DNA of 64,000 bases from Nannocystis punicea (GTDB taxonomy: Bacteria > Myxococcota_A > Polyangia > Nannocystales > Nannocystaceae): NCBI RefSeq assembly GCF_026965555.1, contig NZ_CP114040.1:11982001-12046000 (forward strand), given 5' to 3'. The position numbers and the translations under genes were made by a program. Below the pieces are notes generated by a model. That model searched no databases and had not been told where the DNA came from. It saw nothing but the letters and a program-made list of their open reading frames with translations. Within the stretch, counting starts at the first letter, position 1; the number at the start of each line of letters is the position of its first letter. Shown here one piece after another: positions 1 through 64,000 of the stretch.

Positions 1-154
1 TCGCCTTGAACAGGGCGCCCGCGCCGAGCGGCCCGCTGCTCAGCGCCGAGGCCACGCCGAAGGCCGGGAACCCGAGCGCGACGGCGAGAAAGCTGCCGGT
101 CAGCAGCACGCGCACGAAGGTGCCGGCGGGCGCGGGCGCTGCGGGCGGAGACAT
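1..154 (-). CDS. N-terminal part of a membrane protein, cut by the window edge
   Basis: Reading leftward from an ATG at 154 gives an open frame of 51 codons that runs off the window. The product starts with a Pro/Ala-rich stretch, MSPPAAPAPAGTF, followed by a long hydrophobic segment (VLLTGSFLAVALGFPAFGVA), which fits a first membrane helix or signal anchor. Most of the protein lies outside, so family and function cannot be named; a transporter is only one possibility. It would be transcribed away from the lipoprotein gene ending at 280, in the same direction. Confidence 0.45.
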   Translation of the reverse strand, partial: MSPPAAPAPAGTFVRVLLTGSFLAVALGFPAFGVASALSSGPLGAGALFKA

Positions 155-279
155 CGTCGCGGGGATTGTCGCCCGCGCGGCGAACGATCACCAGAGGGCC
201 GGCGACCTCGCGCAGTCGTGCGAATCCGCGAGGGCGCGCGCCGGCGCGCGACTGTGGTGATTGCCGCGGCGGCCGCGGA

Positions 280-2031
280 TCACGGCGCGAACACTGCGAC
301 GAAGCCGTCGAACAGGCCCTTGCTCGTCACCGGGGTGCCGTCGAAGTCGACCGCGCCGTAGAAGCCGCCCGAGAGCGCGGTGGTGCCGTCGGGGCGGACC
401 GCGACGCCGTCGGCCTCCTGCTCCGTCGCGTCGCCGAAGTGCTTGCTCCACACGTGGCTGCCGGCCGAGGTGAACTTGACCGCGAACGCGTCGCGCATGC
501 CGGCCCACGGCAGGACGCCGCCGCCGAAGTCGTTGTCGCTGTAGTAGTGGCCGGCGATCACCAGAGTGCCGGAGTCGTCGACTGCGAGGTGAGCCGGCCA
601 GACGATGCCCTCGCCGAGCAGCTTCGACCACGCGTGGGCGCCGTCCTCGGCGGCGAACTGGGCCACGAAGCCGCGGTACATCGGCGCCTCGAGCGGGCCG
701 CCGCCGAAGTCGAGCGCGCCGACGAAGTGGCCCGAGGCGGTCACGCGGCCCTGCGGGTCGACGCCGATCGCCGACAGCTTCTGCTCCTTGGCGTCGCCCC
801 AGCTCGCGGCCCACAGCGCGACGCCGTCGGGGTCGAGCTTGGCGAGGAACACGTCGCTGCTGCCGGCGCTGACCAGCGGGCCGATGCCGGGGTCGATCGA
901 GCCCTGGAAGGAGCCGCCGACGTAGACGTTGCCGTCGTCGTCGACGGCGACCGCGCGCGCGTCCTGCTCGGTGTCGTCGCCGAACTGGAAGCTCCACGCG
1001 TGCTCGCCGGCCGGCGTGAACTTGGCGACGAACGCGTCGAGCGAGTCGCTCTGCCCCGACAGCGCGCCGCCGCCGAGGTCGAGCGACTTCGTGAAGTAAC
1101 CAACCACCGCGATCGCGCCCGACGCGTCGATCGCCAGGTCGCGCGGGACCGCCGTGCCCGTCGACGGGTGCGACGCGCTCCACACGTGCTCGCCGGCGGG
1201 CGACAGCTTGGCGAGGAAGACGTCGCGGTCGCCCTTGGCGACGAGTTGGTCCCCGCCGAAATCGACGGTGCCGGTGAAGTCGCCGGCGATCACGATGTCG
1301 CCGTTGGCGTCGACGTCCAGGCCCCAGCCGTCGCTCAGCTGGGTCGCCGGATCGCCGAAGCTCTTGCTCCACTCGTGCGTACCGTCGGCCGCGAACTTGG
1401 CCAGGTAGACGTCGTAGCTGCCGACGCTGGCCAGCGGGCCGCCGCCGAAGTCCGAGGTGCCGGCGCCTTGCGTCAATACGAGGACCGCGCCGTCCGGGTC
1501 GAACGCCACCGCGACCGCCCGCTGATCGCCGACGTCGCCCCACTCCTTGTGCCACTGGACCGCGCCGTCGCCGGCGCACGGATCGACGCCGTCGCAGTCG
1601 TCGTCGCCGGGCGACTCGCAGGTCTCCGGCGCCGGCATCACGTCGCCGACGCACATGCCCCACTCGCCGTCTTCGCAGGGCGCGACGCCCGACTTGCAGT
1701 TGCCGACGTCGGCGTGGGCCGGGTCGCCGGTGTAGCAGGGGTTCTCCTCGCCCGGCTGACAGGTCGACGTGTCGGTCGTGGATGTCCCTTCGGTCAGGCC
1801 CTCGGTGGTGGTCGTCGTCGGCGCCGTGGTGGTCGGCGTCGATTCGGTGGTCGTGGCGAGGGTGCCATTGTCGGTGCCGGCCGACTCGCCGGTGGTCGTG
1901 CTCGTCTCGGCGGTGCTCGCAGTGCCGTCGGTGGTCGTGTCCGCGGTGTCGGTCGCGGCCTGTTCGGTGGCGGCGTCGTCGGTGCCGCAGGCGAGGGCGA
2001 GGGCGCAGAGGAGCGGGGCGGGGCGTCGCAT
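280..2031 (-). CDS. Beta-propeller (SBBP-type repeat) secreted lipoprotein
   Basis: Start is taken at the ATG at 2031, giving MRRPAPLLCALALACG, a lipoprotein signal whose lipobox ends in LALAC; an in-frame ATG six codons upstream (2049) would spoil the signal peptide. A Thr/Ser-rich linker (about residues 20-85) follows, then a Cys-rich segment of the MopE type (CESPGDDDCDGVDPC). The rest consists of about seven repeats of roughly 50 residues containing motifs like WSKSFGD, AVAVD, GDFTGTVDFGG and DVFLAKL. This pattern matches SBBP beta-propeller repeats of myxobacterial outer-surface lipoproteins. Ligand unknown. It is flanked by the oppositely reasoned PAS-STAS gene only by strand order, with no operon link evident. 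Confidence 0.85.
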   Translation of the reverse strand: MRRPAPLLCALALACGTDDAATEQAATDTADTTTDGTASTAETSTTTGESAGTDNGTLATTTESTPTTTAPTTTTTEGLTEGTSTTDTSTCQPGEENPCYTGDPAHADVGNCKSGVAPCEDGEWGMCVGDVMPAPETCESPGDDDCDGVDPCAGDGAVQWHKEWGDVGDQRAVAVAFDPDGAVLVLTQGAGTSDFGGGPLASVGSYDVYLAKFAADGTHEWSKSFGDPATQLSDGWGLDVDANGDIVIAGDFTGTVDFGGDQLVAKGDRDVFLAKLSPAGEHVWSASHPSTGTAVPRDLAIDASGAIAVVGYFTKSLDLGGGALSGQSDSLDAFVAKFTPAGEHAWSFQFGDDTEQDARAVAVDDDGNVYVGGSFQGSIDPGIGPLVSAGSSDVFLAKLDPDGVALWAASWGDAKEQKLSAIGVDPQGRVTASGHFVGALDFGGGPLEAPMYRGFVAQFAAEDGAHAWSKLLGEGIVWPAHLAVDDSGTLVIAGHYYSDNDFGGGVLPWAGMRDAFAVKFTSAGSHVWSKHFGDATEQEADGVAVRPDGTTALSGGFYGAVDFDGTPVTSKGLFDGFVAVFAP

Positions 2032-2201
2032 CGTCGGCTCATACCACACGCGCGGCCGCGCTTCGCGGGTCGCGTCTGCGGAGGCCCTCGGGAGTCCTCA
2101 CATTCCGCGCGTTTTCGCCCATTTTACCATTGCGTTGCCGCCGCGGGTATTACGGGCCGGCAAGGCGCGAGGGGGGAGCCTGCCCGTCGACTCGCGCGGC
2201 G

Positions 2202-3119
2202 CTAGCGGCGGCGCCGACTCATCGCATAGGCGATACCCGCCTTGAGCGTGCCGAGAGTGACGATCGAGCCGAGGTCGGCGCCGAGGGACACCAGCGTCGC
2301 GGCGAGCCCGGGGCGGATCCCGGTGATCACCGATTCGGCGCCCAGCAGCGCCGCGCTACGGGCGGCCCGGAGCAGCGCATCGGCGGTTTGCGCGTCGATC
2401 TCCGGCACCCCGGTGATGTCGAGGATCACCGTCCGCGCGCGCGAGGTGGCCACCCCGTCGAGGAGGGTCTGCAGCACCCGCTCGACGCGACGAGGGTCGA
2501 GCGTGCCGATCAGCGGCATCACCACCGTCTCGTCGTCGATCGGGATCAGCGGGGTCGACAGCGCCAGCAGGGCCTCGTCCTGGGCGCGGATGACCTCCTC
2601 GCGCAGGCGCATCTCGACGCGCTGGGCCGCGGCCTGCTTGATGCCGGTCTCGTCCATCGTCGCGCCGCGCAGGCCGATCGGGGCCCCGTCGTCGCCGTAG
2701 ATCAGCGACATGCGACTCGTGACCCACAGGGTGCGGCCGTCGCGGGTGATCCAGCGATACGACGATTCACCGCGCCCGGCCTGAAACACCTTTTGCGCGT
2801 CGGCCATCGCCCCCGCGCGATCGTCGGGGTGGATCAGCTCGATCCAGAAGTTGGGCTGCTTCCATTCGTCGACCGTGTAACCGGACATCGGCTCGATGCG
2901 GTCGCTGACGTAATCGACGGTCATCTTCTCGTGCGATTGTTCGAAGTAGCTCTCCCACAGGATGCCGGGGATGTGGGTGACCAGACCGTCGAGCCGCCCG
3001 CGCAGCAGTCGCTCGCGCAGCGCCAGCTCGTGGTTGTCGCGCTGAAGCTCGGCGACCCGGGCCTCCGCCGCGCGCAGGGCGGCGCGCAGCGCCTCGATCT
3101 CGTCCTGTCGTTCCGTCAC
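2202..3119 (-). CDS. PAS-STAS sensory protein (RsbR-like)
   Basis: The GTG at 3119 begins VTERQDEIEALRAALRAAEA, a coiled coil, then a PAS domain (motifs GYTVDEWKQPNFW, IHPDDR, YRWITRDGRTLWV) and a C-terminal STAS domain starting at STPLIPIDDETVVMPLIG. The motif VILDITGVPEIDAQTADALL holds the usual phosphorylation-region residues of RsbR/RsbS-type proteins. A longer reading from 3281 is open but adds low-complexity residues and overlaps the promoter of the divergent protease gene, so the shorter start is preferred. Such proteins act as signalling scaffolds rather than enzymes; the ligand of the PAS domain is unknown. A close paralogue lies at 17341-18225. Confidence 0.88.
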   Translation of the reverse strand: MTERQDEIEALRAALRAAEARVAELQRDNHELALRERLLRGRLDGLVTHIPGILWESYFEQSHEKMTVDYVSDRIEPMSGYTVDEWKQPNFWIELIHPDDRAGAMADAQKVFQAGRGESSYRWITRDGRTLWVTSRMSLIYGDDGAPIGLRGATMDETGIKQAAAQRVEMRLREEVIRAQDEALLALSTPLIPIDDETVVMPLIGTLDPRRVERVLQTLLDGVATSRARTVILDITGVPEIDAQTADALLRAARSAALLGAESVITGIRPGLAATLVSLGADLGSIVTLGTLKAGIAYAMSRRRR

Positions 3120-3382
3120 GGGCGCGCAGTCTATCAAGGCGATGGCCGCGCCCAGGCCCTGATTCGTGGTCGCCCGACCCCCGCCGACGGGACGAAGTGC
3201 ACGGCCGCGCGTGAAACTTCGATTCGTCGCTCCGCCCCGGGGTACCAACAATCGCGGTCCGGGGGCCGATGGCCGAGACAAGTCTCACGCCCTCTCGACC
3301 GCGGCCCTTCGATTCCTCGCGGCCGCGCGGCGATAATGCGCCGTCGTGTGCCGGCGCGCCGGTCGCGAGAAAGGACGCTCCA

Positions 3383-5278
3383 GTGCCGCCAATCGCCGCC
3401 CTCGCAACCGCCACGATCTTGCTGGCGCCGACACCGGCGAGCGAGCCGCCGACGTGGGTGTTCTTCGCCGACAAGGCGGTGCCGCCGGGTGAACTGGAGG
3501 CAATGCTGGAGCGACGGGCGGACGAATTGGCGCCGCGGTCGCTGCGCCGGCGAATGCGGGTCCGCGGCGATCGGGGCGTCGACGTCGGCGATCTCCCGCC
3601 CGCGTCGACCTACGTCCAGGCGATCGCGGCGACCGGGGCGCGGGTGCGGGCCACGTCGCGCTGGCTCAATGCAGTGAGCGTCGCGGCCGACGCGGCGCAG
3701 CGGGAGGCGATCGCCGGGCTGCCGTTCGTCGCCGGCATGCGGCCGGTCGGGCGCACGCAGCGGGCCGATCGGGGCCCGGTGTGGACCGCCGAGTCGACGA
3801 CCTCCGCGGCCTTCGGCGTCGCCGAGACCCAGCTCGCGCTGCTCAATGTCCCGGCGCTGCGCGAGTGCGGCCTCACCGGCGCGGGCGTGGTGATCGGCGT
3901 GCAGGACAGCGGCTTCTCGCTGCAGCACGAGGCGTTCGCGGGGCTGCAGGTGCTGGCGGCCCGCGACTTCGTGCAGGGCGACGACGACGTCGCCGACGGG
4001 CCGGGCGACGGCGAGGGCCAGGACCGCCACGGCACGATGGTGCTGTCGCTGCTCGCCGGCGAGGACGGCGACGAGTACTCCGGGGTCGCGCCCGGCGTGT
4101 CGGTGATCCTGGCCAAGACCGAGCGCATCGACGAGGAGGAGCCGTACGAGGAAGATCTGTACGTCGAGGGGCTCGAGTGGATCGAGGGCATGGGCGCCGA
4201 CCTGTTCACCGCCTCGCTCGGCTACTTCTATTGGTACGAGCACCCGCAATTCGACGGCAAGACCGCGGTGGTGTCGCAGGCGGCGACCGTGGCGATCGCC
4301 AACGGCCTCGTCATGTTCACCGCCAACGGCAACGAGGGGCCCGAGCCCGGGAGCCTGATCGCGCCGGCGGACGTCGACGGCATCATCGCCCTCGGCGCGA
4401 CCAACCTCGACGGGGTGATCGCCGACTTCTCGTCGCGCGGGCCGACCAGCGACGGGCGGGTCAAGCCCGACCTGCTGGCGCCCGGCAAGGACGTGTGGGT
4501 GGTCCGGCCGGGTACCGACAATGAATATTTGCAGGGCAACGGCACCAGCTTCGCCACGCCGCTGGCCGCCGGCGTCGGGGCGCTGCTGCTCGAGGCCTAC
4601 CCCGAGCTGACGCCCGGCGAGATGCTGGCGCTGCTGCGCGCCACCGCGTCGCAGCCCGACGCGCCCGACAACGACGGCGGCTGGGGCATGATCGACGGCT
4701 ACGGGGCCGCGGGCCTGTATTGCACGTGCACCGACGCCGACCGCGACGGTCACTTCGCGGTCGCCTGCGGCGGCGACGACTGCGACGACGCCGACCCGGC
4801 GGCCCACCCCGGCGCGACCGAAGTGTGTGACGGCCGCGACGACGATTGCGACGAGGTCGTGCCGGCGGACGAGGTCGACGGCGACGGCGACGGCGTGCTC
4901 CTGTGCGCCGGCGATTGCGACGACGCCGACCCCGCGCGGAGGCCCGGCGCGGTCGAGGACCCCGACGATTGCGTCGACAACGACTGCGACGGCGAGGGCG
5001 ACCCGGCGTGCGCGCCGACGACGGGCGTCCAGACGTCCGGCGGAGGTAGCGGCACCGGCGAGGACGACGCGTCGACCGCAGACCCGACGTCCGCCGCCAC
5101 GGGCCCGGACGCCACGAGCACGAGCGGCGGCGCGGGCGACAGCGGCGGCTCGGCGACCGGAGACCAGGGCTGCGGCTGCTCGTCCGGCGGCCCCGCGACG
5201 TCGCTGTGGCTGATGCTCGCCCTCGCCGGTGTGCGGCGCCGACGGCCGCGTTCTCGAGTATCCTCGCGCCTCGAATGA
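3383..5278 (+). CDS. Subtilisin-like serine protease (S8) with MopE-type repeats and MYXO-CTERM-like tail
   Basis: GTG start at 3383 is set by a Shine-Dalgarno-like AAAGGA nine bases upstream and by the signal peptide VPPIAALATATILLAPTPAS; an upstream in-frame start at 3269 gives a hydrophilic leader. The catalytic triad is visible: Asp175 in VQDSG, His216 in DRHGTMV and Ser389 in NGTSFATP. After the protease domain comes an Asp/Cys-rich stretch (about 450-545; CDDADPAAHPGA, CDGRDDDCDE) resembling myxobacterial MopE calcium-binding repeats. A Ser/Thr/Gly linker follows, then a Cys pair, a hydrophobic helix and an Arg-rich end (GCGCSSGG, LWLMLALAGVRRRRPRSR), the layout of MYXO-CTERM sorting signals. 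The product is probably anchored at the cell surface. Its stop overlaps the next gene by 4 bp. Confidence 0.92.
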   Translation: MPPIAALATATILLAPTPASEPPTWVFFADKAVPPGELEAMLERRADELAPRSLRRRMRVRGDRGVDVGDLPPASTYVQAIAATGARVRATSRWLNAVSVAADAAQREAIAGLPFVAGMRPVGRTQRADRGPVWTAESTTSAAFGVAETQLALLNVPALRECGLTGAGVVIGVQDSGFSLQHEAFAGLQVLAARDFVQGDDDVADGPGDGEGQDRHGTMVLSLLAGEDGDEYSGVAPGVSVILAKTERIDEEEPYEEDLYVEGLEWIEGMGADLFTASLGYFYWYEHPQFDGKTAVVSQAATVAIANGLVMFTANGNEGPEPGSLIAPADVDGIIALGATNLDGVIADFSSRGPTSDGRVKPDLLAPGKDVWVVRPGTDNEYLQGNGTSFATPLAAGVGALLLEAYPELTPGEMLALLRATASQPDAPDNDGGWGMIDGYGAAGLYCTCTDADRDGHFAVACGGDDCDDADPAAHPGATEVCDGRDDDCDEVVPADEVDGDGDGVLLCAGDCDDADPARRPGAVEDPDDCVDNDCDGEGDPACAPTTGVQTSGGGSGTGEDDASTADPTSAATGPDATSTSGGAGDSGGSATGDQGCGCSSGGPATSLWLMLALAGVRRRRPRSRVSSRLE

Positions 5279-6345
5279 GGCGCGCCGCCGCACTCCTCGT
5301 CCTCGTCGCCGCGACCGCGTGCACCACCGTGGGCCCGCGCGCGCTCCGCTTCAGCCGCGGGACCTACAACACCGCGATTCAGCAGACCAACAGCGAACAA
5401 TTGCTGCTGAACCTGGTGCGCCTGCGCTACCGCGACGCGCCGCTGTTCCTCGAGGTCACGAGCATCTCCAGCAGCCTCTCGCTCGAGCTCGGCGCCGGCC
5501 TCGGCGGTTCCGTCGGCAGCAACAACAACTCGGTCGCCCCCGGCTCGGCGGTGACCTTCATCGACCGCCCGACGATCTCCTACGCCCCGCTGCAGGGCTC
5601 GCGCTTCGGCAAGCAATTCCTCAGCCCGGTCGAGCTGAGCGACATCCTGCTCCTCTACCACGCCGGCTGGGCGATCGATCGCATCTTCCGCGTCTTCGTG
5701 CAGAAGCTGGGGCCGCTGCAGAACGCGCCGCGGGCGTCCGGGCCGACTCCCCCCAATGCCCCCGAGTTCGAGTCGTTCTTCACCGCGACCGATCTGATGC
5801 GATCCCTGTGGCTCGACGGCATGGTCGACGTGAACTACCAGTCGAGCGTCGCCGGCGACAGCCTCACCCTCACGCTGACCTCGCGCACCGCCGACGAGCC
5901 GCGGATCGCCCACCTGTGCGCGCTGCTCGGCCTGCCGGGGCCGATTCAGAGGATCACCTTGACCGAGTCGCCGCGCCCGGACGAGGTCGGGGCGGTGCAG
6001 ATGGTGACGCGATCGCTGCTCGGCGGCATGTACTACGTATCGCACGGGGTCGAGGTCCCGCCCGAGGATTACGCGGTCGGCCGGGTACCGACCACCCGCG
6101 ACGGCGACGGCGACCTGTTCGACTGGGCGCGGCTCACCGGCACCCTGATGCGGATCCGCCACAGCCGGCGCGAGCCGAGCGGCGCGTACGTGTCGGTGTT
6201 CTACCGCGGCCTGTGGTTCTGGATCGCCGACAACGACCTCGAGTCCAAGTCGACGTTCTCGTTCATCACCCAGGTGCTCGAGATGCAGTCGGGCGAGATC
6301 AAGTCCGCCGCGCCGGTGCTGACGCTACCGATCGCGGCCGAGTGA
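5275..6345 (+). CDS. Putative outer-membrane lipoprotein of unknown function
   Basis: ATG at 5275 overlaps the protease stop in an ATGA arrangement, so translation is probably coupled. The N-terminus MRRAAALLVLVAATACTT is a lipoprotein signal with lipobox VAATAC. The mature protein (about 340 residues) starts TYNTAIQQTNSEQLLLNLVR and contains LGAGLGGSVGSN and YHAGWAIDRIFRVFVQ. It resembles conserved hypothetical lipoproteins I have seen in proteobacteria, but I cannot attach a family name or a function. Co-expression with a secreted protease suggests an envelope role. It converges with the SDR gene, leaving one base between the two stop codons, so no independent terminator fits there. Confidence 0.8.
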   Translation: MRRAAALLVLVAATACTTVGPRALRFSRGTYNTAIQQTNSEQLLLNLVRLRYRDAPLFLEVTSISSSLSLELGAGLGGSVGSNNNSVAPGSAVTFIDRPTISYAPLQGSRFGKQFLSPVELSDILLLYHAGWAIDRIFRVFVQKLGPLQNAPRASGPTPPNAPEFESFFTATDLMRSLWLDGMVDVNYQSSVAGDSLTLTLTSRTADEPRIAHLCALLGLPGPIQRITLTESPRPDEVGAVQMVTRSLLGGMYYVSHGVEVPPEDYAVGRVPTTRDGDGDLFDWARLTGTLMRIRHSRREPSGAYVSVFYRGLWFWIADNDLESKSTFSFITQVLEMQSGEIKSAAPVLTLPIAAE

Positions 6346-6346
6346 T

Positions 6347-7147
6347 TCACTGCTTCGGCGACCGCAGCCACGGGGCGCGGCGGCGCAGCCAGTCGATCAG
6401 CGGCTGCGGCGTGAGCACGGCGGCGGTGGTCATCGCCCGCGTCACGAGGCCCGGCACGCACAGGGCGTCGCCGCGCAGCAGCGCCTGCACGCCGGCCTCG
6501 GCGACGACCTCGGCGTCCATCATGACCCCGAGGCGCCTGGCCCTTGCGACAGGTACGACGTTTGGATCGTAGAGCGCGGTGGCGGTCGCGCCGGGGGCGA
6601 GGCAGGTGACGCTGACGCCGTAGACCGCGAGCTCGGAGCGCAGGGCGGCGGCGAAGCTGCGCAGATAGGCCTTGCTGCTGGCGTAGTAGCCGATGCCGGG
6701 GAACGGCCGCCAGGCGGAGATGCTCGAGACGAGAAGGATCCGCCCGCGCCGACGGGCGCGCATGCGGGCGCCGAGCAGGGTGCACAGCAGCGACGGGGTG
6801 GTGACGTGCAATTGCAGCATCGCCCGCGCGCGGGCCGGGTCGGCGTCGACGGCCTCGCCGAAGAAGAACACGCCGGCGTTGTTGACGAGGACGTCGATCT
6901 GCAGGCCGCGGGCGTCGACCGCGGCGACCAGCGCCTCGGCGGCCTCGGGCGCGGCGAGGTCCTGGACGATCGTGTGCACCTGCGCCGAATGGGCGGCGGC
7001 GATCTCCGCGGCCGCGCGCGCGAGCGGCTCCTCGCGGTTGCTGACCAGCACCAGAGCGAAGCCGCGGGCGGCCAGGCGGTGCGCGATCGCCAGACCGATC
7101 CCCGAGCAGGCGCCCGTGACCAGCGCCGTCTCGCTGTGGACATTCAT
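6347..7147 (-). CDS. Short-chain dehydrogenase/reductase (SDR)
   Basis: 266-residue classical SDR. The cofactor motif TGACSGIG lies at about residues 11-18, the NNAG motif is in VLVNNAGVFFFG, the catalytic Ser is in LLVSSISAW, and YYASSKAYL gives the Tyr-x3-Lys pair. A basic residue in LVSNREEP after the second strand suggests NADP(H) rather than NAD(H), which is inference. The C-terminal helix (LIDWLRRRAPW) resembles SDRs acting on lipid or long-chain substrates. ATG at 7147 overlaps the stop of the upstream flavin-reductase gene (ATGA), so the two redox enzymes are coupled. Substrate unknown. Confidence 0.9.
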   Translation of the reverse strand: MNVHSETALVTGACSGIGLAIAHRLAARGFALVLVSNREEPLARAAAEIAAAHSAQVHTIVQDLAAPEAAEALVAAVDARGLQIDVLVNNAGVFFFGEAVDADPARARAMLQLHVTTPSLLCTLLGARMRARRRGRILLVSSISAWRPFPGIGYYASSKAYLRSFAAALRSELAVYGVSVTCLAPGATATALYDPNVVPVARARRLGVMMDAEVVAEAGVQALLRGDALCVPGLVTRAMTTAAVLTPQPLIDWLRRRAPWLRSPKQ

Positions 7148-8355
7148 GGGCGCAGCCTCGCCGGCGGCGGCTCGCGGTGATGGCAGGCCATGTGGGTGGT
7201 GTAGATCCGGGCCGCGCAGTAGTTGCAATGATCGCAGGCGGCCGCGCGGCCCTCGGCCTCGGCGAGGTTGCGAATGAAGGCAGGGTCGCGGATCAGCGCG
7301 CGGGCCATCGCCACCGCGACGAAGCCGTGGCCGAGGACCTCGTCGATCGCCGCGCGCGAGGCGGCGCCGCCGACGTACACCAGCGGCAGGCGCACCGCCT
7401 CGCGAATCACGAGAGCGTCCTTCAGAAAGTAATTGTCGGTGTAGGGGAACGGGGCGATCAGCGTCTGGCCGAACAGCGCGAGGCCGAGGCGCAGCGTCCA
7501 GTCGGTCATGAGGCGGCCCATCACCCGCGTCGGCATCGCTCCGCGCATGATGTACATCGGCGCCCGGCTGACGAACCCGCCCGAGAGCACCAGCGCGTCG
7601 GCGCCGTCCTGCTCGAGCGTGCGCGCGACCTCGATCGCCTCGTCGAGCTCGACGCCGCCGCGGAAGCCGTCGCGCATGTTGACCTTGACCAGCACCGCGA
7701 CCTCGCCGCGCGCGGCCGCCACCACGCGCGCCATCACCTCGCGCATGAATCGCATGCGCCGCGCCAGCGGGCCGCCGTAGCCGTCGCGGCGGTGGTTGGT
7801 GGCGGGCGACAGGAACTGGCTGATGAGGTAGCCGTGACCGGCGTGGACCTCGACGGCGTCGAAGCCGGCCTCGCGCGCGAGCTCGACGGCGCGGCCGAAG
7901 CTGGCGGCCACGCGGTCGATGTCGGCCTGGTCCATGGCGCGCGGCCAGACCGGCCCGTAGAGGTTGAAGCGGGCCGAGGGGGCGATCGCGCGGCCGCCGG
8001 CGACCGCGGCCCTGGCCATGTTGCCGCAGTGACCGATCTGGATCGACGCGCGCGCCCCGGCGGCGTGGACGACGTCGGTGAGGGCGCGCAGCCCGGGCAC
8101 CGCCTCGGGCCGGAGCCACAGCTGGTGCGGGAACGACAGGCCGCTCTGCTCGACGGCGGCGTAGGCGACGGTGGTCATGCCCACGCCGCCCTCGGCGACC
8201 TCGCGGTGATAAGCCAGCAGCTCGGGCGACGGCAGGTGACCGGGGCACATGCCCTCGAAGGCGGCGGCGCGGACGCTGCGGTTGCGCAATCGGACAGGTC
8301 CGATCGAACATGGCTCGAAGAGCTGGTGCGTCACGGGACCCGGGCAGGGTATCAC
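7144..8355 (-). CDS. Old-yellow-enzyme-family NADH:flavin oxidoreductase
   Basis: About 400 residues with the TIM-barrel pattern of the family: THQLFEPCSIGPVRLRNR at the start, IQIGHCGNMAR, the central VEVHAGHGYLISQFLSP with NHRRDGYGG, and GGAASR followed by VAMARALIRDP near the end. After the barrel is a Cys cluster, CDHCNYC followed ten residues later by another Cys, recalling the 4Fe-4S site of 2,4-dienoyl-CoA reductase relatives, although no large C-terminal NADPH domain follows. The GTG at 8355 overlaps the polX stop (GTGA) and is preferred; a GTG at 8334 is an alternative. Likely role: reduction of an activated C=C bond, working with the SDR encoded downstream. Confidence 0.88.
   Translation of the reverse strand: MIPCPGPVTHQLFEPCSIGPVRLRNRSVRAAAFEGMCPGHLPSPELLAYHREVAEGGVGMTTVAYAAVEQSGLSFPHQLWLRPEAVPGLRALTDVVHAAGARASIQIGHCGNMARAAVAGGRAIAPSARFNLYGPVWPRAMDQADIDRVAASFGRAVELAREAGFDAVEVHAGHGYLISQFLSPATNHRRDGYGGPLARRMRFMREVMARVVAAARGEVAVLVKVNMRDGFRGGVELDEAIEVARTLEQDGADALVLSGGFVSRAPMYIMRGAMPTRVMGRLMTDWTLRLGLALFGQTLIAPFPYTDNYFLKDALVIREAVRLPLVYVGGAASRAAIDEVLGHGFVAVAMARALIRDPAFIRNLAEAEGRAAACDHCNYCAARIYTTHMACHHREPPPARLRP
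8281..8326. repeat. 14-bp-step palindrome ladder inside the flavin reductase gene
   Basis: Nodes at 8281 (GTTG), 8295 (CAGG), 8309 (CATG) and 8323 (CTGG) are each separated by ten bases. This matches the node-N10-node architecture seen throughout the window, here within the first codons of the oxidoreductase and without disturbing its reading frame. Confidence 0.5.
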
Positions 8356-10052
8356 GAGCGCCGCCGGGCCTGGCGCCGCGGCGCCAGGTGCTCGCGGACC
8401 TCGGCGAGTGGCCGGGAATTGAGCACCGCCTCCGCCTCGAGCCAGGCCCGACGCGCCTGGCTGACCGCGAGGTCGAGGCGCGACGCCTGCCCGCCGCCGG
8501 GCTCGCCGCCCGAGCCGAGCACGACCGGCACCCCGGCGACGCGAGCGGCCCGCAGCTGCGGCTCGAGCTCCGGCAGGTGCGCGGGGTCGCCGATCACCGC
8601 GAGCGCCCCGCCGACGGCCGCCTGCACCAGCGGGGTCGGATCGCGGGCGGCGTCGGCCTCGCGCGCGCCGGCGACGATCCGCAGCAACGCCGGGTGCGAG
8701 GCGGCGCGCGGGGCGTGCGACAGCCTCGCGGCCACGAAATCGACGTGCACTTCGGGACATGTCTTTTGAGCAATGTCGAGCTCGAGCCCCTGCAGCGGCG
8801 CCAGCTCGTGCTCGGCGCAGGCGTCGGCGGCGGCCCGGGTGCGCGCGTCCCAGTCGATCGCCGCGCGCGAGCGGCCCGGCACCGCGTGGACGATCAGCAG
8901 GTACTCGAGCCCTCGCGCCCGCGCCGCGGCGGCCGCGGCCGCGACCACTGCGCCCGGTTCGTCGCCGGCAGCGACCAGCACGAGGTCGCCGCGCAGCTGC
9001 CGGGCCTCGATCGGCTGCGGCAGCTCGCCGGCGGCCGCGGCCGCGATCTCGCCGCGATTCTCCCGCAGCTCGGGCGGGATGAACTGCAGGCCGACAGCCG
9101 CGAACACCGACGCCTCGGTCCGCCCGGCGACGCGACGTTCGTCGCGGAACACCCCGTACTCGTTGATCTTCAGCCCGCGCGCGACGCCGAGGCGGCGGAC
9201 GGCGATGTTGTGGGCCTTGCTGCCGGTGAAGTAGTGCAGCGCGGCGCCGAAGCTGTCGCGGCCGACCACCCGCAGGTCGACCTGCAGGCCCGAGCGCAAG
9301 ACCACGGTCGCGCGGGTCGGACCTTCGGCGAGCACGTGCGCGACGTCGGGTGCGCCCACCAGCGCCGCGATCGCGCCGTTGTGGCTGCGCGCGGTGACCA
9401 GGAAGTCGAGGTCGCCGACGGTGGCCAGGGCGCGGCGATAGCTGCCGGCGATCACGGCCTCGATCACCCCCGGCGCGGCGCGCAGGCGGGTGAGCAGGCG
9501 CTCGCCGTGCACGCGCGCTTCAGCCAGCGGCAGGCGGCGACCGGTGCCGAGCAGGCCGGCGAGCGCGTCGAGGATGTTGCGCTCGCTGGTCGCGCCGAAC
9601 CCGGTCAGCTCGCGGATCTTCTGCTGCTGCGCGGCGGCCTGCAGGCCGGCGAGGGTGCGCACGCCGAGCTGCTCGAACAGGGTGCGGGCGCGCTTGGGGC
9701 CGACGCCGGGCACGCCCATGACGTCGTGGATCGTCGCCGGCCACACGCGGTGCAGGTCGTCGAGCATGGCGCAGCTGCCGGTGTCGACGATCTCGCCGAT
9801 CTTGCCGGCGAGGTCGTCGCCGACGCCCGGCAGCTCGGTGAGGTCGTCGCCGGCCGCGAGCATCGCCGCGAGGTCGCGGCCGAGAGCGCCGAGCTCGTGC
9901 GCCGCGTTGCGGTAAGCGCGGATCCGGAACGGATTCTCGCCCTCCACCTCGAGCAGATCGGCGATCTCGGCGAACACCGCGGCGACGCGCAGGTTGGCGG
10001 CCCGATCGGAGCTGTCCGTAAGGACATGTGACTTCGCGGCCGCACGCGCCAT
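8352..10052 (-). CDS. polX: PolX family DNA polymerase with degenerate PHP domain
   Basis: 566 residues from the ATG at 10052 (MARAAAKSHVL). The N-terminal helical domain (VFAEIADLLEVEGENPFRIR) is followed by helix-hairpin-helix motifs (LPGVGDDLAGKIGEI; VPGVGPKRARTLFEQLG). The polymerase active site GDLDFLV is at 213-219, with a third acidic residue in LQVDLRVV and the YFTGSKAHNIAVR and INEYGVF motifs of bacterial PolX. The C-terminal PHP region should carry GDLHxHTxxSDG; here it reads GDLVLVAAGDEP, and later metal ligands are also missing. Gap-filling synthesis is therefore plausible, but the 3'-5' exonuclease/AP-endonuclease activity of typical PolX is probably lost. It is first gene of the three-gene minus operon and contains two copies of the iterated palindrome. 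Confidence 0.92.
   Translation of the reverse strand: MARAAAKSHVLTDSSDRAANLRVAAVFAEIADLLEVEGENPFRIRAYRNAAHELGALGRDLAAMLAAGDDLTELPGVGDDLAGKIGEIVDTGSCAMLDDLHRVWPATIHDVMGVPGVGPKRARTLFEQLGVRTLAGLQAAAQQQKIRELTGFGATSERNILDALAGLLGTGRRLPLAEARVHGERLLTRLRAAPGVIEAVIAGSYRRALATVGDLDFLVTARSHNGAIAALVGAPDVAHVLAEGPTRATVVLRSGLQVDLRVVGRDSFGAALHYFTGSKAHNIAVRRLGVARGLKINEYGVFRDERRVAGRTEASVFAAVGLQFIPPELRENRGEIAAAAAGELPQPIEARQLRGDLVLVAAGDEPGAVVAAAAAAARARGLEYLLIVHAVPGRSRAAIDWDARTRAAADACAEHELAPLQGLELDIAQKTCPEVHVDFVAARLSHAPRAASHPALLRIVAGAREADAARDPTPLVQAAVGGALAVIGDPAHLPELEPQLRAARVAGVPVVLGSGGEPGGGQASRLDLAVSQARRAWLEAEAVLNSRPLAEVREHLAPRRQARRRS
8758..8775. repeat. Degenerate palindrome unit in polX
   Basis: CATG at 8758 and AATG at 8772 flank ten bases (tcttttgagc). 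The tract encodes part of LDIAQKTCPEV and is noticeably richer in A/T than the surrounding codons. Confidence 0.4.
10011..10028. repeat. Perfect TGTCC-N4-GGACA palindrome in polX
   Basis: GCTG at 10011, ten bases, CATG at 10025. The core TGTCC GTAA GGACA spans 10013-10026 and lies inside codons for HVLTDSSDR near the PolX N-terminus. Confidence 0.75.
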
Positions 10053-10624
10053 GCTCCGAGATGGCTCGAGCGCCGGCAGGAGCACGCGTAAAGCTTGCGG
10101 CGGTGAAAGGCGCCGGGCGCCGACGGCACCGTGGGGTCGATCGGCCGTGCGTCGGCTCAACGCGGCGCGCGCAGGTGCGTGCAGGTGCCGGCCCTTACCA
10201 CATGTTCCTCACGCTCCAGGACGGCGCACGAACGGGCGCTGCAAAATCTCGCTTGCGCGGGCGAGACAGATCGATCACGGCCGCGGCCGCCGGCCCGGCG
10301 AGCGCCTCGTCGCAGCGCGCGCGGTGCTCCGCAATCACGAACCGGGCGCCGCACTTCCGTTCTGCGCGGCTCCAGGCCGACCACGATCGACTCTGGCCCT
10401 TGACCGGCCCGGCGAGGCCCCGATGCGCTGTCACTCGAGCGACTTGCGCCCCTCTGATCGGCGCACTCGAGTTCATCCATTCCGATGAACTCGCTGTCTC
10501 GCCCCACCGTCGCGCGGGCCTGCCAATAGAGGGTGCGCAGGCTCGATCGCAGGCGGGAGCCTCGCCGTTGACGCTTCCAGGGCCTTGCCGCAACATCGAA
10601 GACCCCCTCGGACGCTTTCGACCA
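10053..10624. other. Non-coding spacer between divergent polX and wHTH genes
   Basis: 572 bases with no reading frame showing convincing protein features on either strand. It must hold the promoters of the polX operon and of the regulator gene, but I cannot point to clear -35/-10 boxes. Codon-like GC bias is weaker than in neighbouring genes. Confidence 0.5.
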
Positions 10625-10927
10625 ATGATGAGCGAACTCATGCCTGAGAACCCAGACGGCTGGACCTTCCTGACCAACCACGCGCATGTCTTGCTGTGTC
10701 TCGCACAAGACCCCGAGATTCGTCTATGCGACGTCGCCGCCGAGGTCGGATTGACCGAGCGGGGCGTCCAGCGAATTGTGAAGGAGTTGGCGACCTCGGG
10801 TTACATCACACGCGAGCGCAACGGCCGGCGAAACCGTTATTTGGTGCACGCGCGCCAGCCCTTGCGGCGGGGCATCGCCCGCCACCGCGAGGTCGGTGAT
10901 TTGCTGCAACTGATCGTCCAACGTTGA
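10625..10927 (+). CDS. Small winged-helix (MarR-like) transcriptional regulator
   Basis: About 100 residues from ATG at 10625 (a second ATG follows immediately). The product starts ENPDGWTFLTNHAHVLLCLAQDP, contains the helix-turn-helix LCDVAAEVGLTERGVQRIVKEL and ends in a wing with RERNGRRNRYLVH. It belongs to a recognisable family of stand-alone DNA-binding proteins of this length found in actinobacteria and myxobacteria. No ligand-binding domain is present. The longer open frame upstream is low-complexity and is not considered part of the gene. Target genes are unknown; the adjacent redox/repair operon is a candidate only by position. Confidence 0.82.
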   Translation: MMSELMPENPDGWTFLTNHAHVLLCLAQDPEIRLCDVAAEVGLTERGVQRIVKELATSGYITRERNGRRNRYLVHARQPLRRGIARHREVGDLLQLIVQR

Positions 10928-10995
10928 CCCGCGGCTTTATGCCCCCCGGGGAGCGCGGCGGCGTGACCGATTCGTGACAACGAGGTCGGCGAGGG

Positions 10996-12258
10996 CTATG
11001 TCCAATTGGACAGGTGACGTCGGCGCTGTACAGGAGAACCGAGTTCGCGCCGGCGGAGCACCCGGCGGGCCTCGAAGCCTGCTGCACCGGGCTCGAGACA
11101 GGCAGTGAGGGCGGCGGCGTCGGTGAGCGACGGGGCGACGTCGGCCTCGACGGCCTCCGCCTCCGCGAACCAGTGGGAGTACTCGCCGGTGCGGTCGGCG
11201 AGGTCCTTGAGGAGGGCTTCGGGCTCGAGCGCGTCGGTGAGGGCACCGAGCTCGGTGTCGTCATCGGCCCTGCCGGACCGGATCGCCACCTCGTAGGCGA
11301 ATGCAGGCAGTCCGGCGGCCACCAGTTCGCGAACGACGGCGACGGTGCGTGATTCGCTGGCGGCGATCGCCAGCCATTCGCCGTAGTAGCTCCAGTAACC
11401 GACGATCCGCTGGACCGCCCTGGCAGCAGTGCGGCGGACGTCGCGATGTGGGTCCCCGGTCGCCAGATCGCGGAGACGGGCGACGAAGGTCGGGTCGGCG
11501 CACCAGCCGAGCGAGCGCACCGCCTGCGCGCGGGCGAACGGGTGCGGGTCGTCGGTGCCCTCGTGCAGCGCCGCGATCGCGGCCGGGTGCGGGCGCTGGC
11601 CGAGCGAGCGGTAGATGCGGGCGCGGACCGAGAAGTTGGGGTCGCACTCCCAGCGCAGCAATGACGGGATGTACAGGTAGCCCGCGGTCTTCATGCTCCA
11701 CGCGTGCGAGTGACGGCCGCGAAACGAGGACGCGGGGAACTCGGGCGCCGGCTGGCTCACCACCAGCGCCGGCACGCCGGCCTCACGGGCCGCGACGATC
11801 GCCGCGACCTCCGGCGCGCAGTCCGGCGCGAGCCAGCGAGCGGCGGCGAAGCAGGCGTTGGCCTCGATCGTCCAGCCCTCGGCCTCGCGCGCGCGGCCGG
11901 CCGCGAGCCAGCGCTCCGGCGCATCGAGGGCGCCGAGGTACTCGCGCCAGCGGGCCGACGTCAGGCACGACGGGGCCTCGCCGCCGTGCATCTGCAGGCG
12001 GACGTAGATGGCGCCGGCCCAGTCGCGCAAGGACTCGTGGTCGCCGGCGTAGGGGCGGTCCCAGGCTGCGATCGCGGCGGGCTCGAGCGGGACCTCGGGC
12101 CGGCTGCGGGCCAGCTTGCGCGCGGCCTCGGCGGCGACGCGCTGCCGATATGTCTCATAGGACAGCTGGCCCTCGCGCAGCGGGTAGTGCTGCGCGAACC
12201 ACAGCGCGTCGCCCGGATGGGCGGCGAGCCGGGCCTCGACCAGCGCGCGCAGGTCCAC
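10996..12258 (-). CDS. HEAT-repeat protein
   Basis: GTG at 12258 begins VDLRALVEARLAAHPGDALW, four bases after the stop of the lipoprotein gene upstream, which suggests co-transcription. The 420-residue product has no signal peptide. Its middle contains HEAT-like helical repeats (FSVRARIYRSLGQRPHPAAI, HPFARAQAVRSLGWCADPTF, HRDVRRTAARAVQRIVGYW). No catalytic motif is visible, so a protein-protein scaffold is the likely role. The last codons are written by the iterated palindrome, so the C-terminal residues SNWT may be a late addition. Confidence 0.8.
   Translation of the reverse strand: MDLRALVEARLAAHPGDALWFAQHYPLREGQLSYETYRQRVAAEAARKLARSRPEVPLEPAAIAAWDRPYAGDHESLRDWAGAIYVRLQMHGGEAPSCLTSARWREYLGALDAPERWLAAGRAREAEGWTIEANACFAAARWLAPDCAPEVAAIVAAREAGVPALVVSQPAPEFPASSFRGRHSHAWSMKTAGYLYIPSLLRWECDPNFSVRARIYRSLGQRPHPAAIAALHEGTDDPHPFARAQAVRSLGWCADPTFVARLRDLATGDPHRDVRRTAARAVQRIVGYWSYYGEWLAIAASESRTVAVVRELVAAGLPAFAYEVAIRSGRADDDTELGALTDALEPEALLKDLADRTGEYSHWFAEAEAVEADVAPSLTDAAALTACLEPGAAGFEARRVLRRRELGSPVQRRRHLSNWT
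10997..11014. repeat. Perfect TGTCC-N4-GGACA palindrome at the 3' end of the HEAT gene
   Basis: The core TGTCCAATTGGACA at 10999-11012 is a 14-bp perfect palindrome. It directly abuts the HEAT gene stop codon (cta at 10996-10998). Read on the minus strand it is CCTG-N10-CATA. Confidence 0.8.
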
Positions 12259-12262
12259 GGGC

Positions 12263-13963
12263 TCAGCCGGGGGGGTTGGGGTTGATCTTGCCGGTGCCGG
12301 TGCCGCCCAAATAGGCGTACGAGTCGTGCTGGTCGTAGCCGACGATGATGACCTGGAACGGCGAGTCGCCGCCGTCGAACACGTGCACGCCGTCGGCGCA
12401 GGCGATCCGCGCGACCTCGTAGCCGCTGGCGCCGACAGGGTTGAACTCGGCGTCGGAGATCGGGACGCCATCCATGGTGATGACCGCGCCGACGGGGCGA
12501 GTGACGACGGCGACGTCGGTGATCCAGGTGCCGGGCACGAGGACGACGTAGCGCGGCAGGTACTGCTCGACGGGGGCCATCTGCACCATCGCCGGGTCGC
12601 CGATCGAGCTGCCGAACGCCTCGGCGCCGACCATGTAGCCGTAGACGGCGATCGGCTTGTCGGCGATGACCTCGAAGTCACCGGGCTCGGTCGCCGGGCC
12701 GGTGGCGTAGAACTCGCTCATCTGGTTGGCGTTGAGCACGAAGTTGGTGGCGGGGATGCCGGTGACCCCGGGGTCGGCGACGATGGTGACGTTGGTGCCG
12801 CTCTCGGAGGCGTAGATCTGCCACAGGGTGTTCTCGGGCGCGCCGCCGTTGCGGATCGGCATGCGCGAGGCGATGAAGTGCTTGCCCCACTGGCGCACGC
12901 CGGCCAGCTGCTCCTCCATGTGGTCGCAGCAGCAGGTCGACTCGGGGATGAGCGCGCACTCCTGCCCGGCGAACACGGCGACGGGGTGGTTCTCGTTGCT
13001 GTTGATCTTGGTGCCCGTCATGCTGTCGGGGATCGACTGCACCGCGACCGAGAGCACGTCGCCCTCGTTGAGCGGGACGGTGAACGGGGCCCCCGGGGCG
13101 CCCTGCGGCACGCTCGGGCCCGCCGCGGTCACCACGCTCGGCTCGACCTGCACCATCGTGCCGTCGACCGTGGCGATGACCGTGACGTAGCTGTGCTGGA
13201 AGCCGTTGGTGTTGTCGTACATCGACTTCCACGCGGTCACGCGGTTGATCGTGTCGAGCGCGGCCGCGGGGTACAGCATCGCCGCGTCGGAGAGGAAGGA
13301 CGAGGCGCCGTCGACCGGGTTGAACTGATAGGCGACGACCGGGACGTCGGAGGTGACGCGGTAGGACCCGCCGGGGTTGACGCCGGAGTCGTCGATGTGA
13401 CGGTCGGGCAAGTTGAAGGTGAAGAGCGACAGCGGACCGACCGCCTGCGGCCCGCCGACGGCGCTCCACACCCCGCCGCTCTTGACCTCGACGACGACGT
13501 TGGCGGTGGCCGCCAGCTGCACGTTGGCGACCGCGATCGCGTACTGCGACGTCTCGACCGAGTCGTGCGAGTCCATGTCGACGGCGTAGAAGCGGCAGCC
13601 CACGGTGCTCTTGCCGGCCAGCGCCTGGTCGCACGTCTCGGGGATGATCGGCCCCTCGTCCGGTCCGCCGAAGTCGGGGATCATCTCGTTGCCGGCGTCG
13701 AACTTCGGGGTCGAGTCGCTGCTCGCGGTGGTCGCCTCGGTGGGACCGGCCGGCGTGGTGGTGCTGCCGCCGGTGGTGGCGGGCCCGGACGCAGACTCGG
13801 TGCCGGGCTCCTCGGTGGTGGGGCTGCCGGTCGGGCCGAGGCTGGCGATCGACGACACCCCCGTGACCGGGAGGGAGGTCTCGCTCCGGCCGTCGTCGCT
13901 ACAGGCAGAGAGCAGGAGCAGGAGCGAGCCGAGGGGAGCGAACCGCGGAGAAACGTTGTGCAT
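12263..13963 (-). CDS. IgGFc-binding-like secreted lipoprotein
   Basis: ATG at 13963 gives MHNVSPRFAPLGSLLLLLSAC, a lipoprotein signal (lipobox LLSAC). A Ser/Thr/Pro/Gly linker (about 25-85) precedes a large domain with CRFYAVDMDSHD, SQYAIAVANVQ, VPVVAYQFNPVDG, WGKHFIASRMPIR and DVAVVTRPVGAVITMDG. These features match the IgGFc-binding N-terminal domain family common in myxobacteria and some metazoan mucus proteins. The name is historical: binding to IgG is not implied here. Clustered Cys residues (ESTCCCDHMEE) suggest disulfides. It is the first gene of a pair with the HEAT-repeat gene and is divergent from the lipoprotein gene starting at 14082. Confidence 0.88.
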   Translation of the reverse strand: MHNVSPRFAPLGSLLLLLSACSDDGRSETSLPVTGVSSIASLGPTGSPTTEEPGTESASGPATTGGSTTTPAGPTEATTASSDSTPKFDAGNEMIPDFGGPDEGPIIPETCDQALAGKSTVGCRFYAVDMDSHDSVETSQYAIAVANVQLAATANVVVEVKSGGVWSAVGGPQAVGPLSLFTFNLPDRHIDDSGVNPGGSYRVTSDVPVVAYQFNPVDGASSFLSDAAMLYPAAALDTINRVTAWKSMYDNTNGFQHSYVTVIATVDGTMVQVEPSVVTAAGPSVPQGAPGAPFTVPLNEGDVLSVAVQSIPDSMTGTKINSNENHPVAVFAGQECALIPESTCCCDHMEEQLAGVRQWGKHFIASRMPIRNGGAPENTLWQIYASESGTNVTIVADPGVTGIPATNFVLNANQMSEFYATGPATEPGDFEVIADKPIAVYGYMVGAEAFGSSIGDPAMVQMAPVEQYLPRYVVLVPGTWITDVAVVTRPVGAVITMDGVPISDAEFNPVGASGYEVARIACADGVHVFDGGDSPFQVIIVGYDQHDSYAYLGGTGTGKINPNPPG

Positions 13964-14081
13964 GCGAGAGACCTCGAGCAGAGCCCCACGATAGGACCCG
14001 CACCCACCCGCGCGGGCGAGGTGCGGCCGCGAGTTCTCACACGAGGTCTCCGCGACCACGCTCGCGTACGATGACGGGGGC

Positions 14082-15206
14082 ATGGCCCCCGCCGACCGGT
14101 CCCCTCCCCATCGCTCGTGCGGGCTTCTCCTGATCGCCTCCGCCTGCGCCGCGGGCAGCCCGACGGGCGACACGGCCGCGAATTCGTGGTCCTCGACGAC
14201 ATCGACGACCACGGCCGCGACCACCGACGCGACCACCACGAGCGCGACCACGAGCGTCACACCGACGACGTCGAGTTCGACCTCGACGACCTCGACGACC
14301 GCGAGTGACGCGAGCACGAGCGACGCGACCTCGACCACGCAGGCCGAGACCACGGCGATCACCACCGGCCCGGGCGAATGCGCGCCGGTCACCAGCGAGA
14401 GCTTCACGCTCGCGAGCGACGTGCTGCTCGCGTGCGGGGCGATGGCGGCGGTCGACGTGTTCGACGTGCCGCTGAGCCACCGCGGGCCGGCGGTCGCCCG
14501 CGCGACGCTGACGATCGAGCACACGCAGTCGGTGCCCGATATCCACTTCTGGAACGCGACGGTGCTGGTCGGCGAGTCGCAGTACGGGTTCGGGATCGGC
14601 GACGACCTCTGCAGCGGCTATCAGCCGGTGACCAAGCAGAACCTCGGCTACGGCGTGCTCACCGACGCGAGCGACCGCGTGAAGGTGCCGATGTACCAGG
14701 GCTCGGCGCCCTGCACCGACGGCGCGCTGGCGGTCCGCGCCGGCTCGACGCTGACCCTGTGGTACGCCGACCCGGCGCCCGGCTGCGAGCGCGTGGCCTA
14801 CACCAGCTGGTACGCGACGCAGGGCTACGAGGCGACCTACGTGTGGCAGACGATGATGAGCCCGATCCTCGCGCTGCCGATCGACACGCCGCCGGGGACG
14901 CAGGCGCTGCTGATGTCGGTGGTCGAGGGCAGCCCCGACAAGAACCCGAACGCGGCCTGCGGGGCCGAGACCCAGACCCTCGTCAGCCAGCTGCGCGACG
15001 GCGGAGCGGTGCTCCATCAGGCCGAGAACCTGCTGCCGGCCTCCGGCGGCCAGGGCCACCTGGTGCTCGCCAACGAGGCGCTGCTGCCCGGCGCCGGCCC
15101 GCACGCGATCGACCTCGCGGTCGGCGCCAACGTGTTCGACAGCGCCGTCCGCACCGGCGGCTGCTGCGGCGACGCGGCCCTGTTCGCCGTGTTCGTCCCG
15201 GAATGA
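14082..15206 (+). CDS. Secreted lipoprotein with Ser/Thr-rich linker, function unknown
   Basis: ATG at 14082. Signal MAPADRSPPHRSCGLLLIASAC ends in lipobox IASAC. Residues 30-95 are almost only Ser, Thr, Ala and Asp (encoded by repeated acg/acc/tcg codons). The globular part contains TLTIEHTQSVPDIHFWNATV, YTSWYATQGYEATYVWQ and GGCCGDAALFAVFVPE. I do not recognise the domain; several Cys pairs suggest an extracytoplasmic disulfide-bonded fold. A 118-base divergent promoter region separates it from the IgGFc-binding-like gene. A palindrome ladder follows directly after the stop. Confidence 0.8.
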   Translation: MAPADRSPPHRSCGLLLIASACAAGSPTGDTAANSWSSTTSTTTAATTDATTTSATTSVTPTTSSSTSTTSTTASDASTSDATSTTQAETTAITTGPGECAPVTSESFTLASDVLLACGAMAAVDVFDVPLSHRGPAVARATLTIEHTQSVPDIHFWNATVLVGESQYGFGIGDDLCSGYQPVTKQNLGYGVLTDASDRVKVPMYQGSAPCTDGALAVRAGSTLTLWYADPAPGCERVAYTSWYATQGYEATYVWQTMMSPILALPIDTPPGTQALLMSVVEGSPDKNPNAACGAETQTLVSQLRDGGAVLHQAENLLPASGGQGHLVLANEALLPGAGPHAIDLAVGANVFDSAVRTGGCCGDAALFAVFVPE

Positions 15207-15207
15207 T

Positions 15208-15253
15208 GCTGTTTAAAAGGACATGACCTCGACGACATGTCTTCAATTACAGC
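15208..15253. repeat. Palindrome ladder downstream of a lipoprotein gene
   Basis: Nodes GCTG (15208), CATG (15222), CATG (15236) and CAGC (15250) are spaced exactly 14 bases apart. It begins one base after the stop of the plus-strand lipoprotein and lies between two convergent genes. A transcription-terminating role is possible, but the stems here are weak. Confidence 0.6.
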
Positions 15254-15336
15254 TCATTGCGCGCCGAGCGGCCGCCGGCGAGCGGGCTGAGCCGCGCGGC
15301 CGCGGCGAGCGAATCACCACACTTCATGTGCAGATA

Positions 15337-15855
15337 TTATTCGGACCCGGACAGGCTGTAATAGCGGTGCGGCAGGTCGGCGCGGACGAAGTCGAAGCGG
15401 TGGATGAGCCCCGCGCGCTCGAGCACCCGGCGCGAGCCGAGGTTCTCGGCCCAGGTGAATCCACACACCTCCGGCAGCGCCAGCTCGCCGAGGGCGAGAT
15501 TCACCAGAGCGCAGGCGACCTCGGCGGCCAGGCCGCGGCGCCACGCGGTCGGGACGAATCCATAGAGGACCTCGACGCTCTCGTATCCGCCGGCGTCGGT
15601 CGGCGCCAGGCCGGCGTAGCCGCAGGCGACGTCTCCTTCGCGCAGGGTGTAGACGCCGAAGCCGTCGTGCGACCACATCGCCACCAGGCGATCGATCTTC
15701 GCGTCGATCTGCGCCAGCGTCCGCGGACCGCCGAGAGTGCGCGCGACGTCCGGGTCCTGCCACACCGCGCGGTAGAACGGCCGGTCGCCCTCGGCGATGC
15801 GAGCGCCGCGCAGGCGCGCGGTGGTCAGCGTCTCGGGCGCGCGCGGCACGGTCAC
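15337..15855 (-). CDS. GNAT family N-acetyltransferase (RimJ/RimL-like)
   Basis: 172 residues from the GTG at 15855, which overlaps the sirtuin stop (GTGA). Typical motifs are LTTARLRGARIAEGD at the start, VLYGFVPTAWRRGLAAEVACALVNLA (the acetyl-CoA pyrophosphate-binding loop, here RRGLAAE) and FTWAENLGSRRVLERAGL near the end. Enzymes of this branch acetylate protein N-termini or small amines; the substrate is unknown. The direct coupling to a protein deacylase gene suggests the two act on related acyl marks, which is inference. Confidence 0.9.
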   Translation of the reverse strand: MTVPRAPETLTTARLRGARIAEGDRPFYRAVWQDPDVARTLGGPRTLAQIDAKIDRLVAMWSHDGFGVYTLREGDVACGYAGLAPTDAGGYESVEVLYGFVPTAWRRGLAAEVACALVNLALGELALPEVCGFTWAENLGSRRVLERAGLIHRFDFVRADLPHRYYSLSGSE

Positions 15856-16574
15856 GCCAGCAGTTCGGGGTCGTCGCCCGCGAGCCGCGCCAGCATCTCG
15901 GTCGCCGGCCCGCGCAGGTGCACGTCGTAGAGGTCCGAGGCCGGCGTCTCGTCGGGGTTGATCTCGACGCGCACGGCCCCGGCCTTGCGCGCGTACTCCG
16001 GCAGGTAGGCGGCCGGGTAGACGACGGCCGAGGTGCCGATCGAGACGAACAGGTCGCAGCCGAGGATCGCGGCCTGCGCGGCGTCGAGGATCGGCTCGTG
16101 GAGGTAGTCGCCGAACCACACGATGTCGGGCCGCCACCAGCCGCCGCAGCGGTCGCACTGCAGCTCCTCGCGGACCACGTGGGCGTCCTGCTGCTTGATG
16201 TTGCAGGTGTCGCAGCGGACCCGCCACAGGTTGCCGTGGAGCTCGAGGATCTCGCGGCTGCCGGCGAGCGCGTGCAGACCGTCGATGTTCTGGGTGACGA
16301 CGGTGACGCGCGCGGAGCCCTGGCCGGCGCGGGCGACGATGTGGTGGCCGCGGTTCGGCGAGCAGGCGGCGACGAGGCCGCGGCGGTAGTTGTGGAACTC
16401 CCACACTGCCTCGGGATCGCGGTTGAACGCGTCCTGGCAGGCGTAGCGGCGATAGTCGTACTCCTTCCAGATCCCGCCTGCGCCGCGGTAGGTGGGCACG
16501 CCGCTCTCGGCCGACATCCCCGCGCCGGTGAAGAACACGATCCGTTTGAAATCGCGCAAGCGAGGCTCGGGCAT
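15852..16574 (-). CDS. cobB: NAD-dependent sirtuin (class III/CobB-like protein deacylase)
   Basis: 240 residues. NAD-binding motif GAGMSAESGVPTYRG is at about 17-31, TQNIDGLH at about 94-101, the catalytic His is in LELHGNLW, and two Cys pairs (CDTC, CDRC) form the zinc site; GTSAVVYPAA and INPDE complete the Rossmann core. Class III sirtuins normally carry a Tyr-x2-Arg pair (YNARR in E. coli CobB) that selects succinyl-lysine. Here the aligned stretch is EFHNYRRG, so the Tyr position holds His while the Arg is kept. Acyl specificity may therefore differ. The downstream acetyltransferase gene overlaps by 4 bp. Confidence 0.93.
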   Translation of the reverse strand: MPEPRLRDFKRIVFFTGAGMSAESGVPTYRGAGGIWKEYDYRRYACQDAFNRDPEAVWEFHNYRRGLVAACSPNRGHHIVARAGQGSARVTVVTQNIDGLHALAGSREILELHGNLWRVRCDTCNIKQQDAHVVREELQCDRCGGWWRPDIVWFGDYLHEPILDAAQAAILGCDLFVSIGTSAVVYPAAYLPEYARKAGAVRVEINPDETPASDLYDVHLRGPATEMLARLAGDDPELLA

Positions 16575-17340
16575 GGCGGCGATGGTAGCGGGCCGCCAGG
16601 CGCGGCGCGAGGGCCCCGCCGGCCCGCCGGCGTGGCGCTCGCGGTGGAGCTTCGCCGCGCTCGCGTCGAGATCCGGCGGGGCCGCTCGCGGTCACGAGGA
16701 TGTTCCTGGCTCCTTCGCGTGCGAGAGGTACACTGCGTCGCCGACACGGCTGAGCTCGCTGGCAAACGCGCGCCCACGACCTCCGGACATCCTGATGATC
16801 ATCCGGGGTTTTGACCAGTCCTCATTTTCCCGGCGCAGAACCTGGGTGCGCTCGGCGTCCGCCGCCACACGAGAGGCCCGCGCGACTTCACTGGTTTGGC
16901 GGGTGTGCGACCAGGGTATGAGACAGCGTTCGCACAAGGAAGCGGCGCGAGGGCGCCGCGACCTCTGCAGCCGCGCGTGCTCCCCGCCGACGCACAAGAC
17001 CTCGATCTCGCGGCAGAGCGACCGTCTCGTGCTGCATGACGCGCTTTCGTCGAGCGCCGACGTCGTCGCACGGACATCCGCGTTCGTCGGCCGGACCACG
17101 TTCAATGTCTGTTCACACATGTTCCGTTAGACATGTAGTCGACTACGCCCAACAATTGTGCTGATGATAACACGGTATGTACGATGATACGCGCAACACA
17201 CCGACTCGGCGCGGAAGCGACCGCGTAGGCGCTTGCGCGATCGCAGGGAGCGCTGTTCACCAATCGCGGGGGGCTGGTCAGCACGTAGCGGGGTAAGTAC
17301 CCTGGTTTGTGGCCCGCCCGACGGGTCGAAAGCGGCTCCC
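16575..17340. other. Long spacer upstream of the PAS-STAS gene
   Basis: 766 bases. Open frames on both strands (for example 16692-17120) have arginine-rich compositions with no domain and are not accepted. The last 240 bases are clearly A/T-richer than the surroundings, with stretches such as caacaattgtgctgatgata (near 17150), so the promoter of the gene at 17341 probably lies there. A palindrome ladder occupies 17104-17135. Confidence 0.5.
17104..17135. repeat. Intergenic palindrome ladder
   Basis: Nodes AATG (17104), CATG (17118) and CATG (17132), each followed by ten bases, lie at the junction between GC-rich and A/T-richer spacer DNA about 200 bases upstream of the PAS-STAS gene. Confidence 0.6.
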
Positions 17341-18225
17341 ATGAACGACACCAGCGCCTCCACCCCCCCGGAGTCCGACAGCGAGATCCAGGCCCTGCGG
17401 CGTCGTGTCGCCGAGCTGGAACAGACCGTCGCGGCGCTGGAGCAGGAGCGTGACGTGTTCAAGCACGTCGTGCACCACGCGCCCGCCTTCATCTCGCGCC
17501 TCACGCCCGACGGGCGGACGATCTACGCCAACGCCACCTGCGAGCGGCTGGTCGGCAAGACCAACAAGCAGATCGCGGGCCTCAACCTCCTGCCCATCCT
17601 CTACCCCGCCGACCTGTACCCGGCCGTCGAGGAGTACCTCAAGATCGCGGCCGAGGGCGGCGACGTCAGCGACTACGAGCTGACGATTCAGTCGCACACC
17701 GGGGAGCGCCGGACGCTGGCGTGGAACTCGTATCACCGCTTCGGCGTCGACGGCACGCTGCAAGAGGTGGTGTCGTTCGGGGTCGACATCACCGAGCGCA
17801 AGCGGGAGGAGAACGAGCGCCGGCGGCTGCAGGAGGAGATCATCGCGGTGCAGGCCGCGACGCTCGCCGAGCTGTCTACGCCGCTGATCCCGATCAGCGG
17901 CAAGATCGTGGCGATGCCGCTGATCGGCTCGATCGACGCGGCGCGGGCCCAGCGGATCATCGACACCCTGCTTTCGGGTATCAGCGAAGCCCGGGCCAGC
18001 ACGGCGATCCTCGACATCACCGGCGTGGCCGTGGTCGACACTCAGGTGGCCGACGCGCTGCTGCGAGCCGCTCGTTCGGTGCGGCTGCTCGGGGCCGAGG
18101 TCATCCTCACGGGGATTCGCCCGGACGTCGCGCAGACCTTGGTCAACCTCGGGACCAACCTCGAGGGCATCGTCACTCGCGCGACCCTGCAGAGCGGCAT
18201 CGCGTTCGCCATGCAGCAAGGCTGA
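17341..18225 (+). CDS. PAS-STAS sensory protein (RsbR-like), second paralogue
   Basis: ATG at 17341 (MNDTSASTPPESDSEIQALR). A coiled coil (RVAELEQTVAALEQERD) leads into a PAS domain (APAFISRLTPDGRTIYANAT; ILYPADLYPAVEEYL; VSFGVDITERKREE), a linking helix, and a STAS domain (STPLIPISGKIVAMPLIGSI; AILDITGVAVVDTQVADALL). The order and the motifs STPLIPI and LITGIRP-like region match the protein encoded at 2202-3119, so they are paralogues with different PAS inputs. STAS proteins of this type feed stressosome-like or anti-sigma pathways. An upstream in-frame start at 17233 adds a non-conserved leader and is rejected. No partner kinase is adjacent. Confidence 0.9.
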   Translation: MNDTSASTPPESDSEIQALRRRVAELEQTVAALEQERDVFKHVVHHAPAFISRLTPDGRTIYANATCERLVGKTNKQIAGLNLLPILYPADLYPAVEEYLKIAAEGGDVSDYELTIQSHTGERRTLAWNSYHRFGVDGTLQEVVSFGVDITERKREENERRRLQEEIIAVQAATLAELSTPLIPISGKIVAMPLIGSIDAARAQRIIDTLLSGISEARASTAILDITGVAVVDTQVADALLRAARSVRLLGAEVILTGIRPDVAQTLVNLGTNLEGIVTRATLQSGIAFAMQQG

Positions 18226-18622
18226 CGCCCCCGTCGGTATAAATCGGGCGACGATCGCCCCCGGCACGTCGCGGGGTCGAATCGACCCATGACGTCCTGC
18301 ATGCATTCCGCGGCGAGCCGCTGCAGGGGGCCCTGGGCCTCTCGGCGCGTGCGCGGCCGGCGACCGATGTGTGGCGTTCGCCGCTGGTGTGGTGATTGGC
18401 GCGGATGAACGAGTGGAATGAGTCTCCGGGCAATAGAGACAGGCTGGCAAAAGTGCACACCCACACGTCGGTAACACGCGGCGGACATCGGTTTGCGTGC
18501 GGATTAAAATTGTGTATATTTTAATGATAGCAGTATATATAAACAAGAACACGATCCAGAAGATGTAGACGGCCGCAACCTTGCGCGCGCCGTCGTGACC
18601 TCGATTGGCCGGAGGAACGACA
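18226..18622. promoter_or_regulatory. Promoter region of the NRPS-like gene with an A/T-rich inverted repeat
   Basis: The 397-base spacer turns sharply A/T-rich at about 18500-18560. A perfect inverted repeat attaaaat/attttaat with a 7-base spacer spans 18503-18525, followed by the tract cagtatatataaacaagaac (18531-18550). An inverted repeat of this shape, about 100 bases ahead of the start, fits an operator overlapping a promoter. Which regulator binds is unknown. GGAGGA at 18611-18616 is the ribosome binding site for the ATG at 18623. Confidence 0.5.
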
Positions 18623-21600
18623 ATGACGAAGCCTGACGCCACACCCGTCGACGCAGCGTGGACCGGCGGCTTTTCCCCCTACCCGAGCACCGAGGGGCTC
18701 GCGGAGCTGTTCGCCCGGCAAGTCCGGAGCCGCCCGGACGCGCTGGCCGTCGACGCCGGTGAGGAGCGGCTCTCCTACGCGGAGCTCGACCGCCGCGCGA
18801 GTCAGATGGCGCACGCCCTGAAGGCGGCGGGCGTCGGCGTGGAGACTCCAGTCGGGGTTTTCATGAGTCCACGCATCGAACAGATCGTCGCCCAGGTCGC
18901 GATCTGCATGGTCGGAGGCACCTACGTCCCGCTCGACCCCGAATACCCGCGGGAGCGGCTGGAGTTCATGATCGCCGACGCGGGCGTGGAATTGGTCCTC
19001 ACCGACCGCCGCCACTTCGGGCTGGAGCTGGGCGGCCGGCGCGAGCTGTGCGTCGATCGCGAACGCACGCGATTCGAGCGCAACCCGACGGCTTTCCCGG
19101 CGGTCCAAGGCGGAGCCGAGCGGCGCACCCACATCCTCTACACCTCCGGATCGACCGGCAAACCGAAAGGCATCGAGATCGTCGCCCGCGCGATCAGCCG
19201 GCTCGTGCTCGCCACCGATTACGTGCAGATCGAGCCGGACGACCGCCTGGCGCAGATCGCCAACTTCTCGTTCGACGCCGCCATCTTCGAGGTCTGGGGC
19301 GCGCTGCTGAACGGCGCCGCGATTGTCCTCATTCCTCGCCGCCGCGTCCTCGACCCGAACGAGTTCAGCGCCGAGCTGACCGGTCGCGGCGTCACCGTGA
19401 TGTTCCTGACCACCGCGCTGTTCAACCTGGTCGCCGGCGTCTGCCCCGACGCGTTCGCGACGCTGCGCTACCTGCTGGTCGGCGGCGAGAAGGCCAACGC
19501 CGAGGCGTTCCGCGCCGTCCTCCAGGCCCGGCCGCCGCGCCACCTCTGCCACATCTACGGGCCGACCGAGAGCACCACCTTCGCGGTCGCCTGCGAGCTG
19601 GACCGCGAGCGCACCGCCGGCAGCAACGTGCCGATCGGGCGCCCGATCCGCAACACTCTGGCGTTCATCCTCGACGAAGCGCAGCGGCCGGTCGGAGTCG
19701 GCGAGGTCGGCGAGCTCTACATCGGCGGCGACGGCCTCGCCCGCGGCTACCTCCATCGCCCCGAGCTCACCGCCGAGCGCTTCGTCACTCTGGCAGGATT
19801 GACCGGGGGAGCCCCCATCCGCCTGTACCGCACCGGTGACCAGGTCCGCTGGCGCCGCGACGGCCTCATCGAATTCGTCGGCCGCACCGATTTTCAGGTC
19901 AAGATCCGCGGTCATCGCATCGAGCTCGAGGAGATCGAGGCGGCCCTGGTCGAGAGCGGGATGGTCGCCGCCGCGGCCATCACGGTGCAGGAGAGCCCGA
20001 GCGGCGACAAATCGATGGTCGCCCACGTGGTCCCGAAGGACCGCGCCGGCTTCCGCGCATCCATGCTTCAGGAGCACCTCCAGGCCAAACTACCGCGATT
20101 CATGATACCGTCGCGATTCGTCGAGCTGGACGCCCTGCCGCTCAATGCTAACGGCAAGGTCGACCGCAAGGCGCTCGCCCAGGGTCAGGCGCACTCGGGG
20201 GTGTTCAGCCTCAATGCGATGATCGCGGTCACGCACGATCCGCTGACCGGCGAACTCGCGGCATTGTGGGCAGACCTCCTCGGCGTCCCGGTGGTCCTGC
20301 CCGAGGACGACTTCTTCCGCCTCGGCGGCAATTCGCTGCTGGCCGCCCGCCTGGTGCTGCGCGTCCGCGACGCGTACCGGGTCCGCTTCCCGGTCTACGC
20401 GCTGTACGAGGCCGGCACCCTGCGCGACTTCGCGGCGCAGCTGCGGCGAGCGCTGCGCGGCGAGGCCATCCGCTGCGCGACCGCGGCGGGCCCGGAGACC
20501 TGGCGAGCCGACGCCCGCCTCCCCGAGGACGTCCACGCGCAGATCGTCCGCGCGGCCGAGCTGCCGCGCCCGGCGGCCGACGCGTGGCGCACGGGCGAGC
20601 TGTTCCTGACCGGCGTGACCGGCTTCCTCGGCGCGTTCCTGCTGCGCGACGTCCTGCTGCACACGACCGCCCGGGTGCACTGCCTGGTGCGCGCGGCGGA
20701 CCCTGCGGCGGGCATGGCCCGGGTGCGCCAGGCGCTGGTGAAGTACGGCCTGTGGCAGCCCTCGTTCACGGCGCGGATCCGCGTCGTCCCCGGCGACCTC
20801 GCCGAGCCGCGCTTCGGCCTCGACGAGGCGAGCTTCGCCGCGCTCGCGGGGGCCGTCGACGCGGTCCTCCACGCCGGCGCGCAGGTCAACTACGTCCAGC
20901 CCTACGCGGCCCACCGCGCCACCAACGTGAGCGGCACCCACGAGGTCCTGCGGCTCGCCGCGACCGGTCGGCTCAAGCCCCTGCACCACGTGTCGTCGAT
21001 CGGGGTGTTCGGCCCGAGCGGCTTCTTCGGCGGCAAGCGGGTGGTGCGTGAGGACGACGCGCTCGACGACCACCTCGAGTACCTGGCGCTCGACATCGGC
21101 TACTCCGCCAGCAAGTGGGTCGCGGAGAAATCAGTCTGGTCGGCGGGCGAGCTCGGTCTGCCGGTCACGGTCTACCGCCCGGGGTTCATCATGGGCGACA
21201 GCCGCAGCGGGGCCGGCAACGCCGACGACTTCGTCGGCCGCTCGGTGCGCGGGGCGATCCAGGTCGGCGGGTACCCCGACCTGCCGCGGCAGCGCAAGGA
21301 GTTCGTGCCGGTCGACTTCGTCAGCCGCGCGATCCTCCACATCGCCGGCACGCCAGGCAGCCACGGGCGCGCCTATCACCTGGTCCCGCCCGAGCAGGGC
21401 CAGTCGCCCGAGCTCAACCAGTTCTTCGTCATGATCAAAGAGTTCGGCTACCCGCTGGCGCAGCTGAGCTACGCGCAATGGGTCGACCGCACCATCCAGG
21501 ACGCCCGCGAGCGCGACAACCCGCTGTGCCCGCTGCTGCCGATGCTGTTCGAGCGGGTCTACCGCGACGAGCTGACCCGCTGGGAGCTCTACGAGGACAT

Positions 21601-21781
21601 GCCCGAGTACGACATCAGCAACACCCAGGAGGCCCTCGCCGGCAGCGACATCCGCTTCGTCGCCGTCGACCGGGCGCTGCTCACGAAGTACCTCCGCTAC
21701 TGGATCGCCACCGGCCAGCTGCCGCCCCTCCGCGCCCCCGAGGCCGTCCGTGGCCCGACCCGACTGGCCGCTCGCGGCTAG
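18623..21781 (+). CDS. Stand-alone NRPS-like adenylation-carrier-thioester reductase
   Basis: 1052 residues; start set by GGAGGA six bases upstream. Order: adenylation domain (residues 20-520; TSGSTGKPKG near 173, FSFDAAIFEVWG, YGPTES, GELYIGGDGLARGY, YRTGD, VKIRGHRIELEEIE, NANGKVDRKAL), carrier domain with phosphopantetheine Ser571 in LGGNSLL, and a thioester reductase domain (about 650-1010; LTGVTGFLGAFLL, Tyr827-x3-Lys831 in YSASKWVAE). No condensation or thioesterase domain is present. The family activates one carboxylic or amino acid, loads it on the carrier and releases it reductively as aldehyde or alcohol. Reading the specificity pocket by eye gives about D-A-F-F-L-G-I-T-F-K, which I cannot assign to a substrate. 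No tailoring genes are adjacent. Confidence 0.9.
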   Translation: MTKPDATPVDAAWTGGFSPYPSTEGLAELFARQVRSRPDALAVDAGEERLSYAELDRRASQMAHALKAAGVGVETPVGVFMSPRIEQIVAQVAICMVGGTYVPLDPEYPRERLEFMIADAGVELVLTDRRHFGLELGGRRELCVDRERTRFERNPTAFPAVQGGAERRTHILYTSGSTGKPKGIEIVARAISRLVLATDYVQIEPDDRLAQIANFSFDAAIFEVWGALLNGAAIVLIPRRRVLDPNEFSAELTGRGVTVMFLTTALFNLVAGVCPDAFATLRYLLVGGEKANAEAFRAVLQARPPRHLCHIYGPTESTTFAVACELDRERTAGSNVPIGRPIRNTLAFILDEAQRPVGVGEVGELYIGGDGLARGYLHRPELTAERFVTLAGLTGGAPIRLYRTGDQVRWRRDGLIEFVGRTDFQVKIRGHRIELEEIEAALVESGMVAAAAITVQESPSGDKSMVAHVVPKDRAGFRASMLQEHLQAKLPRFMIPSRFVELDALPLNANGKVDRKALAQGQAHSGVFSLNAMIAVTHDPLTGELAALWADLLGVPVVLPEDDFFRLGGNSLLAARLVLRVRDAYRVRFPVYALYEAGTLRDFAAQLRRALRGEAIRCATAAGPETWRADARLPEDVHAQIVRAAELPRPAADAWRTGELFLTGVTGFLGAFLLRDVLLHTTARVHCLVRAADPAAGMARVRQALVKYGLWQPSFTARIRVVPGDLAEPRFGLDEASFAALAGAVDAVLHAGAQVNYVQPYAAHRATNVSGTHEVLRLAATGRLKPLHHVSSIGVFGPSGFFGGKRVVREDDALDDHLEYLALDIGYSASKWVAEKSVWSAGELGLPVTVYRPGFIMGDSRSGAGNADDFVGRSVRGAIQVGGYPDLPRQRKEFVPVDFVSRAILHIAGTPGSHGRAYHLVPPEQGQSPELNQFFVMIKEFGYPLAQLSYAQWVDRTIQDARERDNPLCPLLPMLFERVYRDELTRWELYEDMPEYDISNTQEALAGSDIRFVAVDRALLTKYLRYWIATGQLPPLRAPEAVRGPTRLAARG

Positions 21782-21786
21782 ATCGC

Positions 21787-21846
21787 TCTGTCCTTCACGA
21801 CATGTTCCTTCGGAAATGTCGTGAAAGACATGCCTTTTAAGGCATG
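21787..21846. terminator. Double hairpin (palindrome ladder) between convergent genes
   Basis: Five nodes spaced 14 bases apart (21787 TCTG, 21801 CATG, 21815 AATG, 21829 CATG, 21843 CATG). They form a large hairpin, ttcacgacat (21794-21803) with atgtcgtgaa (21816-21825), and a second one, catgcctt/aaggcatg (21829-21836 with 21839-21846). It sits between the stop of the NRPS-like gene (21781) and the stop of pyrC (21848), so it is well placed as a bidirectional terminator. Confidence 0.65.
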
Positions 21847-21847
21847 C

Positions 21848-22909
21848 TCAATCGACCAGGCGCCAGGCGACCTGCTCGCCGGCGCGCAGCGGGACGAGGT
21901 CGTCCTGGCCGAAGGGATAGCTGGCCGGCACCTCCCAGGCGACCCGCTCGAGCCGGACCTTCTCGCGGTTGACCGGCAGGTCGTAGAAGCGCGGGCCGAA
22001 CTCGCCGGCGAACGCGTTCAGCCGCTCCAGCGCCCCGGCGCGCTCGAACGCCTCGGCGTACAGCTCGATCGCCGCGTGGGCGGTGAACATCCCGGCGCAG
22101 CCGCAGGCGCTCTCCTTGGCCCGGCGCGGGTGCGGGGCGCTGTCGGTGCCGAGGAAGAACTTCGGCTCGCCGCTGGTCGCGGCCTCGACCAGGGCCTCGC
22201 GGTGGAGCTCGCGCTTGAGCACCGGCAGGCAGTAGTAGTGCGGGCAGATGCCGCCGGTGAACATGGCGTTGCGGCTGTAGAGCAGGTGGTGCGCGGTGAT
22301 CGTGGCGGCCACGCGCGGGCCGGCGGCGCGCACGAAGGCGACCGCGTCGCGGGTAGTGATGTGCTCGACGACCACGCGCAGGTCGGGCAGGCGGTCGAGC
22401 AGCGGCGCGAGCTGACGCTGCAGGAACACCGCCTCGCGGTCGAACACGTCGACGCTCGGGTCGGTGACCTCGCCGTGCACGAGCAGCGGCAGGCCGAGCT
22501 GCTGCATGGCCTCGAGGACAGGGAACACGCGCGCCAGGTCGGTCACCCCCGACTGCGAATTGGTGGTCGCGCCGGCCGGGTACAGCTTGACCCCGTGCAC
22601 GAACCCGCTGCTGCGGGCGCGGGCGACCTCCTCCGGCGGCGTCGCGTCGGTCAGGTAGAGCGTCATCAGCGGCGTGAACCGCCCGGCCAGCGCCGTCGGC
22701 ACCGCCGCGACGATCCGCTCGCGGTAGGCCGCCGCGTCCGCGACCCGCGTGACCGGCGGGCGCAGGTTGGGCATGACGATCGCCCGCGCGAACTGCCGCG
22801 CGGTGTGGGCCACCGCGTCGGCGAGGACGACGCCGTCGCGCAGGTGGAGGTGCCAGTCGTCGGGGCGGACAAGCTCGAGCGCGTCGGTCACGGCGCCGAC
22901 AAGTAGCAC
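21848..22909 (-). CDS. pyrC: Dihydroorotase (pyrimidine biosynthesis)
   Basis: About 350 residues, the usual size for the homodimeric (type II) enzyme. Metal and substrate motifs are visible: DDWHLHLRDG near the start, VMPNLRPPV, GVKLYPAGATTNS with the carboxylated Lys, LLVHGEV, VVEHITT, TAHHLLYSRN and FFLGTDSAPHP with the catalytic Asp. It converts carbamoyl aspartate to dihydroorotate in the third step of UMP synthesis. The GTG at 22909 is used; a GTG at 22891 (VTDALELVRPDDW) matches the usual N-terminus equally well, and neither has a clear ribosome site. No other pyr genes are nearby. Confidence 0.95.
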   Translation of the reverse strand: MLLVGAVTDALELVRPDDWHLHLRDGVVLADAVAHTARQFARAIVMPNLRPPVTRVADAAAYRERIVAAVPTALAGRFTPLMTLYLTDATPPEEVARARSSGFVHGVKLYPAGATTNSQSGVTDLARVFPVLEAMQQLGLPLLVHGEVTDPSVDVFDREAVFLQRQLAPLLDRLPDLRVVVEHITTRDAVAFVRAAGPRVAATITAHHLLYSRNAMFTGGICPHYYCLPVLKRELHREALVEAATSGEPKFFLGTDSAPHPRRAKESACGCAGMFTAHAAIELYAEAFERAGALERLNAFAGEFGPRFYDLPVNREKVRLERVAWEVPASYPFGQDDLVPLRAGEQVAWRLVD

Positions 22910-23165
22910 GCGGGCAGGGCCGTGCGCAGCCCTGGCTGCGCCCCCGCTCGCTCCCCGCCGGGAGCCCGCCGGCTGCGACAGCGTGGGCGCGTCGCGGAAC
23001 CGGCGCTGCGGCGGCGAGCCGTTCGATCGCGGCGGAGGTCGCCCTCGCTGCGAGGCGAGGCTTCCGCGCGAGAATCATGGCGATCGCCGACCGCGCCAGC
23101 GGAGCTCGGGCCATCGCGGCGGTGCCGCGACGGCGGGTGACCGATCCGTCCCGCGCTCCGGCGAA

Positions 23166-25733
23166 TCATACCGGCGGCTGCAACAACGCCCCGAGCTCGC
23201 GCTCCCCCGCCGACAGCAGGATCGCCACCTCTTGCAGGCCCGCCGCGTGCTCCGACCGCTGCGCCAGCCGCTCCGACAGCTCGGTGAACACCCGGCGGTT
23301 CTGCTGCAGGCCGCGCGGCGAGCCCTTGTCGCGGTTGAACACCACCGAGTCGCGCAGCAGCGTCACCGCCTCCGCGTCGCGCCCGAGCTGCGCCAGCACC
23401 TGCGACAGCGCCTCCGTCGTCTGCGCCAGGCCGGTCAGGTCGCCGAGCTGCGTCTGCACCTCGGCGGCCGCGTCGAACCGCTGCTTGGCGACCTCGGTCC
23501 GGCCCGCGCGCAGCTCGAGGCGACCCATCGTCTCCCACACGCGCCCGAGCTCGCGGACCTCGCCGAGGTCGCGATAGGCGCGCTCGGCCGCCCGCGCGTG
23601 CTCGAGGCCCATCTCGAAGCCCTCGAGCTCGCGGCCGGCCCGCAGCTGGGCCTGCAGCGGCAGGCGGGCGAACAGGTGCTCCGTCTCCGCCAGCTCGCGC
23701 AGCGCCACCGGGTCGCTGTTCACGTGCGGGTCGAACACCTTGCGCGACTGCCGGAGCAGCTGCAGCGCGCGGCCCGGGTCGCCCATGCGCACGAGCACCG
23801 CCGCCTGGTCGTTGAGCAGGCACGCCGCCCCGGTCGCGTCGCCGGCCGCTTGCAGCATGCTGCCGGCCGCGACCAGCTCCGCGTGGGCGCGCTCGAGCGA
23901 GCGCGCGTCGCCCAGGTCGAAGCACACGCCGGCGATCGCCTGCGCCAGATCGGCCGCGAGCTCCACCGGCTCGTCGGCCCCCAGCTCGGCGCGCGCGGTG
24001 TCGAGGGTCGCCTGCGCCTGCGTCAGCGTGAACCCGAACTCGTAGCCCGCCGACTGCCACTGCAGCCGTCCCAGCTCGATCAACGCTTGCACCCGCAACA
24101 GCCGCCGCGTCGCGCTCGACGGCAGCGTCGCCAGCAGCGACAGCGCGTTCTGGGCGTGCTGCGCCGCCGCCTGCGGCGCCCCCATCTCCGCCGCCTTGCG
24201 CGCCGCCTCGCACAGGTGCTGCGCCGCCTCGTCGAACTCGCCCGCCAGCCGCATGTGCTCGGCCGCCCGCGCCTCGTCGACCAGCGGGTCCTCCAGCCGC
24301 GTCGGCACCACCCGCGACGGGGCGCCCCAGCCGGCAGGGTCGGCCTCCTCCGCCCGCGCCTCGGCGGCGGGCGCCGCGAAGATCGTCTTGCGCCGCGCCG
24401 GCGACCAGCTCGCCGGCTTCGCCTCCGCCTGCTCGTTAGGACCTGTCTCTTCAGACACGCTCGCGTCTGCCGCCCGCAACCCCGCCAGCGAGCTCGCCCC
24501 CAGCGACCGCTCGATCGGCCCCGACCGCTCCCCCTTCGCCGGCACAGTCCACGCCGGCCCGCCGGCCCTGGGCACCCCATCACCTGGCCCTTCGGACACC
24601 TGTGCAGAATCGGCGGCCGGCGACTCGCCTGTCCCTCCGGACATATCACTCGCCGCCCCGATCTCACCTGCCCCGTCGGCCAGCGTCGCCTCGTCCCGAG
24701 GATGTTGATTATTAAAACCTGTCTCGGCGGCCATCTCGCTGGCGACCTGCGCCGCCAGCCCGGTCTCGTCGACCAGGTCGACCACCTCGGCCGAGAGGTC
24801 GATGATCTCCGCGACCTGGGCGGCGCTGGGCATCTTCGCGCGCGCCTTGCCCTTCGGCGCCGGCGGCCGCGGCGGCTTGGCGCCCGCCGCTTCTTCCCCG
24901 GCACGCGCGCCGAGCAGCCGGCCGAGCTTGCGGTGCCACGCCTGGGCGAGCGACGGCATCAGCGACGTCGAGAGGGCCGTCAGCGCCGAGGTCGGCAGCG
25001 AGAACCGGCCCTCGCCGCGGTCCTCGACCGGGATCCCGAGGTCCGTCGCCTGCTGCATCAGCTCGAGCACCACCAGCGGCTCGAGCGACAGCAGGTCGGC
25101 CACGATCCGCGTCTCGAAGCCCGGCCCGATCAGCGCCCCGGCCCGCAGCACCCGCAGCACCTCCGGCGGCAGCGTGCGCCACTGGATCGCCTGCGCCTCG
25201 CCGCTCGGCGGCTCCTCCCCGCGCACGACCCCGGCCGGATCGCGCGTCCGCACCGCCAGCAGCAGCTCGGCCGCCGCCTCCTTCGGCTCGCCGTGGAACA
25301 CCAGCACCAGCGGCAACTGCAGCCACCCCTGGCGCCGCACGATCTGGGTCAGCGCCGCCAGCGTCGCCTCGTCGGCCTGCTCGACCGCGTCGAACACCAC
25401 GACCCACTTCGAACCTGTCTGTTGGGACAGGTGATTCCACAGCTCGACCAGCACCGCCTCGGTGGCCCGCTCGGGCGCCTCGCCGAACAGAGTGCGCCGG
25501 CGCAGCGACTTGGACCGGTCCGGCGGCTTCGGCCGCGCCTCGCCGAGGATCGCCTCGGTCAGCCGGCGCGCCTCGAGCAGGGGCCGCAGGGCCGCCGGCG
25601 CCACCTCGCAGCTGACCCGCAACAGCTGCAGGTCGGTCGGCGGCTCGGGCAGACGCCCGCGCACGGCCGTCGCCAGTCGATCACGCACACGCTGCCAGAG
25701 TCGCCCGGGGTCGCGCTCGTCGGAGTGGGTCAT
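23166..25733 (-). CDS. Large TPR protein with a NTPase-like domain lacking a P-loop
   Basis: 855 residues. Residues 35-270 resemble the core of AAA_16/STAND ATPases after the nucleotide-binding loop (LLRVSCEVAP; VVVFDAVEQADEATLAALTQ as a Walker-B-like strand; LPLVLVFHGEPKE; winged-helix-like ALIGPGFETRIVADLL), but no GxxxxGK(S/T) loop exists, so ATP hydrolysis is doubtful. Residues 300-480 are a disordered linker. From about 480 to the end, TPR-type helical repeats follow (AAEHMRLAGEFDEAAQHL; GDARSLERAHAELVAAGS; GDPGRALQLLRQSRKVF; QLGRDAEAVTLLRDS). It is probably an assembly or signalling scaffold. The linker contains five palindrome-derived segments, so its length may be evolving by that repeat. 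Confidence 0.75.
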   Translation of the reverse strand: MTHSDERDPGRLWQRVRDRLATAVRGRLPEPPTDLQLLRVSCEVAPAALRPLLEARRLTEAILGEARPKPPDRSKSLRRRTLFGEAPERATEAVLVELWNHLSQQTGSKWVVVFDAVEQADEATLAALTQIVRRQGWLQLPLVLVFHGEPKEAAAELLLAVRTRDPAGVVRGEEPPSGEAQAIQWRTLPPEVLRVLRAGALIGPGFETRIVADLLSLEPLVVLELMQQATDLGIPVEDRGEGRFSLPTSALTALSTSLMPSLAQAWHRKLGRLLGARAGEEAAGAKPPRPPAPKGKARAKMPSAAQVAEIIDLSAEVVDLVDETGLAAQVASEMAAETGFNNQHPRDEATLADGAGEIGAASDMSGGTGESPAADSAQVSEGPGDGVPRAGGPAWTVPAKGERSGPIERSLGASSLAGLRAADASVSEETGPNEQAEAKPASWSPARRKTIFAAPAAEARAEEADPAGWGAPSRVVPTRLEDPLVDEARAAEHMRLAGEFDEAAQHLCEAARKAAEMGAPQAAAQHAQNALSLLATLPSSATRRLLRVQALIELGRLQWQSAGYEFGFTLTQAQATLDTARAELGADEPVELAADLAQAIAGVCFDLGDARSLERAHAELVAAGSMLQAAGDATGAACLLNDQAAVLVRMGDPGRALQLLRQSRKVFDPHVNSDPVALRELAETEHLFARLPLQAQLRAGRELEGFEMGLEHARAAERAYRDLGEVRELGRVWETMGRLELRAGRTEVAKQRFDAAAEVQTQLGDLTGLAQTTEALSQVLAQLGRDAEAVTLLRDSVVFNRDKGSPRGLQQNRRVFTELSERLAQRSEHAAGLQEVAILLSAGERELGALLQPPV
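24442..24735. repeat. Five palindrome units in the disordered linker of the TPR gene
   Basis: CCTG-N10-CANN units begin at about 24442, 24583, 24628, 24667 and 24718. The one at 24628 contains a perfect TGTCC CTCC GGACA core (24630-24643). The A/T-rich tract ttgattattaaaacc directly precedes the last unit. A further unit, cctgtc/gacagg, is at 25414-25431 in the same gene. Confidence 0.65.
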
Positions 25734-25800
25734 GCGAGGCCGAGCTTACCGGAGCCGCGCGCCTCCGTCGCGTGGCCTGGCGACCTCGCTCGGATGCGAA

Positions 25801-25818
25801 CCTGTCCCTCGGGACATT
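25801..25818. repeat. Perfect TGTCC-N4-GGACA palindrome in a spacer
   Basis: CCTG-N10-CATT with core TGTCC CTCG GGACA (25803-25816) lies in the 98-base gap between the start of the TPR gene and the stop of the phospholipase-like gene, both on the minus strand. Confidence 0.75.
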
Positions 25819-25831
25819 TACCATGACGACC

Positions 25832-27562
25832 TCACCAGCCGTCCTGGGCCTCGCCGGCGCCGGCGCCGAGCGGGGTCACGGTCAGGTCGGCCGCCGCCAC
25901 TGGCCCGCCCGGCGTCGCCGTCGGCGCCACGAACAGCAGCGGCAAGGGCCCCGCCCCGTGCGACGCCGCCGCCAGTCCCACATGTGTCAGCGGCTCGCCG
26001 AAGCAGTGCTCGGCGATCGCCGTCCACGCGACCCCGTCGCTCGAGCCCAGCCCGCGCACGCAGCTCGCGTCCATCCGCTCGAGCCGCACGAACGCCGGCG
26101 ACTCGGCCGTCAGCCCCGCCACGCCCGCGAACTCGAACGCCTCGGTGCCCGCGCCGGCCATCTCGCGCAGCTGCACGCGCAGCGGGTGCTCGTCGGCCGG
26201 CCGGCACACCGCCAGGTACGCAGCGTCGGCTTCGAGCCCCGCGCGGGCCGCCAGACACGCCTTGGCCCACGGCTCGACGTGGCTGTTGGGCGCGGCGATC
26301 GCCGCCGTCCACGCGACCGCCTCCGCTCCGGCCTCGACCCCGGCGAACAGCCCCTCGTCGCTGCTGTCCCACAGGTCACCCGAGTCGACCGTCACTGTCA
26401 CGATCGCCGCCGACTCGCTCGCCGGCGCCTCGCACGCGTCGAGGCACGTGAACGGCCACCCCTGCGGCCCCGCCGTGTTCGCCCACGGATCTTCGTTCCG
26501 GTTGATCTGGTTGGTGGCGATGTGATGCACCCCCGCCTGCTCCGCCGCGACCCACGTGCCCTCGTCGTCGGCCACCCACACGCGACTGACCATCCCCGCC
26601 GCGCGCACCGCCTCGGCCACCGAAACGTCGCCGATCTCGAGGTTGTGCACGATCGCCTGCGAATGCTCTGCAAGTTTCTGCGCGTCGCTCAGGCCGGGCG
26701 CGACGAAGGCGGCCCGCGCCCCGGCGTCGGCGCCGACGTAGGTCGCCAGCGGGCCCGACGGATCCTCGAGGTCGCCGCCGGTCAACATTGCGATCACCCG
26801 CCCCCGCCAGGTCTCGAGCCGCGGCCACGTGCACCCGCGCGTCGTCACCGCGTCCTGCAGGGTCACTGCGCCCGGGCAGGCCGCGAGCAGCTCGGCCGGC
26901 CGCACCAGCGCCTCGCCGAAGGCATCGTTCAAGAGCGCGTCGAGGTCGTCGGGCTGATGCCCGCCGCCGAACCCATCTTTCAAGTCGATCCACAGCGTGA
27001 CGACCTCGTGCTCGGGCACCGCGCGGGCGAACGTCGCCACCTGGCCGAGGCACTGCGACAGGCTGCGGCAGTGCGTCTCGTCGTCGATCACGTCGGTGTG
27101 ATAGACGAACCAGTCGCCCGCGAGCTCCGACTCGAACGCCTTGCCGGTGTGGATGTCGAACTCGAGCGAGCGGATCCGGTGGTACACGAATTGATCGAAG
27201 AGCGCCTCGTGCCGCTGAAACGCGTTGTGCGCCGATTTCTGCCGCACCTCGTGGTAGCGCGGCCCGCTCGCCTCCGAACCGGTGGTCGCGTCCGTCGTCG
27301 ATTCCGCGGTCGTCGACTCCGAGGTCGTCGAGGTCGATGTCGGGGTCGAGGTTGTCGAGGTTGTCGAGGTCGAGGTCGAGGTCGAGGTCGAGGTCGATGT
27401 CGATGTCGAGGTCGTCGGCGCCTCGCCGCTCGTCGAGCTCTCTCCCGTCGTCGTGCCAGGGCTCGACGTCTCACCGGTGCTCGAGCTCCCGCCGGCCGTG
27501 GCCGCCGGAGCGCCGCCGCAGGCCGACAGGACGAGGAGCAGCGACGACGCGGCGCGGAGCAT
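25832..27562 (-). CDS. Phosphoinositide phospholipase C-like lipoprotein
   Basis: 576 residues from ATG at 27562: MLRAASSLLLVLSACGG is a lipoprotein signal (lipobox VLSAC). Residues 20-95 are a Ser/Thr linker written by a simple hexanucleotide-type repeat. The enzyme part begins YHEVRQKSAHNAFQRHEALFDQ, with the His of SAHN, then IRSLEFDIHTG, DWFVYHTDV and VVTLWIDLKDGF; this is the pattern of Ca2+-dependent PI-PLC-like phosphodiesterases (TIM-barrel, two catalytic His). The C-terminal half (about 330-576) looks like a separate beta domain with NSHVEPWAKAC and ERMDASCVRGLGSS. Likely role: cleavage of a phosphodiester lipid or glycan outside the cell; substrate unknown. Confidence 0.82.
   Translation of the reverse strand: MLRAASSLLLVLSACGGAPAATAGGSSSTGETSSPGTTTGESSTSGEAPTTSTSTSTSTSTSTSTSTTSTTSTPTSTSTTSESTTAESTTDATTGSEASGPRYHEVRQKSAHNAFQRHEALFDQFVYHRIRSLEFDIHTGKAFESELAGDWFVYHTDVIDDETHCRSLSQCLGQVATFARAVPEHEVVTLWIDLKDGFGGGHQPDDLDALLNDAFGEALVRPAELLAACPGAVTLQDAVTTRGCTWPRLETWRGRVIAMLTGGDLEDPSGPLATYVGADAGARAAFVAPGLSDAQKLAEHSQAIVHNLEIGDVSVAEAVRAAGMVSRVWVADDEGTWVAAEQAGVHHIATNQINRNEDPWANTAGPQGWPFTCLDACEAPASESAAIVTVTVDSGDLWDSSDEGLFAGVEAGAEAVAWTAAIAAPNSHVEPWAKACLAARAGLEADAAYLAVCRPADEHPLRVQLREMAGAGTEAFEFAGVAGLTAESPAFVRLERMDASCVRGLGSSDGVAWTAIAEHCFGEPLTHVGLAAASHGAGPLPLLFVAPTATPGGPVAAADLTVTPLGAGAGEAQDGW
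27290..27420. repeat. Simple-sequence tract coding a Ser/Thr linker
   Basis: Iterated gaggtc/gatgtc hexamers on the plus strand code for alternating Ser-Thr residues of the phospholipase-like lipoprotein on the minus strand. Such a tract is prone to length change by slippage in multiples of two codons, which would keep the frame. Confidence 0.8.
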
Positions 27563-27868
27563 GTCGCGAGCTGACAGCGTCTCGCCGGCCGCTGTCAAGC
27601 CGACCTGTCCCCGGGGACATCTTTTGTATTCTTTAGAAGCAGGAGCGTCGCGAGCCCGTGTCCGCGTCCCGCGAGCTTTGCGCGGCAGCGGCCTCGCGGG
27701 CGTGATCGCCGCCCTGCGTCCGATCGGCCTGCGACCACGCTGAGCCTGCTCTGCGCCGCGCTCCTCCTTCACCTGCGAGCGCGAGCGATCGTCGGACATC
27801 GGCGCCCGGGTCGGGGCGCAAGAGGCCCCGCGGCTTGACAGCGCGGCCTCGCGCGCTAGGAGTCCGGC
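27563..27868. promoter_or_regulatory. Divergent promoter region between the PLC-like gene and ku, with a perfect palindrome
   Basis: 306 bases between divergently transcribed genes. CCTG-N10-CATC at 27604-27621 contains the 14-bp perfect palindrome TGTCCCCGGGGACA (27606-27619), followed at once by an A/T-rich tract, cttttgtattctttagaag. TAGGAG at 27857-27862 is the ribosome site for ku. No coding frame is accepted here. Confidence 0.55.
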
Positions 27869-28807
27869 ATGGCGGCCAGGGCAATCTGGGAAGGAACCAT
27901 CGGCTTCGGCCTCGTGCAGATCCCCGTCGGGCTTTATTCGGCCGAATCGAGGGACGAGCTCAATTTCGACATGCTCGATCGACGCGACATGTCGCCCGTC
28001 GGGTACCAGCGGTACAACCGCGAGACCGGCGAGCCCGTCGATTGGGACGACATCGTCAAGGGCTACGCGGTCAAGAAGGGCGAGTACGTGATCGTCGAGC
28101 CCGAGGACTTCAAGCGGGCCAGCGTCAAGGCGACCCAGACCGTGGACATCGTCCAGTTCGCCGACGCCGACGAGATCGACCCGACCTACTTCGAGAAGCC
28201 GTACTACCTGGTCCCGGGCAAGCGCGGCGCCAAGCCGTACGTGCTGCTGCGCGAGGCGCTGCGCAAGGCGAACAAGGTGGGCATCGCCCGCGTCGTCATC
28301 CGCACGCGCGAGAGCCTGGCGGCGGTGATGGTCAAGGGCGACGCCCTCGTGCTCGAGCTGCTGCGCTTCGCCCACGAGCTCCACGCGGTCGAGGACTTCG
28401 ACCTGCCGCGCGGCAAGGACGCGCCCAAGGTGTCCGCGCCCGAGCTCAAGATGGCCGAGCGGCTCATCGACGAGATGACCGCGAAGTTCGAGCCCGAGGA
28501 GTTCAAGGACACTTACCGCGACGACCTCCTGGACTTCATCAAGCGCAAGTGGAAGGGCGAGGAGGTCGAGGAGGTCGACGTCGAGGCCGAGGCGCCGGCC
28601 ACCAACGTGGTCGACATGATGGCGCTGCTGAAGAAGAGCCTCACGCACGGCAAGGGGGGCGCGGCCGCCGACGCCGACAAGCAGAAGAACAAGCCCAAGC
28701 GCACCGCGGCCCGTAACCCGCGCCCGGCGCGGGCCAAGAAGGCCGCGACCACCAACCGCAAGAAGCCGGCCAAGCGCGCCAAGACGACCCGGCGAAAGGC
28801 GGCCTGA
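27869..28807 (+). CDS. ku: Ku DNA end-binding protein (NHEJ)
   Basis: 312 residues. The start ARAIWEGTIGFGLVQIPVGLY is diagnostic of bacterial Ku, followed by VGYQRYNRETGEPVDWDDIVKGY, the beta-barrel segment DEIDPTYFEKPYYLVPGKRG and the conserved FKDTYRDDLLDFIKRK. The protein forms a homodimeric ring on double-strand ends and recruits LigD. The last 45 residues are a Lys/Arg/Ala-rich tail (KKAATTNRKKPAKRAK), typical of extended Ku forms that bind DNA more tightly. The stop overlaps the ligD start by one base (TGATG), so Ku and LigD are made together. Confidence 0.97.
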   Translation: MAARAIWEGTIGFGLVQIPVGLYSAESRDELNFDMLDRRDMSPVGYQRYNRETGEPVDWDDIVKGYAVKKGEYVIVEPEDFKRASVKATQTVDIVQFADADEIDPTYFEKPYYLVPGKRGAKPYVLLREALRKANKVGIARVVIRTRESLAAVMVKGDALVLELLRFAHELHAVEDFDLPRGKDAPKVSAPELKMAERLIDEMTAKFEPEEFKDTYRDDLLDFIKRKWKGEEVEEVDVEAEAPATNVVDMMALLKKSLTHGKGGAAADADKQKNKPKRTAARNPRPARAKKAATTNRKKPAKRAKTTRRKAA

Positions 28808-31626
28808 TGTCGCTCGCGCGCTACCACCAGAAGCGGGACTTCGCCCGCACCCCGGAGCCGCGCGGAAAGTCGCCCAGGAGCCGCTCCCAGGGCGAATTCA
28901 TCATTCACAAGCACGCCGCGCGGCGGCTGCACTACGACCTGCGGCTCGAGCTCGACGGCGTGCTCAAGAGCTGGGCGGTGCCCAAGGGCCCGAGCCTCGA
29001 CCCACACGACAAGCGGCTCGCGGTCCACGTCGAGGACCACCCGCTCGAGTACGGCAAGTTCGAGGGCACCATCCCGCAGGGCGAGTACGGCGGCGGCTCC
29101 GTGGTCCTGTGGGACCGCGGCCACTGGTACCCCGAGGGCGACGCCCGCGCCGACTACCGCGCCGGCAAGCTCAAGTTCCGCCTCGACGGCCACAAGCTCC
29201 ACGGCGCCTACACCCTCGTGCGCATGCACGGCCGGCGCGACGACGATCACGACAATTGGCTGCTGATCAAGGAAGACGACGAGGAGGCCAGCGACGACGG
29301 CGAGGCCCTCGTGCGCGACCAGCCCGAGAGCATCGTCAGCGGCCGCACCGTCGAGGAGATCGCCGCCGGCGTGCCGGCCAGGAAGAAGAAGGCCGCCCGC
29401 AAGACCACCAACAAGCAGGCCGCCGACAAGCCGAGCAACAGCAAGGCCCGCCGCTCCGCGGCCAACAAGCCGGCCCGCAACGACGCCGCCAACGCGGCCG
29501 TCAAGTCGACCGCCAGGACCGCCGGCAAGAAGAACAAGAAAGCCGCGACCAAGAAGGCCGCGACCAAGAAGGCCGCGACCAAGAAGGCCGCGCCCAAGAA
29601 GGCCGCGACCAAGAAGGCCGCGCCCAAGAAAGCCGCGCCCAAGAAGGCCGCCAAGAAGGCGACGAGCAAGAAAGCCGCCGCCAAGAAGACCACCAGGCGC
29701 CCGCGCGCCGCCAGGAAGAAATCCAGCAAGCGCGCGACCGCTGCCAAGAAATCGACGCCCGAGCGCCCGCTCCCGGCCCGGGTCGCGCCGGAGCTGGCCA
29801 CCCTGGTGGAAAAAGTCCCGCCCGGCGACGATTGGTGCCACGAGATCAAGTTCGACGGTTATCGCCTGCTCGTCCGCCTCGACGGTGACGACATTCGCCT
29901 GATCACCCGCGGCGAGCAGGACTGGACCGAGCGGCTCGCGCCGCTGGCCAAATCACTGCAGCAGCGGCTCGGCGAGCGCCGCCTCCTCGTCGACGGCGAG
30001 CTCGTGCACGTCGACGAGGACGGCCTCACCCACTTCGGTCCGCTGCAGGCCGCCTTGGCCGAGGATCGCACCGGCGAGCTCGTGTTCTACGCGTTCGACC
30101 TGCTGAACCTCGACGGCCACGACCTGCGGCCCTTGCCGCTGCTCGAGCGCAAGGAGCTGCTGGCCGAGCTGCTCCCGCCCGAGGACGCCCCCGGCCGCGT
30201 GCGCCTGTCGGAGCACATCGTCGGCGGCGGCGAGGAGCTGCTCGCGCGCGCCTGCTCGCTCGGCCTCGAGGGCATCCTCTCCAAGCGCGCCGACGCCCCC
30301 TATCGCAGCGGCCGCACCCGCGACTGGCTGAAGATCAAGTGCGGCCGCCGGCAGGAGGTCGTCATCGGCGGCTACGCGACCGCGCGCAGCGGCCCGCGGG
30401 CGCTCGGCGCCCTGCTGGTCGGCGTGTTCGACGACGACGGCGCCCTGCAGTACGCCGGCAAGGTCGGCACCGGCTTCGACTTCGCCGAGGCCGCCCGCCT
30501 CAAGAAGCTGCTGAGCGAGCGCGAGGCCTCGCGCTCCCCGTTCGCGAAGCGCCTGCCGACCGGCCTCGGCGACACTCACTTCGTCCGCCCCGACCTCGTG
30601 GCGGAGGTCCGCTTCGGCGAGTGGACCAGCGACGGTCGCATGCGGCACCCGGTCTACGAGGGCCTGCGCGAGGACAAGCGGCCCAGGCAGGTCCACCGCG
30701 AGGTCCCGGCCGCGACCCCGGCCGCGGGCGCGGCCCAGGTGCTCGGCGTCCCGCTGTCGAACCCGGGCCGCGTGCTGTGGCCCGACGACAAGATCACCAA
30801 GCGCGACCTCGCCGAGTACTACGCCGAGATCGTCGACTGGATCCTCCCGCACGTCGTCGACCGCCCGCTCAGCCTGGTCCGCTGCCCCGACGGGCTCGGC
30901 AAGCCGTGCTTCTTCCAGCGTCATTTGCGGCACGACCTGCCGGAGGGCATCTCGACGCTCGAGATCGAGGGCGACGACGAGCCGGGCTACGTCTACGTCC
31001 GCGACGAGCGCGGCCTGATCGGCCTGGCGCAGATCGGCGCGCTCGAGCTGCACGCCTGGGGCGCCACCGTCGCCGACCCCGACGGCCCCGACCGCATGGT
31101 CCTCGACCTCGACCCCGCCGAGGATGTCCCATGGGACATGGTCAAAGGCGCAGCCAGGGCCATGCGCGAGCGCCTGGCCCAGCTCGACCTCGACAGCTTT
31201 TTGAAGACGACCGGCGGCAAGGGCCTGCACGTCGTCGTGCCGCTGACCGCCGGTCGCCAGACCTGGGCCGACGTCAAGGCGTTCGCCCGCGGGATCGCCC
31301 GCGAGTTCGCCCTCGCCGACCCCGAGCACTTCGTCGACGTCGCCGCCAAGCACAAGCGCCGCGGCAAGATCTACGTCGACTACCTCCGCAACGACCGCGG
31401 CGCCACCAGCGTGGCCGCCTACTCGCCGCGGGCCCGCCCCGGGGCCACGGTGTCCGTCCCGCTGCGCTGGACCGAGCTGGCCGGCCTGACCGATCCGCGG
31501 GCCTACGACCTCGACAGCACCGTCGCCCGCCTCGCCAAGCTGCGCGGCGACCCGTGGCGCGAGCTGACGCGCGTCCGCCAGTCGCTGACCGCCGCCCGCC
31601 TACGCGAGGTGTCCGGAAAGACATGA
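28807..31626 (+). CDS. ligD: Multifunctional ATP-dependent DNA ligase LigD (PE-LIG-POL)
   Basis: 939 residues with three enzyme domains. Residues 30-180: 3'-phosphoesterase (HKHAARRLHYDLRLELDG, HVEDHPLEYGKFEGTIP, GEYGGGSVVLWD). Residues about 190-320: a Lys/Ala-rich linker of repeated KKAATKKAAPKKA units, similar to histone H1 tails. Residues about 320-630: ATP-dependent ligase with nucleophile Lys in EIKFDGYRLLV and the motif LEGILSKRADAPY. Residues about 645-930: primase-polymerase (LSNPGRVLWPDDKITKRDLA, MVLDLDPAED, TGGKGLHVVVPL). It repairs ends held by Ku. Domain order follows the Pseudomonas, not the mycobacterial, arrangement. A perfect TGTCC CATG GGACA palindrome lies within the POL domain codons (31125-31138). 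Confidence 0.97.
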   Translation: MSLARYHQKRDFARTPEPRGKSPRSRSQGEFIIHKHAARRLHYDLRLELDGVLKSWAVPKGPSLDPHDKRLAVHVEDHPLEYGKFEGTIPQGEYGGGSVVLWDRGHWYPEGDARADYRAGKLKFRLDGHKLHGAYTLVRMHGRRDDDHDNWLLIKEDDEEASDDGEALVRDQPESIVSGRTVEEIAAGVPARKKKAARKTTNKQAADKPSNSKARRSAANKPARNDAANAAVKSTARTAGKKNKKAATKKAATKKAATKKAAPKKAATKKAAPKKAAPKKAAKKATSKKAAAKKTTRRPRAARKKSSKRATAAKKSTPERPLPARVAPELATLVEKVPPGDDWCHEIKFDGYRLLVRLDGDDIRLITRGEQDWTERLAPLAKSLQQRLGERRLLVDGELVHVDEDGLTHFGPLQAALAEDRTGELVFYAFDLLNLDGHDLRPLPLLERKELLAELLPPEDAPGRVRLSEHIVGGGEELLARACSLGLEGILSKRADAPYRSGRTRDWLKIKCGRRQEVVIGGYATARSGPRALGALLVGVFDDDGALQYAGKVGTGFDFAEAARLKKLLSEREASRSPFAKRLPTGLGDTHFVRPDLVAEVRFGEWTSDGRMRHPVYEGLREDKRPRQVHREVPAATPAAGAAQVLGVPLSNPGRVLWPDDKITKRDLAEYYAEIVDWILPHVVDRPLSLVRCPDGLGKPCFFQRHLRHDLPEGISTLEIEGDDEPGYVYVRDERGLIGLAQIGALELHAWGATVADPDGPDRMVLDLDPAEDVPWDMVKGAARAMRERLAQLDLDSFLKTTGGKGLHVVVPLTAGRQTWADVKAFARGIAREFALADPEHFVDVAAKHKRRGKIYVDYLRNDRGATSVAAYSPRARPGATVSVPLRWTELAGLTDPRAYDLDSTVARLAKLRGDPWRELTRVRQSLTAARLREVSGKT

Positions 31627-31653
31627 TCTTCAGGACATGACCAAAAGAACATT
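31608..31653. repeat. Palindrome ladder across the ligD stop codon
   Basis: Nodes GGTG (31608), CATG (31622), CATG (31636) and CATT (31650) are 14 bases apart. The ladder starts in the last ligD codons, spans the TGA and runs into the spacer, so it supplies the final residues SGKT. Confidence 0.65.
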
Positions 31654-31689
31654 GTCTATTCCCGTCCGCGCGGCGGGCGATCGCGGGCG

Positions 31690-31980
31690 CTAGCGCAGCA
31701 GGCGATCGAGCTCGTCGTGGATCTTGCCCTCGACCGCGCCCCGGAACCCGCGCAGCACCAGCGGCAGGTCGATCTCCACGCGCACGCTGGTGTCGTCGAC
31801 GCTGACCGTCCCCGAGGTCCCACGGGCCGCCCCGCGCGGCGTATCGAAGTTCAACTGGTCGCCCTTCCAGTGCCAGCGGATCCCCAGCTTCGCCTCCATG
31901 CTGAGCGCCAGGGACTCCGTCTTCTGCCGCGCCATCGCCTTCCCCAGGGCGTTCGGGCGACGAATGCTGATGTTGGCCAT
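31690..31980 (-). CDS. Polyhydroxyalkanoic acid system family protein
   Basis: 96 residues from ATG at 31980 (MANISIRRPNALGKAMARQK); an ATG four codons upstream (31992) is possible. The sequence continues with LGIRWHWKGDQLNFDTPRGA, TSGTVSVDDTSVRVEIDLP and ends KIHDELDRLLR, which matches the small PHA granule-region family (Pfam PHA_gran_rgn). Members are short cytoplasmic proteins found near polyester synthesis genes, with no defined activity. No PHA synthase is nearby, so the name reflects similarity only. It is divergent from the FabV-like gene at 32237. Confidence 0.85.
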   Translation of the reverse strand: MANISIRRPNALGKAMARQKTESLALSMEAKLGIRWHWKGDQLNFDTPRGAARGTSGTVSVDDTSVRVEIDLPLVLRGFRGAVEGKIHDELDRLLR

Positions 31981-32236
31981 GACCTGCAGCATGACTCGAG
32001 ACGTGCACTCGACCACCGACAGGCCCGGGCCCACTCCGACGCGTCGCACACTGCTCCACGCCCTCTCACGAACTGCGCCGCGCCGCGCCTCCGCGCCCTC
32101 CGCGCCCGCGGCCCTGCCGTCCGCACGCGCCTGCGAACGTCGGCGCGCGCGCGCAGGCCCGGTCGCGCCTGCGGACGCGCGCCCCCGCTCCGCGCTCCCC
32201 GGCGGCCACGCGGGCGTGGTAGAAGGCGGCGCCGCC

Positions 32237-33511
32237 ATGCGCCTCGCTGTCCCGAAGTTCCAGTTCCGCTTCGTGCCCTCGCTCGGCCACGTCATCCACC
32301 CCGGCAACTTCCACCCGGTCGGCGTCCAGCGCTCGGCCGAAGCGCTGGTCGACCGCGCGGCCGCCAGCGGGCTCGCTGGCCCCGGCGGCGAGCCCGGCGC
32401 CTGGCTCGTGGTCGGCGGCTCGGGCGGCTTCGGCAGCGCGGCGCGTGTGGTCTTGGGGACATGTCTCGGAGCACATACGCTGAACGTCTCCTACGATCCG
32501 GCGCCGCAGCCCGAGAGCTCCAACAAGCTGCGCAAGATCGGCTCGCCCGGGTTCCACCGCACTCTGGCGATCGAGCGGCGCCTGCGGGAGCGCGGTACGG
32601 TCGCCCGCACGGTGCTCGGCGACGCCTTCGACCCGGCCGTGCTCGCGGCCGCGATCGCGGAGGTCCGCCAGCACTTCGGCGGCAAGCTGAACGGCCTCGT
32701 GTGGGCGCTCGCGGCCCCGCGGGCGACCGACCCGCGCACCGGCAAGCCGGTCCAGAGCGCGCTCAAGCCGCTCGGCAAGCCGGCCACCGTGCGCACCTTC
32801 AGCGGCCGCGGCGAGACCCCCGAGGACGGGCCGAAGCTGGTCGAGCTCGAGCTGCCGCCGGGCAGCCCCGAGGAGGCGGTGGCGACCCAGTTCGTCATGG
32901 GCGGGCGGATCGTCGAGCAGTGGATCGACGCCCTGCTGCAGCACGACCTGCTGGCGCCCGGCTTCACCCTGGCGACCATCTCGTACCGCGGCAACCCGCT
33001 CAACGCCGCCGTCTACCGCAACGGCCTGATCGGCCTCGCCAAGGCCGACCTCGAGTTCTACACCCGAGCCATCGACGCGGTCCTGCGCGCGCGCGTCGGC
33101 GGCCGGGCGGTCGCCGTCGAGGGCCCCGCCGTCGTCACCGAGGCCTCGGGCGGGATCCCCGGCGTCCCCTATTACATGGCCCTCGTCCGCGACGTCCTCG
33201 GCGACCGCTTCGAGGACCCGCTCGCCTCCATGCTCCGCCTGTTCCGCGACAAGCTCCCCGCCGGCGGCGAGCCCGTGGTCGACGCCGAGGGCCTGGTCCG
33301 CCTCGACGACGTCGAGCTCGACGAGGCCGTGCAGGCCGAGCTCTCCCGCCGCTTCTTCGCCGGCAAGCCCGGCGACCCGTTCGACCCCGAGCTCTACCAG
33401 CGCTTCATGGACGAGTACGCCCGCACCCGCGGCTTCTGCATCGACGGCGTCGACTACACCGCCGAGTTCGACACCGACGAGGTCTGCCGCACCGACGCGC
33501 CGGCTGCCTGA
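32237..33511 (+). CDS. FabV-like enoyl-ACP/trans-2-enoyl-CoA reductase, divergent
   Basis: 424 residues from ATG at 32237 (MRLAVPKFQFRFVPSLGHV). The frame stays open upstream, but the leader is arginine-rich and unlike the family. FabV signatures are present in altered form: VIHPGNFHPVG for the N-terminal HPxGC region, VVGGSGGFGSAARV for the NADH-binding loop, LVWALAAPRATDPRTGKPVQ followed by SALKPLGKP, and a Tyr-x8-Lys active site in YRNGLIGLAK. The reaction would be NAD(P)H reduction of a trans-2-enoyl thioester in fatty acid synthesis. The missing Cys in HPxGC and the altered cofactor loop make this a divergent member, and its carrier (ACP or CoA) is uncertain. Confidence 0.82.
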   Translation: MRLAVPKFQFRFVPSLGHVIHPGNFHPVGVQRSAEALVDRAAASGLAGPGGEPGAWLVVGGSGGFGSAARVVLGTCLGAHTLNVSYDPAPQPESSNKLRKIGSPGFHRTLAIERRLRERGTVARTVLGDAFDPAVLAAAIAEVRQHFGGKLNGLVWALAAPRATDPRTGKPVQSALKPLGKPATVRTFSGRGETPEDGPKLVELELPPGSPEEAVATQFVMGGRIVEQWIDALLQHDLLAPGFTLATISYRGNPLNAAVYRNGLIGLAKADLEFYTRAIDAVLRARVGGRAVAVEGPAVVTEASGGIPGVPYYMALVRDVLGDRFEDPLASMLRLFRDKLPAGGEPVVDAEGLVRLDDVELDEAVQAELSRRFFAGKPGDPFDPELYQRFMDEYARTRGFCIDGVDYTAEFDTDEVCRTDAPAA

Positions 33512-33576
33512 TCGGGCATGCCCGCTCGGGCATGTGTCAAAGGGCATGCTCGAAAGAGCATGCTCTTTTGTTTATA
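33503..33576 (+). terminator. Palindrome ladder ending in a rho-independent terminator
   Basis: Six nodes are exactly 14 bases apart: GCTG 33503, CATG 33517, 33531, 33545 and 33559, and TATA 33573. Three inter-node units pair perfectly but with different stem bases (cccgctcggg; ctcgaaagag). The hairpin GCATGCTC-GAAA-GAGCATGC (33544-33563) followed by tcttttgttt is a standard intrinsic terminator for the FabV-like gene, whose stop lies inside the ladder. Confidence 0.75.
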
Positions 33577-33655
33577 TCTCGAATATGCACCGTCGTCTCG
33601 CCCGCGTGCGACTCGCGGCCGCACGAGCAACTCCCGCCCCTCGTCTCCGCGGGCC

Positions 33656-33735
33656 GCTCGTCGCCTCTCGACTCGTCGCCTCTCGACTCGTCGCCTCTCG
33701 AGCCGCTCGTCCCCTCTCGCGCCGCTCGTCGCCTC
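33656..33735. repeat. 15-bp tandem repeats
   Basis: Direct repeats of tcgcctctcgactcg (about 15 bp, four to five imperfect copies) lie in the 413-base spacer before the RlmI-like gene. Nothing else is recognised in this spacer besides the ladder at its left end. Confidence 0.75.
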
Positions 33736-33924
33736 TCCAGCGACTCACTGCCCCGCCCGCCCCTCGCCGCCGCCGGCCCACGCCCCTCAAAAAGGACCGT
33801 CGCCCTGCGAGCGCTTCGCGCCGCGCTGCCCGCCTGCCCTCGAGGCCACGTCGGCTCACGTCGCTGTCTCACGCGCACCCCGACCCGGGTGCAGGCGCGC
33901 GAGATCGCGTAACCTCCGTCTCGC

Positions 33925-35109
33925 GTGCCCGCCGTCCTCGTCCCCGATCGCCTCACCCGCCACGTCGCAGCCGGTCATCCGTGGCTGTACGTCGACGCCG
34001 TCCCCGAGGTCGTCGGCGCCCGCACCGGCGACCTCGTCACCCTGCTCGGCCAGGGTCGGCGGCCGATCGGTCACGCCCTGTTCGACGCCGACTCGCCGAT
34101 CGCCCTCCGCGTGGTCGCCACGCGCAAGGACGAGCACCCCGGCCCTGCGTTGTGGCGGCGGCGCATCGAGGCCGCCTGGCGCCTGCGTCAGACCACCCTC
34201 GACCTCTCGGCCACCGACGCCTACCGCGTCCTGCACGGCGAGGGCGATCGCCTGCCCGGCGTCGTCGTCGACCTCTACGCCGGCTGCGCCGTGCTCAAGC
34301 TCGACACCCCCGCCTGGCTGCCGCACCTGGGCGACCTCACCGAGGCGATCGTCGACGTCGTCCGCCCGCGCTCGCTGTGGTTCAAGGGTCTGAGCGGCCA
34401 GCGCGGCGGCGACGACGTGCCCGCGCAGCAGCGCCCGCGCGTGCTCGCGGGCGAGGAGCCGCCGCAGCGCGCGGAGATCCACGAGCACGGCATGCGCATG
34501 TACGTCGACGTCCGGCGCGGCCAGAAGACCGGCATGTTCCTCGACCAGCGCGAGAACCGGCGCCTCGTCCGTCAGGTCGCGCGTGGCCGCGAGACCCTCA
34601 ACCTGTTCTCGTACACCGGCGGCTTCTCCCTCGCCGCCGCCCTCGGCGGGGCCCCGCGCGTCACCAGCGTCGACCTCGCGCGCAACGCAGTCGACGCCGC
34701 CCGCGACAACTTCGTCGCCAACGACCTCGACCCCGCCGCCCACGCCTTCGTCGCCGCCGACGCCTTCGCCTTCCTCGAGGACACCGCCGGCGCCGCCTAC
34801 GACCTCGTCGTCGTCGACCCGCCCTCGTTCGCGCCCAACGCCCGGTCCGTGCGCGCCGCCGAGGCCGCCTACGCCCGCCTCAACGCCAGCGCCCTGCGCC
34901 AGGTCCGTCCCGGCGGCCTGCTGGCCGCCGCCAGTTGTTCGAGCCATGTCCCGATGGACATGTTTTTAAAAATTCTCGGCGAGTCGGCCCGCCAGGCCCG
35001 CCGCCCGCTGCGCCTGCTCGAGGTGCGAGGCGAACCGCCCGACCACCCGACCCCGCTGCACTTCCCCGAGGGCCGCTACCTCAAGTTCGTGCTCGCGCTG
35101 GCCGAGTGA
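33925..35109 (+). CDS. rlmI: SAM-dependent rRNA methyltransferase, RlmI/YccW-like
   Basis: 394 residues, GTG start at 33925. The N-terminal PUA-like region (HPWLYVDAVPEVVGARTGDLV; YRVLHGEGDRLPGVVVDLYAG) is followed by a Rossmann methyltransferase domain: GQKTGMFLDQRENRR, NLFSYTGGFSLAAALGG (SAM loop), VDLARNAVDAARDN, YDLVVVDPPSF (catalytic DPPSF) and AAASCSSHVPMDMF. This is the layout of enzymes making m5C in 23S rRNA. The SCSSH motif is directly followed by a perfect palindrome with an A/T-rich tail (tttttaaaaattctc), giving rare codons for MFLKIL. The exact methylated base cannot be read from sequence. Confidence 0.9.
   Translation: MPAVLVPDRLTRHVAAGHPWLYVDAVPEVVGARTGDLVTLLGQGRRPIGHALFDADSPIALRVVATRKDEHPGPALWRRRIEAAWRLRQTTLDLSATDAYRVLHGEGDRLPGVVVDLYAGCAVLKLDTPAWLPHLGDLTEAIVDVVRPRSLWFKGLSGQRGGDDVPAQQRPRVLAGEEPPQRAEIHEHGMRMYVDVRRGQKTGMFLDQRENRRLVRQVARGRETLNLFSYTGGFSLAAALGGAPRVTSVDLARNAVDAARDNFVANDLDPAAHAFVAADAFAFLEDTAGAAYDLVVVDPPSFAPNARSVRAAEAAYARLNASALRQVRPGGLLAAASCSSHVPMDMFLKILGESARQARRPLRLLEVRGEPPDHPTPLHFPEGRYLKFVLALAE
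34945..34972. repeat. Perfect TGTCC-N4-GGACA palindrome with A/T-rich tail in rlmI
   Basis: CATGTCC CGAT GGACATG (34945-34962) is a 7-bp perfect stem with a 4-base loop, followed by tttttaaaaa. It lies inside codons for HVPMDMFLK, with no extra residues compared with the usual spacing of this motif region in the family. Confidence 0.75.
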
Positions 35110-35247
35110 TTTTTCAGCGCTTCATCGCCGCCCGCTGCGGCTCGCAGTCCGCCACGAACCCCCCGACCGCGCGGCTCTTCGCAACCGGCCGCGCGATCGC
35201 TGCAGTTCCGCGGGTCGCTGCCTCGAGCTCGTGCGCGCACCGGCCGT

Positions 35248-35580
35248 TCACTTCACCGCCAGCAGCTCGACCTCGAACAGCAGCGCCGCCCGCGGGGGGA
35301 TGACGTCGGAGAAGCCGCGGCGGCCGTAGCCGAGGTGCTGCGGGATCGTCAGGCGACGCTTGCCGCCGACCTTCATGCCGACCACGCCCTGGTCCCAGCC
35401 CTTGATGACATCGCCGGCCCCGAGCTGGAAGTTGAACGGGCGCCCGCGATCGAGCGAGCTGTCGAACTTCGTGCCGCCCTCGACCAGCCAGCCGGTGTAG
35501 TGCACGCTGACCTGCTTGCCCGCCTCGGCGGTCGCGCCGGTGCCGACGACGATGTCCTCGATCTGTAGCTCTTCGGTCAT
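35248..35580 (-). CDS. FKBP-type peptidyl-prolyl cis-trans isomerase
   Basis: 110 residues, a single FKBP domain without signal peptide, so cytoplasmic. Motifs: [19 protein letters not shown], the [20 protein letters not shown] stretch and [15 protein letters not shown], ending [17 protein letters not shown]. Active-site aromatics (Tyr in VHYTG, Phe in FDSS, Trp in KGWDQG, Tyr in LGYG) are all present. It accelerates proline isomerisation during folding. The gene stands alone, convergent with the RlmI-like gene and 135 bases away from its stop. Confidence 0.96.
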
Positions 35581-36297
35581 ACCCGAGCCTAGCGCACCTG
35601 CCGAGCTCTGTCGCCTCGCCAGACCGGCCGCATCGCCCTGCTACCGCCGTTCGCACGCGACTTCGCGCGCTCATCCTTGGCCACGCGACGGCCTCTCCGG
35701 CCCTCGCCTGCGTTGCAGCACATCGACACGACCGAGGTCACCACCGCCTTCGTCGACGACCGCGATCGCAACCGACGCGACCACCACCGCGATCATCGAG
35801 CCACTCGTCGCCAGGCACGACACCACCACCGGCACCGGGCCGGGCACGACCTCCACCACCGGCGCGCCGACCACCCGAGCCGCTCTTGACGCGCAGGAGT
35901 GCATCCTCACCCTCTGCCGCACGCGACTCCTCGGCGACCTCTCGACCTCGAGGACCAGCGCGCCGGGCCAGGCGATCCGTCGCGCTTCGCCGGCCGCGAC
36001 GCCCACGCCGTCGACGACCCGGCCCCGGAAGTCACCGAGGGGACCCTCCACCGCACCTGCCCACCGAGACCGCATCTCGCGGCCCCACGCGCCACCACGA
36101 CTTCGAGCTCACGCGGCGTGAGCCCCGACGAGCGGCACCGACGAGCCGAGGTAGTTCCCGAGCACCGGCATCCGCACGACTTTCGTCTCATGCGACGGCG
36201 AGATCGCAAATAACCCGCTCCAGGTGAGCCCGCGGCGGATCGTCGCAGCCCGCCGCGCGGTGGTCATGCTGGTCCGGACGCGCTAGCTTCACGCTCG
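35581..36297. pseudogene. Spacer with a possible decayed lipoprotein remnant
   Basis: 717 bases without an acceptable intact gene. One plus-strand frame from about 35710 to 36000 reads a Thr-rich stretch (TTAIATDATTTAIIE; HDTTTGTGPGTTSTTG) like the linkers of the lipoproteins in this window. It then continues without recognisable domain, lacks an attached signal peptide, and neighbouring frames are equally open. A broken lipoprotein gene is the best explanation, but chance cannot be excluded. Confidence 0.3.
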
Positions 36298-36603
36298 ATG
36301 CTCAACACCGAGATCGGTCGGTTCCGCCTGGTCAGCCTCCTCGAAGGCGTCTCGTTCCTCGTGCTGCTCGGGATCGCCATGCCGCTCAAGTACGCCGCCG
36401 GCATCCCCGAAGCCGTGCGTTACGTCGGCTGGGCTCACGGCCTCCTGTTCGTGCTCTTCATCCTCGCCCTGCTGTCGGCGTCGACGGCAGCCCGCTGGCC
36501 GCTGTCGAAGATCGCCGGCGCCTTCATCGCCAGCGTCGTCCCCTTCGGCGCCTTCGTGCTCGAGCGTCGCCTCCGCGAAGAGGAGCGGGCCGCCGCGCGC
36601 TGA
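36298..36603 (+). CDS. DUF3817 small integral membrane protein
   Basis: 101 residues, ATG at 36298. The product begins MLNTEIGRFRLVSLLEGVSFLVLLGIAMPLKY-like, then WAHGLLFVLFILALL and KIAGAFIASVVPFGAFVLERR: three membrane helices with the conserved Glu in LLEGVSF and the WAHG motif of DUF3817/YdzA proteins. Function is unknown. The start of the DNA methylase gene is only five bases after the stop, so the two may share a transcript, although no functional link is known. Confidence 0.88.
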   Translation: MLNTEIGRFRLVSLLEGVSFLVLLGIAMPLKYAAGIPEAVRYVGWAHGLLFVLFILALLSASTAARWPLSKIAGAFIASVVPFGAFVLERRLREEERAAAR

Positions 36604-36608
36604 TCCTC

Positions 36609-39600
36609 ATGTCGCCGCCGCGCGCCCTGGTCGAGCAGATCGCCGCCGCCCTCGACGCGGTCCTCCTCGCGCCGAGCCCCGAGCTGGTCCGCGCCGCCGA
36701 GCAGGACGGCGCCGCCGCCCACGCCGAGCTCCTCGCCCGCGCCCTGCTGTCTCTCCCGGCCGAGCACTTCTCCGAAGCTGTCCCTTCCGACCTGTCCTTT
36801 CCGTCGGCCGCGGAGCCGACCTCGGCGCCCGTCGAGCGACCGCCCGGCGCCTCACGCGACCTGTCCCTTCGGCCATCCTCGCACCTCACCGCCTCCGGCC
36901 CGGACCCTCCTGAGCCGGCGCCCGCTCCGCACGACCTGTCCCTTCTGCCATCTCCGCCCCTCGCGCCCTCCGGCCCCGACCCGCCCGCGCCCGCGCACGT
37001 CCCATTCGACCTGTCCCCTCGGACATCCTCGCTCCTCGCGCCCTCGGGCCCCGACCCGCCCGCGCCGCACGACCTGTCTCTTCAGCCATCTCTCGCCCCT
37101 TCGGAACCCGACCCGCCGGCGCACGCTCCGCCCGCCGCGCATGACCCGTCCCCTCGGACATCCTCGCTCCTCGGGCCCTCGGGCCCCGACCCGCCCGATT
37201 CGGCGCGTGACCCGCCCGCTCCGCGCGACCCGTCCTTTCGGCCATCTCCGCCTCTTGCAGCCCCAGGTCCGGACCCTCCCGCGTTGACGCCCGTCCCTCG
37301 CGACCTGTCCCTTCGGCCATCTCCACCATTCGCCTCCTCGGGCCCCGACCCGCCCGCTCGTCTCGAGCCCCCGGCCCCCGCCCCCCGCGTCGCGCCACCT
37401 GTCCCTCGGGACCTGTCCTCTCACACCTCCGATCTCCCGCCTGCGGCCCCGGAGCTGCTCCCCATCGAGGCGCTCGGCGAGGTCTACGCCGCCCTCGTGG
37501 GCCGCCGGATCGCCCGCATCGACCCGGGAGCCTTCCCGCTGCGCGACCTCCACGGCCGCACCACCTGGATCGCCTTGCCCGAGCTCCTCGCCGTCCCTGC
37601 GGCCTCGCGGGCGCACCACCTGCGCAGCCTCGGCTTCTCCCGCGAAGCAGCGCGGCGGTGCACCCGCGAGCTCGCCGACGTCACCGACGAGGCCGTCGCG
37701 CGCAGCGTCCTCGCGCGCGCGCGCGGCGACCCTCCCGGCCGCCCGGGTGACCTGGTCTTTCAGCCATGTCCCGATCGCCGCCGGGCCGGCGCCTACTACA
37801 CCCCGCGCCTCCTCGCGGACGCGGTCGTCCGCGCCACCCTGCGGCCCTTGCTCGCCGCGCTGGGCCCCGCGCCGACTCCCGACGACCTGCTCCGGCTGAA
37901 GCTCTGCGACCCTGCCATGGGCTGCGGCGTGTTCCTCCTCGCCGTCGTCCGCCGGCTCGCCGCCCACCTCGTCGACGCCTGGGCCCGCGCTGGCCTCGTC
38001 TTGCCCGATCGGCACCGCCGCGCCCGCCGGCTCGTCGTCGAGCATTGCGTCTTCGGCGTCGACGCCGACCCCTTCGCCGTCGCCCTCGCCCGACGCTCGC
38101 TCTGGCTGCTCTTCGGGACAGGTGACCCGCCGCCGGAGTTCCTCGACAAAAGTCTCCGCCACGGCGACGCTCTCGTCGGTCTCGACCTCGACCGCCTGCG
38201 CGCCTTCCACTGGAAGCCTGGTCCGCCCCGGCCTGCGATCGCCGCTGCAGTCGCCCGCGCCCCTGGCCTCGCGGCCCGGCTCGGCGACCTCGTCGTCGGC
38301 GCCTTCCTGTCCCAGCGGACAGATCGGGACCGCGAACGCGAGCGCCGCCGCCGGCTCCTCGCCGTCGAGGCCGCGCTCGCGCGCAGCGAGGATCTACCCA
38401 CCTTCCCGGTCCCCGCCCCGCTCGCCCCGCCGCTGCACTGGCCGCTCGCCTTCCCGCACCTCTTTTCGGCCTTCGTCGGCAACCCCCCGTTCCTCGGCGG
38501 CAGCCAGATCTCCGGCGCCTTCGGCGAACCCTACCTCGCCTGGCTGCTCGCCCTCCACGCCGGCTCCCACGGCAACGCCGACCTGTGCGCCCACTTCCTC
38601 CGCCGCGTCGACGGCCTCCTCGCCGCCAGCGGCACGATCGGCTTCATCGCCACCAACACCATCGGCCAGGGCGACACGAGGACCACCGGCCTGCAGCCCC
38701 TGCTCGCCCGCGGCCACGTCCTCTACGACGTCACCCGCGACCTGCCCTGGCCGGAGGCCGCCGTCGTCACCGTGGCGCTCGTGCACCTCGCCCGCGGCGA
38801 CGCGGCAGCCGCAGCCCGGCCATACCAGCTGCGCGAGCCTGCTCCCGCCTCCGGACCCACGGCCGACCTGCCCGCCGCAGAGCCCAACCTGTCCCGAGGA
38901 CCATCTCCTCTCTCGGACCCCTCCGACTCTCTTCACCTGTCCCGAGAGCCATCTCCTCTCTCGGACCCCGCCGACTCTCTCGATATGTCCCGAGAGCCAT
39001 CTCCTCTCTCGGATCTCTCCGACCCCCCCGCCGCTCCTCTCTCGGACCCCTCAGCCTCGCCCAACCTGTCCCGCGAGCCATCTCCTCTCTCGGACCCCTC
39101 CGACTCTCTCGACCTGTCCCGAGAGCCATCTCGTCTCTCAGGCCCATCCAACCCCCTCGCCGTCTCTCGCAACACCTCAAATCTCTCCGACCCAGCCGCC
39201 ACTCACGACCTGTCCCGCGGGACATCTAATCTCTCGAGCTCCTCCGACCTCCCCGCTCTCTCGCCACACCGCTCCCGAGAACCCTCCCCCTCGATCCCCC
39301 CGGACGAGACACTCGACTGGCCCCCGCGCACCCACGTGACCCGGCTCGTCCCCGCCCTCTCCTCGCGCCTCCATACCGGCCACGAGCTGCCCGATCCGCG
39401 CCCGCTGGCGGCGAACAGCCGGATCGGCTTCGCCGGCAGCAAGGTCTACGGCCAGGGCTTTCTCCTCACCGCCGGGGAGCGTTCCGCCCTGGTGACTCGC
39501 GACCCGCGCAACGCCTCGCGGATCTTCCCGTACCTCGGGGGTGACGACATCAATCGCGGAGGCGGTCCGCGGCGCTTCGTCATCAACTTCGGCGCCTGCA

Positions 39601-40298
39601 GCCTCGCCGAGGCCGAGGCGTACCCGGAGCTTTTGGCCCTCGTGCGCGAGCGCGTCAAGCCGGAGCGCGACCGCAACCCCCGCGAGTTTCGCCGCCGGCA
39701 CTGGTGGCGCTTCGGCGAGCCCGCGCCCGGCCTCTATTCGGCGCTCCGCGGCCTCGATCGGTGTGTCGTCAATTCGCAGGTCGGCAAACACCTCGTCTTC
39801 GACCTCGCGACCACCGACTATGTCTATAGCCATACCACGTACGTCTACGCCAGCCCTGCCCCGCTCAGCCTGTTCGCCGTGCTGCAATCGCGGGTGCACG
39901 AGGTCTGGGCCCGCCGCCTCGCCTCGTCGATGAAGACCGACCTGCGCTACTCGATCGCCGATTGCTTCCACACCTTCCCGTTCCCCTCGCCCGGCCCCCG
40001 CCTCGACACCCCCGCGCTCGCCTCGCTGGCCCTGCGGCTGCTCGGCGCGCGTGCAGCCGCCCTCGCGAGCGCCCCCCGCACCCTCACGAGCCTCTACAAC
40101 GACCTCCAGGGCCCGCGCCGCGAGCCGCACCTCGACGCGCTGCGGGCCGCCCACGACGACCTCGACCGCGCGGTGCTGGGCGCCTACCCGTGGAGCGACC
40201 TGCGACTGCCCCCATGGCCGCAGCCGCTGGCGGGCGAGCCCGTCGCCGCCGAGCTGTTCGACCGCCTCCTCGCCCTCAACGCCGCCGCAGCCCGCTGA
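36609..40298 (+). CDS. Orphan N6-adenine DNA methyltransferase (Eco57I/MmeI-like) with two repeat-derived insertions
   Basis: 1229 residues. Residues 1-55 are helical; residues about 56-275 are Pro/Ser-rich low complexity; about 280-380 match the pre-methylase region (LGEVYAALVGRRIARIDPG, RAGAYYTPRLLADAVV). Motif I DPAMGCGVFLLAVVR starts at Asp434, motif IV NPPF at Asn625. A second Ser/Pro low-complexity block covers about 760-895 (repeats of LSREPSPLSDPSDS). A target-recognition region follows (SRIGFAGSKVYGQGFLL; LQSRVHEVWARRLASSMK; DCFHTFPFPSP), typical of MmeI/Type IIG enzymes. No nuclease domain, helicase or restriction partner is visible, so it probably methylates without cutting. Both insertions are built from the iterated palindrome of this window. 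Possible BREX/DISARM ancestry is not supported by neighbours. Confidence 0.87.
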   Translation: MSPPRALVEQIAAALDAVLLAPSPELVRAAEQDGAAAHAELLARALLSLPAEHFSEAVPSDLSFPSAAEPTSAPVERPPGASRDLSLRPSSHLTASGPDPPEPAPAPHDLSLLPSPPLAPSGPDPPAPAHVPFDLSPRTSSLLAPSGPDPPAPHDLSLQPSLAPSEPDPPAHAPPAAHDPSPRTSSLLGPSGPDPPDSARDPPAPRDPSFRPSPPLAAPGPDPPALTPVPRDLSLRPSPPFASSGPDPPARLEPPAPAPRVAPPVPRDLSSHTSDLPPAAPELLPIEALGEVYAALVGRRIARIDPGAFPLRDLHGRTTWIALPELLAVPAASRAHHLRSLGFSREAARRCTRELADVTDEAVARSVLARARGDPPGRPGDLVFQPCPDRRRAGAYYTPRLLADAVVRATLRPLLAALGPAPTPDDLLRLKLCDPAMGCGVFLLAVVRRLAAHLVDAWARAGLVLPDRHRRARRLVVEHCVFGVDADPFAVALARRSLWLLFGTGDPPPEFLDKSLRHGDALVGLDLDRLRAFHWKPGPPRPAIAAAVARAPGLAARLGDLVVGAFLSQRTDRDRERERRRRLLAVEAALARSEDLPTFPVPAPLAPPLHWPLAFPHLFSAFVGNPPFLGGSQISGAFGEPYLAWLLALHAGSHGNADLCAHFLRRVDGLLAASGTIGFIATNTIGQGDTRTTGLQPLLARGHVLYDVTRDLPWPEAAVVTVALVHLARGDAAAAARPYQLREPAPASGPTADLPAAEPNLSRGPSPLSDPSDSLHLSREPSPLSDPADSLDMSREPSPLSDLSDPPAAPLSDPSASPNLSREPSPLSDPSDSLDLSREPSRLSGPSNPLAVSRNTSNLSDPAATHDLSRGTSNLSSSSDLPALSPHRSREPSPSIPPDETLDWPPRTHVTRLVPALSSRLHTGHELPDPRPLAANSRIGFAGSKVYGQGFLLTAGERSALVTRDPRNASRIFPYLGGDDINRGGGPRRFVINFGACSLAEAEAYPELLALVRERVKPERDRNPREFRRRHWWRFGEPAPGLYSALRGLDRCVVNSQVGKHLVFDLATTDYVYSHTTYVYASPAPLSLFAVLQSRVHEVWARRLASSMKTDLRYSIADCFHTFPFPSPGPRLDTPALASLALRLLGARAAALASAPRTLTSLYNDLQGPRREPHLDALRAAHDDLDRAVLGAYPWSDLRLPPWPQPLAGEPVAAELFDRLLALNAAAAR
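36777..37430. repeat. First palindrome-derived expansion in the methylase gene
   Basis: About nine CCTG/CCCG-N10-CANN units spaced roughly 60-85 bases apart, each encoding a version of RDLSLRPS or DLSPRTS between PSGPDPPAP linkers. The unit at 37012-37025 is a perfect TGTCC CCTC GGACA. The first (36777) and last (37398) members are two-step ladders. Confidence 0.8.
38888..39300. repeat. Second palindrome-derived expansion in the methylase gene
   Basis: Tandem units of about 48 bases built on cctgtcccgagagccatctc followed by ctctcggacccctccgactc, coding for LSREPSPLSDPSDS. Most copies keep CCTG-N10-CATC; the copy at 39211-39224 is a perfect TGTCC CGCG GGACA. A single unit at 38308-38321 (TGTCC CAGC GGACA) lies between the two expansions. 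Confidence 0.85.
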
Positions 40299-40419
40299 CG
40301 CCTCCTCGCCGTCACGCCTCGCGCACCCGCGCGCGACTGCGATCCGCGAGTCGACCCGCTGCGAGAGGCATGTCACCCCATTGCGCTCATCCGGCCTGCC
40401 GCTCGCCCAGCGGCACGGC

Positions 40420-41172
40420 TCACGCCGCGTCGGCCGGCAGCTCGATCAGCCGGAAGTGCGGCCCTTCCGGGTGCAGCCGGCGCATCAGCGGCAGGGCCAC
40501 GTTGTAGACCGGCACCCCGTTGCTCATATGTCCTTCGGGACAGCCCTTGTGCGCGTGGCCGTGGATCACCGCCGACACCGGGTAGCGCATCAGCGGCTCC
40601 TCGAGCCGGCTCGAGCCGAGGAACGGGAAGATCTCGAGCGGCTCGCCCTCCACGGTCGCGCGGATCGGCGAGTAGTGCAGCAACGCCAGCCGCTGCGACG
40701 TGCGCAGGCGGGCCAGCGCCGACTCGAGCTTGAGCGCCTCGTCGAGGGTCTCGCGGACGAACGCCTTGGTCCCGGCCTCGCCCCAGGGGCCGAGCGAGTA
40801 GCGGCCGAAGCCGCCGCAGAAGCCCTTGATCCCGGCGATCCCGACCCCGCGGACCTCGATCGACTCCCCGTCGAGCACCGTCACTCCCGCGGCGGTCAAG
40901 ATCTCCTTCACCTCCGTCTCGTGGCCGGACTCGTAGTCGTGGTTGCCGAGCACCGCCACGATCGACGCCCGCAGCCCGTGGAGCTCGCGCGCCAGCACGT
41001 GGGCCTCCTCGGGCAGCCCGTAGTCGGTCAGGTCGCCGCACATCACCAGCACGTCGGCGGCCTGGGCGGCCTGCTGCAGCAGCGGCGCCAGCGTCCCGTG
41101 CGAGTGCTTGGTGCAGTGGAGATCGCTCACCGCTGCGATTCGGATGGTCGTACCCGTCGCTCCGTCGGTCAT
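40420..41172 (-). CDS. Calcineurin-like metallophosphoesterase
   Basis: 250 residues. The metal-binding signature is complete: AAVSDLHC (DxH), VMCGDLTDYG (GDxxD), AVLGNHDYES (GNHD/E), LLHYSP and VIHGHAHKG (GHxH). The protein is cytoplasmic and could act on nucleotides, phosphoproteins or phospholipids; the sequence does not tell which. Its start is three bases after the stop of the nucleotidyltransferase gene, so they form an operon. The codons after GHAHKG contain a perfect TGTCC TTCG GGACA palindrome (40529-40542), which supplies CPEGHMSNG. Confidence 0.92.
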   Translation of the reverse strand: MTDGATGTTIRIAAVSDLHCTKHSHGTLAPLLQQAAQAADVLVMCGDLTDYGLPEEAHVLARELHGLRASIVAVLGNHDYESGHETEVKEILTAAGVTVLDGESIEVRGVGIAGIKGFCGGFGRYSLGPWGEAGTKAFVRETLDEALKLESALARLRTSQRLALLHYSPIRATVEGEPLEIFPFLGSSRLEEPLMRYPVSAVIHGHAHKGCPEGHMSNGVPVYNVALPLMRRLHPEGPHFRLIELPADAA

Positions 41173-41175
41173 CCG

Positions 41176-41973
41176 TCACCTGCCGTGCTTGTCGATCGCG
41201 GCCGTCCAGTGGGCGATGTCTTCGCGGGACATCCAGTGCTCTTCGAGCCGCGCATCGGCCAGCTCCCAGCGGTCGATGTCGGTGAGGTATTGCTGTCTCG
41301 AGAGCAATGTCCCTTTGCACATGCTCTTTTGAACATCATTGTCGTGGCGCAGGCGGCCGAGCAGGTGGGCCATCACCCGCCTGGGGATCTTGCCCTGCTC
41401 GCCGGGGTAGATGAAGCCGAACAGGATCAGGTGCGACAGCAGCACGCGGAAGTGGTCGCCGAAGCGATCGACCAGGCGCGGCCAGTCGAGCACGTCGGCG
41501 CAGGCGCGCAGGACGTGGGCCACGTCGGCGCCGTCGAAGCGCTCGCGCTCCATGATGAACGCCTTGCTCCACACCATCTCCTCGGGCGGCACCAGCAGCA
41601 CGTCCTGCTCGAGCACCACGTCGCGGCGGGCGTGGTCGAACCACCCCCTGTCGACGCGGGCGACCGCGTTGCCGGAGCTGAAGATGACGTCGACGAAGTC
41701 CTCGCCGCAGTGGGCCTTGCCGAGCCAGTGCGGGAACGTCAGGTCGCAGTTGTAGCCCTCGGCCTCCAGCACCTCGAGCGTGCGCTCCGCGTCCTCGGGC
41801 AGCACGAAGATGTCGAGGTCCTTGGTGTGGCGCTCGATGCCCGTGTAGCGGGCGAAGGCATAGGCCCCGCCGACCATGAAGGGCACCTGCGCCGCCGTCA
41901 GCGCGGTCATCGTGCGGACGTAGAACGTCCGGGCCTGCGGGTCCACGAAGTCGGTCAAGCGCGCCTCCGTCAT
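41176..41973 (-). CDS. Nucleotidyltransferase-fold protein
   Basis: 265 residues from ATG at 41973 (MTEARLTDFVDPQARTFYVR). The N-terminal part carries the pol-beta-type fold signature VPFMVGGAYAFARYTGIERH followed by TKDLDIFVLPED, where the Asp-x-Asp of KDLDIF is the metal site, plus FVDVIFSSG as a third acidic strand. Similar proteins are annotated as nucleotidyltransferase family or AbiEii-like, but no paired antitoxin is present here. The target, a nucleotide or an RNA/protein acceptor, is unknown. The coding region near its end (HDNDVQKSMCKGTLLSRQ) is written by a palindrome ladder at 41292-41337. Confidence 0.85.
   Translation of the reverse strand: MTEARLTDFVDPQARTFYVRTMTALTAAQVPFMVGGAYAFARYTGIERHTKDLDIFVLPEDAERTLEVLEAEGYNCDLTFPHWLGKAHCGEDFVDVIFSSGNAVARVDRGWFDHARRDVVLEQDVLLVPPEEMVWSKAFIMERERFDGADVAHVLRACADVLDWPRLVDRFGDHFRVLLSHLILFGFIYPGEQGKIPRRVMAHLLGRLRHDNDVQKSMCKGTLLSRQQYLTDIDRWELADARLEEHWMSREDIAHWTAAIDKHGR
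41292..41337. repeat. Palindrome ladder in the nucleotidyltransferase gene
   Basis: Nodes GCTG (41292), AATG (41306), CATG (41320) and CATC (41334) are 14 bases apart, inside the reading frame near its 3' end. Its ctcttttgaa unit is A/T-rich for this genome. Confidence 0.65.
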
Positions 41974-42129
41974 GGGTTCTGGAGTCTGAGCACCGCTGCG
42001 CGAGGCGTCGAAGGGGCGTCCGCGGCGCCGCCGCAAAGTGTGCTTCGCGTCAATTTTCGTGGCCGGCGGCCCGATCGGCGGAGATCCCGCAGGGCTCGCG
42101 GCGCAGCCGGCGTCGCGTCCCAGCGGGCC

Positions 42130-43629
<1,500 letters not shown>

Positions 43630-44279
43630 GGCCGGCAGCATAAGAGAATTCGGGCCCGCGGCGCCATCGCGCGTCCGCTCACGCCTGGATTCACCCCCGA
43701 ACGCGACCGCCGGGCCCCCTTTCGCCGCGAGCACGCGCCCGGCCGGGCGACCTCGGGGCGGCTCCGCGGGTCGTGACCGCGCCGTCACCTGCGCCGCGCC
43801 CCCGCCGTCCGCCGGCCGCCCGCCGGCGCGGCCCGCACCCGGGAGATCGCCGCGCCCCCGCCGGCAGACTCTTGCCCGCGGTCAGGCCGGATGTCGCGCC
43901 GCCTCCGCGTGCGCCCGCGAGCCCCCGCCACGCGGCTGAGGCCGGTCGCTCGCGCACGCATTGCGGCGACGCGGCTCGACCTGTCCCTTCGACCATTGTC
44001 AAGTCACACCCCTGGTTACACAGCCCATTGCCGCGTCGCGGTGAATCATGCGTCTCCGACCGCGGAGGCCGCAATCGACAGAGTTTGTCCTCAGCACATT
44101 TGCCGCGTCCGCGATCGCCCCCCGCACCGTCGCTCGCAGGCCCCAGCCAATCTCTGTCCATGACGTCCAAGGTTCGAAATCACCGTTCCTCGCGATCGCC
44201 CATTGACGATGACGCGATTCAGGCCGGCGCGACCACTTGTCCGCCCCGGAGCGGGGGCCTATCCTCGCCCGCGATCGGC
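43630..44279. other. Divergent spacer between the kinase gene and the histidine kinase operon
   Basis: 650 bases. Open frames here are arginine/proline-rich shadows. One palindrome unit, CCTG-N10-CATT, is at 43979-43996. The stretch from 44000 to 44220 is less GC-rich and probably holds the promoter of the downstream operon, but I cannot define boxes. Confidence 0.5.
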
Positions 44280-45476
44280 ATGGACGAGTCGATGATGACG
44301 CTGCGCCGGCTGCTCACGGTCCACGACGAGGCCATCATCGAGGCCGGCACCGCGTGGGTGCGCGAGACGGCGGCGGTCGATCTGGCGGAGCGGCCGGTGA
44401 GCGAGACGCGGGCGCTGGTGGCCGAGAGCGTGCGGGCCTACGCCGCGCTGCTGCTGGCCGGCGACCCGCGGCCGCGCGACGCCTTCATCGAGCGGGTCAC
44501 CACCCTGCGCTCCTCGCTGCGGTTCCGGATCTCCACGCTCCTGCGCGGCTTCTTCTCGTTCCACCGCGCGTTGGAGCCGATCCTCGCCCGCCACAGCGTC
44601 CCGGACCACCTCGCCTTCGACATCCTCCGCCGCGTCGACGCCGCCTGCTTCGAGGCCGCCTCGCTGACCGCCGACACCTACGCGCGCAAGCTCCACGACG
44701 TCGTCGACGACGCCCAGCGCGAGCTGGTCCGACGCGAGAAGCTGGCCGCGCTCGGCGGCCTCGTCGCCGGCGTCGCCCACGAGATCAACACCCCGCTCGG
44801 CGTCGCCATCACCGCCGTCTCGCTCGCGCAGGATTGCTTGCAGGAGCTGAGCGACGCCTTCGAGGCCGGCGCCCTGCGCCAGCGGGACCTCCGCGACGGC
44901 CTCGGGCGCGCCCGCGAGGCCGCCGGCATGGCCCTCGGCAACCTGCAGCGGGCGGCAGGCCTCGTCACCGGCTTCAAGCAGCTGGCAGTCGACCAGAGCA
45001 GCGAGTCGCGCCGCACCCTCGCGCTCGGCGCCCACCTGCACGAGCTCCTGGCCAGCCTGGCGCCGCTGTACCGCCGCGGTCCGCACCGGGTCGACGTCGA
45101 CGTGCGGGCCGACGTAGTCGCCACCACCTACCCCGGGGCGCTCGCGCAGATCGTCACCAACCTGCTGCACAACGCCCTCGTGCACGCATTCCCGCCGACG
45201 AATGTCGGGACGGTCCGCTTGTGGATCGATCGGGCCGACGACGGGCAGGTCGAGCTCGGCTGCGCCGACGACGGCGTCGGCATCCGGCCCGAGCTGCTGC
45301 GGCGGATCTTCGAGCCCTTCTTCACCACCGCGCGCGGCAGCGGCGGCAGCGGGCTCGGGCTCCACATCGTCCACAACCTCGTCACCGACCTGCTGTGCGG
45401 AACGATCCGCGCCGAGTCCGAGCCCGGACGCGGCGCTCGCTTCACGGTCCGCTTCCCCGCCGACGCCGGAGCATGA
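44280..45476 (+). CDS. Histidine kinase with RsbR-like N-terminal sensor domain
   Basis: 398 residues from ATG at 44280 (MDESMMTLRRLL). Residues 1-125 are all-helical with LLRGFFSFHRALEPILARH, resembling RsbR-type non-heme-globin sensor domains. HisKA: EKLAALGGLVAGVAHEINTPLG with phospho-acceptor His167. ATPase: NLLHNALVHAF (N box), CADDGVGI (G1), FEPFFTT (F) and GSGLGLHIVHN (G2). No membrane segment, so it is cytosolic. The stop overlaps the next kinase start (ATGA). The catalytic halves of the two kinases are paralogous (same FEAG-LRQRDxR and PHRVxVDVRAD motifs), so this operon arose with a tandem duplication followed by change of sensor domain. Confidence 0.93.
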   Translation: MDESMMTLRRLLTVHDEAIIEAGTAWVRETAAVDLAERPVSETRALVAESVRAYAALLLAGDPRPRDAFIERVTTLRSSLRFRISTLLRGFFSFHRALEPILARHSVPDHLAFDILRRVDAACFEAASLTADTYARKLHDVVDDAQRELVRREKLAALGGLVAGVAHEINTPLGVAITAVSLAQDCLQELSDAFEAGALRQRDLRDGLGRAREAAGMALGNLQRAAGLVTGFKQLAVDQSSESRRTLALGAHLHELLASLAPLYRRGPHRVDVDVRADVVATTYPGALAQIVTNLLHNALVHAFPPTNVGTVRLWIDRADDGQVELGCADDGVGIRPELLRRIFEPFFTTARGSGGSGLGLHIVHNLVTDLLCGTIRAESEPGRGARFTVRFPADAGA

Positions 45477-47005
45477 CCCCACCCGACACCCCTCGCTTCT
45501 CGCCGCGGGTCGCCCCCGCGCCGGTCATCCCGCACCTCGGGCGGCTCGAGCTCGACCCGCGGCTCGTCGTCCGCAGCTTCGACGCCGGCTTCGCCGCGAT
45601 CGCGGGCGAGCGCGCCGACGAGGTCCTCGGGCGCCCGCTCGACGCCCTCTTCAGCGTCCGCGACCGCCGCGGGATCCTCCGCTTCGACGAGCTCATCAGC
45701 CACAGTAACGCCGACCACATCGACCTCCACATCGACCTCCGCCTCGGCGGCCGCGACGTCCTCGCCCGCCTCCTGCTCTCGCGCACCGAGGTCGGCTGGC
45801 TCGCCTTCATCGAGGACCTCGGCGGCGCCGGCAACCTCGTCCACGAGCTGGCCCAGAGCCGCGAGCTGTGGCGCGAGGTCGTGCATCAATCGGCGGAGGG
45901 CGTCGCGGTGCTCGGCGGCGACGGCAAGCTGCTCGAGTACAACCCCGCCTTCTTTCGCCTGCTCGACCTCCGCTCGACCCGCAACATCGCCCTGAGCGAG
46001 GAGGCAGTGCGCGGCGCGGCCCTGGTCGACCTCCTGATCGACGACTCGCTCGCCCCCTTGCGCGACCGCCTCGCCGGCCGCCCGGGGCTCGGCCGGGAGC
46101 TGCAGCACCGCGGCCGCTGGCTCGAGTTCGCCGCCCGCCCGCTGGCCCTGCCGCGCCAGCGGTTCGCCGGCGTGTGGCTGTCGCTGCGCGACATCACCGA
46201 GCGGCGCCGGGCCGAGCGCCTGCGGGCCGCCCTCGACGCCGCGCGCGAGGAGCTCCTGCGCAAGGAGAAGCTGGCCGCGCTCGGCGGCCTCGTCGACGGC
46301 ATCGCCCACGAGATCGGCAACCCGCTCGGCGTCGCGGTCACCGCCGCCAGCCTCGCCCAGGACCAGCTGCGCGAGCTCCAGGCCTCGTTCGAGGCCGGCA
46401 TCCTGCGCCAGCGCGACATGCGGCACCACCTGCAGCAGGCGCTCACCGCCGCCGAGATGGCGCTCGCCAACCTGCGCCGCGCCGCCACCCTCGTCGCCGG
46501 CGTCAAGCAGATCGCCGTCGACAGTTCGGAACAGGTCCGACAGGACATGTCCGTAGGGACATTCGTCGGCGCCGTCGTCGCCAGCCTGAGCCCGCTGACC
46601 GCCTGCACCCCGCACCGGGTCTGCGTCGACGTCCGCGCCGACCCGGTCGTCTCGGGCTTCCCGGCCGCGCTCGGGCAGATCGTCACCAGCCTCGTGCACA
46701 ACGCCCTGACCCACGCCTTCCCTGCGGGCCGGCCCGGCCGCATCGTGGTGTGGGTCGACCAGGTCGCCGGCGACCTGATCGAGCTCGGCTGCCGCGACGA
46801 CGGCATCGGCATGACCCCCGCCGTCTTGCCGCGCATCTACGAGCCCTTCTTCACCACCGCGCGCGACCACGGCAGCGGCCTCGGCCTCTACATCGTCCAC
46901 AACCTCGTCACCGACCTGCTGCGCGGCACCATCGCCGCCCGCGCCGCGCCCGAGCGCGGCACCACCGTCATCGTCCGCTTCCCCGCGCGCCCCGGAGACC
47001 CATGA
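45473..47005 (+). CDS. PAS histidine kinase, paralogue of the upstream kinase
   Basis: 510 residues. The N-terminal half carries two PAS-like modules (residues 15-120, LDPRLVVRSFDAGFAAIAGE; and 135-260, SAEGVAVLGGDGKLLEYNPAFF ... WLSLRDITERRRAE). HisKA His279 is in GLVDGIAHEIGNPLG; the ATPase boxes are VHNALTHAF, RDDGIGM, YEPFFTT and HGSGLGLYIVHN. Soluble. At residues about 353-364 (SEQVRQDMSVGT) two palindrome units rewrite the codons at a position where the paralogue at 44280 has the same length but no palindrome. Probable partner is the response regulator encoded next, whose start overlaps by 4 bp. Confidence 0.93.
   Translation: MTPPDTPRFSPRVAPAPVIPHLGRLELDPRLVVRSFDAGFAAIAGERADEVLGRPLDALFSVRDRRGILRFDELISHSNADHIDLHIDLRLGGRDVLARLLLSRTEVGWLAFIEDLGGAGNLVHELAQSRELWREVVHQSAEGVAVLGGDGKLLEYNPAFFRLLDLRSTRNIALSEEAVRGAALVDLLIDDSLAPLRDRLAGRPGLGRELQHRGRWLEFAARPLALPRQRFAGVWLSLRDITERRRAERLRAALDAAREELLRKEKLAALGGLVDGIAHEIGNPLGVAVTAASLAQDQLRELQASFEAGILRQRDMRHHLQQALTAAEMALANLRRAATLVAGVKQIAVDSSEQVRQDMSVGTFVGAVVASLSPLTACTPHRVCVDVRADPVVSGFPAALGQIVTSLVHNALTHAFPAGRPGRIVVWVDQVAGDLIELGCRDDGIGMTPAVLPRIYEPFFTTARDHGSGLGLYIVHNLVTDLLRGTIAARAAPERGTTVIVRFPARPGDP
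46532..46563. repeat. Palindrome ladder in the second histidine kinase gene
   Basis: Nodes CAGG (46532), CATG (46546) and CATT (46560). The second unit holds a perfect TGTCC GTAG GGACA core (46548-46561). Codons such as gta, aca and agt here are rare in the rest of the gene. Confidence 0.75.
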
Positions 47006-48306
47006 CCGCCCAGCACGACGACGACCTGGTCCGCTTCTCCGCCGACGACGAACCCGCCGCTTCGCCCCCGCAGGGTCCGCCGTGGAAGATCCTCGTCGTC
47101 GACGACGACCAGGAGGTCCATGACGTCACCCGGCTCGCGCTCGCCGGCCTCGCCGTCGACGGCCGGCCGGTCGCCCTGTGCTCGCTGCACAGCGCCGCCG
47201 CGGCGCGCGACACCCTCGCGGCCGAGCGCGACATCGGCGTGGTCATGCTCGACGTCGTCATGGAGTCGGAGCACGCCGGCCTCGAGCTGGCGCGGTGGAT
47301 CCGCGACGACCTCGGCGATCGGCACGTCCGCATCGTCCTGCGCACCGGTCAGCCCGGGCACGCACCTGAACACAAGGTCATGTCCGACTACGACATCCAC
47401 GACTACCGCGACAAGACCGAGCTGACCGCGCGGCGGCTCGCCACCACGGTCCTCGGCGCCCTCCGCTCGTACCGCGACCTCCTCGCGCTCGCCGAGCTGC
47501 ACCGCCGCGAGCGCGCCCTGAGCAACGCCTGCGCCCGCTTCGTCCCCGCGCGCCTCTTGAACCTGCTCGGCCGCGACGACGTCGCCGACGCCGTCCTCGG
47601 CGACCAGGTCGAGCGCGAGATGACCGTCCTCTGCGTCGACCTGCGCGACCTCGACGACCGCCCCGCCCCGGCCACCGTCGCCGCGCTCAACGGCCTGTTC
47701 GCCGCCCTCGTCCCGCCGATCCACGACCACGGCGGCCTCGTCGCCCGCTACCTCGGCGCCGGCCTCGTGGCGGTGTTCCCCGACCCGCCGGTCGCAGCAG
47801 TGCGCGCCGCCCTGGCCGTCCTCGCGCGCGCGCGCGACCTCGGCGTCCGCGTCGGCATCGGCGCCCACCTCGGCCCCGTCACTCTCGGCCTCGTCGGCGC
47901 CGACGACCGCATGCAGGGCACGGTCGTCGCCGACACGGTCGACCTCGCCGCCGCGATCGAGCGGCTCACGCGGCGCTTCGACGTCGACCTCCTGCTCACC
48001 GGGGCAGCGCACGCCCGACTCCCGCCCGACCTCGCCGCCGACAGCCGCCCCCTCGGCACCGGCCGGCTCGGCGGCAAGCAGCGCCCGCCGGCGATCTTCG
48101 AGCTCTTCGCCGCCGACCCGCCCGCGCAGCGGGACAGCAAGCGGGCCACGCGAGCCGCCGTCGTCACGGCCGTGCGGGCCATGGACGAGCGGCGCATGGC
48201 CGAGGCCGAGCAGGTGCTCGCCGGGCTGCTCGGCGAGACCCCGCACGACCTCGCCCTGGCCGTGCTACGGGACGAGTGCCGGCGCCACCGGGCGACCCTC
48301 TCATGA
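47002..48306 (+). CDS. Response regulator with degenerate nucleotide-cyclase domain
   Basis: 434 residues. Receiver domain: KILVVDDDQEVHD acidic pocket, phospho-acceptor Asp84 in VVMLDVVME, Thr-type LRTGQPG and Lys in YRDKTEL. A linker helix (RSYRDLLALAELHRRERAL) leads to a class III cyclase-like domain: TVLCVDLRDL (metal Asp213 kept), but YLGAGLVAVF has Ala253 where the second metal Asp of GDG should be. ADTVDLAAAIE replaces the usual GDTVNLAARLE, losing the Asn and Arg of catalysis. The domain therefore probably binds or regulates without making cAMP. It overlaps both neighbours by 4 bp and is the likely target of the two kinases. Confidence 0.9.
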   Translation: MTAQHDDDLVRFSADDEPAASPPQGPPWKILVVDDDQEVHDVTRLALAGLAVDGRPVALCSLHSAAAARDTLAAERDIGVVMLDVVMESEHAGLELARWIRDDLGDRHVRIVLRTGQPGHAPEHKVMSDYDIHDYRDKTELTARRLATTVLGALRSYRDLLALAELHRRERALSNACARFVPARLLNLLGRDDVADAVLGDQVEREMTVLCVDLRDLDDRPAPATVAALNGLFAALVPPIHDHGGLVARYLGAGLVAVFPDPPVAAVRAALAVLARARDLGVRVGIGAHLGPVTLGLVGADDRMQGTVVADTVDLAAAIERLTRRFDVDLLLTGAAHARLPPDLAADSRPLGTGRLGGKQRPPAIFELFAADPPAQRDSKRATRAAVVTAVRAMDERRMAEAEQVLAGLLGETPHDLALAVLRDECRRHRATLS

Positions 48307-49058
48307 TCTTCGACGCCCACCTCCACGTCATCGATCCCCGCTTCCCGCTCGTCCCCAACCACGGCTGGCTGCCGGCGCCCTTCGATGTCCCGGAGTACAT
48401 GTCCCATGCGACAGCTCTCGACATTCGCGGCGGCGCCGTCGTCTCGGGCTCGTTCCAGGTCTTCGACCAGACGTACCTCGAGGACGCCCTCGCGCGCCTC
48501 GGCCCGACTTACGTCGGCGTCACCCAGCTGCCCGCCGACGTCGCCGACGCCGAGGTCCTGCGCCTGACCGCGCGCGGCGTCCGGGCCGTGCGCTTCAACC
48601 TCCGGCGCGGCGGCTCCGCCGACCTCGCCGACCTCGAGCCGCTGGCGCGCCGCGTCCACGACCTCGCCGGCTGGCACGTCGAGCTCTACGTCGATTCCGC
48701 CGACCTGCCCGACCTCGCCGCGCGCCTGCGTGCATTGCCGCGGGTCAGCATCGACCACCTCGGCCTGTCCGCCGCCGGCCTGCCGACCTTGCTCGCGCTG
48801 GTCGAGCGAGGCGTCCGCGTCAAGGCCACCGGCTTCGGCCGGGTCGACTTCGACGTCGCCGACGTCCTGCGCCGGATCGCCGCAGTCGACCCCGGCGCCC
48901 TGATGTTCGGCACCGACCTCCCCTCGACCCGCGCCCCCCGCCCCTTCACCCCCGCCGACATTCTTTTATTACAAGACGCGCTCGGCCCGGAGCTCGCCCG
49001 TCGCGCCCTGTGGGACAACGCGCTCGCCTGGTACCGCCCGCCCGCCTTCATCGAGTGA
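48303..49058 (+). CDS. Amidohydrolase (metal-dependent hydrolase of the PF04909 type)
   Basis: 251 residues from ATG at 48303, overlapping the response regulator stop (ATGA). Metal motif MIFDAHLHVIDPRFP at the start, then YVGVTQLPADV, GVRAVRFNLRRGG, HVELYVDSADLPDL, VSIDHLGLS and the final Asp in LMFGTDLPSTR. These fit TIM-barrel lactonases and decarboxylases related to 2-pyrone-4,6-dicarboxylate lactonase. Substrate unknown. Being the last gene of a signalling operon is unusual; it could process the signal that the kinases sense, which is speculation. Codons about 28-38 (DVPEYMSHATA) lie in a palindrome ladder at 48384-48415. Confidence 0.9.
   Translation: MIFDAHLHVIDPRFPLVPNHGWLPAPFDVPEYMSHATALDIRGGAVVSGSFQVFDQTYLEDALARLGPTYVGVTQLPADVADAEVLRLTARGVRAVRFNLRRGGSADLADLEPLARRVHDLAGWHVELYVDSADLPDLAARLRALPRVSIDHLGLSAAGLPTLLALVERGVRVKATGFGRVDFDVADVLRRIAAVDPGALMFGTDLPSTRAPRPFTPADILLLQDALGPELARRALWDNALAWYRPPAFIE
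48384..48415. repeat. Palindrome ladder in the amidohydrolase gene
   Basis: Nodes GATG (48384), CATG (48398) and CAGC (48412), 14 bases apart, within the reading frame near its 5' end. Confidence 0.6.
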
Positions 49059-49065
49059 TTTCCGG

Positions 49066-49416
49066 GCCTCCTCGCACGGGCCGCCGCGACATCGATCGAA
49101 CCTGCTCGTTGGACCCCCGCGACGTTGATGCTCTCCGCCTTCACCCATGGAGACCCGGCCAGCAGACGTCGACCTCCTCACTCCTCTCGGCCTCCTCGTG
49201 CGAGCTGCCACCGCGCCGAAAAAACCTGTTCTTCGGGTCATGCTCTCCACAGCCCGCGCCGGTCATTCTCTCCGCCCTGGACCCGGCCAGCAGACCTCGG
49301 CCTCCTCGCACGAGCCGCCACGGCCTCGACAGCACCTGCGCTTTGGGTCATGTGGCCCTGCCCCGCGTCGTTGATTCTCGCCCCTCCCACCCCGGCCAGC
49401 AGACGTCGACCTCCTC
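49066..49416. repeat. Three tandem copies of a 110-124 bp element carrying the palindrome
   Basis: Copies begin at 49066, 49190 and 49300, each opening with gcctcctcg(c/t)(a/g)cg and closing with ggccagcagac(g/c)tcg. In the middle each has one palindrome unit: CCTG ctcgttggac CCCC, CCTG ttcttcgggt CATG, and CCTG cgctttgggt CATG. They fill most of the 439-base spacer between the amidohydrolase stop and the convergent ABC gene; no gene is seen there. Confidence 0.75.
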
Positions 49417-49497
49417 GCGCGCACGTCCGCACAGCCGCTCTCTCCGTCGCTCCTCCTCGCCCTCTATGGAATAAGAGAAGGACGAAAGCCCCCGGCC

Positions 49498-51432
49498 TCA
49501 CTCCTCCGCGCGCGCCTCCTCGCGCAGGCGCCCGTTCACCAGTCGTACCGTCCGGCCCGGGCACAGCGCCACGAAGCGGGCGTCGTTCGTCGCCACCAGC
49601 GCCGCCCCGCCGCCAGCCGCGTGCTCGCGCAACAGCGTCGCCACCAGCGCTCCGCCCTCGGGGTCGAGCCCGTTGCTCGGCTCGTCGAGGATCCACAGCT
49701 TCGGCGCGCCGATGCTCGCCGCCGCCAGGTACGTCCGCTTCACCTGTCCGAAAGACAAGGTGCGCATCCGCTGATCCATCACCGGCGCCAGGCCCAGGCG
49801 CGCGCACAGCTCCGGGCTCGGCGGAGGCGCCCGCTTGATCGCCGCCACCAGCGCCAGCAGCTCGCGCACCCCCAGGTCGGGGAACGCGTCGGCAGTGTCG
49901 GGCGCGTAGCTCAGCGCCCGCCTGCCGGCCGCGCCCTCGCTCAGCCCCGCGCCGGCGACGGTCACCGATCCGCGATCCGGCTCGACCAGCCCCGCCGCGA
50001 TCCGCAGCAGCGTCGACTTGCCCGCTCCGTTCTCGCCGAGGAGCAGCGCCACCTCGCCCGCCGCGCAGCGCAGATCGACCGCCTCGAGCACGATCCGCGT
50101 CCCCAGCCGCTTGCGCACCCCGCTCATCTCGAGCACCACTGCCTCACCTCCAGTCGCCGGCGATCGCTCCTGCCTGCCCGATCGCACATGTCCGATAAGC
50201 CACACCAGCGATACCGCCAGCCCCCATCCCAGCACCGCGGTCGTCGGCAACCACGCCAGACCTGCCAGCGCCAGCGTCGCCGCCAGCAGCACCGCCAGCA
50301 CCTGGCGGCCCGCGCTGCGGCTGCCGAACTGCTCGGCCCAGCGCGCCGACAGCCCCGCGAATACCAGCAGGCTCGCGCCCGCCAGCCCGCCCGCCAGCAT
50401 CAATCGCGGCGTCCCCGCCATCTCCGTCGCCAGCGCCAGCGCGGCCCCGCATGCCGCCCCGAGCCCGGCGCCCAGCCCCGCCAGCGCCAGCGCCATCGCT
50501 CCCCGGCGGATCCGCACCGACGCCCCCGCCATTCGCAGCAGCCACAGCGCGGCTTGCTCGATTCGCAGCAGCGGCCCGCTCGCCGCCGAGCCTGCGATCA
50601 ATCCCGCCGGCACCATGAATCCGCACAGATAGATCTGCAGCCCTGAGGGATCTTCCACCTGATTGGTGCGCGACGCCAGCCACGCCGCCGCAGTCGCGAG
50701 GGCCATCACCAGCGCCCCGCGAGCCAGCACAGCCGCCTGTCCGCGGGCCACGCCGATCATCAGCGCCAGAGCCAGCATCCACGGCGCCGGCAACACCCTC
50801 TTCGCCAGCGCGCGCCCCCCTTCCGATCGCGTCGGCGCGGCCAGCCAGGCCGCGCGCAACGTCAGCAGGGCGATCGGCCAGGTCGCCACGGCCAGCATCA
50901 GCGGCGGCGCCAGCACCAGCAGGGCAGTCACTGCCGCCACCACGATCCACCACCCCCGAATCGCCTCGGGCCGCGCCAGCAGCACCCCGTGCCCCGCCAG
51001 CGCCCCGCCGAGCGCCCCTGCGCCCGCCAGCGGCCCGCCGCCGAGCCCCCACATCAGCGCCCACAGCGACTCGGCCGCCAGCGACAGCCCCACCAGGATC
51101 GTCCAATGCCACGAGCGCGGCGCCGGCAACGAGCGCAACCACCAGCTCGACCTGTCCTGCCACAGCGCCGCCATCGTCGGCGTCAACGCGATCAGCCACG
51201 CGCCCCACAGCAGCGTCCGCGCCAGCGGCGACGCCTCGGCCCCCTCCACCACGGTCGCCGTCGTCAGCCCGTTGCCGCCGAACAGCAGCCCGCCCGCCGC
51301 CAGCAGCCCCACGTACACCGGCAATCCCCGCCGCAGCGCCGCCGCGCCGGCCGTCAGCGCCAGCGCTCGCGCCAGGGCCCACGCGGCCGGCAACTCGGCG
51401 AGGGCACGCACGACCGCCACGCGCCTTGCCAT
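49498..51432 (-). CDS. ABC exporter with fused permease and ATPase
   Basis: 644 residues from ATG at 51432 (MARRVAVVRALAELPAAWAL). Residues 1-420 contain about ten hydrophobic helices separated by Arg-rich loops (for example LPVYVGLLAAGGLLFGG; LMLALALMIGVARGQ; LAVLLAATLALAGLAWLP). The ATPase domain follows: Walker A LLLGENGAGKST near residue 465, signature LSFGQVKRTYLAAA, Walker B LWILDEPSNGLD, and ALVATND where the switch residue is Asn instead of His. Permease-first fusion is uncommon for ABC-2 type exporters. The substrate is unknown. A GTG-type upstream extension is low-complexity. The gene is convergent with the amidohydrolase operon. Confidence 0.85.
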   Translation of the reverse strand: MARRVAVVRALAELPAAWALARALALTAGAAALRRGLPVYVGLLAAGGLLFGGNGLTTATVVEGAEASPLARTLLWGAWLIALTPTMAALWQDRSSWWLRSLPAPRSWHWTILVGLSLAAESLWALMWGLGGGPLAGAGALGGALAGHGVLLARPEAIRGWWIVVAAVTALLVLAPPLMLAVATWPIALLTLRAAWLAAPTRSEGGRALAKRVLPAPWMLALALMIGVARGQAAVLARGALVMALATAAAWLASRTNQVEDPSGLQIYLCGFMVPAGLIAGSAASGPLLRIEQAALWLLRMAGASVRIRRGAMALALAGLGAGLGAACGAALALATEMAGTPRLMLAGGLAGASLLVFAGLSARWAEQFGSRSAGRQVLAVLLAATLALAGLAWLPTTAVLGWGLAVSLVWLIGHVRSGRQERSPATGGEAVVLEMSGVRKRLGTRIVLEAVDLRCAAGEVALLLGENGAGKSTLLRIAAGLVEPDRGSVTVAGAGLSEGAAGRRALSYAPDTADAFPDLGVRELLALVAAIKRAPPPSPELCARLGLAPVMDQRMRTLSFGQVKRTYLAAASIGAPKLWILDEPSNGLDPEGGALVATLLREHAAGGGAALVATNDARFVALCPGRTVRLVNGRLREEARAEE

Positions 51433-51521
51433 CGCAGGACCCGCGCCGCCTGTCAACGCCTTGCCCGCCCCCGCCTCCCGGCGTCCTTCCCGCGGAACCC
51501 GCTCGCCCCCCGTCATTCCTC

Positions 51522-51785
51522 GCCCTCAACCACGAGCGCCCTCGACTCCATCCCACCCCGAATCACTCCTCGCCCGGTCCGTCCTCGCCGTCCTCAACCA
51601 CGAGCGCCCTCGACTTCATCCCGCCGCGCATCACTCCTCGTCCCGGTCCCCTCCCTCATCCGCCACAAACCACGAGCCCCTCCACTCCATCCCGCCGCGC
51701 ATCCTCCTCGCCCCGGTCCCTCATCCGCCTCAGACCACGAGCCCCTCCACTCCATCCCGCCGCGCATCCTCGCCCCGCACCATCG
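51522..51785. repeat. Four tandem copies of a 65-72 bp element
   Basis: Copies share accacgagc(g/c)cc followed by tc(g/c)act(c/t)catccc and a gcatc..ctcctcg..cccggtcc end; the accacgag anchors are at 51528, 51596, 51668 and 51733. They occupy the 608-base spacer between the divergent ABC and VKOR genes; the remaining right-hand part (51790-52040) shows no gene. Confidence 0.85.
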
Positions 51786-51924
51786 CGACCTCGCAAGTTC
51801 GAGGTCGACCATGGCCTCCGTTCCTCCTCCACTGTCGCCATCGCCCACCTGAGCCCCGCGATCTCACCCATCCCCCCGAGAAAACCTCCGCCCCGAACCC
51901 ACCAACCACGCTTGGCTCCCCCAC

Positions 51925-51938
51925 CCAACCGCAGTTGG
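51925..51938. promoter_or_regulatory. CCAAC-type palindrome upstream of the VKOR operon
   Basis: CCAACCGCAGTTGG is a near-perfect 14-bp palindrome 103 bases before the VKOR start. It differs by one base from the perfect CCAACTGCAGTTGG at 58891-58904 before the kinase gene at 58970. A shared regulator site is possible. Confidence 0.35.
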
Positions 51939-52040
51939 TGCCCCCTCCCTCGCGCGCTTGCAACCTCTCGCCTCCTCGGCATTCCGGCCCTGGCCCGCTC
52001 CTTGCTCGGACGGCGCCGCCCCAACGGGCGCTGGCGCTTC

Positions 52041-53348
52041 ATGGCTTCGGAACTGCAACGAACGGCCCGCCCCCTCGCCCGCGAGAGCCTCGGCGCGATC
52101 GCCCTCTTGCTCTTCAGCGCCCCGGCCCTGGTCTTCGGCATCTTCCTGACCGCCCTCAAGCTGCGCACCGAGCACCGCTGCGACGGCTTCATGGCCAACG
52201 CTTGCAGCACCGGCTGCGGCATCGCCCTCTCCGACCCCTGGTCGCTCGTCTTCGGCGTCCCGCTCTCGGCCTACGCCACCGCCTATTACGCGGTCCTCGT
52301 GCTGCTCGCCGCATTCGTCGGTCTGTGGCCGACCACCTTCGTCGCCCCCGCGCGACTGCCATTATTATTACTCGGCCTCGGCGGCCTCGGCGTCTCGCTC
52401 GTGCTCGGCCTCTACCTCTCGTTCGGCCTCGGCAGCTGGTGCGAGCTGTGCACCCTGCTCTACCTCGCCAACCTCGGCGTCTTCCTCGCCGCCTGGTTGC
52501 TCGCGCCCGAGGGCCTCGTGCCCACCCTCCTCCGCGGCTGGCGACGCATCGAGCTGGTCGGCCTCACGATCATCACGGTCACCGTCGCCGCCTTCCTCTC
52601 GCTCGTCCTGGTCCAGCGGCGGATCTACAACGAAGCCGCCGCCGCCGCCGCCCGCGACCGGGCCCAGTTCACCAGCCTCACCTGCTCCGAAGAGCAGATC
52701 CGCGCCCTCCCGCCGACCCGCCTCGCCTTGCCCGCCGCCGGCGACACCGAGGTCGTCGCCGCCGTCTTCATCGACCTCGCCTGCGCCCACTGTCGCAAGG
52801 AGCTCGGCTTCTGGCGCGACTACCAGCGCGGCCTCGATCCCCAGCCCGCGCGGCCCCGCGATCGCAAGTCGCGGCCGCGTCCTGGCCTGCGGGTCGAGTT
52901 CTTCCACTTCTCCGCCGACCCCGCCTGCGGCTCGCTCGACAGCCCCGCGCTCCAGCGCAACCAGTCGTGCAACGCCGCGATCGCCCTCGAGTGCATGCAC
53001 ACCCTCGCCCCCGACCCCGAAGATCCGCTGCGCCACGCCGAGCGCCTGTTCGCCCTCCAGGACGGCCCCGAGCCGTTCTTCGCCCTCGGCCGCCTCGCCG
53101 GGCTCGAGGCCGAGGTCCCCGGCCTGCTCGCGTGCATGGACACCGCCGCCCCGCTCCAGCGCGTGCGTCGGCACATCGCCTTCGGCGTGCAGGCCGGCCT
53201 GGACGCCCCGCCCTCCACCTTGCTCGTCCCCTTCGCCGACGGCCGCCCGCACGGCCGTCCGGTCGCCTTCCGCGGCGGCGGCAAGTCGCTCGAGTTCGTC
53301 GACAACGCGGTCGCGGAGGCCCGAGTCAGGAGCCGCAGCGATGACTGA
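52041..53348 (+). CDS. Vitamin K epoxide reductase (VKOR) fused to a DsbA/thioredoxin domain
   Basis: 435 residues from ATG at 52041. Residues 20-165 are the four-helix VKOR domain: Cys residues in CDGFMANACSTGCGIALSDP and the redox CxxC in SWCELCTLLY (near 133-136). A fifth helix (LVGLTIITVTVAAFLSLVLV) leads to a periplasmic thioredoxin-like domain with CxxC in FIDLACAHCRKE (Cys248/251) and further Cys residues (DPACGSLDS; NQSCNAA; ALECMHT). The enzyme reoxidises its own thioredoxin domain and passes electrons to quinone, making disulfides in exported proteins. This fits the Cys-rich proteins encoded downstream. It overlaps the next gene by 8 bp. Confidence 0.92.
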   Translation: MASELQRTARPLARESLGAIALLLFSAPALVFGIFLTALKLRTEHRCDGFMANACSTGCGIALSDPWSLVFGVPLSAYATAYYAVLVLLAAFVGLWPTTFVAPARLPLLLLGLGGLGVSLVLGLYLSFGLGSWCELCTLLYLANLGVFLAAWLLAPEGLVPTLLRGWRRIELVGLTIITVTVAAFLSLVLVQRRIYNEAAAAAARDRAQFTSLTCSEEQIRALPPTRLALPAAGDTEVVAAVFIDLACAHCRKELGFWRDYQRGLDPQPARPRDRKSRPRPGLRVEFFHFSADPACGSLDSPALQRNQSCNAAIALECMHTLAPDPEDPLRHAERLFALQDGPEPFFALGRLAGLEAEVPGLLACMDTAAPLQRVRRHIAFGVQAGLDAPPSTLLVPFADGRPHGRPVAFRGGGKSLEFVDNAVAEARVRSRSDD

Positions 53349-54399
53349 CAGCACCCCGCCGGTCCGCGTGACCGAGGCCGACCGCACCGCCACCGCGCTG
53401 GTCTACGGCCTCTTCTTCGCCATGAGCGCCTTCATCGCCCTCAGCCTCTACATCGGCGCCAACTTCCTCGCCCCGCGCGTCCAGGCGCCCGGCGGGCCGA
53501 CCCGGGGCTGCCGCGACGACCTCGCCGACCAGTGCGCCGAGGGCGAGGTGTGCGAGGACAGCGTCTGCGTCCCCGACCCGCGGGCGATCGACTGCCCCGA
53601 GGGTGCCCCGTGCGGCGCCTGCACCTGCATCTACCCCATGACCTGCGGCGACGAGCAGGTCTGCCGCAGCCGGCCGCCGCCGCCGCGCACCTGTTCGCCG
53701 CGGGCCGCCGAGTTCGTCGAGGAGATGCTGGCCTATCAGGTCCAGTGTGTCGCCAACGCCGGCGGCCAGGAGCTGTCGAGCTGTCCGACCACCAACGTCA
53801 AGGACTTCCTGCTCTCGCACGAGAAGTTCGACGCCCTCCTGCAGGAGTTCCCGAACGGCCTCGTGTTCCTGTTCCCCAACGGCCAGCCGGTCGTCGCCGG
53901 CCTCGAGTCCGAGGCGCAGCAGAACTGGCCCGACGAGGCCACGCGGAGGTTCTACAGCGCCGCCATCGCCGACAAGGCCAGGTCCTTGCTCGCCGCCCAG
54001 CACGTCGTCATCGTCGGCCGCGCCAGCAAGGGCAACACCGCCACCAGCTTCGCCTACGCCCAGGCCCGGGTCCGCTTCGCCCGCAACGCCGTCCTCGACG
54101 CCCTCACGCGCACCCCCGTCGAGCGGGGCGAGCTGTCGAAGAAGCTGATCGAGTTCGCTCTCGGCGCCGAGCGGCCGCTGACCCTCGAGTTCTTCCTCCT
54201 CAACCAGCTGCCGGTCGTCTCGTGGAACGCCGACTCCCGGCGCCAGCTGTCGCGCGTCCTCGAGAGCGCCCGCAACAACGTCCCGCCCGGCAAGACCGAC
54301 CGCAAGGCCGTCGAGGACCTGATCAACCGCTCGGTCGCAGTGTTCGCCATCCCGCCCGAATGCGTCGCCGCGGCTGGCAGACACCCCGGAGCACCATGA
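53341..54399 (+). CDS. Cys-rich envelope protein with possible OmpA-like C-terminal region
   Basis: 352 residues. An uncleaved N-terminal anchor (ALVYGLFFAMSAFIALSLYIG) precedes a periplasmic Cys-rich segment (residues 55-120; CRDDLADQCAEGEVCEDSVC, CPEGAPCGACTCIYPMTC) and a globular domain with VFLFPNGQPVVAGLESEAQQ and VVIVGRASKGNTATSFAYAQARVRF. The last stretch resembles the OmpA peptidoglycan-binding pattern (G-A/Y-x-x-x-x-N/Y-x-x-L/A-x-x-R), but I would not assert it. The gene overlaps the VKOR stop, so it is a probable client of that oxidation system. Exact role unknown. Confidence 0.75.
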   Translation: MTDSTPPVRVTEADRTATALVYGLFFAMSAFIALSLYIGANFLAPRVQAPGGPTRGCRDDLADQCAEGEVCEDSVCVPDPRAIDCPEGAPCGACTCIYPMTCGDEQVCRSRPPPPRTCSPRAAEFVEEMLAYQVQCVANAGGQELSSCPTTNVKDFLLSHEKFDALLQEFPNGLVFLFPNGQPVVAGLESEAQQNWPDEATRRFYSAAIADKARSLLAAQHVVIVGRASKGNTATSFAYAQARVRFARNAVLDALTRTPVERGELSKKLIEFALGAERPLTLEFFLLNQLPVVSWNADSRRQLSRVLESARNNVPPGKTDRKAVEDLINRSVAVFAIPPECVAAAGRHPGAP

Positions 54400-54705
54400 C
54401 CCTGAGAACATGCTCCCAAGGACATCCCCGAGCGGACACCCGAGCCCGCTCCCGGCACGCACTCACGGTCGCAAGCCCGTCGCGGAGCGATCGGCTGTTC
54501 TATGCCCATGTTCGCCGTCGCGTCCGAATGCGTCGAGGACACGCCCGGACGGACACCCGAGTCCGCTCGCAGCGCGCGATCCCTCCCCGCCCCTGGCGAT
54601 CGCCTCGCCGCGATCCGCGGGCGCTCCGGAGCCTTGCGACGGCAAGAACATGCTCTCGAGGACATGCCCGAACAGACACCCGAATCCGCTCCGGATCCAG
54701 CCTGA
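54395..54705. repeat. Three ~122-bp tandem copies carrying palindrome ladders
   Basis: Copies at about 54402, 54528 and 54649 share a core like aggacatgcccgaacggaca followed by cccga(g/a)tccgctc. The first is a full ladder (CATG 54395, CATG 54409, CATC 54423, CACC 54437), each node 14 bases on. The repeats make up the 397-base gap between the Cys-rich protein and the TlpA-like gene. Confidence 0.7.
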
Positions 54706-54796
54706 CCGTTCGGACAGCCTCCTGGGCGCCTCCCCCCACGACCAGTCCGCTCCGCGTCCACGTACGCAGGCGCATCCTCGCGCCGCAGGGGGCCTC

Positions 54797-55762
54797 ATGA
54801 CCGATCCGACAGGCGCTTCGGGACATCTCGCTTTCACAAAGATTTCGCCGCGCGTCGTCGCCTTCGGCGGCGGAGCCCTGCTCGCGCTGTTTCTCGGCCT
54901 CGGCCTGTGGGCGTTGCAAGATCCACCGTTCGACGCGCCCGAGACGTCGCCACCCGAGACCCGCGCCCCGTTGTCCGACGCGCCCGAGCCGCCTCCCCCC
55001 GTCCCCGAGCAGCCGTCCGAGGTCGTCGAACAACAGCCCGAGCCCCATCCCGTCGCGCCGGCGAGCGCGAACCCGGTCGTGATCAAGCCGGCGCGCGAGC
55101 TCAACAAATTGCTCGCGCAACGGTTTCAGTTCACGCGTCACGACGGCGCCCCTGCCTTCGCCCACCTGCGCAGCGCGCTGGGGCCCGAGCGGGCCGTCAC
55201 CGTGCTCAACGTGTGGGCCCCGTACTGCGAGCCGTGCAAGCGCGAGTTCCCGGCCTTCCGCGCCTTGCAGGCGGGTTGGGGGTCCGACGTGCGCTTCATG
55301 CCGATCCAGCTCGGCGAGGGCGAGCCGGGCCCGCTCGCCGACATCATGCCGATCGCGGCGCATCACCTCCTCGACTTCGTGCCCGGGGGCGCGGTCCAGA
55401 GCACCCTCGCCGAGCTCGGCCTCCTCCCGACGAACGCACCGATCCCGATCACCCTCGTGCTCGACTGTCGCCACCAGCTGCGATTCCTGTCCGCGCAGGA
55501 GATCACCGACATGCAGGAATTCGAGCGGCTCATCGGCGAATTGCGGCGCGAGCTCGACACTGCCGCCTGTCGACCTGTCGCCGCGCCGGCCGGCCCGCAA
55601 GCGATCGCCCACTGCGGCGACGGCAAGTGCGAGCCGCTCGGCGCCGGCGAGGACTGCCTGTCGTGCCCGGCAGATTGCGGCTGCAAGCCCGGCCAGCTGT
55701 GCGCGACGCAAGCCGGCGCCCGGGACAAGCTTGGTCACGTATGCATGGATGAGTTACAGTGA
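54797..55762 (+). CDS. TlpA/thioredoxin-like anchored thiol-disulfide protein
   Basis: 321 residues from ATG at 54797 (GGGGG-type ribosome site just upstream). One membrane anchor (VVAFGGGALLALFLGLGLWAL), a Pro/Glu-rich linker (50-95), then a thioredoxin fold: VLNVWAPYCEPCKREFPAFRAL with the CxxC of YCEPC, IPITLVLDCRHQLRFL with the cis-Pro region. A C-terminal Cys-rich tail (CGDGKCEPLGAGEDC; CPADCGCKPGQLC) resembles DUF4215-like repeats. It probably reduces or shuffles disulfides in the periplasm and complements the VKOR-DsbA protein encoded 1.5 kb upstream. Its stop overlaps the next start (GTGA). Confidence 0.88.
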   Translation: MTDPTGASGHLAFTKISPRVVAFGGGALLALFLGLGLWALQDPPFDAPETSPPETRAPLSDAPEPPPPVPEQPSEVVEQQPEPHPVAPASANPVVIKPARELNKLLAQRFQFTRHDGAPAFAHLRSALGPERAVTVLNVWAPYCEPCKREFPAFRALQAGWGSDVRFMPIQLGEGEPGPLADIMPIAAHHLLDFVPGGAVQSTLAELGLLPTNAPIPITLVLDCRHQLRFLSAQEITDMQEFERLIGELRRELDTAACRPVAAPAGPQAIAHCGDGKCEPLGAGEDCLSCPADCGCKPGQLCATQAGARDKLGHVCMDELQ

Positions 55763-57303
55763 GCACCGTCATGCGCTCCTCGCAATTCCTCAGCGCGCTC
55801 CTCGGCGTCAGCGTCCTCCTCGCCTCGCTGCCGGCGAGCGCGATGCAAGCCGGAGCGCCGGCCGCGAGCGCGCCTGCGGCCGCCTCGGTCGCCGAGGAGG
55901 ACGCCGAGGCCAAGCAACTGTTCGGGGCCCGCAAGTATCCCGAGGCCGCCGTCGCCTTCGAGCAATTGTTCGCCGCCTCGCCCGCCCCGAAGCACCTGTT
56001 CAACGCCGCCATGGCGCGCGAGCTCGCCGGCCACGAGGGTCACGCCTATCTGCTGCTGCGCCGCTACCTCGCGCTGCCCGGGCTGCAGTCCGCCGAGCTC
56101 GAGCGCGCCGAGGATCGGCTCGCGGCCCTGCAGCGGCGCACCGCCGCCGTGCGGATCGATCTCCAGCCCGCCGACCTGTCCGCCCGCGGCCTCCAGCTCA
56201 CCGTCGAGCGCGGCCCGTCGAGCGGCGCCAACGACGTCGGTCGCGCCCCCCTCGTCCTCGCCGGCGACCTCCTGGTCCTCCTCGCGGTCGCCGATGCACC
56301 TGGCTCATACGACATGTTCCTCGAGCAAGGTCCGTGGATCGTCGCCGCCCGGGCCGACGGCCACGAGCCCGCGCGGCAGGAGCTGGCTGTCGCCGGCAAT
56401 CAGGCCCAGGTCGCGCTCACCCTCGCGGCCAGCGCCCCGCCGGAGACCCCGGTCGCCTTCACCCTCGGCCCGGCCGACCTCGCCGGCCCCGTCGAGCTCA
56501 CCCTCACCCGCGACGGCGGCCAGCCGACCCACGAGTCCGTCACGCGCCCCACCGGCGCCTGGATGCTCGCCCCCGGCACGTACCGTCTCAGCCTCCGCGC
56601 CGCAGGGTACGCCCCGCTCGACCGCACCTTCACCGTCGACGCGCAGCCGCTCACCCTCGACCTCGTCCTCCGGCCCGAGGCCGCCACAACACCAGTCCCG
56701 CCCGCTCGGCGACCGCCGCCGAGCGCATGGGTCGTCGGCCTGGGCGCAGGTGCCGGCACGAGCGTCGTCGTCGGCGCAGTCTTGCTCGGCGTCGGCGGCT
56801 CGGGGTGGTCGACCACCCTCGATCGCTACGGTCAATACGCCGGCGACGACGCCATCAATTGGCACACCGCCAGCAGCAACCTCTTCAGGTCGTGGACCCT
56901 CTACGGCGCCGGCGCCGGCCTCCTCGGCAGCGGCGTCGGCCTCGGCCTCGGGGCCGTCGGCATGCACTTCGCCCCGCGCATGAAGAACCCGCGGCACCTG
57001 TGGGCCGCAGGTGCCGGCATCGGGGCCGCGCTCGCCATCGCCGGCGGCCTCCTCGTCGGCCGCGCCGGCCTCGGCCTGCAGGCCACGCAATGGGCCCACG
57101 CCGACCGCTTCGCCGCCCTCGACGCCAGCGTCACCGACGCCTACGCCGGCAAGAATCACCACATCGGCCTCAGCGCCGCCCTCCTCGGCTTCGGCGCCGG
57201 CCTCGGCCTCGCCAGCGTCCTCGGCCTCGTCCGCAAACCCGCCCCGCGCAAGACCACCCTCGTCCCCACCGGCACCGGCCTCCTGGTCACCGGCCGCTTC
57301 TAG
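55759..57303 (+). CDS. Secreted TPR/PEGA-like membrane protein
   Basis: 514 residues from GTG at 55759 (an ATG at 55771 is an alternative). A signal peptide (FLSALLGVSVLLASLPASAM) is followed by a TPR-like segment (AKQLFGARKYPEAAVAFEQLF ... HLFNAAMARELAGHEGHAYL), the usual start of myxobacterial PEGA-domain proteins. Beta-rich stretches follow (WMLAPGTYRLSLRAAGYAPL is PEGA-like). The last third has three Gly-rich hydrophobic helices (VVGLGAGAGTSVVVGAVLLG; LGSGVGLGLGAVGMHF; AAGAGIGAALAIAGGLLVG). Such proteins are thought to bind sugars or cell-wall material. It is the fourth gene of the thiol-redox operon. One palindrome unit is at 56299-56316. Confidence 0.82.
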   Translation: MSTVMRSSQFLSALLGVSVLLASLPASAMQAGAPAASAPAAASVAEEDAEAKQLFGARKYPEAAVAFEQLFAASPAPKHLFNAAMARELAGHEGHAYLLLRRYLALPGLQSAELERAEDRLAALQRRTAAVRIDLQPADLSARGLQLTVERGPSSGANDVGRAPLVLAGDLLVLLAVADAPGSYDMFLEQGPWIVAARADGHEPARQELAVAGNQAQVALTLAASAPPETPVAFTLGPADLAGPVELTLTRDGGQPTHESVTRPTGAWMLAPGTYRLSLRAAGYAPLDRTFTVDAQPLTLDLVLRPEAATTPVPPARRPPPSAWVVGLGAGAGTSVVVGAVLLGVGGSGWSTTLDRYGQYAGDDAINWHTASSNLFRSWTLYGAGAGLLGSGVGLGLGAVGMHFAPRMKNPRHLWAAGAGIGAALAIAGGLLVGRAGLGLQATQWAHADRFAALDASVTDAYAGKNHHIGLSAALLGFGAGLGLASVLGLVRKPAPRKTTLVPTGTGLLVTGRF

Positions 57304-57304
57304 C

Positions 57305-57481
57305 GCCGCCGTTCCCCGCACCGCTCTCATGCGAATCGCGCTCGAACGCCCTCAATTCCGGAACGCTGCCGTTCCCCGCACCGCTCTCATGCGAATCGCG
57401 CCCGAACGCCCTCAATTCCGGAACGCTGCCGTTCCCCGCACCGCTCTCATGCGAATCGCGCCCGAACGCCCTCAATTCCGG
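57305..57481. repeat. Three near-identical 60-bp tandem repeats
   Basis: The unit gccgttccccgcaccgctct followed by catgcgaatcgcgcccgaac and gccctcaattccggaacgct repeats exactly every 60 bases; the first copy differs by one base (ctcgaac). It starts four bases after the stop of the TPR/PEGA-like gene. The near identity of the copies points to a recent duplication. Confidence 0.95.
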
Positions 57482-57570
57482 TCGAGCCGCTCGTCGCCTC
57501 GAAGACCCCGCCGCCGAGGCCTCCGGTTCCGCGCGCCCGGCCCTTCGTCCACCGCCTCTCAGGACGTCCC

Positions 57571-58743
57571 ATGCTGACCCGCACCCTGTTCGCCCTCGTC
57601 CTCCTCTCGAAGCCCTTCGTCTGCGTCCCCCAGGCCAAGGAGGCCGCGAGCGACGCCGGCACCACGACGGACACCAGCACCGGCACCACGACGACCACGG
57701 GCGACATCGACACCACGGATTCGACCGTCACCACCTCGACCGAGACCACCGGTGTTCCGGCCATGTGCGGCAACGGAGAGGTCGAGGGCGGCGAGGAGTG
57801 CGACGACGGCAACGACGACAACACCGACGCCTGCCTCATCAACTGCATCGATGCCTTCTGCGGCGACGACTTCGTCCAGGCCGGCGTCGAGGAGTGCGAC
57901 GACGGCGACCAGCTCGACACCAACGACTGCACCGCTGCCTGCAAGAAGCCCTACTGCGGCGACGGATTCGAGCACGAGGGCGTCGAGGAGTGCGACGACG
58001 GCAACGACGTCGACACTGACGACTGCACCAGCGATTGCAAGGCTCCTGTCTGCGGCGACGGCATCCTCACCGGCACCGAGCTCTGCGACGACGGCCCCGC
58101 CAACCTCCCCAAGGAGACCGCCCAGCCCACCGACTGCACCACCGACTGCCGCCCCGCCTGCGGCGACGGCACCGTCAGCACCAGCGAGGAGTGCGACGAC
58201 ATGAACGACGCCCTCGGCGACGGCTGCACCCCCACCTGCGAGCACGAGTACCTGATGTTCGCCACCAAGGAGGTCTTCTCCGCCAACCTCGGCGGAGTCG
58301 CCGGCGCCGACCAGAACTGCCAATCCGCCGCCACCGCCGCCAACCTCCCCGGCACCTACGTCGCGTGGATCAGCATCGAAGGCGCCGACGCTTCCGCCGA
58401 TCTCCCCGCGGGCGAGCCCCTGTTCCGCCTGGACGGCCTACCCATCGTCACGACCGCGTCCGATCTCCACAAAGGCGGCGCCACGACGCTGATGAACCCC
58501 ATCAACCTCGCCGAGGACGGCAGCCCCGTCGAAGGCTACGCCTGGACCGGGACCAGTTTTACTGGCCAGGCATCCGGCAGTGACTGCACTGGTTGGACGA
58601 TGAGCAATATGACGATTGCCACCATCGGAAACAGCAACAGTTCAACATCTACCTGGACCAATGATTCGGGCCCGGACCCTTTCACTCAGGTGCAGTGCAT
58701 TGCAACCAATCGTCTGTTTTGCTTCCGCAAGCTCGAGCCCTAG
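57571..58743 (+). CDS. Secreted DUF4215-type Cys-rich protein with C-terminal DUF1554-like domain
   Basis: 390 residues, ATG at 57571 with AGGA ten bases upstream. Signal segment MLTRTLFALVLLSKPFVCV (Cys at 18, possibly a lipobox) and a Thr/Ser/Asp linker precede five repeats of about 35 residues: CGNGEVEGGEECDDGNDDNT, FCGDDFVQAGVEECDDGD, YCGDGFEHEGVEECDDGND, VCGDGILTGTELCDDG, ACGDGTVSTSEECDDMND. These are myxobacterial disulfide (DUF4215) repeats. The C-terminal domain (FATKEVFSANLGGVAGADQN; GTYVAWISIEG; CIATNRLFCFRK) resembles the DUF1554/collagen-type lectin-like fold. Likely a surface adhesin. Its many disulfides fit the nearby VKOR/TlpA operon. The 3' codons (58550-58740) are less GC-rich than the rest. 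Confidence 0.87.
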   Translation: MLTRTLFALVLLSKPFVCVPQAKEAASDAGTTTDTSTGTTTTTGDIDTTDSTVTTSTETTGVPAMCGNGEVEGGEECDDGNDDNTDACLINCIDAFCGDDFVQAGVEECDDGDQLDTNDCTAACKKPYCGDGFEHEGVEECDDGNDVDTDDCTSDCKAPVCGDGILTGTELCDDGPANLPKETAQPTDCTTDCRPACGDGTVSTSEECDDMNDALGDGCTPTCEHEYLMFATKEVFSANLGGVAGADQNCQSAATAANLPGTYVAWISIEGADASADLPAGEPLFRLDGLPIVTTASDLHKGGATTLMNPINLAEDGSPVEGYAWTGTSFTGQASGSDCTGWTMSNMTIATIGNSNSSTSTWTNDSGPDPFTQVQCIATNRLFCFRKLEP

Positions 58744-58890
58744 GCAGACATCGGGTGACCGACTGACATAGAAGCAAAGCCTTTCACATGATGGACGGCG
58801 CATCGCCTGTCGATCGCCGTGGCTGCACTCGCGGGCTCGCGCCGTCGCGTGCCCGCCGCGGAGCGGGAACCGAGTGTCTCCGCCCGCCCC

Positions 58891-58904
58891 CCAACTGCAG
58901 TTGG
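58891..58904. promoter_or_regulatory. Perfect CCAACTGCAGTTGG palindrome upstream of a kinase gene
   Basis: A 14-bp perfect palindrome 66 bases before the kinase ATG at 58970, in a 226-base spacer with no gene. A one-mismatch copy is at 51925-51938. It may be an operator; no regulator gene is adjacent. Confidence 0.4.
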
Positions 58905-58969
58905 CGAGAAAGCACAAGTTGCCCGCCATATCCCCCTACCGACAACGATGCTAGATCGTCGATGAGGCC

Positions 58970-60802
58970 ATGTCCGGCACTGCCAAGCTCGTCACGAACC
59001 TCGTCGGCGCCCGTTTGGGCGACCGTTACGTGCTCGAGGAGAAGATCGGCGCCGGCGGTTTCGCGGTGGTGTATCGCTCGCTAGACACGCGGATCCACAA
59101 GCAGGTCGCCATCAAGGTGCTCGACCGGGCCAAGGTGCAGAACCTGCGCGACATCGCCCGGTTCCGCAACGAGGCTGCGATTGCGGCCTCCATCGACGAC
59201 GAGCACGTCATCAAGATCACCGATTACGGTGAAGAGGGCACGATCTTCTATTACGTGATGGAGCTGCTGCGCGGGCACACCTTGCGCAGCGTCCTCGGCA
59301 TGCACGAGCGGCTGCACTGGCAGCGCGCGTGCGACATCTGCGAGCAGGTCTGCTGCGCGCTCGAGCTGGCCCACGAGCGCACCATCATCCACCGCGACAT
59401 CAAGCCCGAGAACATCTTCGTCGAGTTTCGCCGCGGCGCCGAGAACGTCAAGCTGCTCGACCTGGGCATCGCCAAGGTGCTGCACGAGTGGGACGGCCTG
59501 ATCGGCAACCTCTCGACCACGGGCGACTTCATCGGCTCGCCGGCCTACATGGCCCCGGAGCAGGCCAAGGGCACCAAGCACTGCGACTCCCGGGTCGACC
59601 TCTACGCGCTCGGCGTGGTGCTCTACGAGCTCGTCACCGGCGCCGTCCCGTTCCGCGGCGAGTCGGCGTGGGAGACGATGCTGCTGCACGTCGAGCAGCC
59701 GCCGCCGCCGCTGGCCCGGCGCGCGCCGGGGGTCGAGTTCCCACCCGCGCTCGAGGCGGTCCTGCTGCGCGCGCTCGCCAAAGATCCAGCACGCCGATTC
59801 CAGACGGCCATCGACCTGCGCGACGCCCTCCGCGCGGTCCGCCTCAGCCAGCCGGCCGTCGCCTACGAGCCGCTGGTGTCGTCGTCCGGGCCGCTCAAGC
59901 AGTCCGGCGAATCGCCGGGTATCCGGGCCGAGCGCAGGCCGACCCCTCACCTGTCTCGAGGGCCAGCTGTTGCCATTGCCGCGCCGATGCCCTCTCCGGC
60001 CGCCGCACCGGAGACCGTGCCGACGCACCTCACGCCCGCGACCGCCCCGACGCGGACGCTGCTGCCGGCTCCCGCGGCTCCGCCCGTCGACGCGCTGCCG
60101 CTGCGCTGGCGCAGCCGGTTCTTCCTCGCGTACCTCACCGTCGGTTCGCTGGTCGCGACCTGCGCCACCAGCACCCTGGCCACAGTCACCCTGCAGCCCG
60201 ACGTGCTCGACCGCTTCCAGCGACCGCACCCGGTCGTGCACCTCGATCCGGACATGCTCGACGACGAGCCCGAGCCCCTGCTCCCGCCCCCGTCGGCACC
60301 CGCGCCCCGGCCTCCGCCCCCGCCCGCGCTCGCGTCGGCGAGCCGCGATTTGGGCTCGCCGTTCGACCACCTGCTCCTCGCGCCACCGGAGCCGTCCGCA
60401 CCGCCCGAGGCCGGGGGCACCGAGGAACGGGCCCGGCCCGAGCGTCCCGCCGCGCAGGCATCGTCCTCCGGCAAGTCCGCGAAGCCGACGAGAGCCGAAG
60501 GCGGCGAGGCCCCGGTCGCTCGCCGGCCGACGATGGCGACGATGGCACGTCGCGCCGCGCTGGTGATCAAGGAGGCCTGTCTGATCACCCCCTTCTCGCC
60601 GCTGAAGGAGGCGCAATACACGGTAACTTTTGAAATTCACCCGATCACCGGCGACATCGAAGGCGTCTCGGCCGCCGGCGACGTGCCGCCGCTGCGCCAG
60701 CCCGAATGCGTCAAGAGCCGCGCCAAGGCGCTCGTCAAGAGCTTCTCCGGCGCCTTCGACATGAAGCCCGAGTACCGCCATTCGTATACCGTCGTCCGCT
60801 GA
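58970..60802 (+). CDS. Membrane-anchored Ser/Thr protein kinase with periplasmic C-terminal domain
   Basis: 610 residues. Kinase domain at about 20-285: KIGAGGFAVVYRS, Lys in VAIKVLD, HRDIKPEN, LLDLGIAK (DLG in place of DFG, common in myxobacteria) and YMAPEQA. A Pro-rich juxtamembrane region leads to one membrane helix (FFLAYLTVGSLVATCATSTLA, about 383-403). Outside the membrane is a Pro-rich spacer and a C-terminal domain (ALVIKEACLITPFSPLKEAQ; YTVTFEIHPITGDIEGVSAA; CVKSRAKALVKSFSGAFDM). That tail has the form of AgmX/TonB-C-like adventurous-gliding domains, but I am not sure. The stop overlaps a downstream ATG (TGATG). Confidence 0.9.
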   Translation: MSGTAKLVTNLVGARLGDRYVLEEKIGAGGFAVVYRSLDTRIHKQVAIKVLDRAKVQNLRDIARFRNEAAIAASIDDEHVIKITDYGEEGTIFYYVMELLRGHTLRSVLGMHERLHWQRACDICEQVCCALELAHERTIIHRDIKPENIFVEFRRGAENVKLLDLGIAKVLHEWDGLIGNLSTTGDFIGSPAYMAPEQAKGTKHCDSRVDLYALGVVLYELVTGAVPFRGESAWETMLLHVEQPPPPLARRAPGVEFPPALEAVLLRALAKDPARRFQTAIDLRDALRAVRLSQPAVAYEPLVSSSGPLKQSGESPGIRAERRPTPHLSRGPAVAIAAPMPSPAAAPETVPTHLTPATAPTRTLLPAPAAPPVDALPLRWRSRFFLAYLTVGSLVATCATSTLATVTLQPDVLDRFQRPHPVVHLDPDMLDDEPEPLLPPPSAPAPRPPPPPALASASRDLGSPFDHLLLAPPEPSAPPEAGGTEERARPERPAAQASSSGKSAKPTRAEGGEAPVARRPTMATMARRAALVIKEACLITPFSPLKEAQYTVTFEIHPITGDIEGVSAAGDVPPLRQPECVKSRAKALVKSFSGAFDMKPEYRHSYTVVR

Positions 60803-61428
60803 TGTCGAGCCTGCGCGTCCACCTCGCGCTCGCCGCCGTCGCCCTCGACGTTTCCGCGAGCGTCGCCACGCCGCCCGTCCAGGCCCGACGACACCTTTGG
60901 ACCGTCGCCCGACCTGGCCCGAAGAACACCTTTGGACCGTCGTCCGACCTGGCCCGAAGACACCTTGGACCGTCGCCCGACCTGGCCCAAGAGACACCTT
61001 GCTCGATCGCCTCGCGGTCCGCCTCGCGGCCGAAGCCCACCTGTGCCAGCTCGAGGTCCAGTGGTGCCTGCAGCCACCAGGGCTTCGTCGGCACGAGAGC
61101 GTCCACCTCTCGCCCTCCACTGCACCTCGTCCACGCAGCCTTACCTCTCGCTCTCCGGCCCCCTTCGCCACGACTGCCCAAGCTGCATCGACGCCATGCT
61201 CGGCGCCGCGTTCGCCGCGCGCGCAACCGCTCACTCCGGGCGCCGCGTCTTGCGCAGTCAGCAGACGGCGCTATTTGCGCAGCCACCGCAGCCGCCGCCA
61301 ACCTGGCTACGACCTGTTTGCGGGACCCCTTGCAGAATTATGCGCGGCGCACGCAGCGCGATTGCTTCTCGCCGTGGGCATACCATGCAGGGGATCACGG
61401 TGCCTCACTCGTTCCCACAGAGGAAACC
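60802..61428 (+). pseudogene. Possible broken secreted-protein gene with 34-bp tandem repeats
   Basis: An ATG at 60802, overlapping the kinase stop, reads MSSLRVHLALAAVALDVSAS, a plausible signal peptide. After 30 codons three tandem copies of acaccttt(g)gaccgtcgcc plus cgacctggcccgaag (60891-60992, unit 33-35 bp) shift the frame. Protein-like stretches then appear in different frames (LAAEAHLCQLEVQWCLQ in one, LRHDCPSCIDAMLGAAF in another). This suggests a gene disrupted by repeat insertion or frameshift. Chance open frames in GC-rich DNA remain possible. Confidence 0.3.
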
Positions 61429-61599
61429 ATGCGTGATCACAACGAGACCCATCAGTCCCCCGAGCATCGGGAGCACCCGAACATCCCGCTGGCGATGACC
61501 GCCGCGGACGACGCCCCGTTTACGGTCGCGCCCAGCTTCTCTCCGTGGGGTGGCGACAACTTGGAGGAGTACGAAGAACACCCGTGCTTCTGGTCGTAA
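61429..61599 (+). CDS. Candidate 56-residue peptide of unknown function
   Basis: ATG at 61429 is preceded by AGAGGAA (61419-61425), one of the better ribosome sites in the window. The product begins MRDHNETHQSPEHREHPNIP, then TAADDAPFTVAPSFSPWGG and ends in an acidic, aromatic tail, DNLEEYEEHPCFWS. There is no signal peptide or membrane segment. The base composition is less GC-rich than neighbouring genes. A hydrophilic leader followed by a short Gly-Gly and aromatic/acidic tail recalls ribosomally made peptide precursors, but no modifying enzyme is adjacent. It might equally be the intact 3' end of the broken gene upstream. A palindrome ladder starts at its stop codon. Confidence 0.45.
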   Translation: MRDHNETHQSPEHREHPNIPLAMTAADDAPFTVAPSFSPWGGDNLEEYEEHPCFWS

Positions 61600-61630
61600 C
61601 TGCTCCTCGGGACAGGTCCCCTGGGACAGG
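61599..61630. repeat. Palindrome ladder after the short peptide gene
   Basis: Nodes ACTG (61599), CAGG (61613) and CAGG (61627), 14 bases apart; the first overlaps the TAA stop. Units are ctcctcggga and tcccctggga. Confidence 0.6.
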
Positions 61631-61712
61631 CTCGTCTCGCGAGCCCAGGGGGTGAATTCCAAGGCGCTACCGGCGATCGCGCGAAATTGCACCGAAAGGC
61701 GTAAAAGTCGCC

Positions 61713-62927
61713 GTGGAAGGCGCCGGGCCGATTGACAAGCGACGGGCGGTCGGACGAATTGGGGCCGTGCCGACTGTCACGCCCCTCAAAGTGCGCATTC
61801 GCCGCGCGTTCTCTCGACTGTTCGATTCGCGGCGGATCGGCCGCAGCATCGCCCTCGGCGCTGCGCTGTCCGTGCCCCTGATCGCCTGCACATCCCTGAC
61901 CCTGACTCGCCTCAACTCGGCGCAGAAGAAGCCCAACAACGTGTGGGTGTTCTTCACCGTCGAGCAGAACGAGGAGCCGGTCGCCGGCCTCCAGGCCGAG
62001 GACTTCCAGATCTACGAGGACGGTGACCTGGTCTCGACCTACGAGAGCAAGCAGGTCATCCAGAACCCCGAGGTCGCGGCGGTCATGTACACGATGCTGC
62101 TGCTCGACGTGTCGGGCTCGGTGTCGGAGTCGGGCTCGGCCGACCAGCTGGTCGACGCAGCCCAGCTGTTCACCGACCGCGTGGGCAAGACCCAGAAGGT
62201 CGGCGTCTACGCGTTCGACGGTGAGAAGGAGCTCCACTCGGTGACGCCCTTCACCGAGTCGGAGGGCGCCGTCTCCGGCGGCCTCGACGGTCTGCGCACC
62301 TACAAGCCGAAGGACCCCTCGACCAACCTGCACGGCGCGGTCATGGAGGGCCTCAAGGAGCTCAAGAAGTCGCTCGACAAGGAGAAGAAGCCGCTCAAGT
62401 TCGGCACCCTCGTCGTGTTCACCGACGGCACCGACCGCGCCGCCCGCTTCAGCCGCGAGGACATGAAGCAGGAGATGATGAAGGAGCAGTACAAGGACTA
62501 CGAGGTCTACGCGATCGGCGTCGGCGCGGAGATCAAGAAGGCCGGCCTCGGCGACATCGGCCGCGACGGCACCGAGCTGGCGACCGAGCAGGCCGGCGTC
62601 AAGCAAGCCTTCGAGAAGGTCGCCGACCGCATCGAGAAGCACACCAAGCGCTTCTACCTGCTGTCCTACTGCACCCCGGCGCGCAAGGGCACCCACACCG
62701 TCCGCATCGTCGCCAACAGCAGGGACCCCAAGGGCTCCGGCGACCTCGAGTGGGACTTCAACGCCGACGGCTTCGGCCCCCCGCCCGACTGCGACCCCAA
62801 CACCCCGCCCGTGTTCCCGCTCAAGACCGGCGAGCTCGTCGACACCGGCAAGATCCAGGGCGACAGCGGCAGCGGCGGCAAGGTCAAGGTCAAGGCCTCG
62901 GCCTCCGCCTCCGCCTCCGCCAACTGA
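61713..62927 (+). CDS. von Willebrand factor A domain lipoprotein
   Basis: Up to 404 residues. The start is uncertain: GTG at 61713 is used; a GTG at 61767 would shorten the basic leader before the lipoprotein signal SIALGAALSVPLIACTS (lipobox PLIAC). The vWA domain spans about 70-320: strand NVWVFFTVEQNEEPVAGLQ, MIDAS residues in LLLDVSGSVSES (DxSxS), the Thr of DPSTNLHGAV and Asp of VVFTDGTD, so metal-dependent ligand binding is plausible. The C-terminus is a Ser/Ala/Lys tail (KVKVKASASASASAN). Likely an outer-surface or periplasmic adhesion or assembly factor. Base composition and codon use are typical of the region. A strong hairpin follows 35 bases after the stop. Confidence 0.9.
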   Translation: MEGAGPIDKRRAVGRIGAVPTVTPLKVRIRRAFSRLFDSRRIGRSIALGAALSVPLIACTSLTLTRLNSAQKKPNNVWVFFTVEQNEEPVAGLQAEDFQIYEDGDLVSTYESKQVIQNPEVAAVMYTMLLLDVSGSVSESGSADQLVDAAQLFTDRVGKTQKVGVYAFDGEKELHSVTPFTESEGAVSGGLDGLRTYKPKDPSTNLHGAVMEGLKELKKSLDKEKKPLKFGTLVVFTDGTDRAARFSREDMKQEMMKEQYKDYEVYAIGVGAEIKKAGLGDIGRDGTELATEQAGVKQAFEKVADRIEKHTKRFYLLSYCTPARKGTHTVRIVANSRDPKGSGDLEWDFNADGFGPPPDCDPNTPPVFPLKTGELVDTGKIQGDSGSGGKVKVKASASASASAN

Positions 62928-62961
62928 GCCGCCGCGGCGCGCCGACCTCCGGCGAGTCTCC

Positions 62962-63002
62962 GCGAACGGGCATGTCCTTGTGGACATGCCCGTTCGCACA
63001 TG
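62962..63002. repeat. Strongest hairpin of the palindrome family
   Basis: A 16-bp perfect stem, gcgaacgggcatgtcc (62962-62977) with ggacatgcccgttcgc (62982-62997), loop ttgt. Ladder nodes CATG are at 62971, 62985 and 62999. It lies in the 324-base spacer downstream of the vWA gene; no T-tract follows, so a classical terminator is not implied. A further degenerate unit with an A/T-rich tail (catgcccgttttaaaaattt) is near 63227. The spacer holds no gene. Confidence 0.8.
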
Positions 63003-63251
63003 TGCGAACATGCAGCAGGACCTGCCCGCATGACCGCCTCGTACGCGCGCCCCGGAAGGAGCCCCGCTCCCGGCAGATCGCTGCGCCGCGTGACCCATCC
63101 ACGAGGCGTCCGTTCACGCGACCAAAACCTCGCTCTCGTCGGGTCACCGCGCCGCGCGACCATCCGCGAGGCCCCCGCTCGCCCGACCGAGCCTCGCGGC
63201 AGGCCGCCGCGTCGCAGCCTGCCCCATGCCCGTTTTAAAAATTTCTCCCTC

Positions 63252-64000
63252 TCAGCCCCCGAGCCGGCGCGCCAGTTGGTCCTCGTACAGCGACGTCGGC
63301 TGCAGCGGCCCGACCTGGCCTGGCCCCTCGACCCAGTCCTCGGGGGCAGTGCCGGCGGCGTCGGGCGCCTCGAGGCTGGTCTCGACCGTGAGCTGCGGGC
63401 CGACGCCGATCACGTAGCCGTGGCCGAACTGGCGCGAGCGCACGACCCCCTTGCCGCTCGCGTTCCACACGGCCGACTGCGTCGCGCTGTGCCCGGCCCC
63501 GCTCGACCAGGCCAGGCGGTTGACGGCGCCCCAGCCGTCGTCGACCACGCTCTCGTCGAGCAAGTTGGCGGTCGCCAGCGAGTGGTGGAACTCCGACAGC
63601 CCCACGGTCCCGAACTCGCTGCCCATCAGCGCGACCGCCTTGCCCTCCGAGCTGTGCACGCGCAGCCAGACGATGCCCGTCGCGCCGAAGCCCCAGTTCT
63701 GCACGAAGTTGTGCCGCCCCGCCCGCGCCACGCAGTCGCGCACCAGCACCTCGCCGCTCTGCATCACCTCGAACAGGTAGCCGTTGCCGCCGTCGCCGCG
63801 GTGCTGCGCCAGCTCGAGAGTGCTGTCGGCGACCGTCACCCGCGCGCTGCGCTGGACCGTCAGGCCGCCGGATTGCAGGTGCCGCCCGGCGCCCTTGCCC
63901 TCGCCCGGCGCGCCCGGTGACACGAACGACTTCACGCCCGTCACCCACGCGTCGCGCACTCCCACCATCGCCACCGCGAACACCTGGTCCTGCGACCACG
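63252..64000 (-). CDS. Right-handed beta-helix (pectate-lyase-fold) protein, 5' part outside the window
   Basis: The frame is open through the window edge (codons for WSQDQV precede VFAVAMVGVRDAWVTGVK), so the N-terminal part is missing. The visible 250 residues show the rung pattern of parallel beta-helices: VRDAWVTGVKSFVSPG, LTVQRSARVTVADSTLEL, GEVLVRDCVARAGRHNFVQN and TGIVWLRVHSSEGKAVALMG. Such proteins bind or cleave polysaccharides at the cell surface. No catalytic residues can be assigned from the fragment. It converges with the vWA lipoprotein gene. Confidence 0.75.
   Translation of the reverse strand, partial: WSQDQVFAVAMVGVRDAWVTGVKSFVSPGAPGEGKGAGRHLQSGGLTVQRSARVTVADSTLELAQHRGDGGNGYLFEVMQSGEVLVRDCVARAGRHNFVQNWGFGATGIVWLRVHSSEGKAVALMGSEFGTVGLSEFHHSLATANLLDESVVDDGWGAVNRLAWSSGAGHSATQSAVWNASGKGVVRSRQFGHGYVIGVGPQLTVETSLEAPDAAGTAPEDWVEGPGQVGPLQPTSLYEDQLARRLGG

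Follow-up and report, generated by a model that had tools for sequence, protein, structure and literature searches.

A rigid tandem of 14-bp dyads at gene ends and within coding sequences of Nannocystis

A ladder across the end of an enoyl reductase gene

The question raised by this locus is why a tetranucleotide should recur at exact 14-base steps across the end of a protein-coding gene. In the window (the 64,000-nucleotide stretch of Nannocystis punicea DNA that was analysed, bases 11,982,001-12,046,000 of a 13.2-Mb contig), a first-pass annotation had described a succession of nodes, GCTG-CATG-CATG-CATG-CATG-TATA, which we found at 33503, 33517, 33531, 33545, 33559 and 33573, exactly as stated. 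The gene 5' of this ladder has a Pfam Enoyl_reductase match, and the array begins before its stop codon and has CTCTTTTGTTTATA as its 3' terminus. Four of five other species carry arrays at the orthologous place, each with different units, and in the fifth the next gene lies close by. About 85 bases past the ladder, positions 33661-33740 hold imperfect tandem repeats of CTCGTCGCCTCTCG(A).

The same step had been claimed at eleven other positions, and all eleven coincide with arrays called by an independently trained model of the unit (those beginning at 8283, 15210, 17106, 21789, 31610, 41294, 46534, 48386, 54397, 61601 and 62959). The following arrays, none assigned to a strand, were recorded in the window:

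8283-8324, three units, at a gene edge
8746-8773, two units, within a DNA polymerase X-like gene
15210-15251, three units, intergenic
17106-17133, two units, intergenic
21789-21858, five units, located between two convergent genes, whose ends are at 21781 (+) and 21848 (-)
31125-31152, two units, within the LigD coding sequence
31610-31651, three units, spanning the LigD stop codon (31626)
32448-32475, two units, within the enoyl reductase coding sequence
33505-33574, five units (nodes 33503-33576), beginning before the enoyl reductase stop codon (33511)
34933-34974, three units, within the coding sequence of a methyltransferase (PUA_3/Methyltrans_SAM) whose protein alignments lack gaps in four species
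41294-41335, three units, within a nucleotidyltransferase-like gene, alignments gapless
46534-46561, two units, within a histidine kinase gene
48386-48413, two units, within an amidohydrolase gene
50175-50202, two units, within an ABC transporter gene
54397-54438, three units, directly after a stop at 54399
54637-54678, three units, outside the crude gene calls
61601-61628, two units with CAGG nodes, after a stop at 61599
62959-63014, four units, between convergent genes, with unit 3 the reverse complement of unit 1 and hence a 16-bp stem around unit 2

Among the other contents of the window are an end-joining repair pair at 27869-31626 (a Ku gene, then a three-domain LigD gene) and, at 37497-40298, an MmeI-like restriction-modification gene (MmeI_TRD and Eco57I methylase domains), ahead of which many single units of CCTGTCCC..GGCCATC lie at irregular spacing (36779-37427). 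Across the methyltransferase array, the ortholog from genome G004 is read in another frame (KLFEPCPDGHV versus SCSSHVPMDMF) before the common frame resumes, which reflects either a real frameshift pair or an assembly error.

The 14-base step across Nannocystis and its relatives

The 14-base ladder is real and lies far beyond chance. The autocorrelation of CATG positions peaks at 14 in the window (12 pairs against a median of about 1), and over 1.26 Mb of the N. punicea genome it yields 257 pairs at 14 bases, where the median is 13. Additional peaks appear at 28 and 42, and spacings of 13 or 15 show no enrichment. None of the 256 tetramers gave a stronger spacing signal over these 1.26 Mb than CATG at 14, and the genome-wide step proposed in the first-pass annotation is borne out by this peak. 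The pattern CATG-N10-CATG-N10-CATG occurs 1005 times in the 13.2-Mb Nannocystis genome, compared to once for the reversed pattern; it occurs 862-1666 times in five other core Nannocystis genomes (0-1 in the reversed control), 26 times in the relative G001, and 0-8 times in each other genus searched. Similarly, a scan of named genomes recovered four CATG at 14-bp steps repeatedly from Nannocystis contigs and generally once each from other taxa, and a strict two-unit dyad pattern sought in 379 Myxococcota genomes was present 624 times in the N. punicea genome and at most four times elsewhere.

Single strict sites (TGTCCN4GGACA) number 1341-2090 in core Nannocystis and 316 in G001, and are near chance outside Nannocystis, G001 and the sister genera g4 and g10. 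Each of the sister-genus genomes (G009 and G019 of g4, G015 and G023 of g10) has 85-147 single sites, far above the control, yet tandem arrays are nearly absent from them; the sister-genus DNA sample consisted of a few short loci. The presence of single sites in these genera indicates that the motif is older than the genus and was expanded within Nannocystis. When the unit model was applied to 2.86 Mb from five species, it returned 2266 arrays (about one per 1.1-1.4 kb), which extrapolates to roughly 10,000 arrays per genome, some 35-45% of them with at least two units. The longest array-free stretch in the 1.26 Mb of the N. punicea genome covers 16 kb (about 421,846-437,789 of contig C1) and is possibly recently acquired DNA.

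The repeat unit

We trained a two-state tandem model on intergenic DNA from a loose TG...CA dyad seed, with CATG not required. The repeat unit that emerged is not CATG but the 14-bp dyad TG-YCC-N4-GGR-CA (frequencies T.88, G.92, T.62, C.72, C.65, and the mirror of these), whose centre is AT-leaning, and the model supports the unit edge proposed in the first-pass annotation (N2TG/CAN2). An exactly abutting next unit follows with a probability of 0.46 after one unit and of 0.002 elsewhere, and arrays reach up to 7 units abutting at exactly 14 bp. CATG nodes thus appear because two units touch as CA and TG, and in coding DNA the nodes are often CCTG or CAGG instead. Bare TG and CA, an earlier description of the outer nodes, were dropped: Single units show CMTG and CAKG, and isolated units bear extra conserved flanks that extend them to about RCMTGYCCNNNNGGRCAKGY / RCMTGYCC-N4-GGRCAKGY.

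Arrays concentrate where genes end

Arrays were present in 54% of the intergenic regions between convergent genes, in 33% of those between codirectional genes and in 27% of those between divergent genes, with reversed controls at 4-6%. The corresponding densities were 9.0, 3.5 and 1.4 units per kb, compared to about 0.85 in genes (where the reversed control gave about 0.06). Ladders of at least two CATG outside genes numbered 130 in convergent, 130 in codirectional and 30 in divergent regions, for totals of 320, 905 and 389 such regions. Arrays peak within 60 nt 3' of stop codons, and those of at least five units are almost exclusively intergenic (54, versus 1 in genes). Because genes were called with a simple codon-model caller, gene starts are approximate; however, several array-carrying genes were confirmed by Pfam, and the presence of arrays inside Pfam-recognised genes rules out a strictly intergenic element. 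Within coding genes, arrays are distributed uniformly along the length, at a density of 0.21 per kb in core and 0.09 per kb in accessory genes (small numbers).

Gene-end arrays also recur after the same genes. For N. punicea genes with an array of at least two units no more than 120 nt from the stop codon, 72-94% of orthologs also have one, as opposed to 7-9% for genes without such an array (odds ratios 27-194). The N10 sequences of these orthologous arrays nevertheless differ widely: Position identity between orthologous units is 0.9 at TG/CA, a value partly set by the array-calling procedure, 0.6-0.7 in the half-sites and 0.5-0.58 in the centre.

Arrays inside genes are kept at the level of DNA

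Ortholog alignments across in-gene arrays were gapless in 210 of 226 cases, indicating that coding arrays arose by substitution and not by insertion. The arrays score 5.35 nats per unit in orthologs, compared to 0.03 after synonymous recoding of the same peptides. At informative sites of the arrays, rare codons are retained in 88% of cases, versus 37% outside arrays, and sites picked by score alone give 81% inside versus 37.5% outside. However, five symmetric decoy motifs gave 51-76% inside versus 40-50% outside, so that part of the raw excess is common to any selected site and the contrast of 88 with 37 overstates the effect. As an example, the three-unit array in HemE (uroporphyrinogen decarboxylase, URO-D) is identical or nearly so in six Nannocystis, and is absent at the same codons from all 22 of the other family orthologs compared (G001 and 21 from sister genera). 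The first-pass annotation had argued that a step of 14, not being a multiple of three, speaks against protein-level selection; in-gene arrays, conserved at synonymous sites, support this argument, and selection appears to act on DNA.

Alternatives to the proposed protein-bound array

In their density, placement and conservation, the arrays resemble the DNA uptake sequences (DUS) of Neisseria, making an uptake or recombination signal, i.e., a unit maintained and propagated within the genus through biased uptake or gene conversion and best tolerated at gene ends, the main rival explanation, although we consider it unlikely. Neisserial DUS occur about once per kb, in genes as well as at gene ends, and inverted pairs at the latter serve as terminators (PMC2397512). 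Like the DUS/USS of Neisseriaceae and Pasteurellaceae, the arrays are genus-specific, present in thousands of conserved copies both in genes and frequently at gene ends, and their spacing of 1.1-1.4 kb is close to the 1.1-1.5 kb of DUS (PMC2397512); their somewhat higher in-gene density in core genes, small as the numbers are, agrees with such a role. However, known uptake sequences are short, fixed, asymmetric words (DUS being a non-palindromic word of 10-12 nt that occurs singly or as an inverted pair), whereas the Nannocystis unit is a dyad with a free N4 centre, symmetric to transcription and repeated in a rigid 14-bp tandem that uptake does not lead one to expect. Homologous replacement should moreover homogenise the arrays, yet N10 varies widely between orthologous gene ends, and arrays are found in accessory genes too.

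It is more doubtful still that the arrays act as RNA, in the form of chained stem-loops that terminate transcription or stabilise the 3' ends of mRNAs. Their position 3' of stop codons and between convergent genes is consistent with such a function, as are the scarcity of hairpin-plus-T-tract terminators (in a crude scan, 22 of the 640 convergent ends and 22 of the 905 codirectional ones) and the strong folding of the 33503 ladder as RNA (z -6.2). According to the first-pass annotation, consecutive N10 units form perfect hairpins, and pairing and spacing are conserved rather than sequence. Perfect hairpins do occur in some units (24% have three perfect stem pairs) but are not the general rule, and although the spacing is indeed conserved, stem covariation is near zero and it is the sequence consensus that is maintained. 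Over 1217 intergenic units, stem pairs matched 0-4 points above expectation, with unpaired columns correlating as strongly, and there was no preference for G-U in stems (470 G-U versus 528 A-C); nor were GNRA and UNCG loops of intergenic units favoured over their complements. A z of 5.1 for one stem pair in an early small sample weakened with more data, and a small complementarity excess is present at the within-unit pairs 3-12, 5-10 and 6-9 (z 2.5-4.2).

Relative to the direction of the upstream gene, the motif shows no strand asymmetry, and orthologous units differ by 85 one-sided versus 9 compensatory changes. The covariation, G-U, loop and ortholog tests lead us to reject compensatory hairpins as the conserved feature; strand symmetry, the lack of G-U or loop bias and near-nil covariation instead mark this as a double-stranded DNA motif, and the conserved entity is a consensus sequence whose palindromy is incidental.

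Pairing nonetheless extends beyond the consensus at some gene ends. Relative to column-shuffled controls, arrays fold better in codirectional (z -8.4) and convergent (z -14.9) regions, whereas those in genes, many of them in mid-gene, fold no better (z +1.0). The likely cause is that units k and k+2 can be reverse complements, producing stems of at least 10 bp (10-22 bp) in about 22% of convergent arrays (e.g., 62959-63014), and it follows that some gene-end arrays probably also act as bidirectional hairpins. Each node had been proposed to pair with either neighbour, whereas pairing beyond the consensus is limited to this subset of gene-end arrays and joins units k and k+2 instead of neighbours. 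We detected no T enrichment 3' of arrays, which therefore differ from the G+C-rich hairpin and T run of an intrinsic terminator, and none of the curated family models of Rfam 15 matched in the 64-kb window.

That the words are a functionless product of repair or methylation bias is very improbable. Such a model has been proposed for highly iterated palindromes (PMC4390886), and CATG is a possible methylation site, but bias of this kind would not account for a 14-bp gapped dyad with variable nodes (CATG, CCTG, CAGG) in rigid tandem phase, with strong dependence on gene context and recurrence after the same genes. HIP1, the highly iterated palindrome GCGATCGC of cyanobacteria, is likewise a short palindrome of very high copy number, restricted in lineage and of unsettled function (PMC4390886), and the arrays share with it an abundance that extends over coding and non-coding DNA. 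HIP1 is, however, one fixed octamer, whereas the Nannocystis unit is a gapped dyad of 14-20 bp with a variable centre, concentrated at gene ends and, given its high probability of abutting, not dispersed singly.

Mobile palindromic repeats copied by a transposase (REP/BIME or MITE-like) share high copy number, palindromy and gene-end location with the arrays (PMC3733652) but are scarcely credible here, since 200 of the 207 units have distinct sequences and the gapless alignments of in-gene arrays largely refute insertion. REP/BIME are palindromes clustered between convergent and codirectional genes (PMC3733652), and arrays are likewise located at the 3' ends of genes and between convergent ones; REPs, though, are inserted, near-identical sequences tagged with GTAG or CGTC, in contrast to the untagged TGYCCN4GGRCA, of which coding copies arose by substitution. 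None of REP, DUS/USS and HIP1 fits, and the open-access papers that describe Nannocystis genomes or catalogue REPs make no mention of such a repeat.

Probable operator arrays in double-stranded DNA

Judging from the sequences, we think it probable that the ladders are double-stranded DNA operators arrayed in tandem, with one homodimer bound to each 14-bp unit: The consensus is dyad-symmetric and lacks the strand signature of an RNA. We infer the binding itself. Each unit would be the site of one homodimer of a putative lineage-specific DNA-binding protein, with dimers placed side by side every 14 bp and sharing the ACATGT node. Neighbouring dimers would touch, each turned by about 120 degrees, an arrangement that could impose the rigid 14-bp step, and three units would span about four helical turns, building a short protein filament. 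This filament may mark or insulate the boundaries of transcription units and/or organise the nucleoid, and where genes converge, some arrays may have been further shaped into long hairpins that aid the end of transcription.

Arrays favour gene boundaries and are sparse in divergent (promoter) regions, which suggests that the protein, once bound, would influence transcription or supercoiling at the places where units meet; their occurrence within genes speaks against an absolute roadblock. Counting against operators is the uniform distribution along coding genes, in which a strong roadblock would be expected to do harm. The better-than-shuffled folding of intergenic arrays implies that some are also shaped for pairing, contrary to a pure operator reading, and simple operator evolution does not predict the small complementarity excess within units. 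Conservation alone cannot separate selection from recombination-coupled drive.

FNR-type operators are 5-4-5 dyads (TTGAT-N4-ATCAA). The TGTCC-N4-GGACA unit has the same 5+4+5 geometry of half-sites and spacer, a likeness that we take as a lead. We know of no regulator family whose abutting sites number in the thousands per genome and lie both within genes and between them.

A possible second code in a bacterial genus

More tentatively, and with somewhat less than even confidence, we suggest that the arrays belong to a lineage-specific chromatin-like system, in which a DNA-binding protein would form short filaments of 14-bp pitch on about ten thousand arrays per chromosome, marking the ends of transcription units as well as points within genes, and in which selection on sites would override codon preference in conserved genes. 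The arrays would provide a concrete bait for finding the putative cognate protein, and the contrast between the roughly 100 single sites of g4 and g10 and the 1300-2100 of Nannocystis would make these genera a natural setting in which to study the origin of a genome-wide binding code. If this interpretation is right, it could explain how genes are delimited in these high-GC myxobacteria with few conventional terminators, and one bacterial genus would carry a second sequence code, at about one array per kb, that constrains both its intergenic and its protein-coding DNA.
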